The notes below the pieces were generated by a model. It was given only the letters and a program-made list of their open reading frames with translations. It ran no database searches and was not told where the DNA came from. A DNA stretch of 64,000 nt from Polynucleobacter sp. IMCC 30228 (lineage in GTDB: Bacteria; Pseudomonadota; Gammaproteobacteria; Burkholderiales; Burkholderiaceae). The position numbers were made by a program, and so were the translations under genes. The stretch's first letter is position 1; every line of letters starts with the position of its first letter. The stretch lies in NCBI RefSeq assembly GCF_021395205.1, contig NZ_JAJVCS010000001.1, positions 1-64,000 of the forward strand, written 5' to 3'. Shown piece by piece: positions 1 through 64,000 of the stretch.

Positions 1-75
1 TTAGGTTACAGGCCACCAGCACCCCAAGTGCAAATACCCAAAATCATCCAAACTCAACCCATTTTACTGCAATGA
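1..75 (+). CDS. C-terminal end of an IS3-type transposase (partial, enters from left edge)
   Basis: The frame starting at base 1 reads LGYRPPAPQV and continues for 24 codons to a TGA at 73-75. The LGYRPPAP string is typical of the extreme C-terminus of DDE integrases/transposases of the IS3 family (OrfB), just after the catalytic core. Everything upstream is outside the window, so family and integrity cannot be checked. The short non-coding run after the stop, up to about base 127, would be the end of the element. Confidence 0.7.
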   Translation, partial: LGYRPPAPQVQIPKIIQTQPILLQ

Positions 76-130
76 TTTACTATGGAAAAACTCTCTCAAG
101 TAGTGGACCTAAATTGACAGCAGTTCAAAT
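76..130 (+). mobile_element. Probable right end of the IS element, with terminal inverted-repeat region
   Basis: After the transposase stop there are about 50 non-coding bases ending in TGGACCTAAATTGACAGCAG around 107-126. This layout, a short tail and then an outward end, fits the 3' terminus of an IS. The neighbouring minus-strand gene loses its reading frame exactly here, its stop (125-127) lying within the putative terminal sequence. The exact boundary and any target-site duplication cannot be set without the left end. Confidence 0.55.
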
Positions 131-859
131 ACAAGTTAAAGTTAAATAGCTTATCAATTTCGTAAAAATTAGTGATAGATTTTTACTCTTTGCATTTAAC
201 TGCAATATTAATCCTGCCGTGGTTAAGCCAATAAGTATAATTCCCATTATCCTCAGATCGACAGCACATGCTGTTGCAATAGAGTGCCATATACAATTTA
301 AAGTATTTGGCTGAAAAATATAGCGAATCAATGTGTACGATGCAATAACAACAAATGACAGGAACGCCAAATCTTTTGTGTTATGAAATGCATCTCCGAA
401 AATTCTTGGAGAAACTATGAGAAACAATGTTCCAAGTAATGCAATGGATGAATCTTGATAGCGAAAGAAAAGTATCTTATAAAAAAAAATTAAGCATATG
501 CCAAATAAAATAAAATTAATATAATGCCGAAAATAATATATTTTTTCATCTTGTATTCCCAGAATTTTTACCAGGAATTCAACAGGCAATTCAAATGCTA
601 CTCCGTAATCTCTATCTTTCTGTCCCTGAAAAACATCTTCTGCTTTAATATGCCTGTTTTGAGGGTCTATAAATTCGGGTATTTTAAATAAATGGGCAAT
701 ATAATTTAATGAGGTTTTACCAATTTCCCTTTGCTGTGGCTCGTCAACAGAAATTCCGTAATCTCTGTAAATAAGTGATCCAATAAAAATAAAAAAAATA
801 AAAAAATAAATTGGATAATTTTTTGAAGATAGTAATTTATAGTTGATTTTCATGAACAA
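125..859 (-). pseudogene. Truncated GT39/PMT-like membrane glycosyltransferase, interrupted by the IS
   Basis: The 244-residue product has an N-terminal membrane segment followed by a loop with SVDEPQQ (about residues 37-43), resembling the acidic first-loop motif of GT-C enzymes such as ArnT and protein O-mannosyltransferases. Several further hydrophobic helices follow, with a SPRIFGDAFHNTKD loop near residue 150. Family members are normally over 400 residues, so the C-terminal half is missing, and the stop falls inside the adjoining IS end. The gene is much more AT-rich than its neighbours, which suggests acquisition. The start could be the first ATG or the one two codons later. Family assignment is by motif and topology only. 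Confidence 0.6.
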
Positions 860-991
860 ATTGCTTATTTTAAAAATTTATAAAGCCTTAAGCGATATTT
901 ATTTCTTTATGTAAAATTGATTTAGTCTTCTCTATTATCATATGATATTGAAGTCAATCTAAATTCATTTTTTACCTTTTGAGAACTGTAA

Positions 992-1558
992 ATGACGCAT
1001 ACCAATATCTTGATTATTACAGCTTTAGAAAATGAGCTCGACCCCTTACTAGTGCCAAAGCGTTTTCATATAGCCCATACTGGTGCGGGCAAAATTAATG
1101 CCGCATTAGGCACCTTTAAAGCAATTCAAACTTTTAAGCCCAAATTGATTATTAACTTTGGAACTGCTGGAAAGATCAATTTACAAAATGCCGAGCTTTC
1201 TGGTTTAGTAGAAATTGCCCATGTAGTTCAGCGCGATATGATGGCAGAGCCCCTGGCGCCAAGGGGTCGCATTCCCCTGTCATCTCAACCCTTCATTTTT
1301 TCTTCTCAACATGGTTTTGCAATGTGTGGCACCGGTGATAGCTTTGTAACAAGCCCAGATCCCTGGTTATTTGAGCAAAAAATTGATTTGGTTGATATGG
1401 AGCTTTTTGGCATCGCCTCAGCGGCTTATGACCAAGAAATTCCTTGGCGGGCTTTTAAATACATTACTGATGACGCAAATGCCTCTGCAGGAAAAGAGTG
1501 GACTGACAAAATTGATCACGGGCAGAGCGCTTTTCTGAAGATTTTGGCTGATATTTAA
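992..1558 (+). CDS. MTA/SAH nucleosidase-like protein (PNP/UDP phosphorylase superfamily)
   Basis: This 188-residue protein has the nucleoside phosphorylase/nucleosidase fold signatures: GTAGK at residues 57-61 (phosphate/base loop), CGTGDSF at 112-118, VDMELFG at 134-140 (the ribose-binding Met-Glu pair) and TDD at 159-161, where the catalytic aspartate of 5'-methylthioadenosine/S-adenosylhomocysteine nucleosidases lies. It is shorter than E. coli Mtn (about 230), so the exact substrate is uncertain. It probably splits a purine nucleoside to base plus sugar in the cytosol. It stands 48 bases before the next gene on the same strand and may be co-transcribed with it. Confidence 0.75.
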   Translation: MTHTNILIITALENELDPLLVPKRFHIAHTGAGKINAALGTFKAIQTFKPKLIINFGTAGKINLQNAELSGLVEIAHVVQRDMMAEPLAPRGRIPLSSQPFIFSSQHGFAMCGTGDSFVTSPDPWLFEQKIDLVDMELFGIASAAYDQEIPWRAFKYITDDANASAGKEWTDKIDHGQSAFLKILADI

Positions 1559-1606
1559 TACGGGAGCAAGGTTAAATTCAATTATTTATCAGCAGTTTTA
1601 TCTTGG

Positions 1607-3757
1607 ATGAAAATGTCGGATAGTAGCTCCAAATCACTCAAATCTGTTTTTTTACCCATTTTACTGGGCCTCATTTTGTTCGGCCTCATGGTAGGACTAA
1701 ATGCACTAATCCCAAGTAATATTGGCTGGTTATTAAATAAACTCGATCCAGCGCAGCACTTTTTAGGCTGGGATTTTTTTAGAAATTCTCCTTGGGCTCT
1801 TCCACTTGGACTAAATCCAAGCTTTGGTCTAGACATCAGTAGCGCTATCGTTTATTCCGATTCGATTCCTTTATTTGCAATACCTTTTAAAGTCTTTGCA
1901 TCTTTTCTGCCGAGCCCATTTCAATATTTTGGTTTATGGGCTTTGGTCTGCTTTGTTTTGCAGGCTTGGGTCTGTTGGAAATTAATTGAGTTAACCCTAG
2001 GAAAAATAGCCCAAGAAAATCCCGCGCTTCATTTTTTTGCTACCGGCTTATTATTTTTATGCCCCTCTTTTCTTTGGCGAATTAATACCCCCGCAGGAAT
2101 GCACGCCTCTTTACTGGCACACTTTTTTATTTTGGCTAGCTTGTATCTTTTACTTAGTAATGAAACTAAAAATTGCTATAGGTATTGGCTGTTATTACTT
2201 TGCGGATCATTGTTAACGCATTTTTATTTGTTTGTGATAGTTGGCCTACTGTGGAGTGCAGACTATTTAGATCGATTGCATAGCCAATTTGCACAACGTA
2301 AGCTGAAATGCTTTTTTGAAATTACTTGTGCTCTCCTATTGGTTGGAGCGCTTAGCTGGCTGGTTGGGTATTTTTCCATTGGCGCCTCCTTGAATAGTGA
2401 GCGTGGCTATGGCTTTTTTGCCATGAATGTTCTAGGCTTAATCGACCCTAATGGCTGGTCTTATGTATTGCCTAATCTAAGCCCAAAAAATGACTGGGGC
2501 GAAGGATTTTCATTTCTTGGCTTAGGAATTATTCTGCTACTACTTTCCTGCATGCACAAACTTTGGTCATTTCGCAATCGGGCGCTCACATTCCTCCAAA
2601 GGCACCGTTTTTTAATTGCTTTAATGTGCCTTTTTATCCTGATAGCAATTACTCATCGTATCCACTTAGGTGGACAATTGATTATTTTGTCAATACCAGA
2701 GCGGGTCATTAGCGTATTGAATAACCTGCGTTCAGCAGCACGTTTGATGTGGCCAGTGCATTATTTAATTGTTTTAGGTGCCCTTACATTAATTGGTAAG
2801 GCGTATCCAAAAAAATGGTCTACTATTTTTTTCGCCCTTTTCTTTTTCATCCAACTTGGCGATACGAGCAAGGCTTGGCTTGTAAACCGGGCACAAATTA
2901 ATGAAAATTTTTCTCAAGAGCTAGCCTCGCCAAAATTACAAAGCCAATTTTGGCAAGATGCAGCCCATTTTTATCAAAATATTATTGTTGTTCCGGCGAT
3001 GAATTTACCCCCACATTGGGAGCAATTTGCAGCCTTAGCAGCTCGCTATCATCTTGGTACCAATTCTATCCATGCTGCACGTATTGATCAGCATAAAGAA
3101 AGAGTAAGTAATCTAAATTTAGAACGTGTACTTAACTCTGGTAATTTTTCAAAAGATTCGCTTTACATTCTGCAAAATAATGTTGTCATCTCGGCGCTTG
3201 GCAATTTAGGTGGGAATAATCTGCTGGCCAAAGTAAATGGTTTTAATGTACTTGCGCCTAACTGGGTCTCTTGTCACTTTTGTCAAGCGCTACCCCCCGC
3301 TGAAATATTAACCAAATCACAATTTCTAGAACTGAATGGCAGGCCCTTTACTTTCTCAGAAAAAAATTCTCGAGCTCCATATTATTTAAGAAGCGGCTGG
3401 GCTTTGCCAGAGGAATGGGGTGTTTGGTCCAATGGAAAAAAAGCGGTGTTAAATTTATTGATACCGTCTGCTACTAGCAAGTCCTTGACCTTGCATTACA
3501 AAGCATTTGTTAACCCTATTACGCATCCCCAGCTTGATTTTGATGTATTTATTAATGAAAAATGGTTTCAAAAATATAGAATCTCTCAATTTGAAGATAA
3601 CCTACTCAAACTTGATTTAAATAAAGCCATGCACTCAGAAAAATACTTATCGATTGAGTTTAGAGTTTCAAATCCAGTCAAACCCGCTGTGCTTGGTTAC
3701 AACAATGCTGACCACCGTGACTTAGGCATCGGGTTAACAACTGCTGTATTTGAATAA
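1607..3757 (+). CDS. Large multi-pass membrane protein, DUF6311-like
   Basis: The 716-residue product starts with a hydrophobic helix (residues about 13-35), then a soluble loop containing DPAQHFLGWDFFR, then some ten further hydrophobic segments up to about residue 420, and a roughly 290-residue non-membrane C-terminal part. This architecture and the loop motif recall the DUF6311 family, which resembles GT-C glycosyltransferases. A role in decorating lipid-linked or surface glycans is plausible but inferred. The protein at 17043-18737 has a related layout, with membrane helices and an extracytoplasmic C-terminus. ATG at 1607 gives MKMSD; the Met two codons later is an alternative. Confidence 0.65.
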   Translation: MKMSDSSSKSLKSVFLPILLGLILFGLMVGLNALIPSNIGWLLNKLDPAQHFLGWDFFRNSPWALPLGLNPSFGLDISSAIVYSDSIPLFAIPFKVFASFLPSPFQYFGLWALVCFVLQAWVCWKLIELTLGKIAQENPALHFFATGLLFLCPSFLWRINTPAGMHASLLAHFFILASLYLLLSNETKNCYRYWLLLLCGSLLTHFYLFVIVGLLWSADYLDRLHSQFAQRKLKCFFEITCALLLVGALSWLVGYFSIGASLNSERGYGFFAMNVLGLIDPNGWSYVLPNLSPKNDWGEGFSFLGLGIILLLLSCMHKLWSFRNRALTFLQRHRFLIALMCLFILIAITHRIHLGGQLIILSIPERVISVLNNLRSAARLMWPVHYLIVLGALTLIGKAYPKKWSTIFFALFFFIQLGDTSKAWLVNRAQINENFSQELASPKLQSQFWQDAAHFYQNIIVVPAMNLPPHWEQFAALAARYHLGTNSIHAARIDQHKERVSNLNLERVLNSGNFSKDSLYILQNNVVISALGNLGGNNLLAKVNGFNVLAPNWVSCHFCQALPPAEILTKSQFLELNGRPFTFSEKNSRAPYYLRSGWALPEEWGVWSNGKKAVLNLLIPSATSKSLTLHYKAFVNPITHPQLDFDVFINEKWFQKYRISQFEDNLLKLDLNKAMHSEKYLSIEFRVSNPVKPAVLGYNNADHRDLGIGLTTAVFE

Positions 3758-4051
3758 ACTACGGTATTAATCTGCTTTTACCTCAATTTTTGTCTTTTTT
3801 ACTATTTAAAAGGACTTAGATTAAATAATTACTTATTAAAATCAATGACTTATTGATTTATGTCTGTTTGATTTACTTAATAGCTATTTAGAAGTTAGTT
3901 AATTTTAACTATCAAGACCATACAAAAATACGATTTCACTACCTCAGAATATCTCCATAATGAACGTCTGGTAATACCAAAATACCTTCAGCAATTGAGG
4001 GTTTTGGACTTAACCCCAGAAATTAATTGTTTATTTTTTAGGAGTAATACG
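3758..4051. other. 294-base intergenic region, AT-rich, promoter side of rubrerythrin
   Basis: No convincing ORF or RNA gene is visible. A small inverted repeat, AGTTAA-TT-TTAACT, sits at 3897-3910. An open frame from 3995 runs into the rubrerythrin gene but lacks a ribosome site and family similarity before base 4052. The region most likely holds the rubrerythrin promoter and leader. Confidence 0.5.
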
Positions 4052-4489
4052 ATGGCTAAAACTGTAAAAGGCACTAAGACAGAACAGTCTTTAAAAGAAG
4101 CATTTGCTGGCGAATCGCAAGCAAACCGCCGTTATTTGTATTTCGCAAACATGTCTGACATTGCTGGAGCAAATGATGTTGCTGCAGTATTTCGTTCGAC
4201 TGCAGAAGGTGAAACTGGTCATGCCCATGGTCACATGGAATATTTGATCGATGGTGGCGCTGGTGACCCAGGTACTGGCATGCCCGCTAAAACGGTTGAA
4301 GATGTTCTTAAAGCAGCGGTTGCAGGCGAAACCCATGAGTACACTGATATGTACCCAGGCATGGCTAAAACAGCTCGTGAAGAAGGCTTTGATGAAATTG
4401 CTGACTGGTTTGAAACTTTAGCTAAAGCTGAACGTAGCCACGCTAATAAGTTCGCTAAGACCTTAGAAGCCCATTTAGCAAACGCCTAA
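4052..4489 (+). CDS. Rubrerythrin family di-iron protein (no rubredoxin domain)
   Basis: The 145-residue protein is an erythrin/ferritin-like four-helix bundle. Metal-ligand positions are visible as E21, E54xxH57, E93/E96 and E127xxH130. Rubrerythrins reduce hydrogen peroxide using a di-iron centre. The usual C-terminal rubredoxin domain with CxxC pairs is absent, so electrons must come from another protein, possibly the HiPIP encoded nearby (inference). The start at 4052 is chosen because AGGAG at 4040-4044 lies seven bases upstream; the frame opens earlier at 3995 but those residues are not family-like. A strong terminator follows. Confidence 0.9.
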
Positions 4490-4521
4490 TTTGCTTTAGT
4501 TTTTTGTTACACGCATTACCA

Positions 4522-4554
4522 GCCGCCTGAGGTCTTGCTTGGGCGGCTTTTTTA
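4522..4554 (+). terminator. Rho-independent terminator after rubrerythrin
   Basis: GCCGCC (4522-4527) pairs with GGCGGC (4542-4547) around a 14-base loop, followed at once by a T run. It lies 33 bases after the rubrerythrin stop. Confidence 0.85.
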
Positions 4555-4631
4555 TTTCTACTCTAAGGCTTGTAAAATTAATCAATTCACCTTGCTGGAA
4601 TTGCTGCTGTCTAGACCGTGACCCCAACTAA

Positions 4632-5024
4632 TTAAGCAGCTATTGCTAAATGAGCAATAAAGCCAGAGCGACTTTCGCCTGCAGATTTGGCTTTTGCGTC
4701 TAACCTTGCTAATACTCTTTTGGGCAAGGTTATATTGATTCGTTCAATTTCATCTGAAAGTAGCGCTGGGTCAATTTCTGCTATAGCCCAAATCCACCCC
4801 TTAAATTCTTTTTTCTTTTGCAGCTCAGTAATAGAGCTTGGGTTGGGAATTGCTTGGCCAGCATCAAGCGCACACTCGATCCAGAGCTCGATAGCCTCTT
4901 TAGTATTTTCAATTGCTTCATCAACCCCTGAGTCGGCAGCCGAAAAACAACCAGGCAGATCGGGCACTACTACACCCCATGCAGTTTTTTTATCCCCCGC
5001 CTCTATTGCAATTGGATATTTCAT
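4632..5024 (-). CDS. hicB: HicB antitoxin
   Basis: The 130-residue product has the HicB layout. An N-terminal RNase H-like domain carries VVVPDLPGCFSAAD near residues 18-31, followed by a C-terminal ribbon-helix-helix DNA-binding segment with INITLPKRVLARLDAKA at about residues 95-111. HicB binds and neutralises HicA and represses its own operon. The start at 5024 (MKYPIAIEAG) is preceded by GGAG at proper spacing; the frame is open further upstream into hicA but that part is not HicB-like. It lies 14 bases downstream of hicA, the usual toxin-first order. Confidence 0.9.
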   Translation of the reverse strand: MKYPIAIEAGDKKTAWGVVVPDLPGCFSAADSGVDEAIENTKEAIELWIECALDAGQAIPNPSSITELQKKKEFKGWIWAIAEIDPALLSDEIERINITLPKRVLARLDAKAKSAGESRSGFIAHLAIAA

Positions 5025-5038
5025 TTTTAGTACTCCTA

Positions 5039-5221
5039 TCATTTCAAGCTTGCTTGCTTCAACAGCTTTTGCACTAATCCCATACCAAGATCTTTTTTTG
5101 GGTGTGGCACACTGATGTGCCCCCATTTACATGGGTGAATAAAAATATGATGAGATCCTTTAATTCCCCTTAAGACCCAGCCATTTTCAATTAACTGCTT
5201 AATTAATTCTTTGCTCTTCAT
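5039..5221 (-). CDS. hicA: HicA toxin (mRNA interferase)
   Basis: This 60-residue protein matches the dsRBD-like HicA fold. It has MKSKELIKQLIENGW at the N-terminus, the GSHHIF motif at 22-27 with the catalytic histidine H24, then a VPHPKKDL strand at 38-45 and a final helix. HicA cleaves mRNA and tmRNA independently of ribosomes. The start at 5221 is chosen on family length and the MKSKEL N-terminus; the frame extends 21 codons upstream without family similarity. Key residues look intact, so the module is probably functional. Confidence 0.88.
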   Translation of the reverse strand: MKSKELIKQLIENGWVLRGIKGSHHIFIHPCKWGHISVPHPKKDLGMGLVQKLLKQASLK

Positions 5222-5230
5222 TAGCAAATT

Positions 5231-5270
5231 ATAAATACACACTATACACACTTTTATAAAAGGTGTATTG
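5231..5270 (-). promoter_or_regulatory. Putative hicAB operator/promoter with repeats
   Basis: Upstream of hicA, ATACACAC occurs twice (5235-5242 and 5244-5251) and an inverted half GTGTAT is at 5263-5268. Ribbon-helix-helix antitoxins such as HicB often bind short repeats of this kind. A TATAAT-like element reads on the minus strand close to the hicA start. The role is inferred. Confidence 0.35.
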
Positions 5271-5292
5271 ATATACTCCGCCAACCCCCAAT

Positions 5293-5326
5293 AAAAAAGG
5301 CCCCACTTAAAAGTGAAGCCTTTTTA
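5293..5326 (-). terminator. Rho-independent terminator after the HiPIP gene
   Basis: The sequence AAAAAAGGCC-CCACTT-AA-AAGTGAAGCCTTTTT forms a stem with A-rich and T-rich flanks, so it could work in both directions. It lies 45 bases past the HiPIP stop and separates that gene from hicAB. Confidence 0.75.
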
Positions 5327-5370
5327 TTACGCTAATGAACTATCAAACAAGGCCGCAAGGGCCCTCTTAA

Positions 5371-5679
5371 TTAAGCCTTCTTGGCGTGTGCGCTACACCA
5401 GCCTTTGGCTGTTACTTGCTTACCAGCAAATAAAGTACAGCCACCTGCTGCAGCACCAGCTTTACCTTGATACAGGGCACAGTTAGCACAATTTTGGCCG
5501 GCGACAAACTTAGGAAACTTAGCCTTGTCTACCTTGGCAGCATCTTCAACATAGCCGAGTGCAACTGCTTGGGGATCGGTTGGCGAAACCATGGCTTGCG
5601 CTTGAACACCATTGCTTAATGCCAAGCTAGCAGCGCCTGCTGCGGACAAAATCATAAATTGACGACGATTGGTTTTCAT
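5371..5679 (-). CDS. High-potential iron-sulfur protein (HiPIP), periplasmic
   Basis: The 102-residue precursor has a twin-arginine-like leader, NRRQFM at 4-9, then a hydrophobic stretch ending at VQAQA (about residue 29), consistent with Tat export of a folded cofactor protein. Four cysteines at 64, 67, 81 and 95, in the order CxxC-x13-C-x13-C with CANC, GGC and GWC contexts, match the HiPIP [4Fe-4S] site. HiPIPs carry electrons at high potential in the periplasm. The gene is monocistronic, with a terminator below and a striking palindrome about 100 bases upstream. Confidence 0.92.
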   Translation of the reverse strand: MKTNRRQFMILSAAGAASLALSNGVQAQAMVSPTDPQAVALGYVEDAAKVDKAKFPKFVAGQNCANCALYQGKAGAAAGGCTLFAGKQVTAKGWCSAHAKKA

Positions 5680-5778
5680 GCGAGCTCCATTGGGTTAAGA
5701 ATTTCAACCGTGATCATAAATCACAAGTTGCTCATCCTAAATGAAGCTTCCATCTTATTGATTTAATTCACTATTTTC

Positions 5779-5795
5779 TTGAGAACGGTTCTCAA
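5779..5795. promoter_or_regulatory. 17-base palindrome upstream of HiPIP, Fur-like 7-1-7 shape
   Basis: TTGAGAAC-G-GTTCTCAA is a perfect palindrome around one central base. The core TGAGAAC-G-GTTCTCA has the 7-1-7 geometry of Fur-family boxes. It lies between the folE stop and the HiPIP start, so it is best placed to control HiPIP. The protein that binds it is unknown. Confidence 0.45.
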
Positions 5796-5819
5796 TTCAA
5801 TTTCTATCGCTGACTTAAC

Positions 5820-6563
5820 TTACGACTTACGTTGCACTAAGGCTAAGAATTCACGACGGAGGTTGGAGTCTTTTAGAAATGAGCCGCGCATAACGCTATT
5901 AATCATTTTGGAATCGGGATCTTTTACTCCGCGCCACTGCATACAGAAATGATCGGCTTCCATCACTACTGCTAAGCCCGTGGGCTTAATTTTCTTTTCT
6001 AGAAGGTCGGCTAACTCTACTACCGCCTCTTCCTGAATTTGGGGTCGGCACATGACCCATTCAGTAATGCGTGAGTATTTTGAGAGGCCAATGAGGGCAC
6101 TATCTTTATCGGGCAAAACGCCAATCCAAATTTTGCCCATGATGGGACATAAATGATGTGAGCATGCACTCCGAACGGTAATAGGGCCAATGATCATTAA
6201 CTCATTGAGATGGGTAATATTGGGAAACTTGGTGAGCTCGGGTTGGCTGACATAGCGGCCATTGAAAACTTCATTGACAAACATCTTTGCCACTCGAAAG
6301 CTCGTATTACGCGTATTGTGATCACTTTCAGTATCGATCACTAAACTCTCGAGTACGCCTTGCATCTTCTGCGCCACTTCATCTACTAAACCCTCGAGAT
6401 CGCCTGGCTTAATAAATTCCGCAATATTGTCGTTCGCATGAAAACGCGCTTTTTGCGCTTGGATACGGCGCCGTATTACTGTTGATAAAGGTATGCCATC
6501 TTCACTAGTGGCTTTCTTTAGGGAAGGTACTTTCTTTGCTACGAGAGTCTTTTTAATCGGCAT
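5820..6563 (-). CDS. folE: GTP cyclohydrolase I
   Basis: The 247-residue enzyme converts GTP to 7,8-dihydroneopterin triphosphate, the first step of folate synthesis. The C-terminal two thirds carry the type I signature: the zinc ligand motif CSHHLCP at 134-140, the SKYSRITEWV segment near 161-170, and the third zinc ligand in DHFCMQW near 204-210. The usual motif is CEHHLVP, so the Ser and Cys substitutions are mild variants while the ligands C134, H137 and C207 remain. A lysine-rich N-terminal extension of about 45 residues precedes the domain. ATG at 6563 is preferred over the GTG immediately before it. Confidence 0.93.
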   Translation of the reverse strand: MPIKKTLVAKKVPSLKKATSEDGIPLSTVIRRRIQAQKARFHANDNIAEFIKPGDLEGLVDEVAQKMQGVLESLVIDTESDHNTRNTSFRVAKMFVNEVFNGRYVSQPELTKFPNITHLNELMIIGPITVRSACSHHLCPIMGKIWIGVLPDKDSALIGLSKYSRITEWVMCRPQIQEEAVVELADLLEKKIKPTGLAVVMEADHFCMQWRGVKDPDSKMINSVMRGSFLKDSNLRREFLALVQRKS

Positions 6564-6636
6564 CACTTCTTTCTGGTTTCTATTTTTATCTCTAAACTAA
6601 TTCTGTTTTTGTTTGCGCCCTCTTTTTTGGAACGAT

Positions 6637-7008
6637 TTAAATCTGCAAAAATATTGCCAATATACTCATCAATCCTAAAGTCCACGCAACGGTTCTCAGG
6701 GTTGGCCAATCGGCCAAGTAACACAGCACATACAAACAACGGGCAATGACAAATGCTACAGCGAAAAGATCAATTCTGCCTTGAGGCGCATGGGTAAAGG
6801 ACGCGATGATGACTGCAGCAAAAAATAGGGGCAAGGATTCAAAGGTATTGGCTTGAGCTGCATTAGCACGCGCCCGAAATCCGGTTTGTTTAGCCAGCCA
6901 TTCGCGCGGGCGGCTATTGTCGTAACCATCGAAGCCTTTTTTGGCAATTCCAGCACAAACGATGGGCAGAATTCCCATAAATAAAATACATGCAAATGCA
7001 ATGGTCAT
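6637..7008 (-). CDS. MAPEG family membrane protein
   Basis: This 123-residue protein has four hydrophobic helices. The conserved MAPEG stretch reads FRARANAAQANTFESLPLF (about residues 44-62), followed by RCLYVLCYLADWPTLRTVAW. MAPEG members include glutathione transferases and peroxidases of membrane lipids, but bacterial members of this short type are mostly uncharacterised. The start has a strong ribosome site (AAGGAGAT, about seven bases from ATG). It lies between plsY and folE on the same strand and may be co-transcribed with plsY. Confidence 0.85.
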   Translation of the reverse strand: MTIAFACILFMGILPIVCAGIAKKGFDGYDNSRPREWLAKQTGFRARANAAQANTFESLPLFFAAVIIASFTHAPQGRIDLFAVAFVIARCLYVLCYLADWPTLRTVAWTLGLMSILAIFLQI

Positions 7009-7037
7009 TGCTTCATCTCCTTTTTATTTTTTTAGGT

Positions 7038-7649
7038 TTATTTTTTCTTACCAATGCGAGTTTCACTGCCATTCATTAAGTTCTGAATATTGCTGCGATG
7101 GCGCCAAATTAATAGGCCACACAGGATTACCAGGGCTAGCGCTACGGGATGAAAACCAAATAGGAAAACATAGTAGAACGGTGCAAATAATGCGGCAGCA
7201 ATAGCTGCTAATGAAGAATATCGGGTGAAGAAAGCCACGATTAGCCAAGTACTTAAGGTAGCCAAACCTAAGAAGAAATGAATACCAAATAAGATACCGC
7301 AGGCTGTGGCTACGCCCTTACCACCCCTAAAGCCATGAAAGAGGGGGAATAAATGTCCCAAGAAAACCGCGATGATGACAGCACATAAAACCCACTCTTG
7401 CGAATCCGCAGGTGCTGCGCTCATGACCATCCGCGCAATCACAACCGCCAACCAACCCTTTAAGGCATCGCCGAGCAAAGTAAAAAAAGCCGCTTTTTTA
7501 TTGCCCGTACGCAACACATTGGTTGCACCAGGATTTTTTGATCCATAGGTATAGGGATCGGGCAAAGCCATGCACTTACTCACCACCACCGCAAAGGAGA
7601 TGGAGCCCAATAAATAAGCGCCCAGAATCAATAAAAAGGAAATTAACAT
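7038..7649 (-). CDS. plsY: Acyl-phosphate:glycerol-3-phosphate acyltransferase PlsY
   Basis: The 203-residue inner-membrane enzyme transfers an acyl group from acyl-phosphate to glycerol 3-phosphate, the first step of phospholipid synthesis. Conserved loops are visible: [10 protein letters not shown] at the N-terminus, [12 protein letters not shown] at about 36-47, and [12 protein letters not shown] at about 105-116. Hydrophobic helices separate them. The length is typical. It reads toward the MAPEG gene with a 29-base gap. Confidence 0.95.
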
Positions 7650-7673
7650 ACCGCTATCTTAAACAAGAGGCAC

Positions 7674-7731
7674 GTTTTGAGCTTAAAAGTGAAAAACCGT
7701 ACCGAAGTTTTTCTGCTTTTAAGCTCAAAAC
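7674..7731. repeat. Long intergenic hairpin with 16-bp perfect arms
   Basis: GTTTTGAGCTTAAAAG (7674-7689) and CTTTTAAGCTCAAAAC (7716-7731) are exact inverted repeats. Inside them GAAAAAC (7691-7697) pairs with GTTTTTC (7707-7713) around the nine-base loop CGTACCGAA. The element lies between the xerD stop and the plsY start. It could be a terminator or processing signal after the minus-strand plsY transcript's upstream region, or a small palindromic repeat. Its inner stem-loop resembles that of the hairpin at 19504-19572. Confidence 0.8.
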
Positions 7732-7754
7732 TGCTGGCGATGAAGTGAATTAGG

Positions 7755-8672
7755 CTAACCCCGAGGATGATGCTGTTGATGGATCGATTTGAGGCGCTCT
7801 CGAGCTACATGGGTGTAAATCTGCGTAGTTGAGATGTCAGCATGGCCCAGTAAAAGTTGTACGACCCGTAAATCGGCTCCATGGTTCAGTAAGTGAGTCG
7901 CAAACGCATGACGCAAAGTATGTGGTGATAAGGCAATGGGAATATTGGCAATCAGCGCATAACGCTTAATTAGGGCCCAAAAGGCTTGGCGGGTCAGGCC
8001 GCTTCCAGTATGGCGCCCGACAAAGACTTCATTACAGTTTTTACCTTCCAACAAAGGCACGCGCGCTTCGGCGAGATAACGTTTAAGCCATAAACCAGCC
8101 TCTGCACCAAATGGCACCAAGCGTTCTTTACCGCCCTTGCCATTCACAATGCGTACCACGCCCTCATTTAAGCCCAATGCAATCGTTTTGAGTGTGACGA
8201 TTTCTGATACGCGTAAACCGCTGGCATACATCAATTCAAGCATGGTGCGATCGCGTAAGCCCAAGGGGGTGTCAACATTCGGTGCGTTGAGCAAGGCCAC
8301 AATCTGCGCTTCACTTAAAGTTTTTGGAAAGCGCTGGGCCTGCTTAGCTGCACGCAACTTCATGCATGGGTCGCTCTTCACCAGATTGAGGCGCAAAGCA
8401 TGGCGATAAAAGCGCTTAAACACCGTAAGGCGGCGATTTGCAGTGGTCGCTTTATCAGCGCGCCGATGGGCAATATAGGCGGTGAGTTCTTGTTCGCTCG
8501 CTGCGTATAAATCGGTCGATGAATGCGCTTGCAACCATTGTGCCAAGAGTAATAAATCCCGGCGATAGGCGGCTAAACTATTTGCTGCTAAACCATCTTC
8601 TAACCAACAAGCATCACAGAAGCGTTCTATTGCTTCCGTATTACTGGGAACCAACGCGCCCGAATTATTCAC
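7755..8672 (-). CDS. xerD: Site-specific tyrosine recombinase XerD
   Basis: The 305-residue protein has an N-terminal SAM-like core-binding domain (about 10-95) and a C-terminal catalytic domain. The catalytic residues are visible: R154 in SGLRVSE, a lysine in GKGGKER (179-184), H251 and R254 in HTLRHAF, H277 in LGHADIS and the nucleophile Y286 in IYTHV. With XerC it resolves chromosome dimers at dif near the division septum. The start is GTG at 8672. No cassette or attachment site is adjacent, and the housekeeping setting favours XerD over a phage integrase. Confidence 0.93.
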   Translation of the reverse strand: MNNSGALVPSNTEAIERFCDACWLEDGLAANSLAAYRRDLLLLAQWLQAHSSTDLYAASEQELTAYIAHRRADKATTANRRLTVFKRFYRHALRLNLVKSDPCMKLRAAKQAQRFPKTLSEAQIVALLNAPNVDTPLGLRDRTMLELMYASGLRVSEIVTLKTIALGLNEGVVRIVNGKGGKERLVPFGAEAGLWLKRYLAEARVPLLEGKNCNEVFVGRHTGSGLTRQAFWALIKRYALIANIPIALSPHTLRHAFATHLLNHGADLRVVQLLLGHADISTTQIYTHVARERLKSIHQQHHPRG

Positions 8673-8677
8673 TGCAG

Positions 8678-8716
8678 TTCATCTGCGAAGTTCATCTTCG
8701 AAGTTAATCGCGAAAG
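8678..8716. repeat. Three tandem 13-base repeats spanning the yajQ 3' end
   Basis: TTCATCTGCGAAG (8678-8690) and TTCATCTTCGAAG (8691-8703) differ by one base. TTAATCGCGAAAG (8704-8716), which encodes the last codons and stop of yajQ, is a more diverged third unit. The repeats fill the gap between yajQ and xerD and look like a local duplication of the gene end. Confidence 0.7.
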
Positions 8717-9189
8717 TTATTAAAGCCTAAAGGTGATTCAGGTACATCTTTGCGCAGCATGGCCATCACCTCTTGCAAATCATCACGCTTGCCGCCCGTG
8801 ACACGCACTGCATCGCCCTGAATACTAGCCTGCACTTTAATCTTACTGTCTTTAATAATACGTACTACTTTCTTGGCTAACTCGGCGGCAATGCCCTTTT
8901 GAATTTTCATGGTTTGCTTACGCTTATCACTGCCAATGGTTTCGAGTTTGTCATCTTTGAGGTAACGGACATCGACATTCCGTTTAGCCATTTTTCCGTA
9001 CAAGACATCACGTACTTGGCCCAACTTAAAGTCATCATCGGCGTACAGCACAATTTGTTCTTCCTTTTGCTCTACCCGTGAATCAGAGCCCTTAAAATCG
9101 AAGCGGTTGGTAATTTCTTTATTGGCTTGCTCGAGGGCATTTTTGAGCTCAACCATATCGGGTTCACAAACAACATCAAATGAGGGCAT
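8704..9189 (-). CDS. yajQ: YajQ family nucleotide-binding protein
   Basis: The 161-residue protein matches the YajQ/UPF0234 family over its whole length: [21 protein letters not shown] at the start, [10 protein letters not shown] near 28-37, and the final [15 protein letters not shown]. Family members bind cyclic di-GMP in Xanthomonas, but the cellular role elsewhere is unclear. AGGAG lies upstream of the ATG. It is divergent from murB and upstream of xerD. Confidence 0.93.
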
Positions 9190-9249
9190 GACTAACTCCT
9201 TTATTTGGCAAAATTTTTAAATAATTCTGTTAACGAATAAGATTGTGGC

Positions 9250-10302
9250 ATGAACTCGACTCAAACTACCGGCCTAAACTGGGATGCCGGCTTACCCATA
9301 CTGCGCAATACCCAATTGAGGGAGCGAAATTCCCTTGGTTTTGCTGCCACTGCTGAATTGAGTTGTGTTATTCGCTCTGCCGAGCAAATTCCCCTGCTGA
9401 TGAGTACTGTTCTATCAACTAGCATGCCTTGGCGGGTTTTGGGAGGAGGCAGCAATGTGGTCTTACCTGCACATTTACCGGGCATAACCCTCTTGATGGA
9501 GATTAGTGGCCAAGCGCTTATTTCCAACGATCAGACTACGACCCAAATTCGGGTCGGTGCGGGTGTGAATTGGCATGAATTTGTTACTTGGTCTGTAGAG
9601 CAAGGTTTACCAGGACTAGAAAACCTCGCATTAATTCCAGGCACAACGGGTGCTGCACCGATCCAAAATATTGGCGCTTATGGGGTTGAAGTTAGCGACT
9701 TGATTCAATCGATCACTGCCTTTGACTGCACTGCCCAACAAGTTGTTGAGCTTACGCCTGCGGCTTGTCAGTTTGCTTATCGCGATAGTCTTTTTAAACG
9801 TCATCCACAGCGTTACATTATTTCTGCGGTAACCTTTTCATTACCCAACGCGTGGGCGCCACAATTGCAGTATGCCGATTTAACGAATTTCTTTTCTTCA
9901 CAAAAAAATCTGCCAAGCCCGACTGCAATTTTTGACGCCGTCTGCACTATTCGGCAAAAAAAATTACCTGACCCAAAAGTAATTGGTAATGTGGGCAGCT
10001 TCTTTAAAAACCCCACAGTTAGCCAAACTCAATTGACCCAATTATTTAATACTTTCCCTAAGATGATTGCTTATCCGCAGAGCAATGGCTCGCATAAACT
10101 CGCGGCGGGATGGTTGATTGAGCAGTGCGGTTTTAAGGGGGCACAGAGGGGCGCTGTTGGCGTCTTCGAGAAACAAGCCTTGGTTCTAGTTAATCTCGGT
10201 AAGGGCACTGCTACAGAGCTCCTAACCCTAGCAAGCGAGATTCAATCAGCAGTGCAAGATCGCTTTGGCGTTTTGCTGGAGATTGAGCCTGTTCGAATGT
10301 AG
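9250..10302 (+). CDS. murB: UDP-N-acetylenolpyruvoylglucosamine reductase MurB
   Basis: The 350-residue FAD enzyme reduces UDP-GlcNAc-enolpyruvate to UDP-MurNAc in peptidoglycan synthesis. FAD-binding motifs are GGGSNVV (65-71) and PGTTGAAPIQNIGAYG (130-145). The catalytic serine is in GSFFKNP (249-255) and the last glutamate is in EIEPVR near the C-terminus. These are type I MurB features and the length agrees with E. coli MurB. It is transcribed divergently from yajQ. Confidence 0.96.
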   Translation: MNSTQTTGLNWDAGLPILRNTQLRERNSLGFAATAELSCVIRSAEQIPLLMSTVLSTSMPWRVLGGGSNVVLPAHLPGITLLMEISGQALISNDQTTTQIRVGAGVNWHEFVTWSVEQGLPGLENLALIPGTTGAAPIQNIGAYGVEVSDLIQSITAFDCTAQQVVELTPAACQFAYRDSLFKRHPQRYIISAVTFSLPNAWAPQLQYADLTNFFSSQKNLPSPTAIFDAVCTIRQKKLPDPKVIGNVGSFFKNPTVSQTQLTQLFNTFPKMIAYPQSNGSHKLAAGWLIEQCGFKGAQRGAVGVFEKQALVLVNLGKGTATELLTLASEIQSAVQDRFGVLLEIEPVRM

Positions 10303-10365
10303 TTGGGGGAAGTGGATCGAATAAATCAGTATTGCCTCTTTCAACCCAGCTTGCTAGATATTTAA

Positions 10366-10394
10366 ATATGGCATAATATGGCATATATTGCCAT
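10366..10394. promoter_or_regulatory. Putative autoregulatory operator of the parD-parE-higA module
   Basis: ATGGCA (10378-10383) and TGCCAT (10389-10394) form an inverted repeat with a five-base centre. The half-site ATATGGCATA also occurs just upstream at 10366-10375, giving two repeats. The site lies 14 bases before the parD start, where a ribbon-helix-helix antitoxin normally represses its own promoter. Binding is inferred. Confidence 0.55.
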
Positions 10395-10407
10395 TTATTT
10401 TATTAAA

Positions 10408-10680
10408 ATGACCCTGAATATTTCACTTCCTATTGAGCTTGAGAACCGCGTGCGAGATCATGTTGCCTCAGGTATGTACAGCTCCGCAAGCGAAGTAATT
10501 AGAGAGGCGTTGCGCTTATTTGAATCCCTGCAGTCTACGCAACAACTTAAACTAGAGGCGCTCAAGCTTGATTTAGCAAAAGGCTTGGCTGATGTTGAAG
10601 CAAATAGAGTTGTGAGCCTAGATATTCAAAGTATTAAAGCTAGGGGTCGCGCCGCATTAAAAGCTAAAGGCTCTGTTTGA
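10408..10680 (+). CDS. parD: ParD-type antitoxin
   Basis: The 90-residue protein begins MTLNISLPIELENRV, the beta strand and first helix of a ribbon-helix-helix domain, followed by YSSASEVIREALRLFE (about 25-40), the hallmark of the ParD/CC2985 antitoxin family. The C-terminal half is charged and would wrap the toxin. The ATG at 10408 fits the family N-terminus; the frame is open back to 10378, but that stretch overlaps the operator-like palindrome. Its stop overlaps the parE start. Confidence 0.87.
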   Translation: MTLNISLPIELENRVRDHVASGMYSSASEVIREALRLFESLQSTQQLKLEALKLDLAKGLADVEANRVVSLDIQSIKARGRAALKAKGSV

Positions 10681-11006
10681 CGAGAGAAGTTTGCTTTACT
10701 GTTAGCGCAGATGTTGATTTGGTTGAACTCTGGATCTACCTCGCTAAAAAAAATTTATCTGTGGCAAATAAGGCGCTTGAAATTATTGCTCGTGAAACGC
10801 AAACCTTGCGTGTATTTCCATTCATGGGTAGGCTGAGGCCAGATATTAAAGATGGTATTCGCAGTTGGCCATCTGAAACAAAATATATTTTCTTTTACTT
10901 ATTTGACCACCGCTTACTCAAAATTGTTCGTGTTTTGCACCACACTAGAGACAGCACTAAAGTTGAATTTAATGAAACTACAAATAGCCTGGGAACAATT
11001 GAATAA
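10677..11006 (+). CDS. parE: ParE/RelE-superfamily toxin
   Basis: The 109-residue protein has the RelE/ParE fold pattern: N-terminal FTVSADVDLVELWIYLAKKN helix region, FPFMGRLRPDIKDGIRSW in the middle, then YIFFYLFDHRLLKIVRVLHHTRD at about 70-92. ParE toxins poison DNA gyrase. The start is TTG, sharing four bases with the parD stop, so the two are translationally coupled. The last 12 codons overlap the start of the downstream higA-like gene in another frame, extending past the usual ParE end (HTRD). Confidence 0.87.
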   Translation: MTREVCFTVSADVDLVELWIYLAKKNLSVANKALEIIARETQTLRVFPFMGRLRPDIKDGIRSWPSETKYIFFYLFDHRLLKIVRVLHHTRDSTKVEFNETTNSLGTIE

Positions 11007-11364
11007 ATCGGTTGCGCTTGCCCCTATTCACAATCGAAAACAATACGCAAAGATGGTTCAGTTGGCTGACCTTCTCACCGATGTCATTGGTCATACAAAA
11101 AAACATCCGCTAATTGATTTATTAGAAATTATTGCTGAACTGATCCGTGTTTATGATGCCGAACATTTCGCTGTACCTAATGCAAGTCCACGGGCTGTAT
11201 TGACTCTTTTGATGAAAGAGCATGGGCTCTCACAAGCCGATCTTCCCGAGGTTGGCAATCAAAGCGTGATATCAATGCTGCTTTCTGGTGCCCGCAATCC
11301 TAATATAAGACAAATTCGGGCTCTATCAAAACGTTTTGCCGTGCCAGCAACCGTCTTTTTTTAA
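10972..11364 (+). CDS. higA: HigA-type helix-turn-helix antitoxin/regulator
   Basis: The 130-residue protein resembles COG5499 (HigA, N-terminal helical domain plus Xre-like HTH). The HTH reads LMKEHGLSQADLPEVG then VISMLLSGARNPNIRQIRALSKRF at about 81-120. These proteins usually neutralise HigB, but no HigB is present; the partner here is a ParE-type toxin with its own ParD. The ATG at 10972 overlaps the end of parE by 35 bases. It may act as an extra regulator or second antitoxin. It ends three bases before the convergent xseA. Confidence 0.82.
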   Translation: MKLQIAWEQLNKSVALAPIHNRKQYAKMVQLADLLTDVIGHTKKHPLIDLLEIIAELIRVYDAEHFAVPNASPRAVLTLLMKEHGLSQADLPEVGNQSVISMLLSGARNPNIRQIRALSKRFAVPATVFF

Positions 11365-11367
11365 ACC

Positions 11368-12579
11368 TTAGAGCGGCTTCACGGCCCCCAAGACAATTTC
11401 TGCCTCGCCTTCAGCAAGTCGCACTTGAAGCGTTTCTTGGGGCCTTAATTCATCTGGATTACGCACCGCATGAGTTTGCTCACCCATCCCCCGCATGATG
11501 ACCGCATAGCCCCGCTCAAGCGTGCGCTGGGGGTTAAGCGCTTCTAGCTGGGCGCCCAAATGGGTTTGGCCCTGTTGCCAACTTTCTATTCGCACTAACC
11601 ACGATTGACTTAAGCGTTGCCGTAAAAACGTTAATTGCTCGCGCATCCGTTCAGGGTTAGGCAAGGCATGATTCAAACGTAAGGCCAATTGATCTAAGGT
11701 TTGTGCTTCGCGCTCAAGCCGCAAGGTCAGCCTTTGCAGTAAGGCTTGCTGAAAACTGGCTAACTCGCTGAGTAATTGATCGCGGCGAGGCGCGGCTAGC
11801 TCGGCGGCGCCAGTGGGTGTTGGCGCCCGAACATCTGCAACAAAATCTGCGATAGTGAAATCGGTTTCGTGACCAACCCCACTCACTACGGGAATGGTGG
11901 AGTCGGCAAGCGCATAGGCCAATTGCTCGTCATTAAAAGCCCAAAGATCTTCGATGCTACCGCCGCCCCGCACTAACAAAATAACATCAACTTCAGCTTC
12001 TACATTGGCCGCTTTTAAGGCGGCAATGATTCCAGCGGGGGCTTCGGGCCCCTGCACAAGAGTGGGATAAATCACAATGGGAATATGCGGTGCACGCCGC
12101 GCTAAAGTACTGAGCACATCTTTTAGTGCCGCTGCTTGTGGTGAAGTGATGATGCCAATGGCGCGGGGATGAGTCGGAATTGCTTGTTTAGCTTCTTCGG
12201 CAAATAAACCTGCTTTCGCCAATTTTTCTTTTAATTTAAGAAAAGCTTCGTAAAGACCACCTAAGCCTGCTTTGCGCATCACTTGCACAGTCAGTTGCAC
12301 ATCACCTCGTGGAACATACAAACCTAAGCTGGCACCCACTTCAACCAAATCACCAGATTGGGGCATAAAGCCCACTTGACCATTGCGTCCCCGAAACATC
12401 ACACAACGAATTTGACCCTCTTCATCCTTTAATGAGAAGTACCAATGCCCGCTGTCATATGCCTTGAAATTGGATATCTCCCCGCTAACCCATACTGTAT
12501 CGAAATGCTCTTGTAAGGATTCAGCAATTGCGCGGTTAAGCTCGCCAACGGTGAGTACTGACCTTGATATTTCCGACAT
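11368..12579 (-). CDS. xseA: Exodeoxyribonuclease VII large subunit
   Basis: The protein of about 403 residues has the XseA order. An N-terminal OB-fold contains VWVSGEISNFKAYDSGHWYF, the central nuclease domain has AIGIITSPQAAALKDVL and LLVRGGGSIEDLWAFNDE and GVGHETDFTIADFVAD, and a coiled-coil region precedes a C-terminal RGYAVIMR segment. With XseB it degrades single-stranded DNA. The start MSEISRSV at 12579 is preferred; an ATG six codons earlier (12597) is an alternative and neither has a clear ribosome site. xseB is not in the window. Confidence 0.95.
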   Translation of the reverse strand: MSEISRSVLTVGELNRAIAESLQEHFDTVWVSGEISNFKAYDSGHWYFSLKDEEGQIRCVMFRGRNGQVGFMPQSGDLVEVGASLGLYVPRGDVQLTVQVMRKAGLGGLYEAFLKLKEKLAKAGLFAEEAKQAIPTHPRAIGIITSPQAAALKDVLSTLARRAPHIPIVIYPTLVQGPEAPAGIIAALKAANVEAEVDVILLVRGGGSIEDLWAFNDEQLAYALADSTIPVVSGVGHETDFTIADFVADVRAPTPTGAAELAAPRRDQLLSELASFQQALLQRLTLRLEREAQTLDQLALRLNHALPNPERMREQLTFLRQRLSQSWLVRIESWQQGQTHLGAQLEALNPQRTLERGYAVIMRGMGEQTHAVRNPDELRPQETLQVRLAEGEAEIVLGAVKPL

Positions 12580-12597
12580 ATTTATTATTCTATTCAA

Positions 12598-12911
12598 TCA
12601 AAATGGGGCTTCTAGGGTGATTTTTTGTGCTTCTTTTGTAATACATATCCACAGGTGGAAAATTTCTTACTGCCAAGTATTGAAAGTAAACACTAACTTA
12701 CCCAAAGCGTGGCATAAAACAGACATATTTTTTGTAACTCATTGATTTAATTCAATAAATATTGCTATTTTTACCTTACTGAAAATTGATAAATTAATCA
12801 CTTTACCGAAAAATCAATCACTTAGCTTGGCCCCTTAAAAAAGTTTTGCACAGAGTTATCCACAGGCTTGACTCGTACTTTCCGTTTAGTTTGCTAAAGT
12901 ACTGAAAGTCT
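12598..12911. other. 314-base divergent intergenic region with two DnaA-box-like sites
   Basis: This AT-rich spacer separates divergent xseA and exbB and must contain both promoters. TTATCCACA, a perfect DnaA box, is at 12856-12864 and ATATCCACA, with one mismatch, is at 12645-12653, both followed by GG in the same orientation. No ORF or RNA gene is visible. dnaA, rpmH or parAB are not nearby, so this is not the expected oriC. Confidence 0.5.
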
Positions 12912-13559
12912 ATGTATACCATCTTACTTGCAGCCGGTTGGCCCATTTGGCCTCTTTTAGCAGTCTCTATTTTTGGCCTAGCCATTCTGATTGAGCGAAG
13001 CTGGTATTTACGTAAAAAACGGGTTTTGCCGCCGCGGGTTTTGCAGGAAGCCTTCGAACTAGGTTTGCAGGTAAACCAGAGTGTCGCTGGCAAGCAATCA
13101 AATCCCCATTTCGCCGATTTGATTCGCGCAATTGCAAATTCTTCACCTGTAGGTTCGCTCTTGGCGTGCGCTCTGGCAGAAAAGATGGCGGGTCAGCCCG
13201 CTAACGATGCCCTAGAAGAGCTTCAGGCCACCGCTGAGGCAGTTTGGCTGAAGCTAGACCGTTACTTAGGTGCACTCGCAACCATCGCCACCGTAGCACC
13301 CTTGCTCGGCTTATTTGGCACAGTCGTGGGCATGATTGAAATCTTTGGCAGTCAAGGAAGTGCTGTTGGTAACCCATTACAACTAGCGCATGGTATTTCG
13401 GTGGCACTTTACAACACTGCCTTTGGTTTATTAATTGCCATTCCCGCTTTAGCTGCTTGGCGGCTCTTACGCTCAATGGCCGATCAACGCCAACGCGAGT
13501 GTGAAGAATTTACCCGCCAATTATTTAAAAAACTCTACCCCGCCGCTAATGATGAATAA
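12912..13559 (+). CDS. exbB: MotA/TolQ/ExbB proton channel protein (ExbB-like)
   Basis: The 215-residue inner-membrane protein has an N-terminal helix (about 5-28), a cytoplasmic region, and two C-terminal helices with ATIATVAPLLGLFGTVVGMIE (about 122-142) and GISVALYNTAFGLLIAIPALA. These are the proton-channel signatures of the family. With ExbD it energises an outer-membrane partner. No tonB is adjacent, and the gene pair sits in front of lpxK, so the client is unclear. A separate tolQR lies at 21489. Confidence 0.88.
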   Translation: MYTILLAAGWPIWPLLAVSIFGLAILIERSWYLRKKRVLPPRVLQEAFELGLQVNQSVAGKQSNPHFADLIRAIANSSPVGSLLACALAEKMAGQPANDALEELQATAEAVWLKLDRYLGALATIATVAPLLGLFGTVVGMIEIFGSQGSAVGNPLQLAHGISVALYNTAFGLLIAIPALAAWRLLRSMADQRQRECEEFTRQLFKKLYPAANDE

Positions 13560-14046
13560 AAATCAAGCTAGCGTTGGACGTTTTTCTTTAAGAAAAAATC
13601 ACGGCCTGTTTCTTAGTCGGACTTCTGCTGGCGCCACTACACCCCCAGAAATTAATTTAATTCCATTTATTGATGTCTTACTGGTTATTTTAATTTTCTT
13701 AATGATCTCGACGACTTTTACACGCTTTCAAGAATTGGCCATCGCCTTACCAAACGCAAGTACTACTGATTCTGCAAATCAAAGTCAGCAAATTCATTTA
13801 GCAGTAAGTCGCGATGGACGCTATGCGCTAAATGGGCGCATCGTTAGTACTGAGCAGCTCAGCAACGCTTTAGCGCAGCTGGCCATTGCTAAGCCTGCTG
13901 GTACTAACTCTAGCGATACTAAGTCAGCCCTGCAAGTAAGCATTGATGCTGATGCCCGTGCATCTCATCAGGCCGTGATGACAGCGCTAGAAGCTGCCCG
14001 TGATGCCAATTTAAGTAATATTGTTTTTACTAGCCAAACCAAATAA
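13549..14046 (+). CDS. exbD: ExbD/TolR family energy transducer
   Basis: The product of 165 residues has one membrane helix with PEINLIPFIDVLLVILIFLM, containing the functionally essential Asp in FIDV, and a periplasmic domain. It partners ExbB. Its ATG lies within the last codons of exbB (two in-frame ATGs, 13549 and 13552), indicating translational coupling; the frame is open earlier but inside exbB coding sequence. Confidence 0.88.
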   Translation: MMNKNQASVGRFSLRKNHGLFLSRTSAGATTPPEINLIPFIDVLLVILIFLMISTTFTRFQELAIALPNASTTDSANQSQQIHLAVSRDGRYALNGRIVSTEQLSNALAQLAIAKPAGTNSSDTKSALQVSIDADARASHQAVMTALEAARDANLSNIVFTSQTK

Positions 14047-14075
14047 GTAGATGCTGCCTAAGATATGCTGACCAT

Positions 14076-15176
14076 ATGCTAACGGCGCCACAATTTTGGG
14101 ATAACCGCAATTTATTCAGCCGCTTGCTGAGTTATGCGCTCTGGCCACTAGCGCTCATCTACGGTTGGTTCTTAAGTTTACGCAACGTAGCTCAAGATTT
14201 CAATTTTGCTAAAGCTGCGCCGGTGCCAATCATCATCGTTGGTAATCTTCGGGTGGGTGGCACAGGCAAAACCCCAATTGTGATTGCGCTTGCGCTACAA
14301 CTGAAGGCGCTGGGCTGGCACCCCGGGATTATTAGTCGGGGATATTTAAGTGCCGACAGTAAGAAAAAGTCTACCCACTACCATGCCACAAAATTGCGGG
14401 AAGCGATCGAAGTAACGCCACGCTCTGATCCTGCAATAGTTGGCGATGAACCGGTTTTGATTGCGCAAAAAACCCATGGCACCATTCCCCTTTGGGTTCA
14501 GGCAAATCGGCGTAAAAGTATTGCCGCATTGCTCAATAAAAATCCTCAGGTCAATGTGATCATTAGTGATGATGGCCTGCAGAATTTTGGCCTCCCGCGT
14601 TGGCCTGCCCGTGAAGGCGGTCGAGATATTGAATTAGTGGTGCGTGATAGCCGTGGCGAAGGGAATGGTTTTTTATTACCCGCGGGCCCACTGCGCGAAT
14701 CTGCTCTGCGTGAACGCGATGCCACGCTCATGACTAGTGTCGAAATTGATAGCGCTACTGACCCTAATTATTTTTTAGAACAGCGGGCGGTTTATCTCTC
14801 GCCTGAAATAGGCTTAGCTTATAGTTTGAATGATCATTCTTTGCAATATTCATTGGCAGAAATTGCGCAAATGTTTGCTCCCACAACGATCGTTGCTATA
14901 GCTGCCCTCGGTAACCCCAGTCGCTTTTTTGCTTGCTTAAATGAACATGGTCTTGAACCACGGTGCATTGCCTTACCTGATCACAGTAGTTACTCGAGTG
15001 AGTTTTTTGCTGAAATAAAGGCCGAGTGTATTTTAATTACTGAAAAGGATGCCGTAAAATGTCGACATATTGTTGATGAACGCATTTGGGTGGTGCCGAT
15101 GAAAGTTACCCTGTCAACTGATTTTATGACCTGGGTCATCTCGATTATTTCTCGTCCTGATCCGCGCCTGAAATAA
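14076..15176 (+). CDS. lpxK: Tetraacyldisaccharide 4'-kinase LpxK
   Basis: The 366-residue membrane-associated kinase phosphorylates the lipid A precursor at the 4' position. An N-terminal hydrophobic helix (about 18-35) is followed by the Walker A segment GNLRVGGTGKTP (56-67), and VIISDDGLQN and LPAGPLRE motifs lie further on. The usual length is about 330, so this is slightly long. It follows exbD by 29 bases and precedes trm112 and kdsB, an LPS-centred operon. Confidence 0.94.
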   Translation: MLTAPQFWDNRNLFSRLLSYALWPLALIYGWFLSLRNVAQDFNFAKAAPVPIIIVGNLRVGGTGKTPIVIALALQLKALGWHPGIISRGYLSADSKKKSTHYHATKLREAIEVTPRSDPAIVGDEPVLIAQKTHGTIPLWVQANRRKSIAALLNKNPQVNVIISDDGLQNFGLPRWPAREGGRDIELVVRDSRGEGNGFLLPAGPLRESALRERDATLMTSVEIDSATDPNYFLEQRAVYLSPEIGLAYSLNDHSLQYSLAEIAQMFAPTTIVAIAALGNPSRFFACLNEHGLEPRCIALPDHSSYSSEFFAEIKAECILITEKDAVKCRHIVDERIWVVPMKVTLSTDFMTWVISIISRPDPRLK

Positions 15177-15226
15177 CATCACTATTAACTTAATATGAAT
15201 GTGTAACTGGATAAGGAAAAGACATA

Positions 15227-15409
15227 ATGGATAAACGCTTATTAGATGTTTTGGTTTGCCCCTTGTGCAAAGGTCCACTGCATTTCGATGCCAGTAAAAA
15301 AGAGTTGATTTGTAAGGTCGATAAATTAGCCTACCCAATTCGAGATGACATTCCCGTGATGCTAGTCGATGAAGCGCGCAGCCTGACGCCTGACGAAATC
15401 TTTTCTTAA
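15227..15409 (+). CDS. Trm112 family protein (UPF0434/YcaR)
   Basis: This 60-residue protein matches E. coli YcaR in length and pattern, with CPLC at 11-14, LICK near 27-30 and [12 protein letters not shown]. Three cysteines suggest a partial zinc site. In bacteria it is regularly encoded between lpxK and kdsB as here. Its precise role is unknown; the eukaryotic relative Trm112 activates methyltransferases. Confidence 0.93.
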
Positions 15410-15440
15410 TTACTCTTTACTTCTTCGCCCTGAACACAAG

Positions 15441-16217
15441 ATGAGTTCAACTGCCCCATTAAATGAATTCATTGTGCTCATTCCAGCTCGTCTTGATTCA
15501 ACCCGCTTGCCGCGTAAACCACTAGCTGATATTGCAGGTAAGCCCATGGTGGTAAGAGTGGCAGAGCAAGCCAGAAAATCGCTAGCCAAAAAAGTTATCG
15601 TTGCCACTGACTCTACAGAAATACAAGCAGCCTGCGCCTTACATCAAATTGAGTGTGTGATGACGCGAGCAGATCATTTAACTGGCACCGATCGCTTAGC
15701 CGAGGTGGCCCAATTGCTTGCACTGAAACCCAATGATGTGGTGGTGAATGTACAAGGCGATGAACCTTTAATTCCGCCTGCATTAATTAATCAAGTAGCG
15801 CTCACTCTCCTAACGCATTCACACGCTGCAATTGCGACTGCTGCAGTGGCAATTGCAGACGCTAATGAAATTGCCAGTCCTCATGTTGTTAAGGTGGTGC
15901 TGAATCAGGCTGGTGAGGCTCTGTATTTTTCACGCTCAGCCATCCCATTTTGCCGTGATGTCTCAGCAGAGAGCGCTAAACTAGCTTCCCCCAAGCCAAC
16001 TTACCACCGCCACTTAGGCATCTACGCCTATCGGGCCAACTTTCTTTTGGCTTATGCGCAATTAAGCGCTGCCCCCCCTGAAATAGCTGAATCACTTGAG
16101 CAGCTACGGGCTTTATGGCATGGCTATCCAATACAAGTCTGTATTGCTAATGAAGCCCCGCCCGCTGGCGTTGATACCCCCGAAGATCTCGAGCTGGTGA
16201 GGGCCATCTGGCAATAG
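15441..16217 (+). CDS. kdsB: 3-deoxy-manno-octulosonate cytidylyltransferase
   Basis: The 258-residue enzyme activates Kdo to CMP-Kdo for LPS inner-core assembly. Signatures: IPARLDSTRLPRKPLADI at about 9-26, VNVQGDEPLIPP at about 102-113, and a HLGIYAYR segment. The length is typical. It follows trm112 by 31 bases in the lpxK operon. Confidence 0.96.
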   Translation: MSSTAPLNEFIVLIPARLDSTRLPRKPLADIAGKPMVVRVAEQARKSLAKKVIVATDSTEIQAACALHQIECVMTRADHLTGTDRLAEVAQLLALKPNDVVVNVQGDEPLIPPALINQVALTLLTHSHAAIATAAVAIADANEIASPHVVKVVLNQAGEALYFSRSAIPFCRDVSAESAKLASPKPTYHRHLGIYAYRANFLLAYAQLSAAPPEIAESLEQLRALWHGYPIQVCIANEAPPAGVDTPEDLELVRAIWQ

Positions 16218-16292
16218 GCGCAACACCACGACCGCCCACAACCCTAATTTAAGGACAATATCGGGAAAATCCTTAGCTCAGCCCAGCGTTAA

Positions 16293-17021
<729 letters not shown>

Positions 17022-17042
17022 TTTTTTCGCGCCTTTATCGGT

Positions 17043-18737
17043 TTGAACATATTCACCCAATCTAAAATTTTATTGGGTAAGTATTACCCATTCTTTGTGT
17101 TTGCTGGCCTGGGATTTTTTGGCTACTTAATGCCATCCATCAATTGGTTTACCGCAACGCCTGGTGACTTAATCGATGGAAGATTTAATAGCGTCATCCT
17201 AGAGCATTTTTATCACTGGATTACCGGCCGTCAACAAGACCTATGGAGTCCAAGCTTCTTTTATCCCAATTTGGATGTGCTGGCTTTTAGTGATAATCAT
17301 TTTGGGAATGCCTTTATTTATGCGCTGCTGCGTATTTTAGGTTTATCACGAGAAGTCGCATTTAGTGCTTGGTATGTCAGCGGCTGCTTGCTGAATTTTC
17401 TAGTGACCTACATTGTGCTGAGAAAACTGCATTTCTCGGTATTTGCAGCGAGTGCTGGGGCTTTTGTTTTTGCTTATTTTCTACCAGCAATCATTCAGGC
17501 GGGTCATGCGCAATTAACCTATCGCTTTGCGATACCGCTAGCATTTTATGCATTGTGGAATTTCATTTACAAGCGCCAGATTAGTGCCTTAGGGCTATTA
17601 TTTCTTTGGATCTGCGTGCAATTTTATTGTTCGATTTATTTGGGTGTATTTCTGGTTTATCTCCTTCTTGCCGCTTCTATTGCCGCGCTTATTCTTCAAC
17701 ACAAAAATTTATTCAAGGACTTAAAACGCTCATGGCTTGATTTAACCAAGCCCCGCAAAATTTTCCTTAGCGCCTTAGCGATTGCCAGCTCCATCAGCTT
17801 TATTTTATTGCTTGAAAAATATCAGCAAGTAGCTTCGTTATATGGATTTACAGGTAATGTAGTGGAAGTAAAGCATATGCTGCCCAGATTAGAAAGTTAT
17901 CTGATTGCTGATAACTCAAGCTTCAGCTCATTTGTTGGAAGCTGGTTTAATCAAATTCCCCTCTATCGACATGAGCATCAATTATTCATTGGTATTGGGG
18001 TTGCACTGATATTTTTTATCGGCTGTTGTATTCCTTGGTTTAATTACTTTGGCATCAATAGGCCTTATGCTAAGGATCAAAATGCAATTGGTAAGCTGGC
18101 ATTTTTTTCATTATTAATTCTTTTTTTATCAACCCTGCAGTATGGCGTTGGTGGTGGGCAACTAACAAGCCCTTACGAGTACTTATTCTCTATTCCAGGA
18201 ATCTTATCAATTAGAGCTGTCACTAGATTGATTCTGGTTCAAGGCTTACCCATCGCTATTCTGGTGGCTTTAGCTTGCGAAACTTTAATCAGCAGTCTTA
18301 ATAAAAATAATTATTTTTGGCGTGCAGCTGGCATTGCTATTGTGGCAGCGCTACTGAGTCTAGAAGTTATCTTTTTTGATCATGTTAAAACACCAAATGC
18401 AATTTGGACTGAGCGCTTAAATAGACTATCCGTCCTTTTGCCTAAGCCCATTCCAGCAGGGAGTGTTTTATTTGTCGATAACAGCGGTAAGGAAACGTGG
18501 TATTTTGCCGAAGTTGATGCCATGGTTCTGGCACAAGATTTGGGCATACCAACCATTAATGGTTATTCGGGAAAATTTCCGCCTGGGCATGACCATCAAT
18601 CCCCAAATTCATGTATTCCTTATATGGCCCGAGTGCAAGACTATGGTAAATTTCACCATCTAACTGAAGCGTCTACGAATGAATTAATGACTCATATTAT
18701 TCAAATACCCCCTTCAACCTGCGTCAAGGTAAATTGA
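17043..18737 (+). CDS. Multi-pass membrane protein, GT-C/YfhO-like
   Basis: The 564-residue product has about ten hydrophobic helices to around residue 440 and a soluble C-terminal part. The first loop, ATPGDLIDGRFNSVILEHFYHW (about 30-50), contains acidic residues placed like the catalytic loop of GT-C glycosyltransferases. A PGILSIRAVTRL loop and a C-terminal GYSGKFPPG motif recall bacterial YfhO-like proteins. The start is TTG at 17043, 21 bases after adk. The next gene is a polyprenyl-phosphate-type GT2, so the two probably form a donor-and-transferase pair (inference). Confidence 0.65.
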   Translation: MNIFTQSKILLGKYYPFFVFAGLGFFGYLMPSINWFTATPGDLIDGRFNSVILEHFYHWITGRQQDLWSPSFFYPNLDVLAFSDNHFGNAFIYALLRILGLSREVAFSAWYVSGCLLNFLVTYIVLRKLHFSVFAASAGAFVFAYFLPAIIQAGHAQLTYRFAIPLAFYALWNFIYKRQISALGLLFLWICVQFYCSIYLGVFLVYLLLAASIAALILQHKNLFKDLKRSWLDLTKPRKIFLSALAIASSISFILLLEKYQQVASLYGFTGNVVEVKHMLPRLESYLIADNSSFSSFVGSWFNQIPLYRHEHQLFIGIGVALIFFIGCCIPWFNYFGINRPYAKDQNAIGKLAFFSLLILFLSTLQYGVGGGQLTSPYEYLFSIPGILSIRAVTRLILVQGLPIAILVALACETLISSLNKNNYFWRAAGIAIVAALLSLEVIFFDHVKTPNAIWTERLNRLSVLLPKPIPAGSVLFVDNSGKETWYFAEVDAMVLAQDLGIPTINGYSGKFPPGHDHQSPNSCIPYMARVQDYGKFHHLTEASTNELMTHIIQIPPSTCVKVN

Positions 18738-18757
18738 TTTAATTCTTATTGTTCTCA

Positions 18758-19444
18758 ATGCGCCTATCTGTCATTATTCCTTGCTACAACGAGCTCAATA
18801 CAATTGATACCATCATTGATGCCGTCAATGCTGCACCTTATCCTGATAAAGAAATTATCATCGTGGACGATTGCTCCACTGATGGCACACGCGATAAATT
18901 AAAACAGGAAATAGAAAATTCGGGTCGAGTTAGCAAAGTGCTTTATCACGCTGTGAATCAAGGTAAAGGCGCTGCTTTACGTAGTGGAATACAAGCGGCA
19001 ACAGGTGATTTAGTCATCATTCAAGATGCAGATATGGAATATGACCCTAATGAATATCCAAGACTGGTTGAACCAATCTTAACAAATCGGGCCGACGTGG
19101 TATTTGGTTCTCGTTTTTTAGGTGGCGATGCGCACCGCGTACTGTATTTTTGGCATCGCGTTGGCAATGGTTTCCTAACCCTAATGTCAAATATGTTTAC
19201 CAATTTGAATTTAACGGATATGGAAACCTGCTACAAAGTGTTTCGCCGCGAAATTATTCAAAGCATCAAGATCGAAGAAAATCGCTTTGGTTTTGAGCCT
19301 GAAATTACCGCTAAAGTAGCAAAGTTAAAATGCCGAATTTTTGAAGTCGGCATTTCTTACTACGGACGCACTTATGATGAGGGTAAGAAAATTGGCTGGC
19401 GCGATGGTGTAAGAGCAATTTACTGCATCGTTAAATACAGCTAA
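18758..19444 (+). CDS. Glycosyltransferase family 2, polyprenyl-phosphate sugar synthase type
   Basis: The 228-residue protein starts [12 protein letters not shown] and has [23 protein letters not shown], the DxD-type metal site [14 protein letters not shown] and a [11 protein letters not shown] segment. This order is that of dolichyl/undecaprenyl-phosphate mannose or glucose synthases. No C-terminal membrane helices are present. The ATG at 18758 gives the standard N-terminus; the frame is open three codons further. It probably loads a sugar on a polyprenyl carrier used by the preceding membrane protein. Confidence 0.85.
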
Positions 19445-19503
19445 GCACCGAAACCCTCCCTTGCGGCCGCTTAACTACTCTTAGTAAAAGAACAATGCCA
19501 TAA

Positions 19504-19572
19504 AAGCTAGGTATTTCCTTTGCTAAAGAAAAAGTTCCGAAGGCTTTTTCGAGTAAAGGAAATACTTGGCTT
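19504..19572. repeat. Long imperfect hairpin between convergent genes
   Basis: An arm beginning AAGCTAGGTATTTCCTTT pairs with an arm ending AAAGGAAATACTTGGCTT, allowing wobble pairs. The inner stem GAAAAAG (19528-19534) pairs with CTTTTTC (19544-19550) around the nine-base loop TTCCGAAGG. It sits between the GT2 gene and nrdR, which converge, so a bidirectional terminator is possible, although the distal arm is not followed by a long T run. The design resembles the hairpin at 7674-7731. Confidence 0.75.
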
Positions 19573-19644
19573 ATTACTTGCCTTTTTCAAACAAAGGTAG
19601 CAAAAACCAGCCCAAGCTTATTTATAGCAACAGTAGTAAAGAGC

Positions 19645-20091
19645 CTATTTAAGCTCTTTTAAGGCGCTTTCAAACGACTCAATATCGGCAAAACTGCGAT
19701 ATACCGAAGCAAACCGAATATAGGCCACCTTATCAAGGCGTTTAAGTTCGCGCATCACCAACTCACCGACGCGCTCACTCGGAATTTCTTTTTCACCTAA
19801 GCTTAAGAGTTTTTCTTCAATACGACCCACTGCCTCATCGACTGCGTCGGCCGAAACAGGGCGCTTACGTAAGGCTAAACGAATCGAGCTAATTAATTTA
19901 TCGTGGCTATATTCAACTCGACTACCATTTTTCTTCACAATTGCGGGCAGAGTTAGCTCAGCACGCTCATAGGTTGTAAAACGTTTATCGCAAGAAGCGC
20001 AACGCCGACGGCGGCGAATCGAATCGCCCTCGTCGGACTCACGCGTATCCATTACCTGAGTATCGTCACCATGACAGAATGGACAGCGCAC
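19645..20091 (-). CDS. nrdR: Transcriptional repressor NrdR
   Basis: The 148-residue regulator has a zinc ribbon with CPFC (3-6) and CASC (31-34), then an ATP-cone domain beginning [18 protein letters not shown] at about 49-66. NrdR represses ribonucleotide reductase genes in response to ATP/dATP. The start is GTG at 20091. It lies directly downstream of glyA, a common betaproteobacterial order. Confidence 0.96.
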
Positions 20092-20106
20092 GCTGGATTT
20101 CTGTTT

Positions 20107-21351
20107 TTAGCTGTAAACCGGAAAGCGCTTAGTCAACTCGCTTACTTGAGCCTTCACTTTCGCAATGTTGGCTGGATCATTGGGGTTATCCAATAAATCC
20201 GCAATCATATAGCCTACTTGTTTGGCTTCAGCCTCTTTAAAACCGCGGGTTGTCATCGCTGGAGAACCTAAGCGAATACCACTCGTCACCATAGGTTTTT
20301 CAGGATCGTTTGGTATGCCATTTTTATTGACGGTAATGTGGGCTTCGCCCAAAATACGCTCAGCCTCTTTACCGGTCATTTTCTTAGCACGTAAATCAAC
20401 CAACATCACGTGTGCTTCTGTGCCACCAGAAACAATGCGCAGACCGCGCTCGGTTAAGGCAGCAGCCAAGGCTTTGGCATTCGCAATCACTTGCTTTTGA
20501 TACTGTTTGAAACTCGGCTCAAGCGCCTCTTTGAAAGCCGTTGCTTTGCCAGCAATGACGTGCATTAAGGGGCCGCCCTGTAGGCCTGGAAAGACCGCGG
20601 AGTTAATGGCCTTCTCATGCTCAGCCTTCATTAAAATAATGCCACCACGGGGGCCACGTAAGCTTTTATGGGTAGTTGAAGTAACCACATCTGCATGCGG
20701 CACAGGATTTGGATATTCACCGGCGGCGATTAAGCCCGCATAGTGCGCCATATCAACCATAAATATTGCGCCAATTTCTTTGGCTATTTTTGCAAAGCGG
20801 GCAAAATCAATTTTGAGTGAATAAGCAGAAGCACCAGCAATAATTAACTTCGGTTTATGCTCGCGCGCTAACCGCTCCATTTGCTCATAGTCGATAACTT
20901 CGTTTTTATCTAAACCATAAGCTATTGGGTTAAACCATTTACCACTTAAATTTAAAGCCATGCCATGGGTTAAGTGCCCACCTTCTGCCAAACTCATACC
21001 CATAAAGGTATCGCCAGGTTTTAAGAAAGCTAAAAATACCGCTTGATTCGCCGAAGCACCACAATGCGGTTGCACGTTAGCAGCCTCTGCACCAAATAAA
21101 GCTTTTACACGATCGATGGCTAATTGCTCGGCCACATCGACAAATTCACATCCGCCGTAATAACGTTTGCCGGGATAGCCCTCGGCATACTTGTTCGTTA
21201 ACTGCGAACCTTGTGCCTGCATTACTGCTGGAGATGTGTAATTTTCCGAGGCGATTAATTCAATATGCTCTTCCTGACGGCGATTTTCATTTTCAATGCT
21301 AGCCCATAATTCGGGGTCGGTTTTGGCTAAAGTATTTTGACGGTCAAACAT
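20107..21351 (-). CDS. glyA: Serine hydroxymethyltransferase
   Basis: The 414-residue PLP enzyme converts serine and tetrahydrofolate to glycine and 5,10-methylene-THF. Visible features are [14 protein letters not shown] at about 31-44, [11 protein letters not shown], the HGMALNLSG segment, and the PLP lysine in [13 protein letters not shown] near 226-238. The length is normal. It is divergent from tolQ. Confidence 0.97.
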
Positions 21352-21488
21352 GTACAGCTCCTATCGTATTTTTGGGCTTATTTATTCTGCTGATTTATTC
21401 TACTGACTTCTCACCTAACTTATTATGCATAGCATTTAGTGGCATTTGGTTTTAGCGATAAAATCACCCTACATCATACAAAAAGCCT

Positions 21489-22142
21489 ATGAATTCAGCT
21501 CAAGACCTCTCGATTCTCTCTCTCGTCCTTAATGCCAGCCTGCTGGTGCAGTGCGTTATGGCCTTATTAATGGTGATGTCAATTGCGTCTTGGGCCATCA
21601 TTTTTAAGAAAAGTTCGATTTTGCGCGCTGTGCGCAAAGATACTGAACGCTTTGAACGGGATTTTTGGTCTGGCGGCGATCTCAATACCCTCCTTGAGTC
21701 TGCCCAGAGAACCACCCATAGCGCTGCTGTTCTTGAGCGTATTTTTGCGGCAGGAATGCAAGAGTTCTTGAAAGCCCGTGAAATTGATGCTGCACGTCGT
21801 GCCATGAAAGCCGCCTACCAACGTGAAATGGACCGTCTGGAGGCCAATTTACCCTTCTTAGCTTCAGTCGGCTCAGTTTCACCCTATATTGGCTTGTTTG
21901 GCACAGTTTGGGGCATCATGCATGCTTTCCGGGGCTTAGCTAATGTGCAACAAGCCACCTTGGCAGCTGTGGCCCCTGGAATTGCTGAAGCCTTAGTGGC
22001 AACTGCAATAGGTCTATTTGCAGCCATTCCTGCGGTCATTGCCTACAACAGCAATGCCACTGATATCGATCGTCTCTCAATTCATTTTGAAACTTTCATT
22101 GAAGAGTTCACTAATATTTTGCAGCGCCAAGCAGGTCGTTAA
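21489..22142 (+). CDS. tolQ: Tol-Pal proton channel protein TolQ
   Basis: The 217-residue inner-membrane protein has an N-terminal helix (about 15-37) and two C-terminal helices, with FLASVGSVSPYIGLFGTVWGIM (about 122-143) and APGIAEALVATAIGLFAAIPA. It uses proton motive force together with TolR to drive TolA during cell constriction. The frequent upstream partner ybgC is not present here. It starts the tolQRAB-pal-cpoB cluster. Confidence 0.95.
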   Translation: MNSAQDLSILSLVLNASLLVQCVMALLMVMSIASWAIIFKKSSILRAVRKDTERFERDFWSGGDLNTLLESAQRTTHSAAVLERIFAAGMQEFLKAREIDAARRAMKAAYQREMDRLEANLPFLASVGSVSPYIGLFGTVWGIMHAFRGLANVQQATLAAVAPGIAEALVATAIGLFAAIPAVIAYNSNATDIDRLSIHFETFIEEFTNILQRQAGR

Positions 22143-22165
22143 GATTAATTAGGCGATCAATCACG

Positions 22166-22594
22166 ATGGCGCAATCAACCCGCTCTTCTTTTCGCTCTTC
22201 CCGTCGGCGGGTGATGTCGGAAATTAATGTCGTGCCTTACATCGACGTGATGCTGGTCTTGTTGGTTATTTTTATGGTGACTGCTTCAGCCGTCAATCCA
22301 GGCATTGTGAATTTACCAACGGTAGGGGGGGCTAAAACCCAACCCTTACCACCGATCTTTTTAAATATTGATGCCAAAGAAAATATTACCGTGCGCTCCG
22401 AGGGCTCACCCACTCAATCACTAACAGCACTTGAGCTTGGCACTTTTGCTCGCACTCAAGCAGAAAAATCAGTTGACCAAGCTGTTGTACTTGCAGCAGA
22501 TAAATCGGTTAAATATGAAGTGGTAATGGATGTCATGGCTAAGCTAAAAGAAAATGGTGTGAAGCGAGTTGGTCTAGCTGTAAAGAGCCAATAA
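22166..22594 (+). CDS. tolR: Tol-Pal protein TolR
   Basis: The 142-residue protein has one membrane helix with SEINVVPYIDVMLVLLVIFM (about 18-37), including the proton-path Asp in YIDV, and a periplasmic domain. It starts 24 bases after tolQ. A run of seven G (22325-22331) encodes VGGA near residue 54-57. Confidence 0.94.
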   Translation: MAQSTRSSFRSSRRRVMSEINVVPYIDVMLVLLVIFMVTASAVNPGIVNLPTVGGAKTQPLPPIFLNIDAKENITVRSEGSPTQSLTALELGTFARTQAEKSVDQAVVLAADKSVKYEVVMDVMAKLKENGVKRVGLAVKSQ

Positions 22595-22636
22595 ACCTAA
22601 GCCAGATGAATGCAATCATGAATTCATGGACGCCTA

Positions 22637-23455
22637 ATGAGTAGCACGCAAAATTGGACTGCGCCACGGTTTCCCTTTCATGGTTCGCCAGAATCACGGC
22701 CCAAGAAAATTCCCAAAGAAAAATCGGGGAGCGCAATTACCCTCTCATTAATTGTGCATTTAGCTTTATTGGCCTTACTAACCTTTGGCATTAGTTGGCG
22801 GAGTAGCACTCCTGCTGGCGTTGAAGTTGAATTATGGGATGCCACTTTACCTACCCCAGTAATTGACGAGCCTGCCCCTAAACTCGATCTAAAAATTGAC
22901 AATGCAGATATTGCCCTCAAGAAAAATAAAGTGATTCCACCAAAGGTGGAGCCCAAAGTGGTGAAACCTGCGCCACCCTTGCCTCCAAAGGCTAAAGAGG
23001 CGCCTAAAGAGACGCCTAAGGCCGCAAAGCCTGCACCGGCTCCACCCCCACCTGCAGCTAAAGCCAATCCCGCTACTGACAAAGCCCGCGCTGATCAATT
23101 AGCGCGCTTGAAAGCGGCTGCTGGCGCCGAAGGCGGTAGCGGCGGTAAAGTCGGCAGTGGCGTTGGCGCTGGAGGTAATGCGCCTGCGGGCTATGCGGAT
23201 AAGGTACGGCGCAAAGTGAAGCCCTTCATTGTGTTTAATCCAGAAGTGGTGGTGGGTAACCCTGCGGTGGTGATTGAGATTGAACTCGCTCCTGACGGTG
23301 CGATTTTAAATCGTAATATTGCCTCATCGAGCGGTGATACCAATTGGGACCGTGCGGTTTTACTTGCCCTCGATCGCGCCCAAAGCCTGCCAAAGGATGA
23401 CAATGGTTTAATACCAATGCGCCAATTGAAATTAACCTTTAAACCCAAGGATTAA
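22637..23455 (+). CDS. tolA: Tol-Pal protein TolA
   Basis: The 272-residue protein has a cytoplasmic N-terminus, one membrane helix (about 37-55), a shortish proline-, lysine- and alanine-rich domain II (about 90-185), and a C-terminal TonB/TolA domain with VEIELAPDGAIL and AVLLALDRAQSLP. TolA links TolQR in the inner membrane to Pal and TolB. Domain II is less helical and shorter than in E. coli (421 residues total). The tolB gene follows after five bases. Confidence 0.92.
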   Translation: MSSTQNWTAPRFPFHGSPESRPKKIPKEKSGSAITLSLIVHLALLALLTFGISWRSSTPAGVEVELWDATLPTPVIDEPAPKLDLKIDNADIALKKNKVIPPKVEPKVVKPAPPLPPKAKEAPKETPKAAKPAPAPPPPAAKANPATDKARADQLARLKAAAGAEGGSGGKVGSGVGAGGNAPAGYADKVRRKVKPFIVFNPEVVVGNPAVVIEIELAPDGAILNRNIASSSGDTNWDRAVLLALDRAQSLPKDDNGLIPMRQLKLTFKPKD

Positions 23456-23459
23456 ATTA

Positions 23460-24770
23460 ATGTCTTACTTGCAACTTCATTTATATTCATGCCGCGTTTT
23501 AGTTTCATTCTTCTTAGTTACATGCACGCTAAGCTTGAGCTCAATTGCTTCTGCGCAAATGAATATTGAAATTACTGGGGTTGGTCAAGCGCTCTATCCC
23601 ATTGCCGTGATGCGTTTTCAAAATGAGGCTAAGTTACCAACTAGCGTGACCGATATTATTCGGCAAGATTTAGCTCGAAGTGGTTATTTTAAAAATACCG
23701 AGAACGGCAATGCAACTGAAAGCGACGAAGGCACGCCCAATTACAAAACTTGGGCAGCACGTGGCGCTGATGCTTTAGTAGTTGGTTCGGTTGAACAAAA
23801 AAGTGCTACTAATTTTGAAATCCGTTATAAATTATTTGATATTCGTAAATCGCAAAGCCTCAATGGCTTAGTGCTCACTGCTAGTACCGATAATTTACGG
23901 CAAGTAGCGCACAAAATTGCCGATGATATTATTTTTAAATTACTCGGTGAACGCGGCATTTTTTCTACCAACCTTTCTTATGTGATTAAAGATGGCAAAC
24001 GCTATCGCTTGGTCATTTCCGATGCGGATGGACAAAATATTCGTAATGCGCTCAATAGTGCAGAGCCGATCATCTCGCCAGCGTGGTCGCCTGATGGTAA
24101 GCGGGTTGCGTATGTGTCCTTTGAAGATCGCAAACCCGTGATTTACATTCATGAGTTGGCTACCGGCAAGCGTATTTCTCTCTCGAACCAAAAGGGCAAT
24201 AACAGTGCCCCCGCTTGGTCGCCTGATGGCAAAAAAGTTGCGCTCGCTTTATCGCGGGATGGCAATACCCAAATTTATCTCATCAATGCTGATGGCTCTG
24301 GCTTACGTCGCCTGACGCGGGGTAGCACGATTGATACGGAACCACAATTTTCACCCGATGGTCGCTTTATCTATTTCACCAGCGATCGTGGCGGTAATCC
24401 GCAGATTTATCGCATGAGTGCTGAGGGTGAAGGGTCTGAAGGAGCCAAGCGAATTAGTTTTAAGCAGGCTTTTGTGACTTCGCCACGCATTTCTCCTGAT
24501 GGTAAAAACCTGGTGTTCATTGCCAATGGTGGTAGCGGCTTTAAAGTACATCTCATGAATTTGGCGACTGGCGAAACGGTGGCGCTCACCGATACCGTCA
24601 ACGATGAATCACCCTCCTTTGCTGCCAATGGCCGTTATGTGCTGTATTCCACGCGGGTAGGTGCTCGCCGAGTTCTGGCTGCAGTATCGATTGATGGTAA
24701 CTCCAAGCAAATCTTAAGTATTCCCGGTGCCGATGTCCGCCAACCCTCTTGGGGACCCTTCATGGACTAA
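23460..24770 (+). CDS. tolB: Tol-Pal beta-propeller protein TolB
   Basis: The 436-residue periplasmic protein has a signal peptide ending near IASAQM (about 33), an N-terminal domain starting MNIEITGVGQALYPIAVM, and a C-terminal beta propeller of repeated WSPDGKKVA, FSPDGRFIYF and ISPDGKNLVF blades. TolB contacts Pal and TolA at the outer membrane. The length is typical. Confidence 0.95.
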   Translation: MSYLQLHLYSCRVLVSFFLVTCTLSLSSIASAQMNIEITGVGQALYPIAVMRFQNEAKLPTSVTDIIRQDLARSGYFKNTENGNATESDEGTPNYKTWAARGADALVVGSVEQKSATNFEIRYKLFDIRKSQSLNGLVLTASTDNLRQVAHKIADDIIFKLLGERGIFSTNLSYVIKDGKRYRLVISDADGQNIRNALNSAEPIISPAWSPDGKRVAYVSFEDRKPVIYIHELATGKRISLSNQKGNNSAPAWSPDGKKVALALSRDGNTQIYLINADGSGLRRLTRGSTIDTEPQFSPDGRFIYFTSDRGGNPQIYRMSAEGEGSEGAKRISFKQAFVTSPRISPDGKNLVFIANGGSGFKVHLMNLATGETVALTDTVNDESPSFAANGRYVLYSTRVGARRVLAAVSIDGNSKQILSIPGADVRQPSWGPFMD

Positions 24771-24864
24771 AAGCGAGGCTGAGGCGGGAGCAAGGCATAA
24801 TATTGTTATCAAATTAATAAAGTTACGTACTATTACCTCTTCTCGATTTAATAAGGAATTCAAC

Positions 24865-25368
24865 ATGCAACTACTCTCCATTTTTAATCGCCGCGCAGTT
24901 GGCTTGGCTTTATTTGGTTTGGCAGCCCTACTTGCAGCCTGTTCTTCAGGTGTAAAGCTTGACGATGTCGATGGCGCAAAAGATACCAGCTCCTTTGGAT
25001 CGCAACCTTGGAATGATCCTAAGAGCCCTCTCTTTGAGAAAAGCGTTTACTTTGACTTTGATGAGTACAACGTTTCCCCGAGCAAATATCAAAAAATGCT
25101 GATGGCACATGCAAATTACCTTAAACAAAATACTGCCCAAAAAATTATTATTCAGGGTAATACCGATGATCGTGGCACTACAGAGTACAACCTGGCTTTA
25201 GGCCAACGTCGCTCAGATGCGGTTCGCAAACAACTCGCTTTATTGGGTGTAGGCGATGGCCAAATGGAAGCCGTGAGCTTTGGTAAAGAAAAGCCGAAGG
25301 CCGATGGCAATAATGAAGCTGCTTGGGCAGAAAATCGCCGTGCTGATATTGTCTACATCACGAAGTGA
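24865..25368 (+). CDS. pal: Peptidoglycan-associated lipoprotein Pal
   Basis: The 167-residue lipoprotein has a signal with lipobox LLAACSS (cysteine about residue 25) and a C-terminal OmpA-like domain with VYFDFDEYNV and IIIQGNTDDRGTTEYNLALGQRR, which binds peptidoglycan. The ATG at 24865 follows AAGGA at good spacing; the frame is open back into tolB. It anchors the Tol system to the outer membrane. Confidence 0.95.
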   Translation: MQLLSIFNRRAVGLALFGLAALLAACSSGVKLDDVDGAKDTSSFGSQPWNDPKSPLFEKSVYFDFDEYNVSPSKYQKMLMAHANYLKQNTAQKIIIQGNTDDRGTTEYNLALGQRRSDAVRKQLALLGVGDGQMEAVSFGKEKPKADGNNEAAWAENRRADIVYITK

Positions 25369-26107
25369 GTTACACATCGCTAAAGCGCTCAGGAAAGTAG
25401 TTTTTCTGAGCGCGCTTGCGCTAACTGCAATCGGCACTACTAGTTTTATGCCGAGTGCTTGGGCTTTGTTTGAAGATGATGATGCGCGTAAGGCAATTCT
25501 CGATTTACGGAAAACACTTACCGCGACCCAAAGCGCGACGGCAGAACTACAAAATCAACTAGAAAAAGTGAAGGCCGATAATGCCCAATTGCGGGGCCGG
25601 CTAGAGACACTTGAAAAACAAACAGAAGAGTTGCTAACTAAACAAAAAACTTATTATCAAGATTTAGATTCGCGCTTAGGTCATTTTGAACCCCGCACAG
25701 TTGAAGTGGAAGGCATTACTGGCACTGTACAGCCTGGCGAAAAGAAACAGTACGAGGACGCCTTAAAAGCCTTTCAGGGTGGTCAACTCAAAAAAGCCGA
25801 TGCTGAGTTTAATGCCTTTATTCGCAAATATCCTGCTAGCCCCTATTCACCTTTAACCCTGTTTTGGTTGGGTAATACCAAATATGCTTTGCAAGATTAC
25901 CCTGGCGCAATTGCGCAATTACAAGCTTTTGTGAAACGTTTTCCAAAACAGTCGCGGGTTCCTGCTGCAATGCTAACCATTGCTAACTGCCAAGCAGAAA
26001 GTGGCAATAAGGCTGCAGCCCGCAAAACCTTGAATGAGATCATCGCTAACTATCCTGATAGTGACGCAGCGAATCAGGCGCAAAAATCGCTTGGCGCAGT
26101 AAAATAA
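25349..26107 (+). CDS. cpoB: Cell division coordinator CpoB (YbgF)
   Basis: This periplasmic protein of about 252 residues has a signal peptide (hydrophobic VVFLSALALTAIG, cleavage near SAWA), then a coiled-coil segment (about 50-95) for trimerisation, and C-terminal TPR repeats with ALKAFQGGQLKKADAEF and YALQDYPGAIAQLQAFVK. CpoB coordinates PBP1B and Tol activity. No ATG fits: the frame is open from 25280 within pal; the TTG at 25349, overlapping the pal stop by 20 bases, gives a normal signal peptide and is the best guess. Confidence 0.85.
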   Translation: MSTSRSELHIAKALRKVVFLSALALTAIGTTSFMPSAWALFEDDDARKAILDLRKTLTATQSATAELQNQLEKVKADNAQLRGRLETLEKQTEELLTKQKTYYQDLDSRLGHFEPRTVEVEGITGTVQPGEKKQYEDALKAFQGGQLKKADAEFNAFIRKYPASPYSPLTLFWLGNTKYALQDYPGAIAQLQAFVKRFPKQSRVPAAMLTIANCQAESGNKAAARKTLNEIIANYPDSDAANQAQKSLGAVK

Positions 26108-26134
26108 GTTCGCTGTATTTTTTAAGTTGCTGTC

Positions 26135-26863
26135 ATGAGATTTCCTGCATCCTATTTACCGCCTCGAAGCAAGCTTGCGCCAGCGGTCATCTTATTTTCT
26201 GGTGGCCTCGACTCCACCACCTTGCTAGCCTTAGCTAAAGAATTAGGTTATGCACCGTATGCTTTATCCGTTACGTATGGACAAAAACATTCCTCTGAAA
26301 TTCATGCGGCTAAACGCATTGCAGTTGAAATGGGGGTGGAACGCCATGAGGTCATCGACATTAACCTCACGCGCTTTGGCGGCTCGGCGTTAACTGATCA
26401 CAACTTAGCGGTTCCCACTACCCCAGGTCCTGCGAATGAAATTCCCATTACCTATGTGCCAGCCCGCAATACCATTTTGCTTTCCTTGGCGCTCGGTTGG
26501 GCAGAAGCCTTAGGCGGTCTGGATATTTTTTATGGGGCTAATTCAGTTGACTACTCGGGCTACCCCGATTGCCGTCCAGAGTATGTTCAATCGTTTGAAC
26601 TCATGGCTAATTTAGCCACCAAGGCGGGGGTTGAGTCGCACACTGCAGCAACCCGTTTTCGAGTGCATGCGCCCATTATTCATTTAAGTAAAGCGGAGAT
26701 CATTAGCCTTGGTTTATCGTTGGGTATTGATTACGCTAAAACCGTCTCGTGTTATCAAGCTAATAGTGATGGTGAAGCCTGCGGAGTTTGCGAGTCATGC
26801 CGTTTACGGAAAATCGGTTTCGCTCAAGCTGGGGTTGTTGACCCAACGCGCTATTCCATTTAA
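26135..26863 (+). CDS. queC: 7-cyano-7-deazaguanine synthase QueC
   Basis: The 242-residue ATP-dependent enzyme makes preQ0 from carboxydeazaguanine for queuosine tRNA modification. The PP-loop SGGLDS is at 22-27, VPARNTI near 107-113, and the zinc ligands are in a cysteine-rich C-terminal run CGVCESC. The stop codon overlaps that of convergent ribE (four bases). QueC following the Tol cluster is a common betaproteobacterial order. Confidence 0.95.
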
Positions 26864-27507
26864 GTGCTTGGCGACTTCTGACTCAGAATACGCGCCACAT
26901 AGCGCGCAATTAAATCGACTTCAAGATTGACTTGATCACCAACTTTTAGCGCTGCTAAAGTGGTATTTTGCAAAGTATGCGGAATAATATTGATCTCAAA
27001 TATGCATACTGCTTGCTTAACTTCTATTAAGTCTGCGCTTGTTGCTTCACTGACGCTATTAACAGTGAGTGAAACACCGTTGACCACGATAGACCCTTTG
27101 TAAGCTAAAAATTGTGCCAGCTCGGCAGGCGCGGCAATACGTAATAACCAAGAGGTATCTTTGCTTCCTGCTTCAGCAAAGTGAATCACTCGCCCAAAGC
27201 CATCAACATGGCCGCTTACGAGGTGACCACCTAAGCGGTCGCTTAAGCGCAAGGCTTTTTCTAAATTAACCGAACCAACTGTTGCTAAGCCAACTGTTTT
27301 ATTCAATGACTCACGCGAAATATCGACTATAAAACCTGCTTGGTTAACTTGCGTGACCGTCATGCAAGCACCTTGAATGGCAATACTATCGCCAACGATG
27401 ACGTCATCTACATAATTTGGTGGGGTTGCAATGCCGAGTTGCAAACCATCGCCTTGCGGGGTAATGGTTTGAATTTGACCAATAGCAGAAATAATTCCTG
27501 TAAACAT
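26860..27507 (-). CDS. ribE: Riboflavin synthase alpha chain
   Basis: The 215-residue enzyme dismutates two 6,7-dimethyl-8-ribityllumazine to riboflavin. It has two lumazine-binding repeats: the first begins [10 protein letters not shown] and includes IQGACMTV, and the second contains [12 protein letters not shown] and [10 protein letters not shown]. The gene is called ribC in E. coli. It follows ribD by eight bases. Confidence 0.95.
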
Positions 27508-27515
27508 AAGTAAGA

Positions 27516-28643
27516 TTAATTCATTTTCATCAGGCGTAGACGTAAATCAGGATAAAAAAGGGTTTGGTCGATGATGCGCCAATCGTTACCCATTAGGTCT
27601 TGAGATAAATGGGTAGGTGGATCGACTTGCGCCATGCCTAGGCCCTCACCTAAAAAGCGTGGGGCTAAATAGAGCAGAAGCTCATTCACACAATCCTCGC
27701 GCAGTAATGAGCCATTGAGCTTAAAGCCAGCCTCAACATGAATCTCATTCATGGCATATTTAGTCGCGAGTATAGAAAATAATTTAGTGAGATCAACTTT
27801 TCCACCTGTGTTGGGTATGGCAATTAACTCCACACCGCGCGCTGTAAGTTCAGCCGCTTTTTGCTGTTGTTCATGAGAGTTGGCTGCGGCATAAACGATC
27901 ATGACGCCGCTCGCCTCGGTAGTGAAGATTTGTGCATTTAGCGGTATGGCCAAATGGGAATCGATAATTATTTTTATGGGTTGACGAGTCGTGTTCACGT
28001 CACGTACATTGAGGCGCGGGTCATCCTCGATTACTGTGCCTACACCAGTCAAGATAGCGCATGCTTGGGCGCGCCAATGGTGCCCATCTGCCCTAGCTAA
28101 GGGACCTGTGATCCACTGACTCTCCCCTGAAGGCAAAGCAGTTTTACCATCTAGACTAGCGGCCATTTTCATGCGGACCCAAGGCAGGCCTTGGCACATA
28201 CGCCTAATAAAACCCGGGTTTAATGCTCGTGCTTCTGCCTCAAGCAAGCCCATTTGTACAACGATGCCAGCCGCCCTTAATTGTTGAATTCCTTGACCTG
28301 AAACTAATGGATTAGGGTCGCTCATAGCAATACTGACTTTGGCAACCTTAGCAGCGATTAAAGCCTCGACACAGGGCGCTGTTCTACCCGTATGGCTGCA
28401 AGGCTCAAGCGTCACGTAGACAGTAGCCCCCTGTGGATTATGGCCTTGGGTACGTGCATCTTTTAAAGCCTCGATTTCTGCATGTGGCCCCCCAACCGCC
28501 TGGGTATGACCGACGCCAATACACTGACCTTCCTTAACAATGACGCAGCCCACCCTTGGGTTAGGGTTAGACAAATACAGCGCCTGCTGCGCCTGCTCTA
28601 TAGCAAGGTGCATGAATTGGGTATCTTCTGCGGTAAATAACAT
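27516..28643 (-). CDS. ribD: Bifunctional riboflavin deaminase/reductase RibD
   Basis: The 375-residue protein has an N-terminal zinc deaminase domain with PHAEIEAL (about 53-60) and the zinc cysteines in PCSHTGRTAPC (about 82-92), and a C-terminal reductase domain starting WVRMKMAASLDGKTA. It carries out the second and third steps of riboflavin synthesis. It is co-transcribed with ribE. Confidence 0.95.
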   Translation of the reverse strand: MLFTAEDTQFMHLAIEQAQQALYLSNPNPRVGCVIVKEGQCIGVGHTQAVGGPHAEIEALKDARTQGHNPQGATVYVTLEPCSHTGRTAPCVEALIAAKVAKVSIAMSDPNPLVSGQGIQQLRAAGIVVQMGLLEAEARALNPGFIRRMCQGLPWVRMKMAASLDGKTALPSGESQWITGPLARADGHHWRAQACAILTGVGTVIEDDPRLNVRDVNTTRQPIKIIIDSHLAIPLNAQIFTTEASGVMIVYAAANSHEQQQKAAELTARGVELIAIPNTGGKVDLTKLFSILATKYAMNEIHVEAGFKLNGSLLREDCVNELLLYLAPRFLGEGLGMAQVDPPTHLSQDLMGNDWRIIDQTLFYPDLRLRLMKMN

Positions 28644-28710
28644 GGTGCTATTTTCCCTCTTTTTGCTATCACCCCACTGAAGCCATCCTCGCCAGTGAAT
28701 AAGGAGCTAA

Positions 28711-29268
28711 TTAGTGACAGCCGCGAGCGTCTTGCTTGGGGTTACAAAGGCGCCAGCGTCCGCCGCTAGCCAAAATTAGGTGCTTTTCTAATGTCGGGGC
28801 TTTGCGGTGCGTCATGACTAAGCGGTTAGCCACAAAACCCCCTGATTGGGTTCGCGCCGCTCCCGCCGCATTAAAAACGATTTGCTTACGCCCCGTTTGT
28901 GGATCGGCAAATTGCTGCCCTGTCTTATTCGTGAGTGAATGAATCACTACCGGATCAAGGCTAGCTTGTTGTAACCACACTTGTGTTTTACAACCCTGGA
29001 CTTTACATACGGACTCTACTTGCCATCCGCCATTCCAATCCGCTTCATTGCGTGGCCGAATGCGCACTGCACTTCCCGAATGAAGCGCTTGCTGTCGTGC
29101 AAAGTGAGCATGCTGAATAAATCGCATTGCGAGGGTATCGAGCTCGCGTTGATACAACTGTTCCTGTAGCCGCGGTACAGCCATTGTTGCGGCAATAGCC
29201 ACAATGAACACCACTGCCATCATCTCGAGCAAACTAGCACCCTGCTGTTGAGTAAATAAACTCTGCAT
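28711..29268 (-). CDS. GspH/FimT-type pseudopilin
   Basis: The 185-residue protein has a short leader ending with G, then ASLLEMMAVVFIVAIAATMAVP, the type III pilin-like signal with the key Glu at +5. The rest has a GspH/FimT-like pattern (RFIQHAHFARQQALHSGSAVRI). Such minor pilins prime type IV pilus assembly. It is the last gene of a four-gene minor-pilin set; the type IV pilus machinery genes themselves are not in the window. Confidence 0.82.
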   Translation of the reverse strand: MQSLFTQQQGASLLEMMAVVFIVAIAATMAVPRLQEQLYQRELDTLAMRFIQHAHFARQQALHSGSAVRIRPRNEADWNGGWQVESVCKVQGCKTQVWLQQASLDPVVIHSLTNKTGQQFADPQTGRKQIVFNAAGAARTQSGGFVANRLVMTHRKAPTLEKHLILASGGRWRLCNPKQDARGCH

Positions 29269-29286
29269 TGGTTTACGCCTAATGAG

Positions 29287-29730
29287 TTAATTAATAAAGA
29301 TTTCGCGCCAATTGTGGCGCTCAATTTCTGCTGTAGCATGCTTTAACAACACCGTAGTTTGTAAGCTGACGTTTGACTTGGCGGCTGGCACACCCTCGAA
29401 AGGTAGGGTAGTTACTTCAACCCATGTGCTGATGATTTTGGGTTGCAAGGACTTTTTCTCAGTAATATGCTGCCGCACTAAAGCCTCGCAAACTCGTCCG
29501 GGGCTCACTTCAATTTCAATTGATTCGCCAGCATTAATTGCGGTAATGCCTACCTCTGCACTGAACAACCCTTGCTCACAGGCCTGCAGACTAGCTTCTG
29601 TCGCCATAAACTCGGCCTGTTGTAAGCTGGCAGTTTGCGTTATCTTTAGCTCCATTGCTAATAAGCGCTCAAGCGTGCCGATCGACCAACTTAAGACCAA
29701 CACAAGACTTAAAATTGCTGCAATGATCAA
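29287..29730 (-). CDS. PilX-like minor pilus protein
   Basis: The 147-residue protein starts with a hydrophobic helix (MIIAAILSLVLVLSWSIG) without an obvious prepilin leader, then QQAEFMATEASLQACEQGLF, like the post-helix region of PilX family proteins that often have QRAEAALE. No certain family call can be made; context (between PilW-like and FimT-like genes) supports a PilX role. Its start overlaps the stop of the PilW-like gene by four bases. Confidence 0.6.
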   Translation of the reverse strand: MIIAAILSLVLVLSWSIGTLERLLAMELKITQTASLQQAEFMATEASLQACEQGLFSAEVGITAINAGESIEIEVSPGRVCEALVRQHITEKKSLQPKIISTWVEVTTLPFEGVPAAKSNVSLQTTVLLKHATAEIERHNWREIFIN

Positions 29731-30362
29731 GGTGCATTGCGGCGCGCAAAAGTACGTGCCAGCGTTTTTTTATTCAAGGTAAGCTCAACCTGAATTTTCT
29801 GTGGGGCAATTTCATGAAAGCGAATTTGTTCTATCCCAGTCATTAAGGTAGTTTTTTGAGCGCGCCCTTGGCGATCGAATGACTCGCACATCAAAGAACC
29901 GGCAAATCGGGAATGACGACCGCTAGCAGAGGAGCTATTCTGAGTTTGACGATCTAATGAAAATCCTAAACGAACGAGGCCTTGTTGAGTGCGTTCGCCA
30001 GTTAAGGGATTGCCACTGCAATCGTAATCGACTTCAGCGCCCGCTTTTTTAGAAGCGTGGCGCTGCAAGCCATGATGGATGATCAATTCATCGGATGTAT
30101 TGAACCCAACCGCTTTACGAATCGTGAGGGGATTTAGGGTTGTAGCTGAAGATTTTTTAATGGGTTCTGCAAGCGGGTCGCGGTAACCGGCCATACGGAT
30201 GGCTCGGCCCATTAAAGTAAACATGCGGTCTTGATCGGCTAGCTCGAGTGTGGCCCGTTCTAGCTGACTTTGTTTGATTAAAACCGTACTCGTTATTTTG
30301 AGCATGGGCGCTAAGACCATCGTGCCAATGCCCAAGCCCACGATACATTCGAGTAAATTCAT
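29727..30362 (-). CDS. PilW-like minor pilin
   Basis: The 211-residue protein starts MNLLECIVGLGIGTMVLAPML, a prepilin-like hydrophobic segment with Glu near +5 but almost no leader peptide, which raises doubt about processing or the start. The middle RAIRMAGYRDPL is typical of PilW, which often has RxAGYxG. It overlaps neighbours on both sides by four bases, so the minor-pilin genes are translationally coupled. Confidence 0.7.
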   Translation of the reverse strand: MNLLECIVGLGIGTMVLAPMLKITSTVLIKQSQLERATLELADQDRMFTLMGRAIRMAGYRDPLAEPIKKSSATTLNPLTIRKAVGFNTSDELIIHHGLQRHASKKAGAEVDYDCSGNPLTGERTQQGLVRLGFSLDRQTQNSSSASGRHSRFAGSLMCESFDRQGRAQKTTLMTGIEQIRFHEIAPQKIQVELTLNKKTLARTFARRNAP

Positions 30363-30628
30363 GGGTTTTTTCTCCCCCTGCTAGCCTGACTTGTTGGCTG
30401 ACTGCTTGAGGACTTGATTGGGGTGGTTGGGTGTTTAGCACTAGCCTTTATTTGCATTTCATATGCGCTAGCCTGTGCCCATTGCTTGGTTTTATTGTCC
30501 TGCAAATGAAGGTGCTGCCCCTGTAAACGCTGGTAAATATCAACCAACCCAAGACCACTGCTCACGACGATGGTCATGGCAATTAAGGCTTCAAAGAGAA
30601 TAAATCCATGATTAGAGCGGTTTTTCAT
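30359..30628 (-). CDS. Short PilV-like prepilin protein
   Basis: The 89-residue protein has a leader MKNRSNHG, then FILFEALIAMTIVVSSGLGLVDIYQ, a clear prepilin N-terminal motif with Glu at +5 after the glycine. The body is very short and ends in a Ser-, Thr- and Lys-rich tail. Family PilV proteins are usually 130-180 residues, so this one is reduced. First gene of the minor-pilin set, divergent from ribBA. Confidence 0.7.
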   Translation of the reverse strand: MKNRSNHGFILFEALIAMTIVVSSGLGLVDIYQRLQGQHLHLQDNKTKQWAQASAYEMQIKASAKHPTTPIKSSSSQPTSQASRGRKNP

Positions 30629-30752
30629 GTCCCCTATCGTGCTCGCTTAAGGCGGTCTGCACTATCCGTTGCAAGCCATTTCGCTGTAGGAAAAGCTGGA
30701 ATTGGCAGGGTAAAGCGCCGCGAAAATGTCCCTCAGCTTAAAATGGCTGTCT

Positions 30753-31889
30753 ATGTCTGATAAAGAACTGAAGTCGTTAGCCCCAATTCAAGAAATCATT
30801 GCCGATCTGCGGGCAGGCAAGATGATTATTTTGGTGGACGAAGAAGATCGTGAAAACGAAGGCGATTTAGTTTTAGCTGCCGACCATGTTTGTGCAGAAG
30901 CCATTAACTTTATGGCCAAGCATGGGCGTGGCTTGATTTGTCTAACCCTAACGCGCGAGCGCTGTCAGCAACTCAATTTACCCTTGATGGTGCGTGACAA
31001 TGGCACGGCACTTGGCACTAACTTCACGATCTCGATTGAGGCCGCCTCTGGTGTAACTACCGGTATTTCCGCAGCTGATCGGGCCCGTACGATTCAAGTA
31101 GCGGTAGCCCCGCATGCCAAACCGGATGACTTAGTCCAGCCTGGTCATATTTTTCCGCTCATGGCACAACCCGGTGGCGTCCTTATTCGTTCAGGACATA
31201 CCGAAGCGGGTTGTGATTTAGCCTTATTGGCTGGCGGTTCGCCAAGCGCTGTGATCTGCGAAATTATGAAAGATGATGGCAGTATGGCGCGGCTGCCAGA
31301 TTTAATGGTCTTTGCCAATGAGCATGGTCTAAAAATTGGCAGTATTGCTGACCTGATTCAGTATCGTAGTCAAAATGAAAGTATTGTGGTGCGCGAAGGA
31401 AGTCGCGAATTTAATACACCGTGGGGAAATTTTCATGGCGTGGTGTATCGCGATCGGCCGAGTTCAGCCATTCACCTGGCACTCGTCAAGGGCACTCCCA
31501 CTGAAGATCAAGAAACCTTGGTGCGCGTTCATGAACCAGCCACCGTGCTTGACTTTCTGGATACAGTTGCTTCTACCCATTCATGGCCCCTAGCTAAAGC
31601 CTTAGAAAAATTAGCGGCTGCCCCAGTTGGTGTAGCAGTACTGTTAAATGTGGCGGGTGTTTCTGCGCCAAATGATGCGAGTTGGCTGGCGCGTTTTGTT
31701 CAATTGACGAATACCCAACCCAATAAAGCCCTGCAGCGTAAACCCGACTTTCGTAGCTATGGTATTGGCGCGCAAATTTTAAAAGACTTGCAAGTTGGCA
31801 AAATGCGCTTATTAGGCAATCCCGGCCCTACTCCGAGTTTGTCGGGCTACAAGCTTGAAATTACTGGGCATACGCCCTTTGTAGAATAA
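30753..31889 (+). CDS. ribBA: RibBA: DHBP synthase with degenerate GTP cyclohydrolase II domain
   Basis: The N-terminal ~200 residues are a complete 3,4-dihydroxy-2-butanone 4-phosphate synthase with [12 protein letters not shown] and [12 protein letters not shown]. The C-terminal ~170 residues align in outline with GTP cyclohydrolase II ([33 protein letters not shown]) but the zinc cysteines and the ECLTGD-type catalytic stretch are missing. So only the DHBP activity is expected and a true RibA must exist elsewhere. The start at 30753 (MSDKELKS) is chosen by family alignment; an ATG at 30726 is possible. Confidence 0.9.
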
Positions 31890-31909
31890 ATTACAGGATC
31901 GGTAAAACT

Positions 31910-32425
31910 ATGTCAAATCATGCTCCCGGTGTGCAGGTTTTAGAGGCCGATCTGAACGGCGAAGGGATGCGCATAGCCATCGTGCAAGCGCGCTTTAATC
32001 AAGAACATGGCGCAGCCCTCGCCGAATTTTGTATTCGTGAGCTATTGCAATTAGGGGTTGATCAACAAGATATTCATTTGGTCACTGTGCCTGGTGCCTT
32101 AGAAATTCCGTTTGCTTTACAACGTTTAGCTGAAACAGACACCTTTGATGGCCTTGTTGCTTTGGGCGCAGTTATTCGCGGCGAAACCTATCACTTTGAA
32201 TTAGTCGCGAATGAATCAGCTGCAGGTATTAGTCGGGTTTGCTTAGAATCTGGTTTGCCAATTGCAAACGGCGTACTCACCTGTGATAACGATGATCAGG
32301 CCACCCAACGCACGGCCAGCAAAGGGGCCGACTGTGCACGTGCAGTAGTCGAAATGGCCAATTTAGCCTTAGCCCTGACGCCCGATTTAGATATTGAAAT
32401 GCATCACCTCGAAGAATCTAAATAA
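31910..32425 (+). CDS. ribH: 6,7-dimethyl-8-ribityllumazine synthase
   Basis: The 171-residue enzyme condenses the DHBP and pyrimidine branches to lumazine. It has IAIVQARFN near 22-30, [11 protein letters not shown] near 63-73, and the phosphate-binding [12 protein letters not shown] segment with the catalytic His. It follows ribBA by 20 bases; the last bases overlap the nusB start (TAATG). Confidence 0.95.
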
Positions 32426-32895
32426 TGGCTGTGCAGCAGAAAGTAATTAAGCGCTCACTTACGCCCAGACGACGGGCTCGTGAGTATGCCCTACAGGGCA
32501 TTTACCAATCGCTGGTAATGCGGCGTGCTGGAAGTCTGCCCGATGTGCAAGTCATTGCCTTGCAATTGGCTGAAGATCCCGCGTTTACACGCTGTAACCT
32601 AGATTTATTTGAGGGGATTTTTCGTGGCGTTTTGCTGCGGGTAGATGCCTTAGAAAGCCTCATTACCCCTGCCCTCGATCGCCCGATTAATGAGCTCTCA
32701 CCAGTTGAGCATGCCGCACTTTTAATTGGTACTTATGAGTTAGCGGATGACCCAAGCGTACCGTATAAAGTTGCGATTAATGAGGCAGTTGAGCTCGCCA
32801 AGATTTTTGGTGGTACCGATGGACATAAGTATGTGAATGGTGTGCTCGACTTGTTAGCAAAATCATTGCGCAGTGCTGAAACTCAAGCCGTCTAA
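32425..32895 (+). CDS. nusB: Transcription antitermination protein NusB
   Basis: The 156-residue all-helical RNA-binding protein has RRRAREYALQGIYQ near 13-26, then LIGTYEL and PYKVAINEAVELAKIFGGTDGHKYVNGVLD. NusB binds boxA with NusE for rRNA antitermination. The ribBA-ribH-nusB order is widespread in proteobacteria. Confidence 0.95.
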   Translation: MAVQQKVIKRSLTPRRRAREYALQGIYQSLVMRRAGSLPDVQVIALQLAEDPAFTRCNLDLFEGIFRGVLLRVDALESLITPALDRPINELSPVEHAALLIGTYELADDPSVPYKVAINEAVELAKIFGGTDGHKYVNGVLDLLAKSLRSAETQAV

Positions 32896-32919
32896 AAACC
32901 AATACTGGGTAGGTTTGAA

Positions 32920-33801
32920 TTAAATACTGGCGTAGCGTTTGCCGCGTGCGGCGTTGCGTAACTGCTCACGCTCACTCAGCACTCGTCCGGTATAACTCGA
33001 TTCGCCACTTGCAGCATTGGGACTACCCAAGTAACTACGTAAACCCGCTTCGAGTGAACCAGCTTTAGCAATACATGCTTTTAAGATTAACGCGCCTACA
33101 CGAATGTTGGCTTCTGGAAGAAAGGCGGCTGCTTTACCGCCAAAGGGCTCAAATTTTTCTTGATGAAGATTCGTTAACACCTGCATCAGGCCTTGTGCAC
33201 CCGCTTTACTTTGAGCGTTTGGATCAAAACTAGATTCAATTGCCATCACTGCGAGCAATAAAGTGGGGTCTAAATTCACTTCTTTGGCTACTTGCAGGGC
33301 CTCGTTTATATAACTGAGGCTCTCGCTTGGAGTAATGCGGTACTTATCGACTAAATATTGTGAAACGACTTTGCGCTCTTGTTCCGACTTCAGCGAATGA
33401 CGATCAACCGCTTCGATATCCACTAAATGACTGGGAATAGCTGCTGCTAGACCAGCTATTGATGGAGTCTCTGTGGCCGCAGGATAGCTTGCGGGCGATA
33501 AATGGGCCTCTGCCTGAGTATCGTCACGCTGACCAACTTGGTCTTTGTAGCTGGTAAACCAAGCTTGTGACCCGTCGAGACCTTGAGGGCTATACAACAG
33601 ATCACGCGCTATACCAGGCACTAAAAGACGTGCAAAATCAAAGGGGCCCGCATTGGTACCTGGCCCAGCCAGCCATAAACTAATTGCCATGAAGACACCC
33701 AAGCCGAGTAAAGAGCTAGCTACCCGCTGCAGCGATGCTTTGGTACTCTGTAAAAGAGGACTCAAATAGTTGGCTGGGCTAATTTTTTTTACTACTCTCA
33801 T
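32920..33801 (-). CDS. Lytic transglycosylase (SLT domain)
   Basis: The 293-residue protein has one N-terminal membrane helix (about 30-46), a linker, and a C-terminal SLT domain with AIESSFDPNAQSKAGAQGLMQV. E189 of AIES is the catalytic glutamate. It cleaves peptidoglycan glycan strands with 1,6-anhydro product in the periplasm, probably anchored to the inner membrane. It is convergent with nusB. Confidence 0.9.
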   Translation of the reverse strand: MRVVKKISPANYLSPLLQSTKASLQRVASSLLGLGVFMAISLWLAGPGTNAGPFDFARLLVPGIARDLLYSPQGLDGSQAWFTSYKDQVGQRDDTQAEAHLSPASYPAATETPSIAGLAAAIPSHLVDIEAVDRHSLKSEQERKVVSQYLVDKYRITPSESLSYINEALQVAKEVNLDPTLLLAVMAIESSFDPNAQSKAGAQGLMQVLTNLHQEKFEPFGGKAAAFLPEANIRVGALILKACIAKAGSLEAGLRSYLGSPNAASGESSYTGRVLSEREQLRNAARGKRYASI

Positions 33802-34259
33802 AGGTCAGGGCTAGCTTGCATATTGCAATGCAGCAAATAATGGACATGATGCATCTTAGGAACTCTTATATATCATGTCAAGCATATAGAAATCAATATA
33901 CATAACTTTTTGTAGGTATAGCTTGCCCTAAGGCTAATCAGACCCCCTCATTCCAAAATAAAAACTATATATATCAATGGTTTATAAAAGTTAGTGGCCA
34001 CCTTTTTTGTTATATGAAAAAGACTGAATTTAGGCTTATTTTTGTCCTTTTTACTCGAAAAATCGGTCTGAAAACCCTATATTTAGTTCTTGAAACGGGT
34101 ATCAACACCTACCTATAGTTTTTATACAAATTTACAAATTAATAATAATTACCAATCAATCATGACTTATTTGATTGGCTTGTTACTCACTATCATGTGC
34201 AAACTCCCCTAAAATGGGGCACACGTATTCTCGCAAACCCTAACTGGATCTCTGTCACT
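33802..34259. other. 458-base AT-rich intergenic region without a recognised gene
   Basis: The stretch lies between divergent genes (transglycosylase and gabD). ATAAAAACTATA (33958-33969) has its inverse TATAGTTTTTAT at 34114-34125, 145 bases away. A frame from 34197 runs into gabD but is not family-like. No tRNA, riboswitch or convincing small ORF is seen; it should contain both promoters. Confidence 0.5.
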
Positions 34260-35750
34260 ATGAATGCTTCACTTCAGCAAATTGATATTCGCTCACACTT
34301 AAAAGACCCTAGCTTATTCCGCGAAGATGCCTTTATTAACGGCAAGTGGGTTAAGGCTAAAGCAGGTACTACTTTTTCTGTTAATAACCCAGCAACAGGC
34401 GACATCATTGCCAATGTAGCAAACCTCAATGGCGCAGACGCTGAGTTGGCGATTACTGCAGCCGAGCAAGCGCTTATCAGTTGGCGCTCGAAGACCGCCA
34501 AAGACCGAGCCATAGTAATGCGTAAATGGTTCGATCTGATTATTGCCAATACCGAAGATTTGGCTATTTTGATGACTCTTGAGCAAGGCAAGCCCCTCGT
34601 AGAATCGCGCGGCGAAGTCGCTTATGGCGCCTCATTTGTAGAGTGGTTTGCGGAAGAATCAAAGCGAGTAACGGGCGCGATCCTTGAGAGCACTTGGGGC
34701 GATAAACGCATGCTGGTATTAAAGCAAGCGATTGGTGTCTGTGTTGCTATCACCCCGTGGAATTTTCCGATTGCAATGATTACGCGCAAAATTGCGCCAG
34801 CGATTGCGGCAGGCTGCACCATGGTTATCAAACCAGCCGAGCAAACTCCTTTATGTGCTTTGGCTTTAGCAGAATTAGCGCAGCGCGCTGGTATGCCTGC
34901 GGGAGTGGTCAACATCATTCCTTCTGATGCAGATCAATCGATTGCTATTGGTAAAGTTGTTTGTGCCTCGCCCACCATTCGGCACCTTTCTTTTACTGGC
35001 TCTACTGAAGTAGGCCGAATCTTGATGGCGCAATGTGCACCATCCGTGAAAAAGGTTGCCCTAGAATTAGGTGGGCATGCGCCTTTCATCGTGTTTGAAG
35101 ATGCCGATATTGATGCTGCTGTTGCTGGCGCAATTGCTTCTAAATACCGCAACTCGGGGCAAACCTGTGTCTGTGCTAATCGGTTTTATGTACATCAAAA
35201 AGTGCAAGCTATCTTTGTAGAAAAATTTGCTAAAGCCACGCAAGCGATTAAAGTCGGCAATGGAATGACTGAAGGCGTGAGTCAGGGTCCGTTGATTGAT
35301 GATGCTGCTTTTGCTAAAGTTGAAAAACATGTGGCCGATGCTATTAGTAAAGGTGCCACATTAGTTACAGGTGGTAAAGCCAATACCAGTGGTCTCAATT
35401 TTTATGAGCCCACCATTTTGTCGAACGTGACGAGCGATATGCTGATTACGTATGAAGAAACCTTTGGGCCAGTAGCGCCGATTATTCCTTTTGATAATGA
35501 TGAAGCTGTAGTGAAGTTGGCCAATAACAGTCAGTATGGTTTAGCTTCCTATTTTTATAGTCGTGATATTGGTCGTGTCTGGAAAGTCGCGGAGGCTTTG
35601 GAATATGGCATGGTCGGTGTGAACACTGGCATTATGTCGAACGAAGTAGCGCCATTTGGTGGCGTTAAACAATCGGGCTTAGGTCGTGAAGGCAGCATTT
35701 GGGGTATGGATGAATACCTTGAAATGAAATATGTTTGCGTGGGTCTCTAA
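34260..35750 (+). CDS. gabD: NAD(P)-dependent succinate-semialdehyde dehydrogenase
   Basis: The 496-residue aldehyde dehydrogenase has ITPWNFPIAMITRKIAPA, the NAD-binding FTGSTEVGR, the general base Glu in LELGGHAPF and the catalytic Cys in GQTCVCANRF. SSADH-type features (GabD family, length 480-500, C-terminal GMVGVNTG and FGGVKQSGLGREG) suggest oxidation of succinate semialdehyde; related aldehydes are possible. The ATG at 34260 fits the family start MNASLQQID. It is convergent with trmB. Confidence 0.9.
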   Translation: MNASLQQIDIRSHLKDPSLFREDAFINGKWVKAKAGTTFSVNNPATGDIIANVANLNGADAELAITAAEQALISWRSKTAKDRAIVMRKWFDLIIANTEDLAILMTLEQGKPLVESRGEVAYGASFVEWFAEESKRVTGAILESTWGDKRMLVLKQAIGVCVAITPWNFPIAMITRKIAPAIAAGCTMVIKPAEQTPLCALALAELAQRAGMPAGVVNIIPSDADQSIAIGKVVCASPTIRHLSFTGSTEVGRILMAQCAPSVKKVALELGGHAPFIVFEDADIDAAVAGAIASKYRNSGQTCVCANRFYVHQKVQAIFVEKFAKATQAIKVGNGMTEGVSQGPLIDDAAFAKVEKHVADAISKGATLVTGGKANTSGLNFYEPTILSNVTSDMLITYEETFGPVAPIIPFDNDEAVVKLANNSQYGLASYFYSRDIGRVWKVAEALEYGMVGVNTGIMSNEVAPFGGVKQSGLGREGSIWGMDEYLEMKYVCVGL

Positions 35751-35761
35751 GCGGCTCGTTT

Positions 35762-36475
35762 CTACCTTAGCTTTTGATAGACCAAATCCCAGACCCCGTG
35801 GCCTAGATTAAGGCCACGGTTTTCAAACTTGGTAACAGGACGATAAGTAGGTCTAGGTACATACGTTTTATTTGGCGATGTATTACTCAGCCTATGTTCA
35901 GCGTTACCTATTGTTAACATTTGTTCGGCATATTCTTGCCAATCGGTAGCCAAATGAAGATAGCCGCCGACTTTTAAACGCTCTGCCAGCAGCTTCATAA
36001 AAGGCGCTTGAATTAAACGGCGCTTGTGGTGGCGTTTTTTATGCCATGGGTCGGGGAAAAAAATATGCACTCCATCCAATGTATTTGGTGCAATCATTTG
36101 CTCTAAGACCTCGACTGCATCATGGCGCATGACGCGCACATTTGTCAGACCCATTTCATCGATCCGTTTTAGTAATGCACCCACGCCCGGCGAATGAACA
36201 TCAAGTGCTAAAAATTGGTCTTCGGGTCGAGCTGCGGCAATACTAGCGGTGGTTTCTCCCATGCCAAAACCAATTTCTACAATGCGTGGCGCATTTTTAT
36301 CTGAGGAAATCGAACTTAACCCAAAAGCCTGAGCCCAATCGAGCTGCATGGGCTGAAAAGGGATTAACAGTGCAGATGACAGTGTCTCTAGAGCGCGCTG
36401 CTGCGCTGAAGTAGTTCGCCCAGTGCGTAAAACAAAAGATCGAATACGGCCGGTGTGACTGCGAGGCGTGTTCAA
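35762..36475 (-). CDS. trmB: tRNA (guanine-N7-)-methyltransferase TrmB
   Basis: The 237-residue SAM enzyme methylates G46 of tRNAs. It has the SAM loop [28 protein letters not shown] for tRNA binding and a [18 protein letters not shown] segment. The start is TTG at 36475, ten bases from the UXS gene. Confidence 0.94.
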
Positions 36476-36484
36476 GCGAAGAGA

Positions 36485-37453
36485 CTAAGTAGCCAGCAAT
36501 TGCCTAAAGTAAGCAATGGTTTCTTTTAGGCCATCTTCTAATGCCACCTTCGGCTGCCAACCCAACTTGGCTTTCGCTAAGGCAATATCGGGTTGCCGTT
36601 GCTTGGGGTCATCTGCGGGTAAGGGCTCAAAGACTAATTTCGACTTACTACCCGATAATTTCAAGATCGCCTCGGCCAAAGCCAACATGGTGAACTCACC
36701 TGGATTGCCAATATTGACTGGCCCGATAAAGTCTGCTGGCGCATCCATCATCGACATCATTGCGGCAATTAAATCATCGACATAACAAAAACTGCGGGTC
36801 TGTTGGCCATCGCCATAAATAGTAATGTCTTTACCCTGTAAGGCCTGCACAATAAAATTACTAACAACGCGCCCATCGTTGGGATGCATTCTGGGGCCAT
36901 ACGTGTTAAAGATGCGCACGACCTTAATTTCTAATGCATGTTGACGATAGTAATCAAAAAATAAAGTTTCAGCGCAACGCTTGCCTTCGTCATAGCAACT
37001 ACGAATCCCAATCGGGTTGACTCTGCCCCAATAGGCCTCAGGTTGGGGATGCACTTCGGGATCGCCATAAACCTCGCTAGTAGACGCTTGCAAAATACGC
37101 GCGCGCGTACGCTTGGCTAAGCCGAGCATATTGATTGCGCCATGCACACTGGTTTTAGTCGTCTGTACAGGATCGTGTTGATAGTGCACTGGCGATGCTG
37201 GACAAGCTAAATTATAAATTTGGTTTACTTCTACATATAGCGGAAAGGTAACGTCGTGGCGCATGACTTCTAAATGGGGGTTACCCAATAAATGCGCTAA
37301 GTTTTGTTTACTACCTGTAAAAAAATTATCCACGACTAGAACTTCTTCGCCACGCTCCAATAAACGTTCGGTCAGATGTGAGCCTAAAAAACCGGCACCG
37401 CCAGTGATGAGAATTTTTTTATTACCCAGCTGACTGCTTGCATTACTTGCCAT
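36485..37453 (-). CDS. UDP-glucuronate decarboxylase (UDP-xylose synthase), SDR family
   Basis: The 322-residue protein has the NAD loop [12 protein letters not shown], the UXS signature [38 protein letters not shown] with the YxxxK pair, and [10 protein letters not shown]. This matches UXS-type enzymes converting UDP-glucuronate to UDP-xylose. No UDP-glucose dehydrogenase is in the window. It is about 4 kb from the polysaccharide genes and may feed them. Confidence 0.9.
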
Positions 37454-37521
37454 GATTAGCCTAAATGAGTGGAACCTAAAGGTGATTTGCTAATAAAAAA
37501 TGAGTTAAGGTATTTTAGCCC

Positions 37522-37989
37522 CTAGAGCTCAGCCCCATCTTGTGGCACATCCCAGCTCGCTGAGCGATAAGCCACGATAACCTCTATGAGAATCATAACC
37601 ATTGCCGTCATAAAAGCGACAATACCCAGCACGAATGTGCCCACGGCAAAGCCCGAACGCACAACTTGTGCAGCGCCCGCTTGTACAAAAAAGAGCTCTA
37701 GAATTGTGCAAGAAATAAAAAAACCACTTAACACATCAAAAAAAATGCCCGCGGTACATAAGCGACCGCGCATCTTAAATTCTTTAAGCTCACCCAAATA
37801 ATGCGTGCGTAAATCTACCGAAATAGTAGAACCTCCGTAAAGTTCATTTTGGACAAAGCGCATTCGATCAACATTACGTGCTAAGCGAGCTGTAATGGCT
37901 GACAATAAAGTTGCAATTGCAGTTAGCAAGAAAACGGGCGCCAAAGCCAGTTGAATATTGGCGGTAACGTTGGTAATTGACAAGTCCAT
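37522..37989 (-). CDS. DUF2721 family membrane protein
   Basis: The 155-residue product starts MDLSITNVTANIQLALAPVFLL and has three or four hydrophobic helices, with RLARNVDRMR after the first, a DUF2721 trait. No function is known. The start at 37989 is preferred over an upstream ATG inside uppP. It lies 19 bases after the uppP stop and is probably co-transcribed. Confidence 0.82.
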   Translation of the reverse strand: MDLSITNVTANIQLALAPVFLLTAIATLLSAITARLARNVDRMRFVQNELYGGSTISVDLRTHYLGELKEFKMRGRLCTAGIFFDVLSGFFISCTILELFFVQAGAAQVVRSGFAVGTFVLGIVAFMTAMVMILIEVIVAYRSASWDVPQDGAEL

Positions 37990-38008
37990 TGCGTTCTTTC
38001 TAATCTCT

Positions 38009-38896
38009 CTAATGGGTCCAGGCAATGAAGCCGGTATAGCTGGTAATTAAAATGAAGGCACCAAAAATAATCCGGTACCAAGCAAAGGGTATAAATGTAT
38101 GGCTAGCAACATAGTGAATTAACCAACGCACACATATAAAGGCGGCAATAAAGGCAGCCACAAAGCCAAAAATTAACGCCAAGGTAAAGTCGGCGGGACT
38201 CACTAATAGTTGCGCAGTGGGTGCTTTAGAGAGCTTCAGTAATTCATAGATGGTCGCGCCTCCAATTACTGGTATGGCCAAGAAAAAAGAAAACTCGGTG
38301 GCAACGGTACGTGGCAAACCCATCAGCATGCCGCCAATGATGGTCGCGCCCGAACGTGAGGTGCCCGGTATTAAAGCCGCACATTGCGCTAAGCCCACCT
38401 TTAAAGCGTCAAAAGGGGAGAGGTCATCGACCGAATGAATGGAGCGCCCCAACCGTGATTGGGAGCCCAGTTGAGGGCCTGCTTGAGCTTGACGTTTTTC
38501 AGCCCAAAATATGATCAGTGCGCCAGCAATAAAAGCCAGTGCAACGGGGATTGGTGCAAATAAATAATTTTTGATATATTTTCCAAAAAGAATTCCAAGG
38601 ACCGCCGCAGGAATTGTGGCAATGACTAAATTGAGGATAAACCGTCTTGAGCTTGCACGACTACCTAAAGAAATGACCACTTGCCATAATTTCTGCCGAT
38701 ACTCCCAGCAAACTGCCAAAATGGCGCCAAATTGAATGATGATTTCAAAAGCCTTGCCATGGCCATCATTAAAATGGAGTAAATCGCCTACTAGAATAAG
38801 GTGCCCAGTGCTGGAAATGGGCAAAAATTCTGTGAGCCCTTCAACTACCCCCAAAATGACTGCTTTAATTAAGAAAATGAGATCCATAGCCCGCAT
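38009..38896 (-). CDS. uppP: Undecaprenyl-diphosphatase UppP (BacA)
   Basis: The 295-residue membrane enzyme recycles undecaprenyl pyrophosphate to the monophosphate, the shared lipid carrier for peptidoglycan and O-antigen. Two signature loops are visible: [15 protein letters not shown] near 19-33, and [15 protein letters not shown] near 196-210. About eight hydrophobic helices are present. Confidence 0.95.
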
Positions 38897-38998
38897 ATTA
38901 AAGCCTTATCCCGTAAATTCCTGTAGAAATGGCGATGCAAGGCCCATTTTGGCATTTGGCCTTAAACTTCAGGTCATATTGAGAAGCCTTGGATTGAC

Positions 38999-40684
38999 AT
39001 GAGTTGGTTTGCCTGCCCCTTGAATTTGCGTCTGAGATTACCGCTAAGGTGTATTTACTCTACTGTCATGGTAGGTCTAGTGGGCTCGTTTGTAATTACT
39101 GCAGCCCTTGCGCAAACCGGAGCGCAGCCAGCTTCTCCAAATGTCACCATTCAAGGTCAACCCGAAGCCATTACAAAACCCCGCTCAGGAATTCCTAAGC
39201 CACTAACAGCGGCTGACTTAACGGGCTTGCAAATTCCTCCCGATATGGTGGTGAGGCAAAACTTGGGGGTGCCAACTCAACCCAGCGCGTCTAATTTATT
39301 AAGTTCCAACCCATTTAATATTGCCCCTGGACAAGCAATTGATTTAATGGGGCTCTACCAAGAGGCTGCTTTTAGCGATCCCGTTTTAAATAGCGCCCGC
39401 TTTTTATATGAGTCAAAACAAGAATTATTTTGGCAGGGGCTCTCCGTACTCATGCCGCAAATTGTTGCCTCTCCCGGATTAACCCGCTACTACCAACATG
39501 CTGCCAATAATTCAGCGCTGCAAACCTTCACAGGTAATAGTCGCGTTTACGGACAACGAAATTATGCGGTCACTTTGACCCAGCCTTTATTCAATGCTAG
39601 TGCTTTTGAAGTATTTAGACAGGGCGACTTAAATACTAAAGTTGCTGATATGGGTTTTTACCAAGCCCAACAAGATTTAGTGTTACGCGTGTCGCAAGCT
39701 TATTTTGATGTGCTCTATAGCCAAGATAATGTGGCGTTATTTAAATCGAAAATTGGCTTGATTAAACAGCAGCTCAATGCTGCCAAAGCACGCTTTGAGG
39801 CTGGCCTAGCAACAATTGTGGATGTCAATATTGCTCAAGCAGGCTATGACTTAGCAATCTCTCAAGAAATTACTGCGCAAGCCGATTTAGTAGTGAAGCG
39901 GGGCATCTTAGAGCAGCTAGTAGGGCGGCCCGTACCAGCGCTAAAGCCGCTAGCTAAGGAAGCCAAAATTGACGGGGTGGTCAGGGATCCACGCGCCAAA
40001 GTGACAGAGGCATTACCAGCCCCATCCGAAAATATTAACCCGCAATTACCTCCCGGGCAAACTTTGAACGATTGGATTCATCAAGCTGAGAACGCCAATT
40101 TTGGGGTCTTGGGCGCCTTACTCAATGTGGATATTGCCTCAAGTAACTATCGCGCTGCTTTAGCAACCAATTACCCCACCCTCAATTTTGTTGGTTCTGC
40201 TGCATACAACAGTAATAATGGTGTGACCTTTAGTAATATTTCCGCTTCACAAAATATCTACAACAATACGGTAGCACTAAATTTAAATATTCCGATTTTC
40301 TCGGGTGGCTACAACTCTTCGCTGATTCGTCAAAATGCCGCGCTTGTAGATAAAGCCAAGTCGGACTATGACAATTTACGGCGTACGGCAGCACAAAATA
40401 CGCGCCAAGCTTTTACTGGATTTTATGGCGGTCTAGCGAGTGTCAAGGCCTACGAGGCGGCTGAACGCTCCACTACCTCTGCAGCTGAATCAAGCCAACT
40501 GGGTTTTGAGGTTGGCACCTTAATTAGTATTGATGTGTTGTTGGCATTTGACGCCCTGATTAACACTCGGCTGTCTTTAAATCAGGCTCGTTACAACACC
40601 ATCATGAATGCGCTGAAATTAAAATCGTATGCGGGTACCTTAACGGATTCGGACTTAACTAGCATCAATGGCTTGCTTAGATAA
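38999..40684 (+). CDS. TolC-family outer membrane efflux/secretion protein
   Basis: The 561-residue protein has a signal peptide (hydrophobic VGLVGSFVITAALA, cleavage near ALAQTG about residue 40), a roughly 75-residue Pro/Gln/Ser-rich linker, then an OEP domain with VDLVLRVSQAYFDVL-like helices, AKARFEAGLATIVDVNIAQAGY and ARYNTIMNALKLKSYAGTL. Such proteins form trimeric channels for type I secretion or efflux. No inner-membrane partner is adjacent. Its 3' end overlaps waaC by 30 bases, in opposite orientation. Confidence 0.88.
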   Translation: MSWFACPLNLRLRLPLRCIYSTVMVGLVGSFVITAALAQTGAQPASPNVTIQGQPEAITKPRSGIPKPLTAADLTGLQIPPDMVVRQNLGVPTQPSASNLLSSNPFNIAPGQAIDLMGLYQEAAFSDPVLNSARFLYESKQELFWQGLSVLMPQIVASPGLTRYYQHAANNSALQTFTGNSRVYGQRNYAVTLTQPLFNASAFEVFRQGDLNTKVADMGFYQAQQDLVLRVSQAYFDVLYSQDNVALFKSKIGLIKQQLNAAKARFEAGLATIVDVNIAQAGYDLAISQEITAQADLVVKRGILEQLVGRPVPALKPLAKEAKIDGVVRDPRAKVTEALPAPSENINPQLPPGQTLNDWIHQAENANFGVLGALLNVDIASSNYRAALATNYPTLNFVGSAAYNSNNGVTFSNISASQNIYNNTVALNLNIPIFSGGYNSSLIRQNAALVDKAKSDYDNLRRTAAQNTRQAFTGFYGGLASVKAYEAAERSTTSAAESSQLGFEVGTLISIDVLLAFDALINTRLSLNQARYNTIMNALKLKSYAGTLTDSDLTSINGLLR

Positions 40685-41728
40685 AGCGCTTTGGCTTGCT
40701 TTCAATAAGCGCTCAGCAACCGCGAGCACTGTTTTCGCCGCTGGTGGGTTTTTCAGATCACCCAAATTGCAAATCGCTTCTGACCAGTAGCCCTCCGTTT
40801 TCCATTTCGGTGAATCACAATATAGTTCAATCGTAGGTCTAGCTAAGACTGCGGCTAAATGCGTTAAGCCCGTGTCCACCCCAATGGTTAATTGGGCGCC
40901 AACGACGACAGCAAAAGCTTCTTTGATCGAAAACGCGGTTGGTACTACAGCGCCATCAATTTCTTTGGCAATGAGTTCACTGGTTAATTTTTCTGCTGCA
41001 CTGCCCCACGGCAAAATGATCTGCAAGCCTTGTTCGGCTAGCCCTTGACCTAAAGTAATCCAGTTTTTATTGGGCCAGCGTTTAGCCTCTCGAGCAGTCG
41101 CATGAAAAAATACCACGTAATTTTGGCTAATGCTATTTTGAGTGGCGGAGATTAAACCCTCGACCCATGCTTGGGGATAAAAATAGGGGGGTTGTTGCTG
41201 GCGATTCAGTAATGGCCAATCAAAAGCAGCACTCATAACCCAACGCGAACGATCAACTGCATGACATTGGCGAGGCACTTGCACGGCTTGCGTATAAAAA
41301 CGCCGAGCAATTGGCTCATAACCCGAGTATTCGGTGGCATTAGCGAGGCCTGCTACGACAGTAGTCGAGGTTTTCTTAGTCATGGCACAAACTAAAGCCG
41401 ACTTTAAAAGTCCTTGGGTTTCAATTACTACATCATAGGTCTGCGCTTGTAAGTGTTTACGAAAAGCAAAAAATTCCTGCCAGGTTTTTAAGCTGAAGAT
41501 ATTGTTTCTCCAGCGCCTTAACGCAATGGGGATAATGCGATCAATACCTCGCAAGCCATTACGCGAGCGCAAGGGCTCTAGTAAATCAAGATAGGCCTCT
41601 TCAACTACCCAATCAATTTGTGCCTCTGGAAGGTGTTCTCGCAAATCCCAAACGAGGGGTAGGTTATGTAAGACATCTCCTAAAGAAGATAACTTCACGA
41701 TCAAAATGCGGATGTGTGCTGAACTCAT
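40655..41728 (-). CDS. waaC: Lipopolysaccharide heptosyltransferase I
   Basis: The 357-residue GT9 protein begins IRILIVKLSSLGDVLHNLPLVWDL and has IDWVVEEAY, a VVIETQGLLKSALV segment, and the donor-binding GVDTGLTHLAAVLARPT. It adds the first ADP-heptose to Kdo in the LPS inner core. It ends the minus-strand rhamnose operon, 29 bases after rfbC. Confidence 0.92.
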   Translation of the reverse strand: MSSAHIRILIVKLSSLGDVLHNLPLVWDLREHLPEAQIDWVVEEAYLDLLEPLRSRNGLRGIDRIIPIALRRWRNNIFSLKTWQEFFAFRKHLQAQTYDVVIETQGLLKSALVCAMTKKTSTTVVAGLANATEYSGYEPIARRFYTQAVQVPRQCHAVDRSRWVMSAAFDWPLLNRQQQPPYFYPQAWVEGLISATQNSISQNYVVFFHATAREAKRWPNKNWITLGQGLAEQGLQIILPWGSAAEKLTSELIAKEIDGAVVPTAFSIKEAFAVVVGAQLTIGVDTGLTHLAAVLARPTIELYCDSPKWKTEGYWSEAICNLGDLKNPPAAKTVLAVAERLLKASQSALSKQAIDAS

Positions 41729-41757
41729 ACCGCTAATTATCTTGCTTTTTTAAAAGA

Positions 41758-42315
41758 CTAGAATTTTGGCGCTTGATTCCACGCAAAGCCAGTTAAGTCT
41801 TTGGCATTCATAGTCGGCTCTATTCCCTCTGGAATGGGCCATACAACCCCTACCGTGGGATCATTCCAAGCTAAACAACGCTCACCTTGGGGGTAATAAT
41901 AATCAGTCGTCTTATACAGAAACTCAGCAGCATCCGAGAGCACAAAAAAACCATGGGCAAACCCTGCTGGAATCCACATTTGCCGATGATTTTGCGCGCT
42001 TAACTCTGCCCCGACCCATTTCCCAAAGTGGGCTGATGACTGGCGTAAATCAACTGCGACATCAAAGACTGCGCCGGCAGTAACGCGTACCAATTTACCT
42101 TGGGTTTTTTCTACTTGGTAATGCAAGCCGCGTAGCGTGTTCTTTTTCGAGAAAGATTGGTTATCTTGGACAAACTCGGCCTGAATACCCGTTGCCGCAA
42201 GAAACTGGGCTGCATTGAACGACTCATAAAACCAGCCCCGCTCATCGCCAAAGACTTTGGGTTCTAAAACTAAGACCTCAGGAATACGGGTTGGTGTTAC
42301 CAATAAATTACTCAT
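41758..42315 (-). CDS. rfbC: dTDP-4-dehydrorhamnose 3,5-epimerase
   Basis: The 185-residue cupin enzyme has EPKVFGDERGWFYESFN, NQSFSKKNTLRGLHYQ with the catalytic His, and AVDLRQSSAHFGKWVG and PAGFAHGFFVL. It is the third step in dTDP-L-rhamnose synthesis. The ATG at 42315 (MSNLLVTPTRI) is 14 bases after the rfbA stop; the frame opens further upstream inside rfbA. Confidence 0.95.
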   Translation of the reverse strand: MSNLLVTPTRIPEVLVLEPKVFGDERGWFYESFNAAQFLAATGIQAEFVQDNQSFSKKNTLRGLHYQVEKTQGKLVRVTAGAVFDVAVDLRQSSAHFGKWVGAELSAQNHRQMWIPAGFAHGFFVLSDAAEFLYKTTDYYYPQGERCLAWNDPTVGVVWPIPEGIEPTMNAKDLTGFAWNQAPKF

Positions 42316-42328
42316 GCGCCACTCATCC

Positions 42329-43210
42329 TCAGTCTTTTTCTTGCAAGATGCGTTGCAGATATTGACCGTAGCCACTTTTCATCATTTGGCTAGCGATTTT
42401 TTCAACGCCTGCGGCTGTAATCCATCCTTGCCGATAGGCAATTTCTTCTGGGCAAGCCACCATTAAACCTTGGCGTTTTTGTAAGGTGGCAATAAAACCT
42501 GCAGCATCTAATAAGGAATCGTGTGTGCCTGTATCTAGCCACGCAAAACCCCGGCCCATGATTTCAACATTGAGTTGACCTGCCTGCAAATAATGTCGAT
42601 TCACATCGGTAATTTCTAATTCACCACGCGCGCTCGGTTTAATTCCTGCGGCAATCTCACAGACTTGCGAGTCATAAAAATACAGGCCTGTAACCGCATA
42701 ATTACTACGCGGCTTGAGTGGCTTTTCGGCAATTGAAATGGCTTTGAACTGCGTATCAAATTCAACTACTCCATACCGTTCTGGATCTTGCACATGATAG
42801 GCAAAGACTGTGGCTCCCGTAGTTTGCCGATCGGCACGGTGTAATTGATTGACTAATTCATGGCCGTAAAAAATATTGTCACCCAAAACTAATGCGCTAG
42901 GGTCTTGGCCAATAAATGATTTCCCGAGAATAAATGCTTGGGCTAAGCCATCGGGCGAAGGTTGCACCTTATATTGAATTTGCAATCCCCATTGCGAGCC
43001 GTCGCCCAGCAACTCTTGAAAGCGAGGAGTATCGTGCGGAGTAGAAATTAATAAAACTTCCCGAATACCCGCAAGCATTAAGGTGCTTAAAGGGTAATAC
43101 ACCATGGGCTTGTCATAAATTGGCATCAGCTGTTTTGAAACAGCTTGGGTTACTGGGTATAAACGCGTACCCGAGCCCCCCGCTAAAATAATTCCCTTGC
43201 GCTTATTCAT
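42329..43210 (-). CDS. rfbA: Glucose-1-phosphate thymidylyltransferase
   Basis: The 293-residue enzyme makes dTDP-glucose, the first step of the pathway. Signatures: [22 protein letters not shown] near 5-26, [26 protein letters not shown] and [21 protein letters not shown]. Its start overlaps the rfbD stop by eight bases. Confidence 0.96.
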
Positions 43211-44183
43211 TTGACTTCATCATCTCTTGTTTACCCTGCTTTACTAACTGCTGAACATAATCAATCACGGCTGGCTGCCAATGAGGAAAGTCGGGAACGC
43301 CATTGGCACTCGCGGCTAATCGATCGGCAAAGACCCCTTTTAGCTTCGTATTAGCCATTTTAGAGTTGTTTGGTCGCGGGGCTGGAGTTGGGTAATCTTT
43401 AGTGGGAATGGGACGGATATTTGCTACTTGCAGTTTTAGGGTGGCGCCAGCGTCTAGCGCAGTTTGCACCACCAAACAAGCCAATTGATACCAGGTCGTT
43501 TCACCATCAGGTACAGCATGATAAATACCTGATGCAAATGGCTGAGCGATAAAGTCTAAACTTATTTGCGCTAACCAAGCTGCGCTAGTTGGCACCCCAA
43601 ATTGATCACTCACAATGGCTAGTTGCTCACGTTCTTTCGCCAAACGTAAAATGGTGCGAATAAAATTAGCGCCATCGCCATAGACCCAACTGGTTCTAAA
43701 AATTGCATAGTGGGGTGCTAATGCAATGATTGCTGCTTCTCCAGCAGCTTTACTTGCCCCATAAATGCTCAGTGGTGCTGGTAAATCAGTCTCTAGATAG
43801 GCGGCTTCTTTTTTACCGTCAAAAACATAATCGCTTGAGTAGTGTAATAAAGTTGCATTCGTTTTAGCGGCGTACTCGGCCATGATTTGCACTGCAGTAG
43901 CGTTAATCGCAAACGCGCGTTCTTTGTCGGTTTCAGCCCGATCGACTGCGGTATAGGCCGCAGCGTTAATAATGAGCTTAGGCTGCTGTTTTTTTAAAAG
44001 CTGTCCAAGTGCTAAGGGATTTTCTAAATCACAAGCGTTGGGCTCCTCATTGCTGCCAACGCCCCGCCCAATAAAAATAATATCTTGCTGTACATGATTA
44101 CTTAGGGCATTTTGAAACGCGCGCCCTAACTGCCCATTCTTTCCAAAAACCAGAATCTTACTAAATGAATGACTAAGCGACAT
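43203..44183 (-). CDS. rfbD: dTDP-4-dehydrorhamnose reductase
   Basis: The 326-residue SDR has [14 protein letters not shown] (NADPH loop), [22 protein letters not shown] and [11 protein letters not shown] with the catalytic Tyr/Lys. It does the last step to dTDP-L-rhamnose. It overlaps rfbB by 11 bases and rfbA by eight. Confidence 0.95.
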
Positions 44184-45234
44184 AATGCTGATTAATCCAA
44201 TCGCGGTAAGAGCCGCTTTGCACTCCAGCCACCCATTCCGGATTAGCTAGATACCACTCTACGGTTTTCCGAATGCCTGTAGCAAAAGTTTCCGCTGGCT
44301 TCCAGCCAAGTTCTCGCTCTAGCTTGCTCGCATCAATTGCATAGCGCCGATCATGCCCTGGCCGATCGGTTACAAAACGAATTTGCTCAGCATAAGATCC
44401 GCCGCTTGAGCGGGGTCTAAGCTCATCTAGAATCGAGCAAATCGTGTTGACGACCTCTAAGTTCGTTTTTTCATTCCAGCCACCCACGTTATAGGTTTCC
44501 CCCAGAGTCCCTTTTTCAAGTACACGTCGAATTGCCGCGCAATGATCACCCACATAAAGCCAATCGCGCACTTGCATGCCGTCACCATAAATTGGTAGCG
44601 GCTGACCGTTTAAGGCATTCAAAATTACTAGCGGAATCAGCTTCTCGGGAAAATGATAAGGTCCATAATTATTTGAACAATTGGTGGTGAGCACAGGTAA
44701 ACCATAGGTATGAAACCAGGCGCGTACTAAATGATCAGAGGCAGCCTTGGAAGCTGAGTAGGGGCTATTGGGTTCATAGGCCGTAGTTTCTTTAAACGCC
44801 GCAGCGCTTGCTCCTAATGAACCATATACCTCATCAGTAGATACATGTAAAAAGCGAAATTGCTGCTGCGCTTCAGTCGGTAATGAATTCCAATACGTAC
44901 GACTACATTCTAATAAATTAAAACTGCCCAAAATATTCGTTTGAATAAAATCAGCCGGCCCATGAATTGACCGATCGACATGGCTCTCGGCAGCAAAATT
45001 AATAATGGCACGAGGGCGATGCTCTTGGAGAAGATTAGCCACTAAAGTGCTATCGCCAATATCGCCTTGAATAAAAATATGACGGGGGTCTTTTTCGAGC
45101 GGGGCTAAGGTACTTAAATTACCTGCATAAGTCAGTTTGTCTAAATTAATAATACCTTCAGCCTTGGGGTTGGCAAGCCAATCCAAGACAAAATTACTGC
45201 CAATAAAACCTGCCCCACCAGTAACTACAATCAT
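44173..45234 (-). CDS. rfbB: dTDP-glucose 4,6-dehydratase
   Basis: The 353-residue SDR has [24 protein letters not shown], the active-site DEVYG and the [11 protein letters not shown] motif, and RDWLYVGDH. It performs the second step of dTDP-rhamnose synthesis. It is the first enzyme gene of the rfbBDAC set on the minus strand, 27 bases after the putative glycosyltransferase. Confidence 0.96.
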
Positions 45235-45261
45235 AATGACACGCCCAAATCTTATTTCAGT

Positions 45262-46170
45262 TTATTTAAGAAGATCAAGATACTTATTAAACCGTTTATG
45301 CCCAAATAGTAACCTGCCCAGCCATCGCATGACGCCGATTGTCCAAAAAGTGTGTTTTTTAGCAAGGGGAGGTGGTGGCGGATCAAGGTGACTAGCGCTA
45401 TTGATCAGGGCGCTATTAATATAAATTCGATAGCCTTGTTTGCGTAAATCAGCATGAAAAGCAATATGATCAGACTCCTCTTGCTCTGCCGCATTAACGC
45501 CACTATATCGACCAGCCAGAAAAGCCCCGCGGCGATAAATGCCCAGCCCACCAAATGCAGAGTCAACTTCGATCATGCCTTGATTAGCGTTTAAGTGAAC
45601 CTGCTTAGCCTGTACTGCTAAATTTTGGGCCGCTGACTCACCTAGGATGGGCTCTAGTTTATGCATCTGCACCATACAATCGACTGGACTCCAATCTGGG
45701 TGGCGCAAGGTCCAGACATCATAATAAGTATGCAACTGATTGGCCGTAATTACATCCCACTCTTCGGCTACCTCCCAGCATTGCGCAATCGATTGCGCGG
45801 AAATATGCCGATTAATGCCATCTAAATCGGCCATCGCAATAAAATCTACACCGGCATAGCGGGGATTATTTTGCACCTCTGTCACGATGTAATTACGCGC
45901 ATATGCCAAACGGGCCGTACGCATAGGTATCTGCTTGATTAATCTACCAAAGCTAATGTAATCAAAATTTGGTAAGCGTAATTTTAATGTCGCTAATTGT
46001 TGGATGGTGCCGTCATCCGAATCGCTTTCTACTACTAAGCCATGAATACACTTGAAGTCGCGCATGGCCTCATACAAAGCATCGAGCTCTTGGTTAATAT
46101 GGGCGGCAATATTCCGCGCTGGGCCAGCAATTAATATTTCTGCTTGATCTATCGGCTTTCGCTTTGACAT
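45262..46170 (-). CDS. Putative GT-A glycosyltransferase (CAP59-like)
   Basis: The 302-residue protein begins with EILIAGPARNIA and has VVESDSDDGT, an ADLDGIN site resembling the metal-binding DxD, and a FGGLGIYRRGAF segment. This is reminiscent of fungal CAP59-type mannosyltransferases (GT69-like) rather than classical GT2. A WDVITANQLHTYYDVWTLR stretch is also typical. Acceptor and donor are unknown. ATG at 46170 is preferred; a TTG at 46182 overlapping the preceding gene is possible. No membrane helix. Confidence 0.65.
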   Translation of the reverse strand: MSKRKPIDQAEILIAGPARNIAAHINQELDALYEAMRDFKCIHGLVVESDSDDGTIQQLATLKLRLPNFDYISFGRLIKQIPMRTARLAYARNYIVTEVQNNPRYAGVDFIAMADLDGINRHISAQSIAQCWEVAEEWDVITANQLHTYYDVWTLRHPDWSPVDCMVQMHKLEPILGESAAQNLAVQAKQVHLNANQGMIEVDSAFGGLGIYRRGAFLAGRYSGVNAAEQEESDHIAFHADLRKQGYRIYINSALINSASHLDPPPPPLAKKHTFWTIGVMRWLGRLLFGHKRFNKYLDLLK

Positions 46171-46178
46171 TGCCAAAC

Positions 46179-47258
46179 TCAAGTTAATGCAAAATCATGT
46201 TGAATGGAAGCAATAATCTTTTGAGCAAATGCTGCTGAACTAAACCCTTGAAATTGGGGAGATGCTAAAAATTGCTGACCCGCTATTTGGTATGCCTGAT
46301 AATCTTCTGCAGATAAATCCTTTAGAAAACTATAGAGTGCTCCGTAGGATTGAAATTGACGAAAATCAATAAAGCAATTTTTTGGAATGACTTTTTCTAC
46401 CTCAGGGTCACCCCAATAAATCGGTACACATCCCGCAAATAAACAGTCGAATATTTTTTCGGTAAGGTAGCCACGGATATCACGCGCATTTTCAAAGCAA
46501 ATGCTAAAGCGAGCTTGACTTAAGGCGGTAAATTTACTGTTTACCGGACCACCATAGCTTGGAAAAACGGCTTTGCCCATGAGAAAGGGCGGCACCTTAG
46601 CCAGACGATAGCGCATCTTTCCTAGCATACCAAAGCGCTTTTGGGGTACTTTCCACCCGTGTCCATACAAAACAAAATCGCTTGGTGCATTAGTCTCAAA
46701 CCAGCGAATAGCTTTTACTCGCTCTGAATACAATTCCCGCTCATCCCTGCAATTAGCATGCCGATTACTGGCAATTAAAATACAAAACTGAGGGCGTGCA
46801 CTAAAGCCTAAATTAACTACTTGATGTGGACTAAATTCAGCAGGCAGTGGATTTGGTATCGTCATTGCATGTAATTTTGCTTTAGCAAGCCCTAAGCCGA
46901 TTAGCGACTGTGGATTAGCTTCGAGTAAATTTTTATCCCAAGTAAAAATGCCATCAAACTGCTGCAAATACACAGCGTCTGCATTGGCTTGTACAGTTAA
47001 TTCAGTCTCAAAACGGATTAAATAATTTTTACCTTGACCTTGGGTAATCAGGGGGATTGACTCGATATAGAGATTGAAGTCAGGCTCTTTACCCTGACTA
47101 TGAATTACATCCAGCGTATGTAATTCAATGCCACAAGCTAATGCTTGCGCCTTTAATACACGGAAAGGCTCAAGGCAATCGTCCCGATTGCGCGGGCTTT
47201 GTGGGTTAAATAGATCGTCCTGACCTACCTCCCACCCGACAATACTTCCAATTAGCAT
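46179..47258 (-). CDS. Fucosyltransferase, GT10 family (alpha-1,3/1,4 type)
   Basis: The 359-residue protein has the GT10 donor-binding signature ENARDIRGYLTEKIFDCLFAGCVPIYWGDP near 270-300, followed by NCFIDFRQF. GT10 enzymes transfer L-fucose from GDP-fucose to GlcNAc (or glucose) in alpha-1,3/1,4 linkage; H. pylori FutA/B are the best known bacterial members. GDP-fucose is made by manC-gmd-fcl in the same locus. It is 94 bases from and divergent to a GT11 fucosyltransferase. Confidence 0.88.
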   Translation of the reverse strand: MLIGSIVGWEVGQDDLFNPQSPRNRDDCLEPFRVLKAQALACGIELHTLDVIHSQGKEPDFNLYIESIPLITQGQGKNYLIRFETELTVQANADAVYLQQFDGIFTWDKNLLEANPQSLIGLGLAKAKLHAMTIPNPLPAEFSPHQVVNLGFSARPQFCILIASNRHANCRDERELYSERVKAIRWFETNAPSDFVLYGHGWKVPQKRFGMLGKMRYRLAKVPPFLMGKAVFPSYGGPVNSKFTALSQARFSICFENARDIRGYLTEKIFDCLFAGCVPIYWGDPEVEKVIPKNCFIDFRQFQSYGALYSFLKDLSAEDYQAYQIAGQQFLASPQFQGFSSAAFAQKIIASIQHDFALT

Positions 47259-47352
47259 GAAGAGTTGCTCTATTTAAATTAATCTAAAATTACCTTGCTA
47301 ATAAAGCATAAAACTGTTGTAACACCTTACTTAGTGCTTTAATTATAGAGAT

Positions 47353-48255
47353 ATGACCATAACTATCCATCTTGTTGGCGGCCTTGGCAACCAAATGTTT
47401 CAATATGCCTTTGGCACAGCGCTAGCCCAACATTATCAAACCAATTTACTACTTGACGATTCTTGGTATGCACGCCTACCAGCTGCAGATACCGCAAGGC
47501 AGATGGATTTAATGTGCTTGAAAATTAGTAATACGCAATTCATCCCTCCGCAAAAGGAAGCTTTTAGCTTCATAAAATCAACCCGGCTTAAAAAATTATT
47601 ACAATCTTTTTTACCGAATGGTCCAGTCGTTCATCGTGAAAAAAAGGGGTTTTTTTTCGACCGTGCCGTTTTTACGCTTAACTCAGCTAACACGCAAAAT
47701 CACTTTTTTACGGGTTATTGGCAAGCCTTTAACTACATCGAGGCTATTCGCACACAGTTACAGGCTGAATTTCAGCCTCGTGCTGGGCTTAATCAGCACT
47801 ACCAATACTATCGCTCATTAATGCAATCTAGCCCTGCGGCAATGGTCCATGTACGGCGTGGTGATTACATCCATTTACCTGCTGCAGCGCAATTTCACGG
47901 TGCCCTATCTTTGCATTACTACCTTGCAGGCATGCGCTTAATTCTGGAGCGTGAACCCAATACTCAGTTCTTCTTATTTTCTGATGACCTGCCATGGTGT
48001 AAAGAAAATTTCCCTCGTGATTTTAAAATTACATATATAGACCGAAGTGATGCGGCGGATGCAGACGCTCAAGAAATAGATCTAATGACTTATTGCCAGC
48101 ACTTTATTATTGCGAATAGTTCTTTTAGCTGGTGGGGCGCATGGTTAAGAAAAAATATCGACGGCTTGGTGATCGCCCCAAATCGCTGGATTTCTGATAC
48201 AAGCCTAGACCTAAGTGATTTATTACCAGCCAATTGGCAAAGACTACCCGCATAA
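47353..48255 (+). CDS. Fucosyltransferase, GT11 family (alpha-1,2 type)
   Basis: The 300-residue protein has the three GT11 motifs: GGLGNQMFQYAFG (9-21), HVRRGDY (166-172) and NSSFSWWGAWL (255-265). GT11 enzymes attach L-fucose alpha-1,2 to galactose, making H-type structures. Codons 96-103 (bases 47638-47661) contain A7-G4-T8, and GAA AAA AAG reads as the A-AAA-AAG slippery heptamer in the phase used for -1 frameshifting. The -1 frame stops at 47679-47681, giving a truncated product. The gene is intact here. It stands alone on the plus strand. Confidence 0.92.
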   Translation: MTITIHLVGGLGNQMFQYAFGTALAQHYQTNLLLDDSWYARLPAADTARQMDLMCLKISNTQFIPPQKEAFSFIKSTRLKKLLQSFLPNGPVVHREKKGFFFDRAVFTLNSANTQNHFFTGYWQAFNYIEAIRTQLQAEFQPRAGLNQHYQYYRSLMQSSPAAMVHVRRGDYIHLPAAAQFHGALSLHYYLAGMRLILEREPNTQFFLFSDDLPWCKENFPRDFKITYIDRSDAADADAQEIDLMTYCQHFIIANSSFSWWGAWLRKNIDGLVIAPNRWISDTSLDLSDLLPANWQRLPA

Positions 48256-48285
48256 ATTACGTGCAGTTAACTACATGCAGCTGAT

Positions 48286-49269
48286 TTATGTTTCTTGTCG
48301 ACCAATCCAACTGGCTGAAATTGCCACTAGTAAACGCTCTAAGCGCGTTAACGGGGTGAGCAAGCCATTTTGACGAAATTGGAAGCGGGCATAAAGCTCA
48401 TAGTTTGCCCCAATTGATATATTACGAATACGTTGATTTAAGATGCGCATAAAGCGAATACCAAAAACCAAGCGCTCTTTAACGGGCAAAGCCCGTGGTA
48501 GAAATGTAATGGGGATACCTAGTGACTCAAGGTAGTGTGATTGTGACTGCTTAAACACATTTTTTGCTGCTTCCATGTGATTAATGCTGGTTTGAGTTGG
48601 GTGTAAACGGTAAATAATGAGTTTCTTATTTAGATTTGCAAAACGATATCCAGCTAAAGCAATTTCTGTCCATAAAGAATAATCTTCTGCATGTAAGGAC
48701 GTTTTTTTGTAGGGCAAACGTTGAAAAATTTCCAATTTACCCATTACTGCTGGATTGCAAATAGGACTGCAAACAGTTAGTAGTGCTTGAATATCGGCAT
48801 TACTATGGCGCTGTTTAGATGGCTTAATGGCGCCATTACCCTGATTCAGGGTCCAATGATCGGCGCCACATAAATCAGCAATGCCTTGTTCTAAAAAATT
48901 AACTTGTAGTTCAAGGCGATTCGGAAAGGCCCGATCGTCAGCGTCTAATAAAGCTAAATACTTCCCCCGTGCTAATTGAGCAATATGATTACGGGTGGCA
49001 ATTAATCCGAGATTTTGATCAGAAAAAATTTTGACAATTCGCGTATCGTGATAGCGATTGATAATTTCGCGGGTTTGATCGGTAGAGCCATCATCGATAA
49101 TAATCAGTTCAAAATTGGTGTAAGTTTGCGAAAGAATACTTTCAATTGCTTCGCCAATATAGCGTTCAGCATTAAACGCTGGCATTGAAACGCTTACCAA
49201 TGGGCCTAAAACGCTTGGCTTATCCTCTGCGGCCTGTAGAAATGAATTGTTTAGTTCAATTGCATCCAT
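48286..49269 (-). CDS. Glycosyltransferase family 2
   Basis: The 327-residue protein has VSVSMPAFNAERYIGEAIESIL, LIIIDDGSTDQT, LLDADDRAFPNRL and a C-terminal region with LHAEDYSLWTEIALAGYRF. This is a standard inverting GT2 with DxD. Donor and acceptor are not predictable. It lies 12 bases after the DUF6492 gene on the same strand. Confidence 0.9.
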   Translation of the reverse strand: MDAIELNNSFLQAAEDKPSVLGPLVSVSMPAFNAERYIGEAIESILSQTYTNFELIIIDDGSTDQTREIINRYHDTRIVKIFSDQNLGLIATRNHIAQLARGKYLALLDADDRAFPNRLELQVNFLEQGIADLCGADHWTLNQGNGAIKPSKQRHSNADIQALLTVCSPICNPAVMGKLEIFQRLPYKKTSLHAEDYSLWTEIALAGYRFANLNKKLIIYRLHPTQTSINHMEAAKNVFKQSQSHYLESLGIPITFLPRALPVKERLVFGIRFMRILNQRIRNISIGANYELYARFQFRQNGLLTPLTRLERLLVAISASWIGRQET

Positions 49270-49280
49270 ACATATTCAGC

Positions 49281-50195
49281 TTAAAAATAGCTTTTAATGT
49301 AGCGCAAAAATCGTTTGACCGATTTCAGCAATCTTGAGGGTAATGATTTATTACCTACCCCATAATCGAGCTCGACTTCCCAATTGGATTGATAAATTAC
49401 CCCTAAAAAATTCTGCTTTAATTTTGCTTCGGTTTCGCCTAAACGTTGCGCCGTATAGTATTGCCAGTCGTAGTGATAAATGCGAAATAAAGGTTCAATC
49501 ATGCGTATGGGAATGGCCTGAAAATTCAGTAAGGCCTCACCATAGAACAAAGTTTCAGGGTATTCGGGTGTAACGGCATCCCATAAAGTAATGCCTTTAG
49601 GCATCAAATACTGTTCATCGAGTGATTGCCATACTTTAGCCGACCAGATAAATGGCGCAGGAGCACAATAATATTGGGGGCCTTCCCGACCAAATAATTG
49701 CTGTACCCGCATCGCCTCTTCACGTAAATTCGATTCCACTTTGGTATAGCCACGGTTGGTAGCCAATTGAAATAATTCTTTGTTTTGATGCAAAACAGTA
49801 TAGGGATAGCCATCGCTAGCTAAAAAATCGGTCTTGCCAAAATCACGAATAAAAATACTATCTGAATCAATACAAAGATAGTTATCGGCTAAACCTAAAC
49901 GCCAGAACTCGGCTTTAATGATTGCTTGGCTTAAGCCTCCAGGCATATCTAGCTGCACATCTTTAGAAGCGCGCGGATTTGCCGCAATAATGGCTTCATC
50001 GGCGATCCAGGTAAAACTGAAGCTTTGCCCATCTTTGCCTAGCACTTCTAAAAGTAATTCACGATCGGCTGTAGGTGTAGAAATATAAAACGGTAACTGG
50101 TCGCGATTGTGTTTTTGTAAGGAAATTAATAAGCGCTTAACGCGCAGAAAATCGCGGCGGTATGATTTACAGTAGAGCACCATGCTTTGGGTCAT
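49281..50195 (-). CDS. DUF6492-like protein (possible glycosyltransferase)
   Basis: The 304-residue protein begins MVLYCKSYRRDFLRVKRLL and has LPFYISTPTADRELL, GGLSQAIIKAEFWRLGLAD and YLCIDSDSIFIRDF, a DxD-like site. This matches DUF6492, a family found in glycan loci with a GT-A-like core. Function is unproven. It follows galE with a 12-base gap. Confidence 0.7.
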   Translation of the reverse strand: MTQSMVLYCKSYRRDFLRVKRLLISLQKHNRDQLPFYISTPTADRELLLEVLGKDGQSFSFTWIADEAIIAANPRASKDVQLDMPGGLSQAIIKAEFWRLGLADNYLCIDSDSIFIRDFGKTDFLASDGYPYTVLHQNKELFQLATNRGYTKVESNLREEAMRVQQLFGREGPQYYCAPAPFIWSAKVWQSLDEQYLMPKGITLWDAVTPEYPETLFYGEALLNFQAIPIRMIEPLFRIYHYDWQYYTAQRLGETEAKLKQNFLGVIYQSNWEVELDYGVGNKSLPSRLLKSVKRFLRYIKSYF

Positions 50196-50207
50196 TCTGC
50201 CTAGACC

Positions 50208-51221
50208 TTATTCATTTTTATAGCCTTGAGGATTTTGCGATTGCCAGCGCCAGCTATCAACGCACATTTGCTCAATACCACGAGAGGCTTTCCAGCCAAG
50301 CTGTTGTGCGGCTAAATGGGGGTCTGCATAGCAACTTGCAATATCGCCAGCACGCCTAGCTACTACTTGATAAGGTATTGCGCGCCCTACTGCTTGCTCG
50401 TAAGCACGTAATACATCCATCACGCTGTAACCCAAGCCAGTGCCTAAATTGACGGTAAGGGAAGGCTTGTCATCCAATAAATAATCGATTGCCCGCACAT
50501 GTCCTTGAGCTAAGTCAACCACATGGATGTAATCGCGCACCCCCGTTCCATCGGGTGTAGGCCAATCGTTACCATACACATTGAGTACGGGTAATTTACC
50601 AATGGCTACTTGCGCCACAATGGGAGATAAATTATTCGGAATGCCCAGTGGATCTTCACCAATTAAACCAGACTCATGCGCACCAATGGGGTTGAAATAA
50701 CGCAAGTAGGCAATATGCCAACTTGGGTCAGCAATTTCTAAATCACGCAGAATTTGCTCACTCATGAGTTTGGTTTGACCATAGGGGTTTGTCGGCCGTA
50801 ATGCTGCCTGCTCATCAATGGGAACGACATCGGGATCGCCATAAACTGTTGCTGAAGAACTAAATACAAATCGCTTGCAATGGTGCTCTTGCATTACCTG
50901 TAAAACCGTTAATAAGCCGAGCAAATTATTTTGGTAATAGGCTAAGGGTTTGGCGACTGATTCGCCGACCGCTTTTAGTGCCGCAAAATGAATGACCCCT
51001 TCAATAGGATATTGATTAAACAGCGCTGCCATAAAAATGGGGTCACAAACATCCCCTTCCATAAAATTAGGAACTTGTTTAGCGAGTCCTTCAAGCCGCC
51101 GCAGTACTTGAGGGCTCGAATTCACAAAATTATCGATCCCGATTACCTCGTGCCCTGCTAGCAGCAGTTCAAGCCATGTATGCGAGCCGATATAACCCGT
51201 TGCGCCTGTTAAAAGAATCAT
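50208..51221 (-). CDS. galE: UDP-glucose 4-epimerase
   Basis: The 337-residue SDR has LTGATGYIGSHTWLEL, GVIHFAALKAVGESV, FSSSATVYGDPD and NPYGQTKLMSEQIL with the catalytic Tyr/Lys, then RYFNPIGAHESG. It interconverts UDP-Glc and UDP-Gal, supplying galactose likely used as the acceptor of alpha-1,2-fucosylation (inference). First gene of a three-gene minus-strand set. Confidence 0.95.
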   Translation of the reverse strand: MILLTGATGYIGSHTWLELLLAGHEVIGIDNFVNSSPQVLRRLEGLAKQVPNFMEGDVCDPIFMAALFNQYPIEGVIHFAALKAVGESVAKPLAYYQNNLLGLLTVLQVMQEHHCKRFVFSSSATVYGDPDVVPIDEQAALRPTNPYGQTKLMSEQILRDLEIADPSWHIAYLRYFNPIGAHESGLIGEDPLGIPNNLSPIVAQVAIGKLPVLNVYGNDWPTPDGTGVRDYIHVVDLAQGHVRAIDYLLDDKPSLTVNLGTGLGYSVMDVLRAYEQAVGRAIPYQVVARRAGDIASCYADPHLAAQQLGWKASRGIEQMCVDSWRWQSQNPQGYKNE

Positions 51222-51295
51222 GTCTTACCAATACCTTCATTAAGCAATTTAGTAATTTACTTATTATCCCCGATTACCCTTTATCATTTGTTTTT

Positions 51296-52678
51296 ATGAG
51301 GTCGTCCACTGCCAACAGCTCAAGCCCTATTTTGGACTTTATCCTGATCGCCATAAGCAGTATTTTATTGTTGATTTGGCCCATCAGTAATACGATTGCC
51401 CTACGTAATGGATTGCTCATTGCTGGCACTATATTGGCGCTAATCGTCTTTAAGCGTTTTTCTTGCACCAAAAACCTAATCCGTTTTTTACCCATCAGTC
51501 TGAGTATTGGCATGTTCATTTGGGTTTTATTGCATTTCTTGCTGTTCAGTCAAGACCCTATTTTGCAACTGCATGAGCTCGGTAGTACTTGGAAGCGAAG
51601 CTTGTTGGCCTTTCTCATCGGTGGAGCAACTGGCTTAGTGCTGCGCCAGCGCCCGCAGCAAACTAACTTCCTGTGGCTTGGCATCTATGCCAGTTTCTTA
51701 TTCTTACTGGTTGACTACTTAGTCGCCTTTACACAAACGGGACAAGTATTTATGCCCCGTTATTATTTTGTCAGCCCCTTTGGTAACAAGATTAATACCG
51801 TAATCATGGGCATCCTATTTATTAGTGCAGTTTGCGGCGCGGCTGCTTTTCAGTATCAACAAATCAGTTTAAATAAAATGAAGCTCAACTGGGGCTTATC
51901 TGCCTTTTGGCTTTCGGGTGTTCTGCTTATTTTATTTTCTTACACCACCATTATTGATACGCGCAATGGAATTGGTATCGCTACTATTCTATTAATTGTC
52001 TGGATTATGATTATTTTGCTCGCTAAATTGCGCAGCATAAAAAATAGATTGGGCACTAATTTCAATGTAAGTTATTGGAAATCAATACTCCTTATAGCGC
52101 TGCCTTTGCTTGTTTTACTATTTTTTATTCAAGGTCATCTACAAATTAATCGGGGTTGGAATCATTTTTTTGAAGATTTACACATTGCCACGCAAATTGA
52201 TCGTTACCCCCAATGGCAGAATACGCAGCAGCTCGGTTATCCTCAAACTGCTAGCGGTGAAATGGTGTATCCCAATAATTACGAACGCGCTGCCTGGGCG
52301 ACCGCAGGGATTGATTCGATTACTAAAAATCCTTTGGGCTTTGGCTTGCTTGAGCACTCATTAGAGAGAGTCATTAAACAATCTTATCCTAATGCCACTA
52401 TTAAATCAGCTCACAGCGCTTGGATTGATTATGGGCTAGCTTTTGGTATTCCTGGTTTGCTATTAACTCTGGGCGCTTTACTTAGCATCATCGGCAGCGC
52501 CTTGAGGCAGCTAAGTGCAAGCACTTCGCCCAATGCACTGATGGCGATTTGGGTCGCATCTGGTTTATTACTTACTTTTACCGTAGCTGAGGTCAGCAGT
52601 AAACATTCAATTGAAATATTATTTTTCTGTATTGCACTCTTGAGTGCAATGATTTTGCCAGCAACCGATTCTACTTAG
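51296..52678 (+). CDS. O-antigen ligase/polymerase family membrane protein (Wzy_C-like)
   Basis: The product of about 460 residues has some ten to twelve hydrophobic helices, with a large periplasmic loop (about 270-350) containing RAAWATAGIDSITKNPLGFG and HSAWIDYGLAFGIPG, as in WaaL/Wzy_C proteins, where an H-x-x-x-D/Y loop is active. It would polymerise or ligate undecaprenyl-linked glycan. Polymerase versus ligase cannot be told from sequence alone. The start at 51296 gives MRSSTANSS; the open frame extends to 51176 over the galE promoter region. Confidence 0.75.
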   Translation: MRSSTANSSSPILDFILIAISSILLLIWPISNTIALRNGLLIAGTILALIVFKRFSCTKNLIRFLPISLSIGMFIWVLLHFLLFSQDPILQLHELGSTWKRSLLAFLIGGATGLVLRQRPQQTNFLWLGIYASFLFLLVDYLVAFTQTGQVFMPRYYFVSPFGNKINTVIMGILFISAVCGAAAFQYQQISLNKMKLNWGLSAFWLSGVLLILFSYTTIIDTRNGIGIATILLIVWIMIILLAKLRSIKNRLGTNFNVSYWKSILLIALPLLVLLFFIQGHLQINRGWNHFFEDLHIATQIDRYPQWQNTQQLGYPQTASGEMVYPNNYERAAWATAGIDSITKNPLGFGLLEHSLERVIKQSYPNATIKSAHSAWIDYGLAFGIPGLLLTLGALLSIIGSALRQLSASTSPNALMAIWVASGLLLTFTVAEVSSKHSIEILFFCIALLSAMILPATDST

Positions 52679-54069
52679 TTGAGCTCGCCAACGGCATGCA
52701 AAATCGTTTGTACAGCTTGATCAACTCCCAGCGGTTTTGCGCTAATGACGGGCATTTGCTGCTGCTGCCAAGCGGCGTAAATTTGCTCAAGCGTGGCGAT
52801 AATCGCACTTGGATTACTTTGCTCGGCAATATAAGCTTGATGCTCAACCAAGAGCTGATTAAAGGTGGGGTTGCGGTGGGTTAAAGCCAAAATTGGTCGC
52901 TGCGCCCAAAAATATTCATAGGCTTTTGAAGGTATATATTCAGCACACCACTCGCTATTACCATGGAGCAAAAGCAATACATCAGCTTCGCGCATCAGTT
53001 GATTGACTTTTTCGCGACCCGATTGTTGACTAGCAGAATCAAACTCTAAACGCCCGTGTGTGATCACAATATCGCTTAGCCGATGATCTTGGATCGCGCG
53101 AGCTGAAAGTGCATCTAAGTCAGAGCCATAAATATCGATCCGTAAATGCGTTCTTGCCTCTGGATGCCGAGAAAAAAACGCTGGCAATGCATTGAGCAGT
53201 CCTTGTAATGAGCGAGTATGCGATAAAGAGCCAAAATGAGCCAAATGCAATTGTCCACTAGCCCTCCAGGCAAGCGGCGCAGTCTCAGTCCTTGGTGGGT
53301 TTGCCCCTGGCAAGACAACTAAGCCTTTTAACTTGCCGCGCGCATCAGGCACTAATAAGTTAGGGTTACGCTTTTGTGCATAACTTAAAGCACCTGGTGT
53401 AAACCACCAAACCCGATCTGCATGTAAACAAATTTGCTTTTCTAGCTGAAAGCGAAAATGGGGTTCACGCTCACTTGGGGCATTGAGTCCATCATCCTGC
53501 TCATTACTGCGCATGACTAAGGGGTCATGAATTTCTGCCAGCCACTTTAGCTGCGCGTTTTTGCCTGCATAGCGCTTAATCCACATTGCTGCTAAATGAG
53601 CTGACCAAGCTCCGCCAGTGGAATACACCAGATCAATTTTGCCAGCGCGGGCTAACTGAATACCATGCCAGGCTGCTGGCAATGCCCATGACCATTGACT
53701 TGAATAACCAGCAATGAGTCGCTCGAGAGCAATAAAAGGCGCCAGCAATGCCGATAATGAAACCGTCAAGACTTTATAAATAAAGCCTCGTCCACACCGC
53801 ATAGCAAGCCAATGGCGAAAATCAAAGCGTAAACCTGCAGGCCCCCAAGGGAAAAATTGCCGATGCGTAAAGCGTTGATCAGCAGAACCAGTAACCGCAC
53901 TAAAGACTGTTAACTCTAGACCAGCAGCCAATAAATAAGGCACCTTATCAGTAATCGTTTGACTTGCGGCACGTCCATCCATATTAAAACCATGCGCCAG
54001 AATTAACCAACGTTTGGGTAAGTACTCTAGTTCGGTGACGTCCATGGTGGAGCTCATGGTCGAGTTCAT
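52675..54069 (-). CDS. Glycosyltransferase, GT4/GT-B type
   Basis: The 464-residue protein has a GT-B-type layout with an N-terminal domain containing SAVTGSADQRFTHRQF and DLVYSTGGAWSAHL, and a C-terminal domain with LHLAHFGSLSHTRSLQGLLNAL and ADVLLLLHGNSEWCAEYIPSKAYEYFWA, the glutamate-containing nucleotide-sugar site of retaining GT4-like enzymes. Donor unknown. It shares its stop codon region with the convergent ligase gene (four bases). Confidence 0.8.
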   Translation of the reverse strand: MNSTMSSTMDVTELEYLPKRWLILAHGFNMDGRAASQTITDKVPYLLAAGLELTVFSAVTGSADQRFTHRQFFPWGPAGLRFDFRHWLAMRCGRGFIYKVLTVSLSALLAPFIALERLIAGYSSQWSWALPAAWHGIQLARAGKIDLVYSTGGAWSAHLAAMWIKRYAGKNAQLKWLAEIHDPLVMRSNEQDDGLNAPSEREPHFRFQLEKQICLHADRVWWFTPGALSYAQKRNPNLLVPDARGKLKGLVVLPGANPPRTETAPLAWRASGQLHLAHFGSLSHTRSLQGLLNALPAFFSRHPEARTHLRIDIYGSDLDALSARAIQDHRLSDIVITHGRLEFDSASQQSGREKVNQLMREADVLLLLHGNSEWCAEYIPSKAYEYFWAQRPILALTHRNPTFNQLLVEHQAYIAEQSNPSAIIATLEQIYAAWQQQQMPVISAKPLGVDQAVQTILHAVGELN

Positions 54070-54082
54070 TGGCGCCTTAACT

Positions 54083-55414
54083 TTAATATGCGTTCTTATT
54101 TACAAAGCCGCGAAAGATCGTTAAGAAAATAATCTTGAAGTCGAGCCAGAGCGACCAATTTTCAATGTAATATAAATCGTGCTCAATACGGGCATGCAAA
54201 TCGGTATCCCCCCGCCAGCCATGGATTTGGGCCCAGCCCGTGATTCCTGCTTTTACTAAATGCTTCTTCATGTAGTCTGGAATTTCTTGTTTAAATTGCT
54301 CAACAAAAATCGGGCGTTCGGGGCGTGGGCCCACAATCGACATTTGGCCTTGTAAGACATTAAAAAACTGTGGCAATTCATCCAGGCTAGTGGCGCGCAT
54401 CCATTTTGAAAAACCCGTAACGGATTTATTTGCTGAACCACCCCACTGCACCTGCTCTTCTTCTAGATTTGTAGGCATGCTGCGAAACTTCAGAATTTCA
54501 AAAACTTCGCCATTCCAGCCAATGCGTTCTTGGCGATAAAAAATTGGACCTGGTGAGCTGACCTTGACGCAGATAGCCAAAATTAAAATGAGGGGGCTGA
54601 TCAAGATTAAAATCAGGGTTGCCAACACGTAATCTTCTACTGTTTTGATAAATAGATTTACCCCAGCCATCGGGGTGCCGTATAAATCAATCATCTGCAT
54701 CCCCAACACCTCACTAACGCCATGATTAATTAAGCGAAATGAAAACCAATCGGGCACAAAGCGAATGGTCGCGGTACTTAATTTGAGATGCTCCATGACC
54801 ATGCGCATTTGACTACCATCGCCCATCGGTAAGGCGAGCCAAATTTCATTCAGCGGTTGTAAAGCCAGCGCAGTTAACTGCTGCGGATTCAATTCTCTTA
54901 AATGGGTTTGAATACGATAGCCAGACCATCTCGAAGATTCAATGCGAGTGACTAATTCTTCGGCGGTTGAGCCAGATCCAATAATGGCAATGTGGCGCAG
55001 ATTTACGCCTTTGGCACGATACTGACGCAACAAAATATAGCTCACTAAACGACTACTACATAGCACCAACAAACTACCGATAGCCCAAGACAATAACCAC
55101 AAACGAGAATACATTTCCGTTGACTTGCTAAATACCAACCAGATCAAAATTAAAATCCAGGTTTTTAAAACGCCCGCGGCAACTTGACCGAATAAAGCCC
55201 ATAAATTACCACCGCGCCATGAACGATAGGCGCCATTAGTCAAAACTAAATAGGCCAGACTGGCCAGCACCATTAAAGCGGTGTAGCGCTGTAAATCTAA
55301 ACCTGGGTCTTTAAAATATTGCAAAACAAAAAATGTCACTAAACCCACGACATTAATCATCACAAAATCGAAGAGACGAATTAAATAGGAATTAATTAAA
55401 AAAGAGGCTGCCAT
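54083..55414 (-). CDS. Polyprenyl sugar-1-phosphate transferase (WcaJ/WbaP-type, initiating)
   Basis: The 443-residue protein has about four or five N-terminal helices, a CoA-binding-like domain with HIAIIGSGSTAEELV, and a C-terminal sugar-transferase domain with SSPGPIFYRQERIG, LKFRSM, TSLDELPQFFNVLQGQMSIVGPRPE and the end NKNAY. This is the complete PHPT architecture that starts glycan synthesis on undecaprenyl phosphate. Which sugar is used (glucose, galactose or other) is unknown. It follows the GT9 gene by 29 bases. Confidence 0.92.
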   Translation of the reverse strand: MAASFLINSYLIRLFDFVMINVVGLVTFFVLQYFKDPGLDLQRYTALMVLASLAYLVLTNGAYRSWRGGNLWALFGQVAAGVLKTWILILIWLVFSKSTEMYSRLWLLSWAIGSLLVLCSSRLVSYILLRQYRAKGVNLRHIAIIGSGSTAEELVTRIESSRWSGYRIQTHLRELNPQQLTALALQPLNEIWLALPMGDGSQMRMVMEHLKLSTATIRFVPDWFSFRLINHGVSEVLGMQMIDLYGTPMAGVNLFIKTVEDYVLATLILILISPLILILAICVKVSSPGPIFYRQERIGWNGEVFEILKFRSMPTNLEEEQVQWGGSANKSVTGFSKWMRATSLDELPQFFNVLQGQMSIVGPRPERPIFVEQFKQEIPDYMKKHLVKAGITGWAQIHGWRGDTDLHARIEHDLYYIENWSLWLDFKIIFLTIFRGFVNKNAY

Positions 55415-55443
55415 GGTGATATTTTGCAGTACTTGTGCTAAGC

Positions 55444-56796
55444 CTATGCAATTTGTAAGCCAAAATTGCTTTTTAATGCCCTAATGACCGCATCTGGGCT
55501 AATTTGATCCATGAGGTATGCCGGCTCTTTGGGATATTCAGAGCCCAAATGAAGATAAGCGCCCCCTTCGCTAAGGCCAGGGCCCAAGATCATAGGAATT
55601 GCCGTGCCGCTCGCAAGTGGGCCCCAACGCGCTGGATTAGTAGGTCCATGTAGTGCAACTAAAGGCCTACCTAAAATTGCGGCTAAATGCATCGTCCCTG
55701 TATTGACTGCCACGACTGCTTCAGCCTGATTAATTATGCGTGCCGTTTCAAGCCAATTTACTGATCCTGCGACAGAAATAATTTGTGCGCTAACCTGGGG
55801 CGCAACTACATTACGAGATGCACTCGCTGAGAGGTTTGCGCTTGCGAGACTGGCGTTTAATTTTTGCACTAAGTCTGCGGCGCGTTTTGTATCGTCGGGA
55901 CCGCCAGTAATCATAATTGCATAACCAGCACTCACTAGGCGCTGACCGAGCTCAAGCCATGAATTAATGGGCCATTCGCGCATGGCAAACTGCGTCCCAC
56001 TCGCCCATGGATGCAACACAATATAAGGCTTGCTCATAGGATGTTGAGGAACTTGCTCAATACTCATCAGATCAAGTTCTGGTAGCGCGCCAGTTAAGAT
56101 ATTTAAAGGCTTGAGCAAAGCGCGAAAGTTATCTATTTCATGCACTGTGCGGCTATGGGGAACTAATACATCATAGGCAAAGTGCCGATATTGGCCCGGG
56201 GTATTAAAACCAAGCGTTAATTTTGCGCCACTGAGAGCACAAAGGATCGCGCTAATTTTGGACCATTGCGAAGTATCAATTAAAACGTCTACTGGAAATT
56301 CGGCAATCGATTCACGCATGGTTTGTAAAGCATGCCACGGAGAGGTAATTGGAATAAGTACGATGCGCTCAAAATTGCTGATTAATTTAAAAACCTCCGC
56401 ATTGGCTGGAGTTGAAAAAACAGTGACACTAATTTGCTCGCCAGTTTTGGCTTGAATTTGATTGCGAAATTGCTTGAGATCAGCCAATATCGCTGATGCC
56501 AATAAGGCATCGCCAACGGCAGCAAATACGCAAACCCCAATCCGCTTGATGGTGACTTCGTCGGTCAGTCTAGTCGATGGGTCAGCTGATAAGGGGGAAA
56601 GCAATTGCGCGCCCAAGAGGCTCTTTTTAGGGCGAAAAAGGGCGATTAGATAAAGCAAGGGCACCCCCAACCACCGGTCTAGGCGACGCAATACAGCCTT
56701 TCCCCGCTCTGCTGGAATCTGCTGACCTTTCCTGCCGCCGTCGCCTGCTGTGCTCACACCCGCCATCCTTGCTCTTCTTGCGCCTTGAGGCCCCAT
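55444..56796 (-). CDS. Glycosyltransferase family 9 (heptosyltransferase-like)
   Basis: The 450-residue protein has a GT9 core: GVCVFAAVGDALLASAILADLKQF, VDVLIDTSQWSKIS, LHPWASG and AVNTGTMHLAAILGRPLVALHGPTNPARW. It likely adds a heptose or similar sugar to an LPS core or a glycan. The first 40 residues are Gly/Arg-rich and unlike the family; a start nearer VLRRLDRWLGVPLLYL is possible, but no ATG is there, so the N-terminus is uncertain (56796 or 56766). It heads a minus-strand set with wcaJ-like and GT4. Confidence 0.8.
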   Translation of the reverse strand: MGPQGARRARMAGVSTAGDGGRKGQQIPAERGKAVLRRLDRWLGVPLLYLIALFRPKKSLLGAQLLSPLSADPSTRLTDEVTIKRIGVCVFAAVGDALLASAILADLKQFRNQIQAKTGEQISVTVFSTPANAEVFKLISNFERIVLIPITSPWHALQTMRESIAEFPVDVLIDTSQWSKISAILCALSGAKLTLGFNTPGQYRHFAYDVLVPHSRTVHEIDNFRALLKPLNILTGALPELDLMSIEQVPQHPMSKPYIVLHPWASGTQFAMREWPINSWLELGQRLVSAGYAIMITGGPDDTKRAADLVQKLNASLASANLSASASRNVVAPQVSAQIISVAGSVNWLETARIINQAEAVVAVNTGTMHLAAILGRPLVALHGPTNPARWGPLASGTAIPMILGPGLSEGGAYLHLGSEYPKEPAYLMDQISPDAVIRALKSNFGLQIA

Positions 56797-56929
56797 TGTA
56801 TTTGTTGCGAAGAGGCTCAGGCCTCCTTTTAAAACAATTTACAATAGTGTCTTTACCTCCCTTGCAACGGCATCATAGAAACTAAGCTGAAATTAAGCAG
56901 AAACGAACCCTTATTTTGAAGAAAAACCC

Positions 56930-58021
56930 ATGGCAAAATCAAAAGTAGCCCTAATTACTGGAATTACAGGCCAAGATGGCGCTTATTTAGCTGAATTCTT
57001 ACTGCGTAAGGGTTATGAAGTGCATGGCATTAAGCGCCGTGCCTCGCTCTTTAATACCGACCGCATCGATCACCTCTATCACGACCCCCACATTGAGGGC
57101 TCTAAATTAACCCTGCACCATGGTGACCTCACCGATTCATCGTGCCTTATTCGCATTATTCAACAAACCCAGCCTGATGAGCTCTATAACTTAGCCGCGC
57201 AGTCGCATGTCGCTGTCTCTTTTGAAGAGCCAGAGTACACCGCTAATTCAGATGCTTTAGGCGCCCTGCGTTTATTAGAAGCAATTCGGATTTTGAAGTT
57301 AGAGAAAAAAACCCGCTTTTATCAAGCCTCAACCTCCGAGCTCTATGGCTTAGTACAAGAAATTCCCCAAAAAGAAACCACGCCTTTTTATCCCCGTAGT
57401 CCCTATGCCGTGGCTAAGCTCTACGCCTACTGGATTACCGTGAACTACCGTGAGGCTTATGGCATGTATGCCTGTAACGGCATTCTTTTTAATCATGAGA
57501 GCCCGATTCGCGGCGAAACGTTTGTCACCCGCAAAATTACCCGTGCCTTAGCGCGTATTAAATTAGGCGTACAAGAATGTTTATACCTTGGTAATCTTGA
57601 TGCTAAACGCGACTGGGGTCATGCCCGCGATTATGTTGAAATGCAATGGCTAATGTTGCAACAAGAAGTTGCTGAAGATTATGTGATTGCAACCGGCGTG
57701 CAATTTAGTGTGCGTGAGTTCATTAACTTAGCTGCCGCAGAGTTAGGCCTGAAAATTACCTGGCAAGGCACGGGCGTCAATGAAAAAGGCTTTGATAGTA
57801 AGGGCAAATGTATTGTGGCCGTAGACCCCCGTTATTTCCGTCCCACTGAAGTCGAAACCCTTTTGGGTGATGCCACTAAAGCCAAAGAAAAGCTGGGCTG
57901 GGTACCGCGTACCTCATTTGCCGATTTAGTCAAAGAGATGGTGCGTGAAGACCTTCGCGGCGCCGAACGCGACGAACTCGTGAAAAAACATGGCTATACC
58001 ACCCTGGAGCGCAATGAATAA
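56930..58021 (+). CDS. gmd: GDP-mannose 4,6-dehydratase
   Basis: The 363-residue SDR has [61 protein letters not shown] and [12 protein letters not shown] with the catalytic Tyr/Lys, then [15 protein letters not shown]. It converts GDP-mannose to GDP-4-keto-6-deoxymannose. The fcl gene overlaps its end by eight bases. Confidence 0.97.
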
Positions 58022-58955
58022 AGCAGCAAAGATTTATGTAGCAGGTAATCGAGGCATGGTGGGAAGCGCGATTGTGCGCTTTTTACGCTCTGAGGGTTTT
58101 GAGAATATCCTTACGCGCACACATGCAGAGCTCGATTTACTCAATCAAGCGGCAGTACATGATTTTCTGCAAGCCGAAAAACCAGATTACCTATTTATTG
58201 CAGCAGCTAAAGTAGGTGGCATTCAATCGAACAATACGTATCGCGCCGATTTCATTTATCAAAATCTAATGATTGAATGTAATTTAATTCATGGGGCGTA
58301 TGCCGCTGGCATCAATCATCTCATGTCTTTAGGATCAAGTTGTATTTATCCGCGCGATTGTCCGCAACCGATTAAGGAAGAATATTTACTGTCGGGGCCG
58401 CTAGAGCAAACCAATGAACCTTATGCGATCGCTAAAATTGCTGGTATTAAGTTATGTGAAAATTACAATCGCCAATACGGTACCCATTATGTGAGTTTAA
58501 TGCCGACCAATTTGTATGGACCTGGCGATACTTACGATTTAAATAATTCCCATGTCTTGCCCGCCTTAATTCGCAAAGCCCATGAAGCCAAATTGCGGAA
58601 TGAAAAAGCCTTAGTCGTCTGGGGCTCGGGTCGACCCCGTCGTGAGTTTATGCATGTCGATGATTTGGCGAGAGCCTGCGTGATGCTAATGGAGCAGGGT
58701 TATAACGGGCCTTTCCTCAACATTGGTACTGGTACAGATTTAACGATTCGCGAATTAGCCGAAGAAGTTATTAAGGTTATTGGTTTTCAAGGTGATTTAC
58801 AGCTTGATAGCAGTAAGCCCGATGGCACCCCACAAAAACTTCTCGATGTCAGTAAAGCCAACGCCTTAGGCTGGAAAGCGCAAATTGAACTGCGCCCGGG
58901 AATTGCGAATGCCTATAGCTGGTTTTTAGAGCATATTGCCCCTGGACTGAAGTGA
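58014..58955 (+). CDS. fcl: GDP-L-fucose synthase
   Basis: The 313-residue SDR begins [24 protein letters not shown], with [43 protein letters not shown] and [10 protein letters not shown]. It epimerises and reduces the GMD product to GDP-L-fucose, the donor of both fucosyltransferases in this locus. The ATG at 58014 lies inside the last codons of gmd. Confidence 0.96.
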
Positions 58956-58968
58956 GTAAAATTTAGTC

Positions 58969-60426
58969 ATGAAGCTTGAATTTTCAACAGTAATTCTTTG
59001 TGGCGGCGCGGGCTCGCGTTTATGGCCAGTTTCTCGTGAAAACCGGCCCAAAGTATTTATGCCAGTGGCCAGTCAAAAATCACTCCTCAGTGAAACGGCG
59101 CAACGTATTGCCTCAGCCAATCCTTGGCTTTGTGTGCTCACCTCTGAAAGTCTCGGCTTTCAAGTATTAGCCGATCTAAAAGAAGCTGGGCAAGCAGCTG
59201 AACTCACTTTAATCGAGCCTCTCCGACGCAATACTGCGCCTGCCGTTCTGTTTGCTGCCCTCGCAGCCAAAGCCGCTGGTCGCGGTGCAATTCCCATGTT
59301 AATTTTGCCGGCTGACCATGTCATTCACGATAAGGTTGGTTTTGAAATGGCCGTTAGTAAGGCGGTTGATTTTGCTAATGCGGGCCATTTAGTTACTTTT
59401 GGCATTCCACCGACTCATGCGGAAACGGGGTATGGCTACCTTAAACTGGGTTCGCCCGCCCGTACCTCTAGTAATGCAGAGGCTCGTGTTGTCGACCAAT
59501 TTGTTGAAAAACCGGCAGCCTCATTGGCTGAACAATATGTTGCAGCTGGTAACTTTCACTGGAACTCGGGTATGTTTTGCTTTACGCCCGAGACTTTCTT
59601 AAGTGTGGCTGAACAAATTGCGCCAGCGCTTAGCAAGCAAGTACTAGCCTGCTGGCAAGCCACTACTAAAAATGATGCCGACAGCAGTGGTAACGCTATT
59701 ACTGAAAAAACCCTCCTACTCGATGAAAAAACCATGGCAGCAATTGAGGATATCTCTCTCGATTACGCCATTATGGAAAAAGCACCAAACGTTGTTTCAG
59801 TGAACGCGAGTTTTGATTGGGATGATGTTGGTTCTTGGGACGCCCTTGCCAAACATTTTCCCGAAGATGAGCAAGGCAATGCAAGCGAAGGCAAGGCGAT
59901 TTTTATTGACTCTAACAATACCTTTGTATTTGGACGTGAACGCTTAATAGCTGCCGTAGGCCTAGATAATCTGATCATTGTGGATACCCCCGATGCCCTC
60001 TTAGTTACTGCGAAAGGCCATTCGCAATCCGTAAAAAAAGTCGTTGAAAAACTCAATCAAGCCAAAGATGAGCGTGGCACTTATCACAGTACGGTGCATC
60101 GTCCGTGGGGCACCTACACCATCATTGAAGAGGGGCCAGATTACAAAATTAAGCGGATTGTGGTTCACCCTGGGGCGCGCTTATCACTGCAAATGCACCA
60201 TCATCGTAACGAACATTGGGTAGTGATCTCTGGAAATGCGGAAGTCGTGAATGGCGATAAAACCTTACTTCTCAAAACCAATCAATCGACTTATATTCCT
60301 AAAGAAACCCAACATCGCTTAAGCAATCTTGGCACTACTCCGCTGGTAATTATTGAGGCGCAAGTGGGTGACTACCTTGGTGAAGATGATATCGTGCGCT
60401 TTGAAGACCAATACGGTCGGGCTTAA
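58969..60426 (+). CDS. manC: Mannose-1-phosphate guanylyltransferase/mannose-6-phosphate isomerase
   Basis: The 485-residue type II enzyme has the nucleotidyltransferase loop ILCGGAGSRLWPVSRENRPK near 8-27, ILPADHVIHD, QFVEKPA, and FHWNSGMFCF, and a C-terminal cupin isomerase domain with GARLSLQMHHHRNEHWVV. It supplies GDP-mannose to gmd. Phosphomannomutase (manB) is not visible in the window. Confidence 0.96.
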   Translation: MKLEFSTVILCGGAGSRLWPVSRENRPKVFMPVASQKSLLSETAQRIASANPWLCVLTSESLGFQVLADLKEAGQAAELTLIEPLRRNTAPAVLFAALAAKAAGRGAIPMLILPADHVIHDKVGFEMAVSKAVDFANAGHLVTFGIPPTHAETGYGYLKLGSPARTSSNAEARVVDQFVEKPAASLAEQYVAAGNFHWNSGMFCFTPETFLSVAEQIAPALSKQVLACWQATTKNDADSSGNAITEKTLLLDEKTMAAIEDISLDYAIMEKAPNVVSVNASFDWDDVGSWDALAKHFPEDEQGNASEGKAIFIDSNNTFVFGRERLIAAVGLDNLIIVDTPDALLVTAKGHSQSVKKVVEKLNQAKDERGTYHSTVHRPWGTYTIIEEGPDYKIKRIVVHPGARLSLQMHHHRNEHWVVISGNAEVVNGDKTLLLKTNQSTYIPKETQHRLSNLGTTPLVIIEAQVGDYLGEDDIVRFEDQYGRA

Positions 60427-60441
60427 TTTACCGTCCTTTTT

Positions 60442-61629
60442 GTGCTGAAAGTTTTTCTTAAAAATAGCGCTCTAGTCATTGCAGTAATCTTAATTGCGCT
60501 AGTGAGCATTGATGGCTTAAGCTATGCGTTTATTTCAGCAAACGGCCTCAGTTTTTTTCCCCAATACAAAAAAAATCGGTTTCAAGAACAACTGAATGAA
60601 GCTGTTCATTATTTTCCCCGCGGGTATAACGTAGCCGACCCCGTGATGGGCTTTGATACTCAAAAAAATGCGACGCCCGTTGCGTTCAATATGGCAGACG
60701 GTAGCTTTGAAATTTTTTCAAACGAGCTTGGCTGCTTTGACCATCATAGCCTCGCAGAAATTAAAGCCGCCAAAGCATATGATTATTTTGCTGGTGATTC
60801 ATTTACCTGGGGCTATGGCAATTATGCGCAAAACATTCCTGCGGTTTATGAAAAAAAATCAGGGCGTTTCTCGGTTAAGTGCGGCATTATTCATTCAGGC
60901 CAACAACATCAATTTGAGAAGTTTCAGCGAACTGTTAAATTGATTGGCTCTTACCCAAAGCGGGTTATTCTCGGTTTTTATGAAAATGATGTAGCTAATG
61001 ATTTTGCCTACCCCCATACCACCGTCATTGAAGGATATGAAGTCGATACTTTACGCTTTGATCCGCATCGATTCCAATTAGTGCCGCGTGATATGGAAGC
61101 GGTTCGCAAAGTCATTTTAGCTGGGATCAATCCAAAATCGCAAAGCTGGATTGTGCGTACCGATGCCTGGTTAGAAAAATATTCTCTTTCTTGGAACCTA
61201 ATCCAATTTGGTATTCAAAAAACTAAACCGCAGCCGCTGAGCACGATTTATGCCATTAGCGAGGGGGTTAGTTACTATAAGGATAAGGGCTACGAAACTG
61301 CCGATGTCACGAAAAAGAATCGTGCTGCAATTGAGCGTTGGATTGAAGATGCAAAAACACATCACTATGAACTTATTTTCGTTTTAATTCCACCGAAACT
61401 GCATCATGGCAATACGCAGTTTTACGGTGGCTTGCATGATTATTTAGAAGGTAAAGGCGTTCGCTTCATTGATCTCACTGAACCCTTTCATGAGTCGGGT
61501 TTGCGCTCAGAAAAACTGTATTGGATGAATGATGGGCACCTTCACAATGAAGGAAATATCTTTGTTGGCGAGTACTTAGCCAAAAAAATTGGCGGGGCTA
61601 ACGCTAAGACGAATAAAAAATTAAATTAA
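60442..61629 (+). CDS. Membrane-anchored SGNH/GDSL-like hydrolase
   Basis: The 395-residue protein has one N-terminal membrane helix (about 8-33) and an extracytoplasmic domain with [11 protein letters not shown] (catalytic Ser of the GDS block, near 115-125), an ENDVAND block resembling the GxND element, and [10 protein letters not shown] near the end, the Asp/His pair. SGNH enzymes of this kind often add or remove acetyl groups on surface glycans. No MBOAT partner is adjacent. The start is GTG at 60442, 15 bases after manC. Confidence 0.75.
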
Positions 61630-62597
61630 TTTCCAGCCACCATCGACATCACGGCCATTCGGACGGCAATGCCAAACGTGACTTGCTGCAGAATGACTGA
61701 CTGTGGGCCATCGGCTACCGCCGATTCAATTTCAACGCCACGATTCATGGGGCCAGGATGCATTACGATAGCATCGGGTTTAGCTAAAGCAAGTCGCGCT
61801 TGCGTGAGACCAAACTGCTTAAAGAAGGCATTCCCCTCTGGAACCTGCCCCTCCTCCATGCGCTCTTTCTGAATGCGCAAGGTCATGACAACATCCACTC
61901 CTTTTAAGCCCGCTTCCATCTCATGAAAGACTTTGACACCCAGCATATCTAAATCACTGGGCAATAGACTCTCAGGTCCGATCACGCGAATTTCAGGACA
62001 ACCTAAGGTAGTTAAGGCGTGGATATTCGATTTGGCTACACGACTATGCACAATATCGCCAATGATGGCGACCTTTAAATTCCGAAAATCGTGCTTAAAA
62101 TGGCGCATGGTGTACATATCGAGCAAACCTTGTGTCGGATGCTGATGGCTGCCATCGCCCGCATTAATCACATGCACAAAAGATGGCACATGTTGGGCAA
62201 TTTCCATAGGTGCCCGCGAGACATTGTGGCGCACGACTAAGATATCGGCCTGCATGGCAATTAAGTTATCGATGGTGTCGATGAGACTTTCACCCTTGGC
62301 TGTTGAAGAGGTTGAAATATCTAAATTGATGACATCGGCCGATAAGCGATTAGCCGCAATTTCAAAAGTCGTACGGGTGCGGGTCGAGTTTTCAAAAAAA
62401 AGATTGAAGACACTCTTGCCACGGAGTAATGGCACTTTTTTTACTTCGCGAGCTGGGTCGGTAACGCTCACAAATTGCTGAGCAGTATCGAGAATGTGCA
62501 CAATTTGCTCTTTGGGCATTCCCTCCAAGCTTAGTAAATGCGTGAGCTCGCCTGCAGCGTTATTTTGATTGATGATGGGCTTCATATCATTGCTCAT
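61626..62597 (-). CDS. pyrB: Aspartate carbamoyltransferase catalytic subunit
   Basis: The 323-residue enzyme has [13 protein letters not shown] (carbamoyl phosphate loop), [12 protein letters not shown], and the late [10 protein letters not shown]. It makes carbamoyl-aspartate in pyrimidine synthesis. It overlaps pyrR by four bases. No pyrC follows; the convergent SGNH gene lies immediately beyond the stop (four-base overlap). Confidence 0.96.
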
Positions 62598-63151
62598 GAC
62601 TTTGTTCCCGTGCTTACAACGGCGCTACGCTCTTCAATATGAAAATGAAAATGGCCAGTAGCGTCTTTTTCTAACGCTAAAATTTGCTGCTCAGGTAAGT
62701 CAATAAACTCGGCCGCAAAATCGGCAGCGATGGGTAATTCGCGTTTACCCCGATCTGCTAACACCATCAATTCCACTTGAGCTGGGCGCCCAAAATCAAA
62801 TAGTTCATTTAAAGCGGCGCGCACGGTGCGCCCCGTTGAGAGCACATCATCAATCAAAATAATATGCGCGCCATTCACTTCAAAGGGTAAATGGGTTGGC
62901 ATCGAGCTGGCGCTACGCATTGCGCTTAAGCCTTTTTCAGCATAATCATCGCGATGAAAGGCGACATTTATGACGCCAAACTGGGGCAGCGCTAAGTCTT
63001 TTGCTAGACGCTCGGCCAGCCAGGCTCCGCCAACCGCTAGGCCAGCCAAATAAATCATATTGCCTTGGCTCGTGCTTGAAATCAGGCTTTTGCCTGCTAA
63101 GCGCGCTTGTAGTTCGCTTAATAATTTGCGGTACAACGCTTCAGCTTTCAT
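62594..63151 (-). CDS. pyrR: Bifunctional PyrR: pyrimidine operon regulator/uracil phosphoribosyltransferase
   Basis: The 185-residue PRTase has the PRPP motif [21 protein letters not shown] and [17 protein letters not shown]. PyrR attenuates pyr transcription in some bacteria; here, the RNA-binding site is not checked and only its position in the operon (ruvX-pyrR-pyrB) supports that role. It overlaps both neighbours by four bases. Confidence 0.92.
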
Positions 63152-63582
63152 GCTTTATTCTGCTTTACAGGGAATGGGTTTTCTTGAAAATATTGCTCAA
63201 GAATTAAACAGGCTGCATGCGAGTCTAATTGATCTTTGATCTGGGGCGCTAAATTTGGCTCATTTTCGAGCACTGCCGAGGTATAGCGCTCGTCGACCCA
63301 AGCGACTGGCAGAGCAAACCGCCCTTGCAATTGTTGGCCAAAGCGGCGTGCCTTTGCTGTCATGGCATGCTCAGCGCCATCGGGATGTACTGGTAAACCA
63401 ACTGCTAAGCGTGCTGGTTGCCACTCGACTAACAGCTTTTGAATCGCCTCAAAGCCTTGGCCTGTTTGCGTCTGGGTAATTACTGGTAAAGCTTGACTGG
63501 TCTGCGTGAGGGAGTTTCCAATTGCAACACCAATGCGGCGAATTCCATAGTCAAAGGCCATGACCGTAATGGCCTCAGGCAT
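63148..63582 (-). CDS. ruvX: Holliday junction resolvase/RNase-like RuvX (YqgF)
   Basis: This 144-residue RNase H-fold protein has VMAFDYGIRRIGVAIGN at the start with the catalytic Asp, VGLPVHPDGAEH, and the VDERYTSAVLE and DSHAACLILEQYF motifs near the end. It acts in DNA junction or 16S rRNA 5' end processing. The ATG at 63582 follows a GAGAGG ribosome site and overlaps the yqgE end by eight bases; the frame opens 11 codons earlier. Confidence 0.93.
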   Translation of the reverse strand: MPEAITVMAFDYGIRRIGVAIGNSLTQTSQALPVITQTQTGQGFEAIQKLLVEWQPARLAVGLPVHPDGAEHAMTAKARRFGQQLQGRFALPVAWVDERYTSAVLENEPNLAPQIKDQLDSHAACLILEQYFQENPFPVKQNKA

Positions 63583-64000
63583 GCCCTGCCTCTCCCGATA
63601 AATGGGATAAATCAAAGCCTAAGGATTTCATGGTGCGCTGATAACGCTCTCCGGAAGGGGTATCAAAAATAATATCAACCATACTCTCACGGGGTAGAGG
63701 CACGTTAATCCAACCATTCAGAGCGATTTCTTCTTCGAGCTGACCGGCGCTCCAGCCTGCGTAACCTAAGGTCAGCATAAACTTTTTGGGACCACGCCCT
63801 TGCGCGACCGCTTCAAGAACATCTTTTGACGTGGTCATCGTTAGTCCACCGGGAATCGAGATCGAGGAGGAGTAGGCTAAATCAGCATCGGGCTCGTGCA
63901 AGACAAAACCCCGCTCAACTTGAACTGGGCCACCAAAATAAACTGGCTGATCTAATAAAGGGGCAATTTCTAACTTGAGTTCAATTTTGTCAAATAGACT
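63575..64000 (-). CDS. YqgE/UPF0301 family protein (partial, runs off right edge)
   Basis: The frame is open from the right window edge to the stop at 63575, giving 141 codons. Visible motifs are QPVYFGGPVQVERGFVLH, FMLTLGYAGWSAGQLEEEI and PLPRESMVDIIF. The UPF0301 family has no settled function; it regularly sits upstream of ruvX. The N-terminal ~45 residues are outside the window. An internal ATG near 63901 is not the true start. Confidence 0.95.
   Translation of the reverse strand, partial: SLFDKIELKLEIAPLLDQPVYFGGPVQVERGFVLHEPDADLAYSSSISIPGGLTMTTSKDVLEAVAQGRGPKKFMLTLGYAGWSAGQLEEEIALNGWINVPLPRESMVDIIFDTPSGERYQRTMKSLGFDLSHLSGEAGHA

Follow-up and report, generated by a model that had tools for sequence, protein, structure and literature searches.

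A head-to-head pair of GT10 and GT11 fucosyltransferase genes with a predicted bidirectional promoter in a Polynucleobacter surface-glycan locus

The window analysed here, a stretch of 64 000 nucleotides at the beginning of a contig of Polynucleobacter sp. IMCC 30228, contains two genes of the GT10 and GT11 fucosyltransferase families that lie head to head and are separated by 94 bp. The GT10 gene (46179..47258, minus strand) encodes 359 amino acids, and the GT11 gene (47353..48255, plus strand), which is inverted with respect to both its neighbours, encodes 300. An earlier note on this DNA had described the two genes as back to back with this gap; its coordinates and strands are correct, and both proteins score above the Pfam cut-offs of their families. 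It had also placed manC, gmd, fcl and galE in the same locus, and this too stands: manC, gmd and galE exceed their NCBIfam cut-offs, while fcl is recognized by a match in the PDB.

The GT10 side of the locus runs along the minus strand. It contains waaC, for LPS heptosyltransferase I (40655..41728; TIGR02193, 310 bits, cut-off 185), adjoined by rmlC and then rmlA, rmlD and rmlB, the genes for dTDP-L-rhamnose (41758..45234; TIGR01221, TIGR01207, TIGR01214 and TIGR01181, all above cut-off). Between rmlB and the GT10 gene there is a putative glycosyltransferase (45262..46182, minus strand) with a sub-threshold resemblance to CAP59/GT69 (PF11735, E 0.17), present in 10 of the 18 loci that carry the pair (see below). 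On the other side a GT2 glycosyltransferase gene (48286..49269, minus strand; PF00535, 4e-34) is convergent with GT11, its end 30 bp from the GT11 end. It is followed on the same strand by the gene for a DUF6492 protein (49281..50195; PF20102, 1.3e-6), kept in all 18 pair loci at 55–93% identity to that of the window and perhaps itself a glycosyltransferase, maybe of an unnamed family, and by galE (50208..51221; TIGR01179, 414 bits, cut-off 262).

A membrane protein of the Wzy_C family, either a polymerase or an O-antigen ligase, is encoded on the plus strand (51176..52678; PF04932, E 1.0e-9). This assignment comes from one tool only, as the genome search gave a PF04932 match above cut-off at 51938–52468 and hmmscan of the open reading frame (ORF) gave no family. 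As called, the 5′ ends of this ORF and of galE share 46 bases, and the true start of the ORF may be further downstream. The minus strand then encodes a putative glycosyltransferase (52675..54069) that has no significant family match, is GT4-like by reading only, and has homologues in other pair loci; a WcaJ-type undecaprenyl-phosphate glucose phosphotransferase (54083..55414; TIGR03023, 449 bits, cut-off 411); and a GT9 glycosyltransferase (55444..56796; PF01075, 3.9e-25). The GDP-fucose genes are on the plus strand: gmd (56930..58021; TIGR01472, 595 bits, cut-off 415), fcl, for GDP-fucose synthase (57990..58955), and manC (58969..60426; TIGR01479, 517 bits, cut-off 373). The fcl product falls below the cut-off of NF047922 (481 bits against 500); its PDB match is E. 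coli GDP-fucose synthetase (1bsv, E 3.1e-114). Adjoining manC is an SGNH/AlgX-like protein (60442–61629) with weak family matches that could acetylate the glycan.

The GT10 protein matches PF00852 with an E value of 3.4e-13 (50.1 bits, Pfam cut-off 23.9), and has the Glyco_transf_10 C-terminal domain of CAZy family GT10. Residues 219–317 match H. pylori FucT in the PDB by sequence. E256, N257, Y264, T266, E267 and K268 are invariant across an alignment of 66 sequences, comprising the window protein and 65 of 73 GT10 candidates. Structural prediction, proposed in the earlier note as a check, gives confident models on fucosyltransferase folds for both enzymes. The GT10 model, built on the 66-sequence alignment, has a mean pLDDT of 95.0, and the Foldseek matches ranked 1–9 are all GT10 enzymes. 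In VIA it aligns with H. pylori FucT (2nzx) with Z = 18.0, rmsd 3.4 over 270 aligned residues and 21% identity. Non-GT10 glycosyltransferase families are tied in Z in this comparison (18.2 to 15.8 over 50 rows), and the highest identities, 18–22%, are in the GT10 rows. Thus the nearest solved folds are those of GT10 enzymes by Foldseek, and by VIA with ties in Z. The predicted linkage is α-1,3/4.

GT11 enzymes are marked by the motif H-x-R-R-G-D-Y, present in the window protein as HVRRGDY within a Glyco_transf_11 domain (PF01531, E 2.2e-29, 103.1 bits, Pfam cut-off 23.9). H166, R168, R169 and D171 of this motif are invariant in 33 sequences (the window protein and 32 of 33 GT11 candidates), and G170 and Y172 are found in at least 90%. 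The model built on this alignment has a mean pLDDT of 89.0. In VIA rows 1–43 are fucosyltransferases of other families, the closest folds being Arabidopsis FUT1 (Z = 15.4) and NodZ (Z = 15.1), followed by a GT9 enzyme at 10.6. A sequence search of the PDB gave no match at E 0.001, a GT11 profile gave chance-level matches only (E 0.24 and 0.73), and NCBIfam gave no match to either the GT10 or the GT11 protein at E 0.01. We predict an α-1,2 linkage for GT11. HhFT2, another GT11 enzyme, is α-1,3 rather than α-1,2 (PMC4202792).

An A7-G4-T8 stretch in GT11 was considered as a site of phase variation and is not supported, since the T8 run is not conserved in L071 and L082 and 11 similar runs occur elsewhere in the window. 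L071 and L082 keep the A run of the window gene, at lengths of 7 and 8. Across 15 GT11 alleles no run exceeds 8 bases, the longest runs lie at differing places and there is no common tract; nor were tandem repeats found in 46100–48300.

How widespread is the pair? Among 150 genomes, including that of the window, GT10 is found in 52, GT11 in 45 and both in 30. The search for neighbouring pairs in other Polynucleobacter genomes, suggested in the earlier note, finds them adjacent and head to head in 18 of the 150, all of this one genus; in the other 12 of the 30 genomes with both families they are not head to head. Seen against these frequencies the pair is less exceptional than the earlier note had supposed. 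The core order GT10, GT11, GT2, DUF6492 is found in 18 of 18, with rmlB on the GT10 side (G085 has one extra ORF between), and the recurrence of the pair in this arrangement shows that the adjacency is not chance. Named Polynucleobacter relatives have the same pair in 15 of 16 close loci, and the sixteenth, L088, begins near a contig end and so could not show its GT11. A literature search joining Polynucleobacter with fucosyltransferase gave no match.

In a midpoint-rooted tree of the 66 GT10 proteins the head-to-head Polynucleobacter sequences form one clade; L128, also Polynucleobacter, lies elsewhere, and GT10 proteins associated with ColD (discussed below) occur in both other groups. Distances among the GT10 proteins correlate with those among the GT11 proteins (rho = 0.76); the p value of 0.005 is the minimum possible with 199 permutations. 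Distances for rmlB also correlate with those of the pair (rho = 0.26 and 0.38), so that part of the correlation is shared ancestry. In G083 and G020 a PF13524 glycosyltransferase occupies the place of GT10 while GT11 and a conserved block preceding it remain, and the pair is therefore not obligatory.

The 18 loci take two forms. In the long form, found in 10, the core is followed by galE and then, contig permitting, by the Wzy_C protein, WcaJ, GT9, gmd, fcl and manC. In the other eight, which are compact, DUF6492 is followed by a putative glycosyltransferase and then pyrB, and the stretch up to pyrB contains neither wcaJ nor gmd nor a polymerase gene. Six of these eight have waaC next to rmlC; in G059 something else takes its place, and the G085 sequence stops short of it. 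The fcl gene is present in 16 of the 18 pair genomes, elsewhere in the genome for the compact ones, and the two genomes without it are 83 and 81% complete. The compact form points to LPS core or LOS. The long form, with WcaJ and the Wzy_C protein, could equally serve a core, an O-antigen or an exopolysaccharide. Flippase profiles PF01943 and PF14667 have no match in the genome of the window, and a profile of Wzx-like proteins gave none there while finding the G005 control. PF13440 matches a single frame there, of 524 residues; 17 of the 18 genomes have a PF13440 match, mostly of about this size, and the protein is probably MurJ. PF01943 matches are present in four of the 18 pair genomes (G039, G057, G070 and G081). 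The Wzx-like proteins of L099 and L101 likewise escaped Pfam, so that the genome of the window may have a flippase all the same.

In all 18 genomes the GT11 end lies −11 to 30 bp from that of GT2, and a scan of the window showed nothing resembling a terminator where the two genes meet. Compact loci run in one direction except for GT11 and, in G085, one further gene; long-form loci also have the Wzy_C gene inverted. An inverted gene inside a co-directional run is the arrangement of a noncontiguous operon.

Comparison of closely related loci suggests that this part of the locus has been replaced. The window is 84–98% identical to G061 throughout. Against G001, identity drops from 88 to 56% at position 47.2 kb; against G037, the 5′ part of GT10 is itself only 72% identical. 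Both G001 and G037 then have identities to the window of 54–60% in GT11, 60–73% in GT2, 71–84% in DUF6492 and 72–88% in galE, returning to 98–100% in a last bin of only 49 bases. Over the same stretch G001 and G037 are 84–98% identical to each other. The simplest reading is an allelic exchange of ∼4 kb that would begin at the GT10/GT11 junction, at the predicted promoter. The 5′ part of GT10 in L066 (G037) is a second divergent stretch, 70–77% identical to the other three genomes, which are 83–88% identical to each other.

The junction contains a conserved block (47333..47352) in which −10 elements, predicted as such, overlap on both strands. The plus-strand element, TG-n-TTTAAT at 47335–47343, faces GT11, and the minus-strand element, TATAAT at 47347–47342, faces GT10. 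The intergenic DNA upstream of GT11 aligns only in its last ∼20 bases. In 24 of 25 sequences TG-n-T(T/C)TAAT lies on the plus strand 9 bases before the start codon, and the minus-strand TATAAT, the better match to consensus, is intact in 23. L096 keeps the plus element and has lost the minus TATAAT; G059 has weaker forms of both, TTTGAT and GATAAT. Positions −25 to −1 carry 1.19 bits of information on average (14 representatives), those further upstream 0.33. The control starts of GT10, GT2, DUF6492 and rmlB have 0.47–0.67 bits in 10 genomes, some of the GT10 starts being mechanical upstream ones.

Seventeen of the 18 genomes have a single copy of the block, and a reversed-pattern control gave 0. 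It is thus not supported as a regulon motif. As the pattern was drawn from the same sequences, and one of 21 bases would seldom recur in any case, the information lies solely in its absence elsewhere. A promoter scan of 44000–53000 gave 24 sites against 21.7 in shuffled sequence, the minus-strand site scoring 10 of 12, joint best with one other; terminator-like sites numbered 6 against 9.9. Neither scan carries weight by itself, and the case for a promoter therefore rests on conservation rather than on the scan. We judged it unlikely that the block is coding, as an N-terminal extension of GT10, because the intergenic lengths differ modulo 3 (94, 97, 95, 75, 69, 74, 76 and 79 bp). Against this, a frame from an upstream start runs through the block in G001, G007, G037 and L166.

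Opposed, overlapping and conserved −10 elements between divergent genes are the mark of a bidirectional promoter, and most likely GT10 and GT11 are both started from this one short element. The usual spacing from −10 element to start site is 7 bases, which would place the starts at ∼47350 for GT11 and ∼47335 for GT10, 15 bp apart. The predicted leaders are 3 bases for GT11 and 77 for GT10, so that the GT11 mRNA would most likely be nearly leaderless. There is a real, if lesser, chance that the block serves GT11 alone, as its promoter or near-leaderless start, and that the minus-strand TATAAT is the by-product of a near-palindrome; L096, with the plus element only, and the block staying with GT11 where GT10 is replaced would both agree with this. 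The integrity of TATAAT in 23 of 25 sequences, its better fit to consensus and its joint best score of 10 of 12 in the 44000–53000 scan argue for a function on the GT10 side as well.

GT10 and GT11 occur together in other arrangements. We analysed 64 further loci encoding a GT10 relative of 32–41% identity, of which L128 is from Polynucleobacter, L099 and L100 come from the same strain, and three (L105, L116 and L160) found no confirmation with the GT10 profile. GT11 is found in the fetched stretch of 21 (18 of them at E < 1e-60), and in none of these 21 are the two genes adjacent and head to head. The commonest layout, in nine of 21, is GT10, a Wzx-like protein and GT11 on a single strand; in five GT10 and GT11 are directly consecutive on one strand. 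A ColD-like ORF is present in 18 of the 64, nine of which are among the 21 loci with GT11, and the ColD-like protein of L101 matches ColD in the PDB (1.3e-161). Polynucleobacter genomes G002, G005, G008 and G010 have ColD at 74–82% identity to the L101 protein, so that GDP-colitose is probably a product of this genus as well. GT10 and GT11 are on the same strand in G002 and G005, while G008 and G010 are without GT10.

Colitose was considered as donor for the window pair, and rejected. The 18 head-to-head genomes have no ColD match above 36% identity; none lies near the window pair, the best match in its own genome being 32% identical and on another contig, and fcl has its PDB match. As the genome lacks a close ColD, L-fucose is the likely donor. 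The GT10/GT11 pair looks like a general capping module, carrying colitose in some clusters and fucose here. V. cholerae O139 has a colitose analogue of Lewis b.

What, then, might the locus make? We think it probable that in this Polynucleobacter surface-glycan locus GT10 and GT11 each add L-fucose to the same outer oligosaccharide, likely that of LPS. GDP-fucose made by ManC, Gmd and Fcl would provide the donor for both enzymes, each would cap the common oligosaccharide with one fucose, and the capped oligosaccharide would most likely sit on LPS. We infer a common acceptor for the two enzymes, and an attachment of the fucosylated glycan to LPS from the presence of waaC in the locus and from the compact form with neither initiator nor polymerase. 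That the enzymes act on different glycans, LPS and exopolysaccharide for example, and are neighbours since the locus collects glycosyltransferases, seems to us unlikely. GT10 can be replaced while GT11 stays, a block with GT11 and without GT10 has apparently been exchanged, and in 12 of the 30 genomes encoding both families the two lie in some other arrangement, all of which would suit separate acceptors; yet the pair is kept in 18 genomes, and the pairing recurs elsewhere in other layouts.

The earlier note suggested a Lewis x/y-type glycan, and this has partial support: GT10, GT11, the GDP-fucose genes and galE are all present. We nevertheless doubt a true Lewis structure, in which GT10 would act α-1,3/4 on GlcNAc and GT11 α-1,2 on the Gal of LacNAc, as in H. 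pylori. The H. pylori LacNAc galactosyltransferase HP0826 belongs to family GT25, which has no match in the genome of the window or in 17 of the 18 pair genomes; only G082 matched, and no control genome did. The two G082 matches (G082:C391:2357-2872 and G082:C95:1454-1972) lie within ∼0.4 kb of further GT10 matches, and there may be a Lewis-like combination in a second locus of the genus. Furthermore, no LacNAc Gal or GlcNAc transferases were identified in the window locus, rhamnose genes adjoin the pair, the initiating enzyme of the long form is of the glucose-1-phosphate (WcaJ) family, and a GT11 can be α-1,3 (PMC4202792). H. pylori makes its Lewis O-antigen fucosylation with FutA/FutB and FutC, which favours a Lewis structure here, and it depends on dedicated Gal and GlcNAc transferases to build its LacNAc chain (PMC12342981). 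LacNAc could be made by another family than GT25.

If the common-cap reading is right, one promoter couples the two enzymes that provide a freshwater genus with its fucose cap. This would be a compact model of surface-sugar variation without long phase-variable repeats, and it would suggest that GT10/GT11 pairs, with fucose here and in other clusters probably colitose, form a general capping module and do not signal host mimicry. Taken by itself, a polysaccharide locus with two fucosyltransferases is an ordinary find in this genus. What is new is the prediction of a bidirectional promoter, together with an apparent exchange at that very junction, and the pair is more interesting for its regulation than for its chemistry. 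GT10 and GT11 may compete for transcription, and a role of the fucose decoration in evading phages or protists, as the earlier note proposed, is plausible. One might go further, and suppose that a promoter occupied by polymerase in one orientation at a time, with GT2 read-through antisense to GT11, would let activation of one direction repress the other, giving clonal variety of fucosylation without DNA change, while recombination at the junction would swap GT11 alleles between lineages. Such a two-level diversifier against phages or protists seems to us rather improbable. According to a study of bidirectional promoters, opposing polymerases are unable to bind such a promoter together. The same study reports that basal activity was low at the promoters it examined, and that the two directions interfered little with each other as long as neither was activated (PMC12825309), which makes the diversifier less probable.

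Among the nearest parallels is H. pylori, where FutA/FutB (GT10) and FutC (GT11), members of the same two families, serve one LPS, and whose FucT is matched by the window GT10 model, at ∼21% identity in structural alignment. The H. pylori fucosyltransferase has heptad repeats; in contrast no tandem repeats were found in 46100–48300 of the window, and no GT25 in its genome. The H. pylori genes are switched by homopolymer tracts, unlike the 15 GT11 alleles here with no run above 8 bases, and are apart by locus number (HP0379, HP0651 and HP0093/0094; PMC12342981), whereas the window genes are adjacent. The GDP-colitose clusters (L097, L101, L107, L136, L157 and, in Polynucleobacter, G005) similarly have GT10 and GT11 in one cluster. 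There the genes are on the same strand with a Wzx-like protein between them and ColD present; the window genes are head to head, without ColD or a Wzx of that kind.

In its organization the locus resembles the noncontiguous operons, which have an inverted gene in a co-directional run and almost no spacing between convergent ends (PMC7154746). It differs in that GT10 seems to have its own predicted promoter, and in that the Wzy_C gene of the long form is inverted too. The predicted 15-bp spacing of start sites departs from the 18, 10 and 23 bp common in E. coli bidirectional promoters, but in the overlap of opposite-strand −10 elements between divergent genes the junction is like those promoters, as PMC12825309 describes them.
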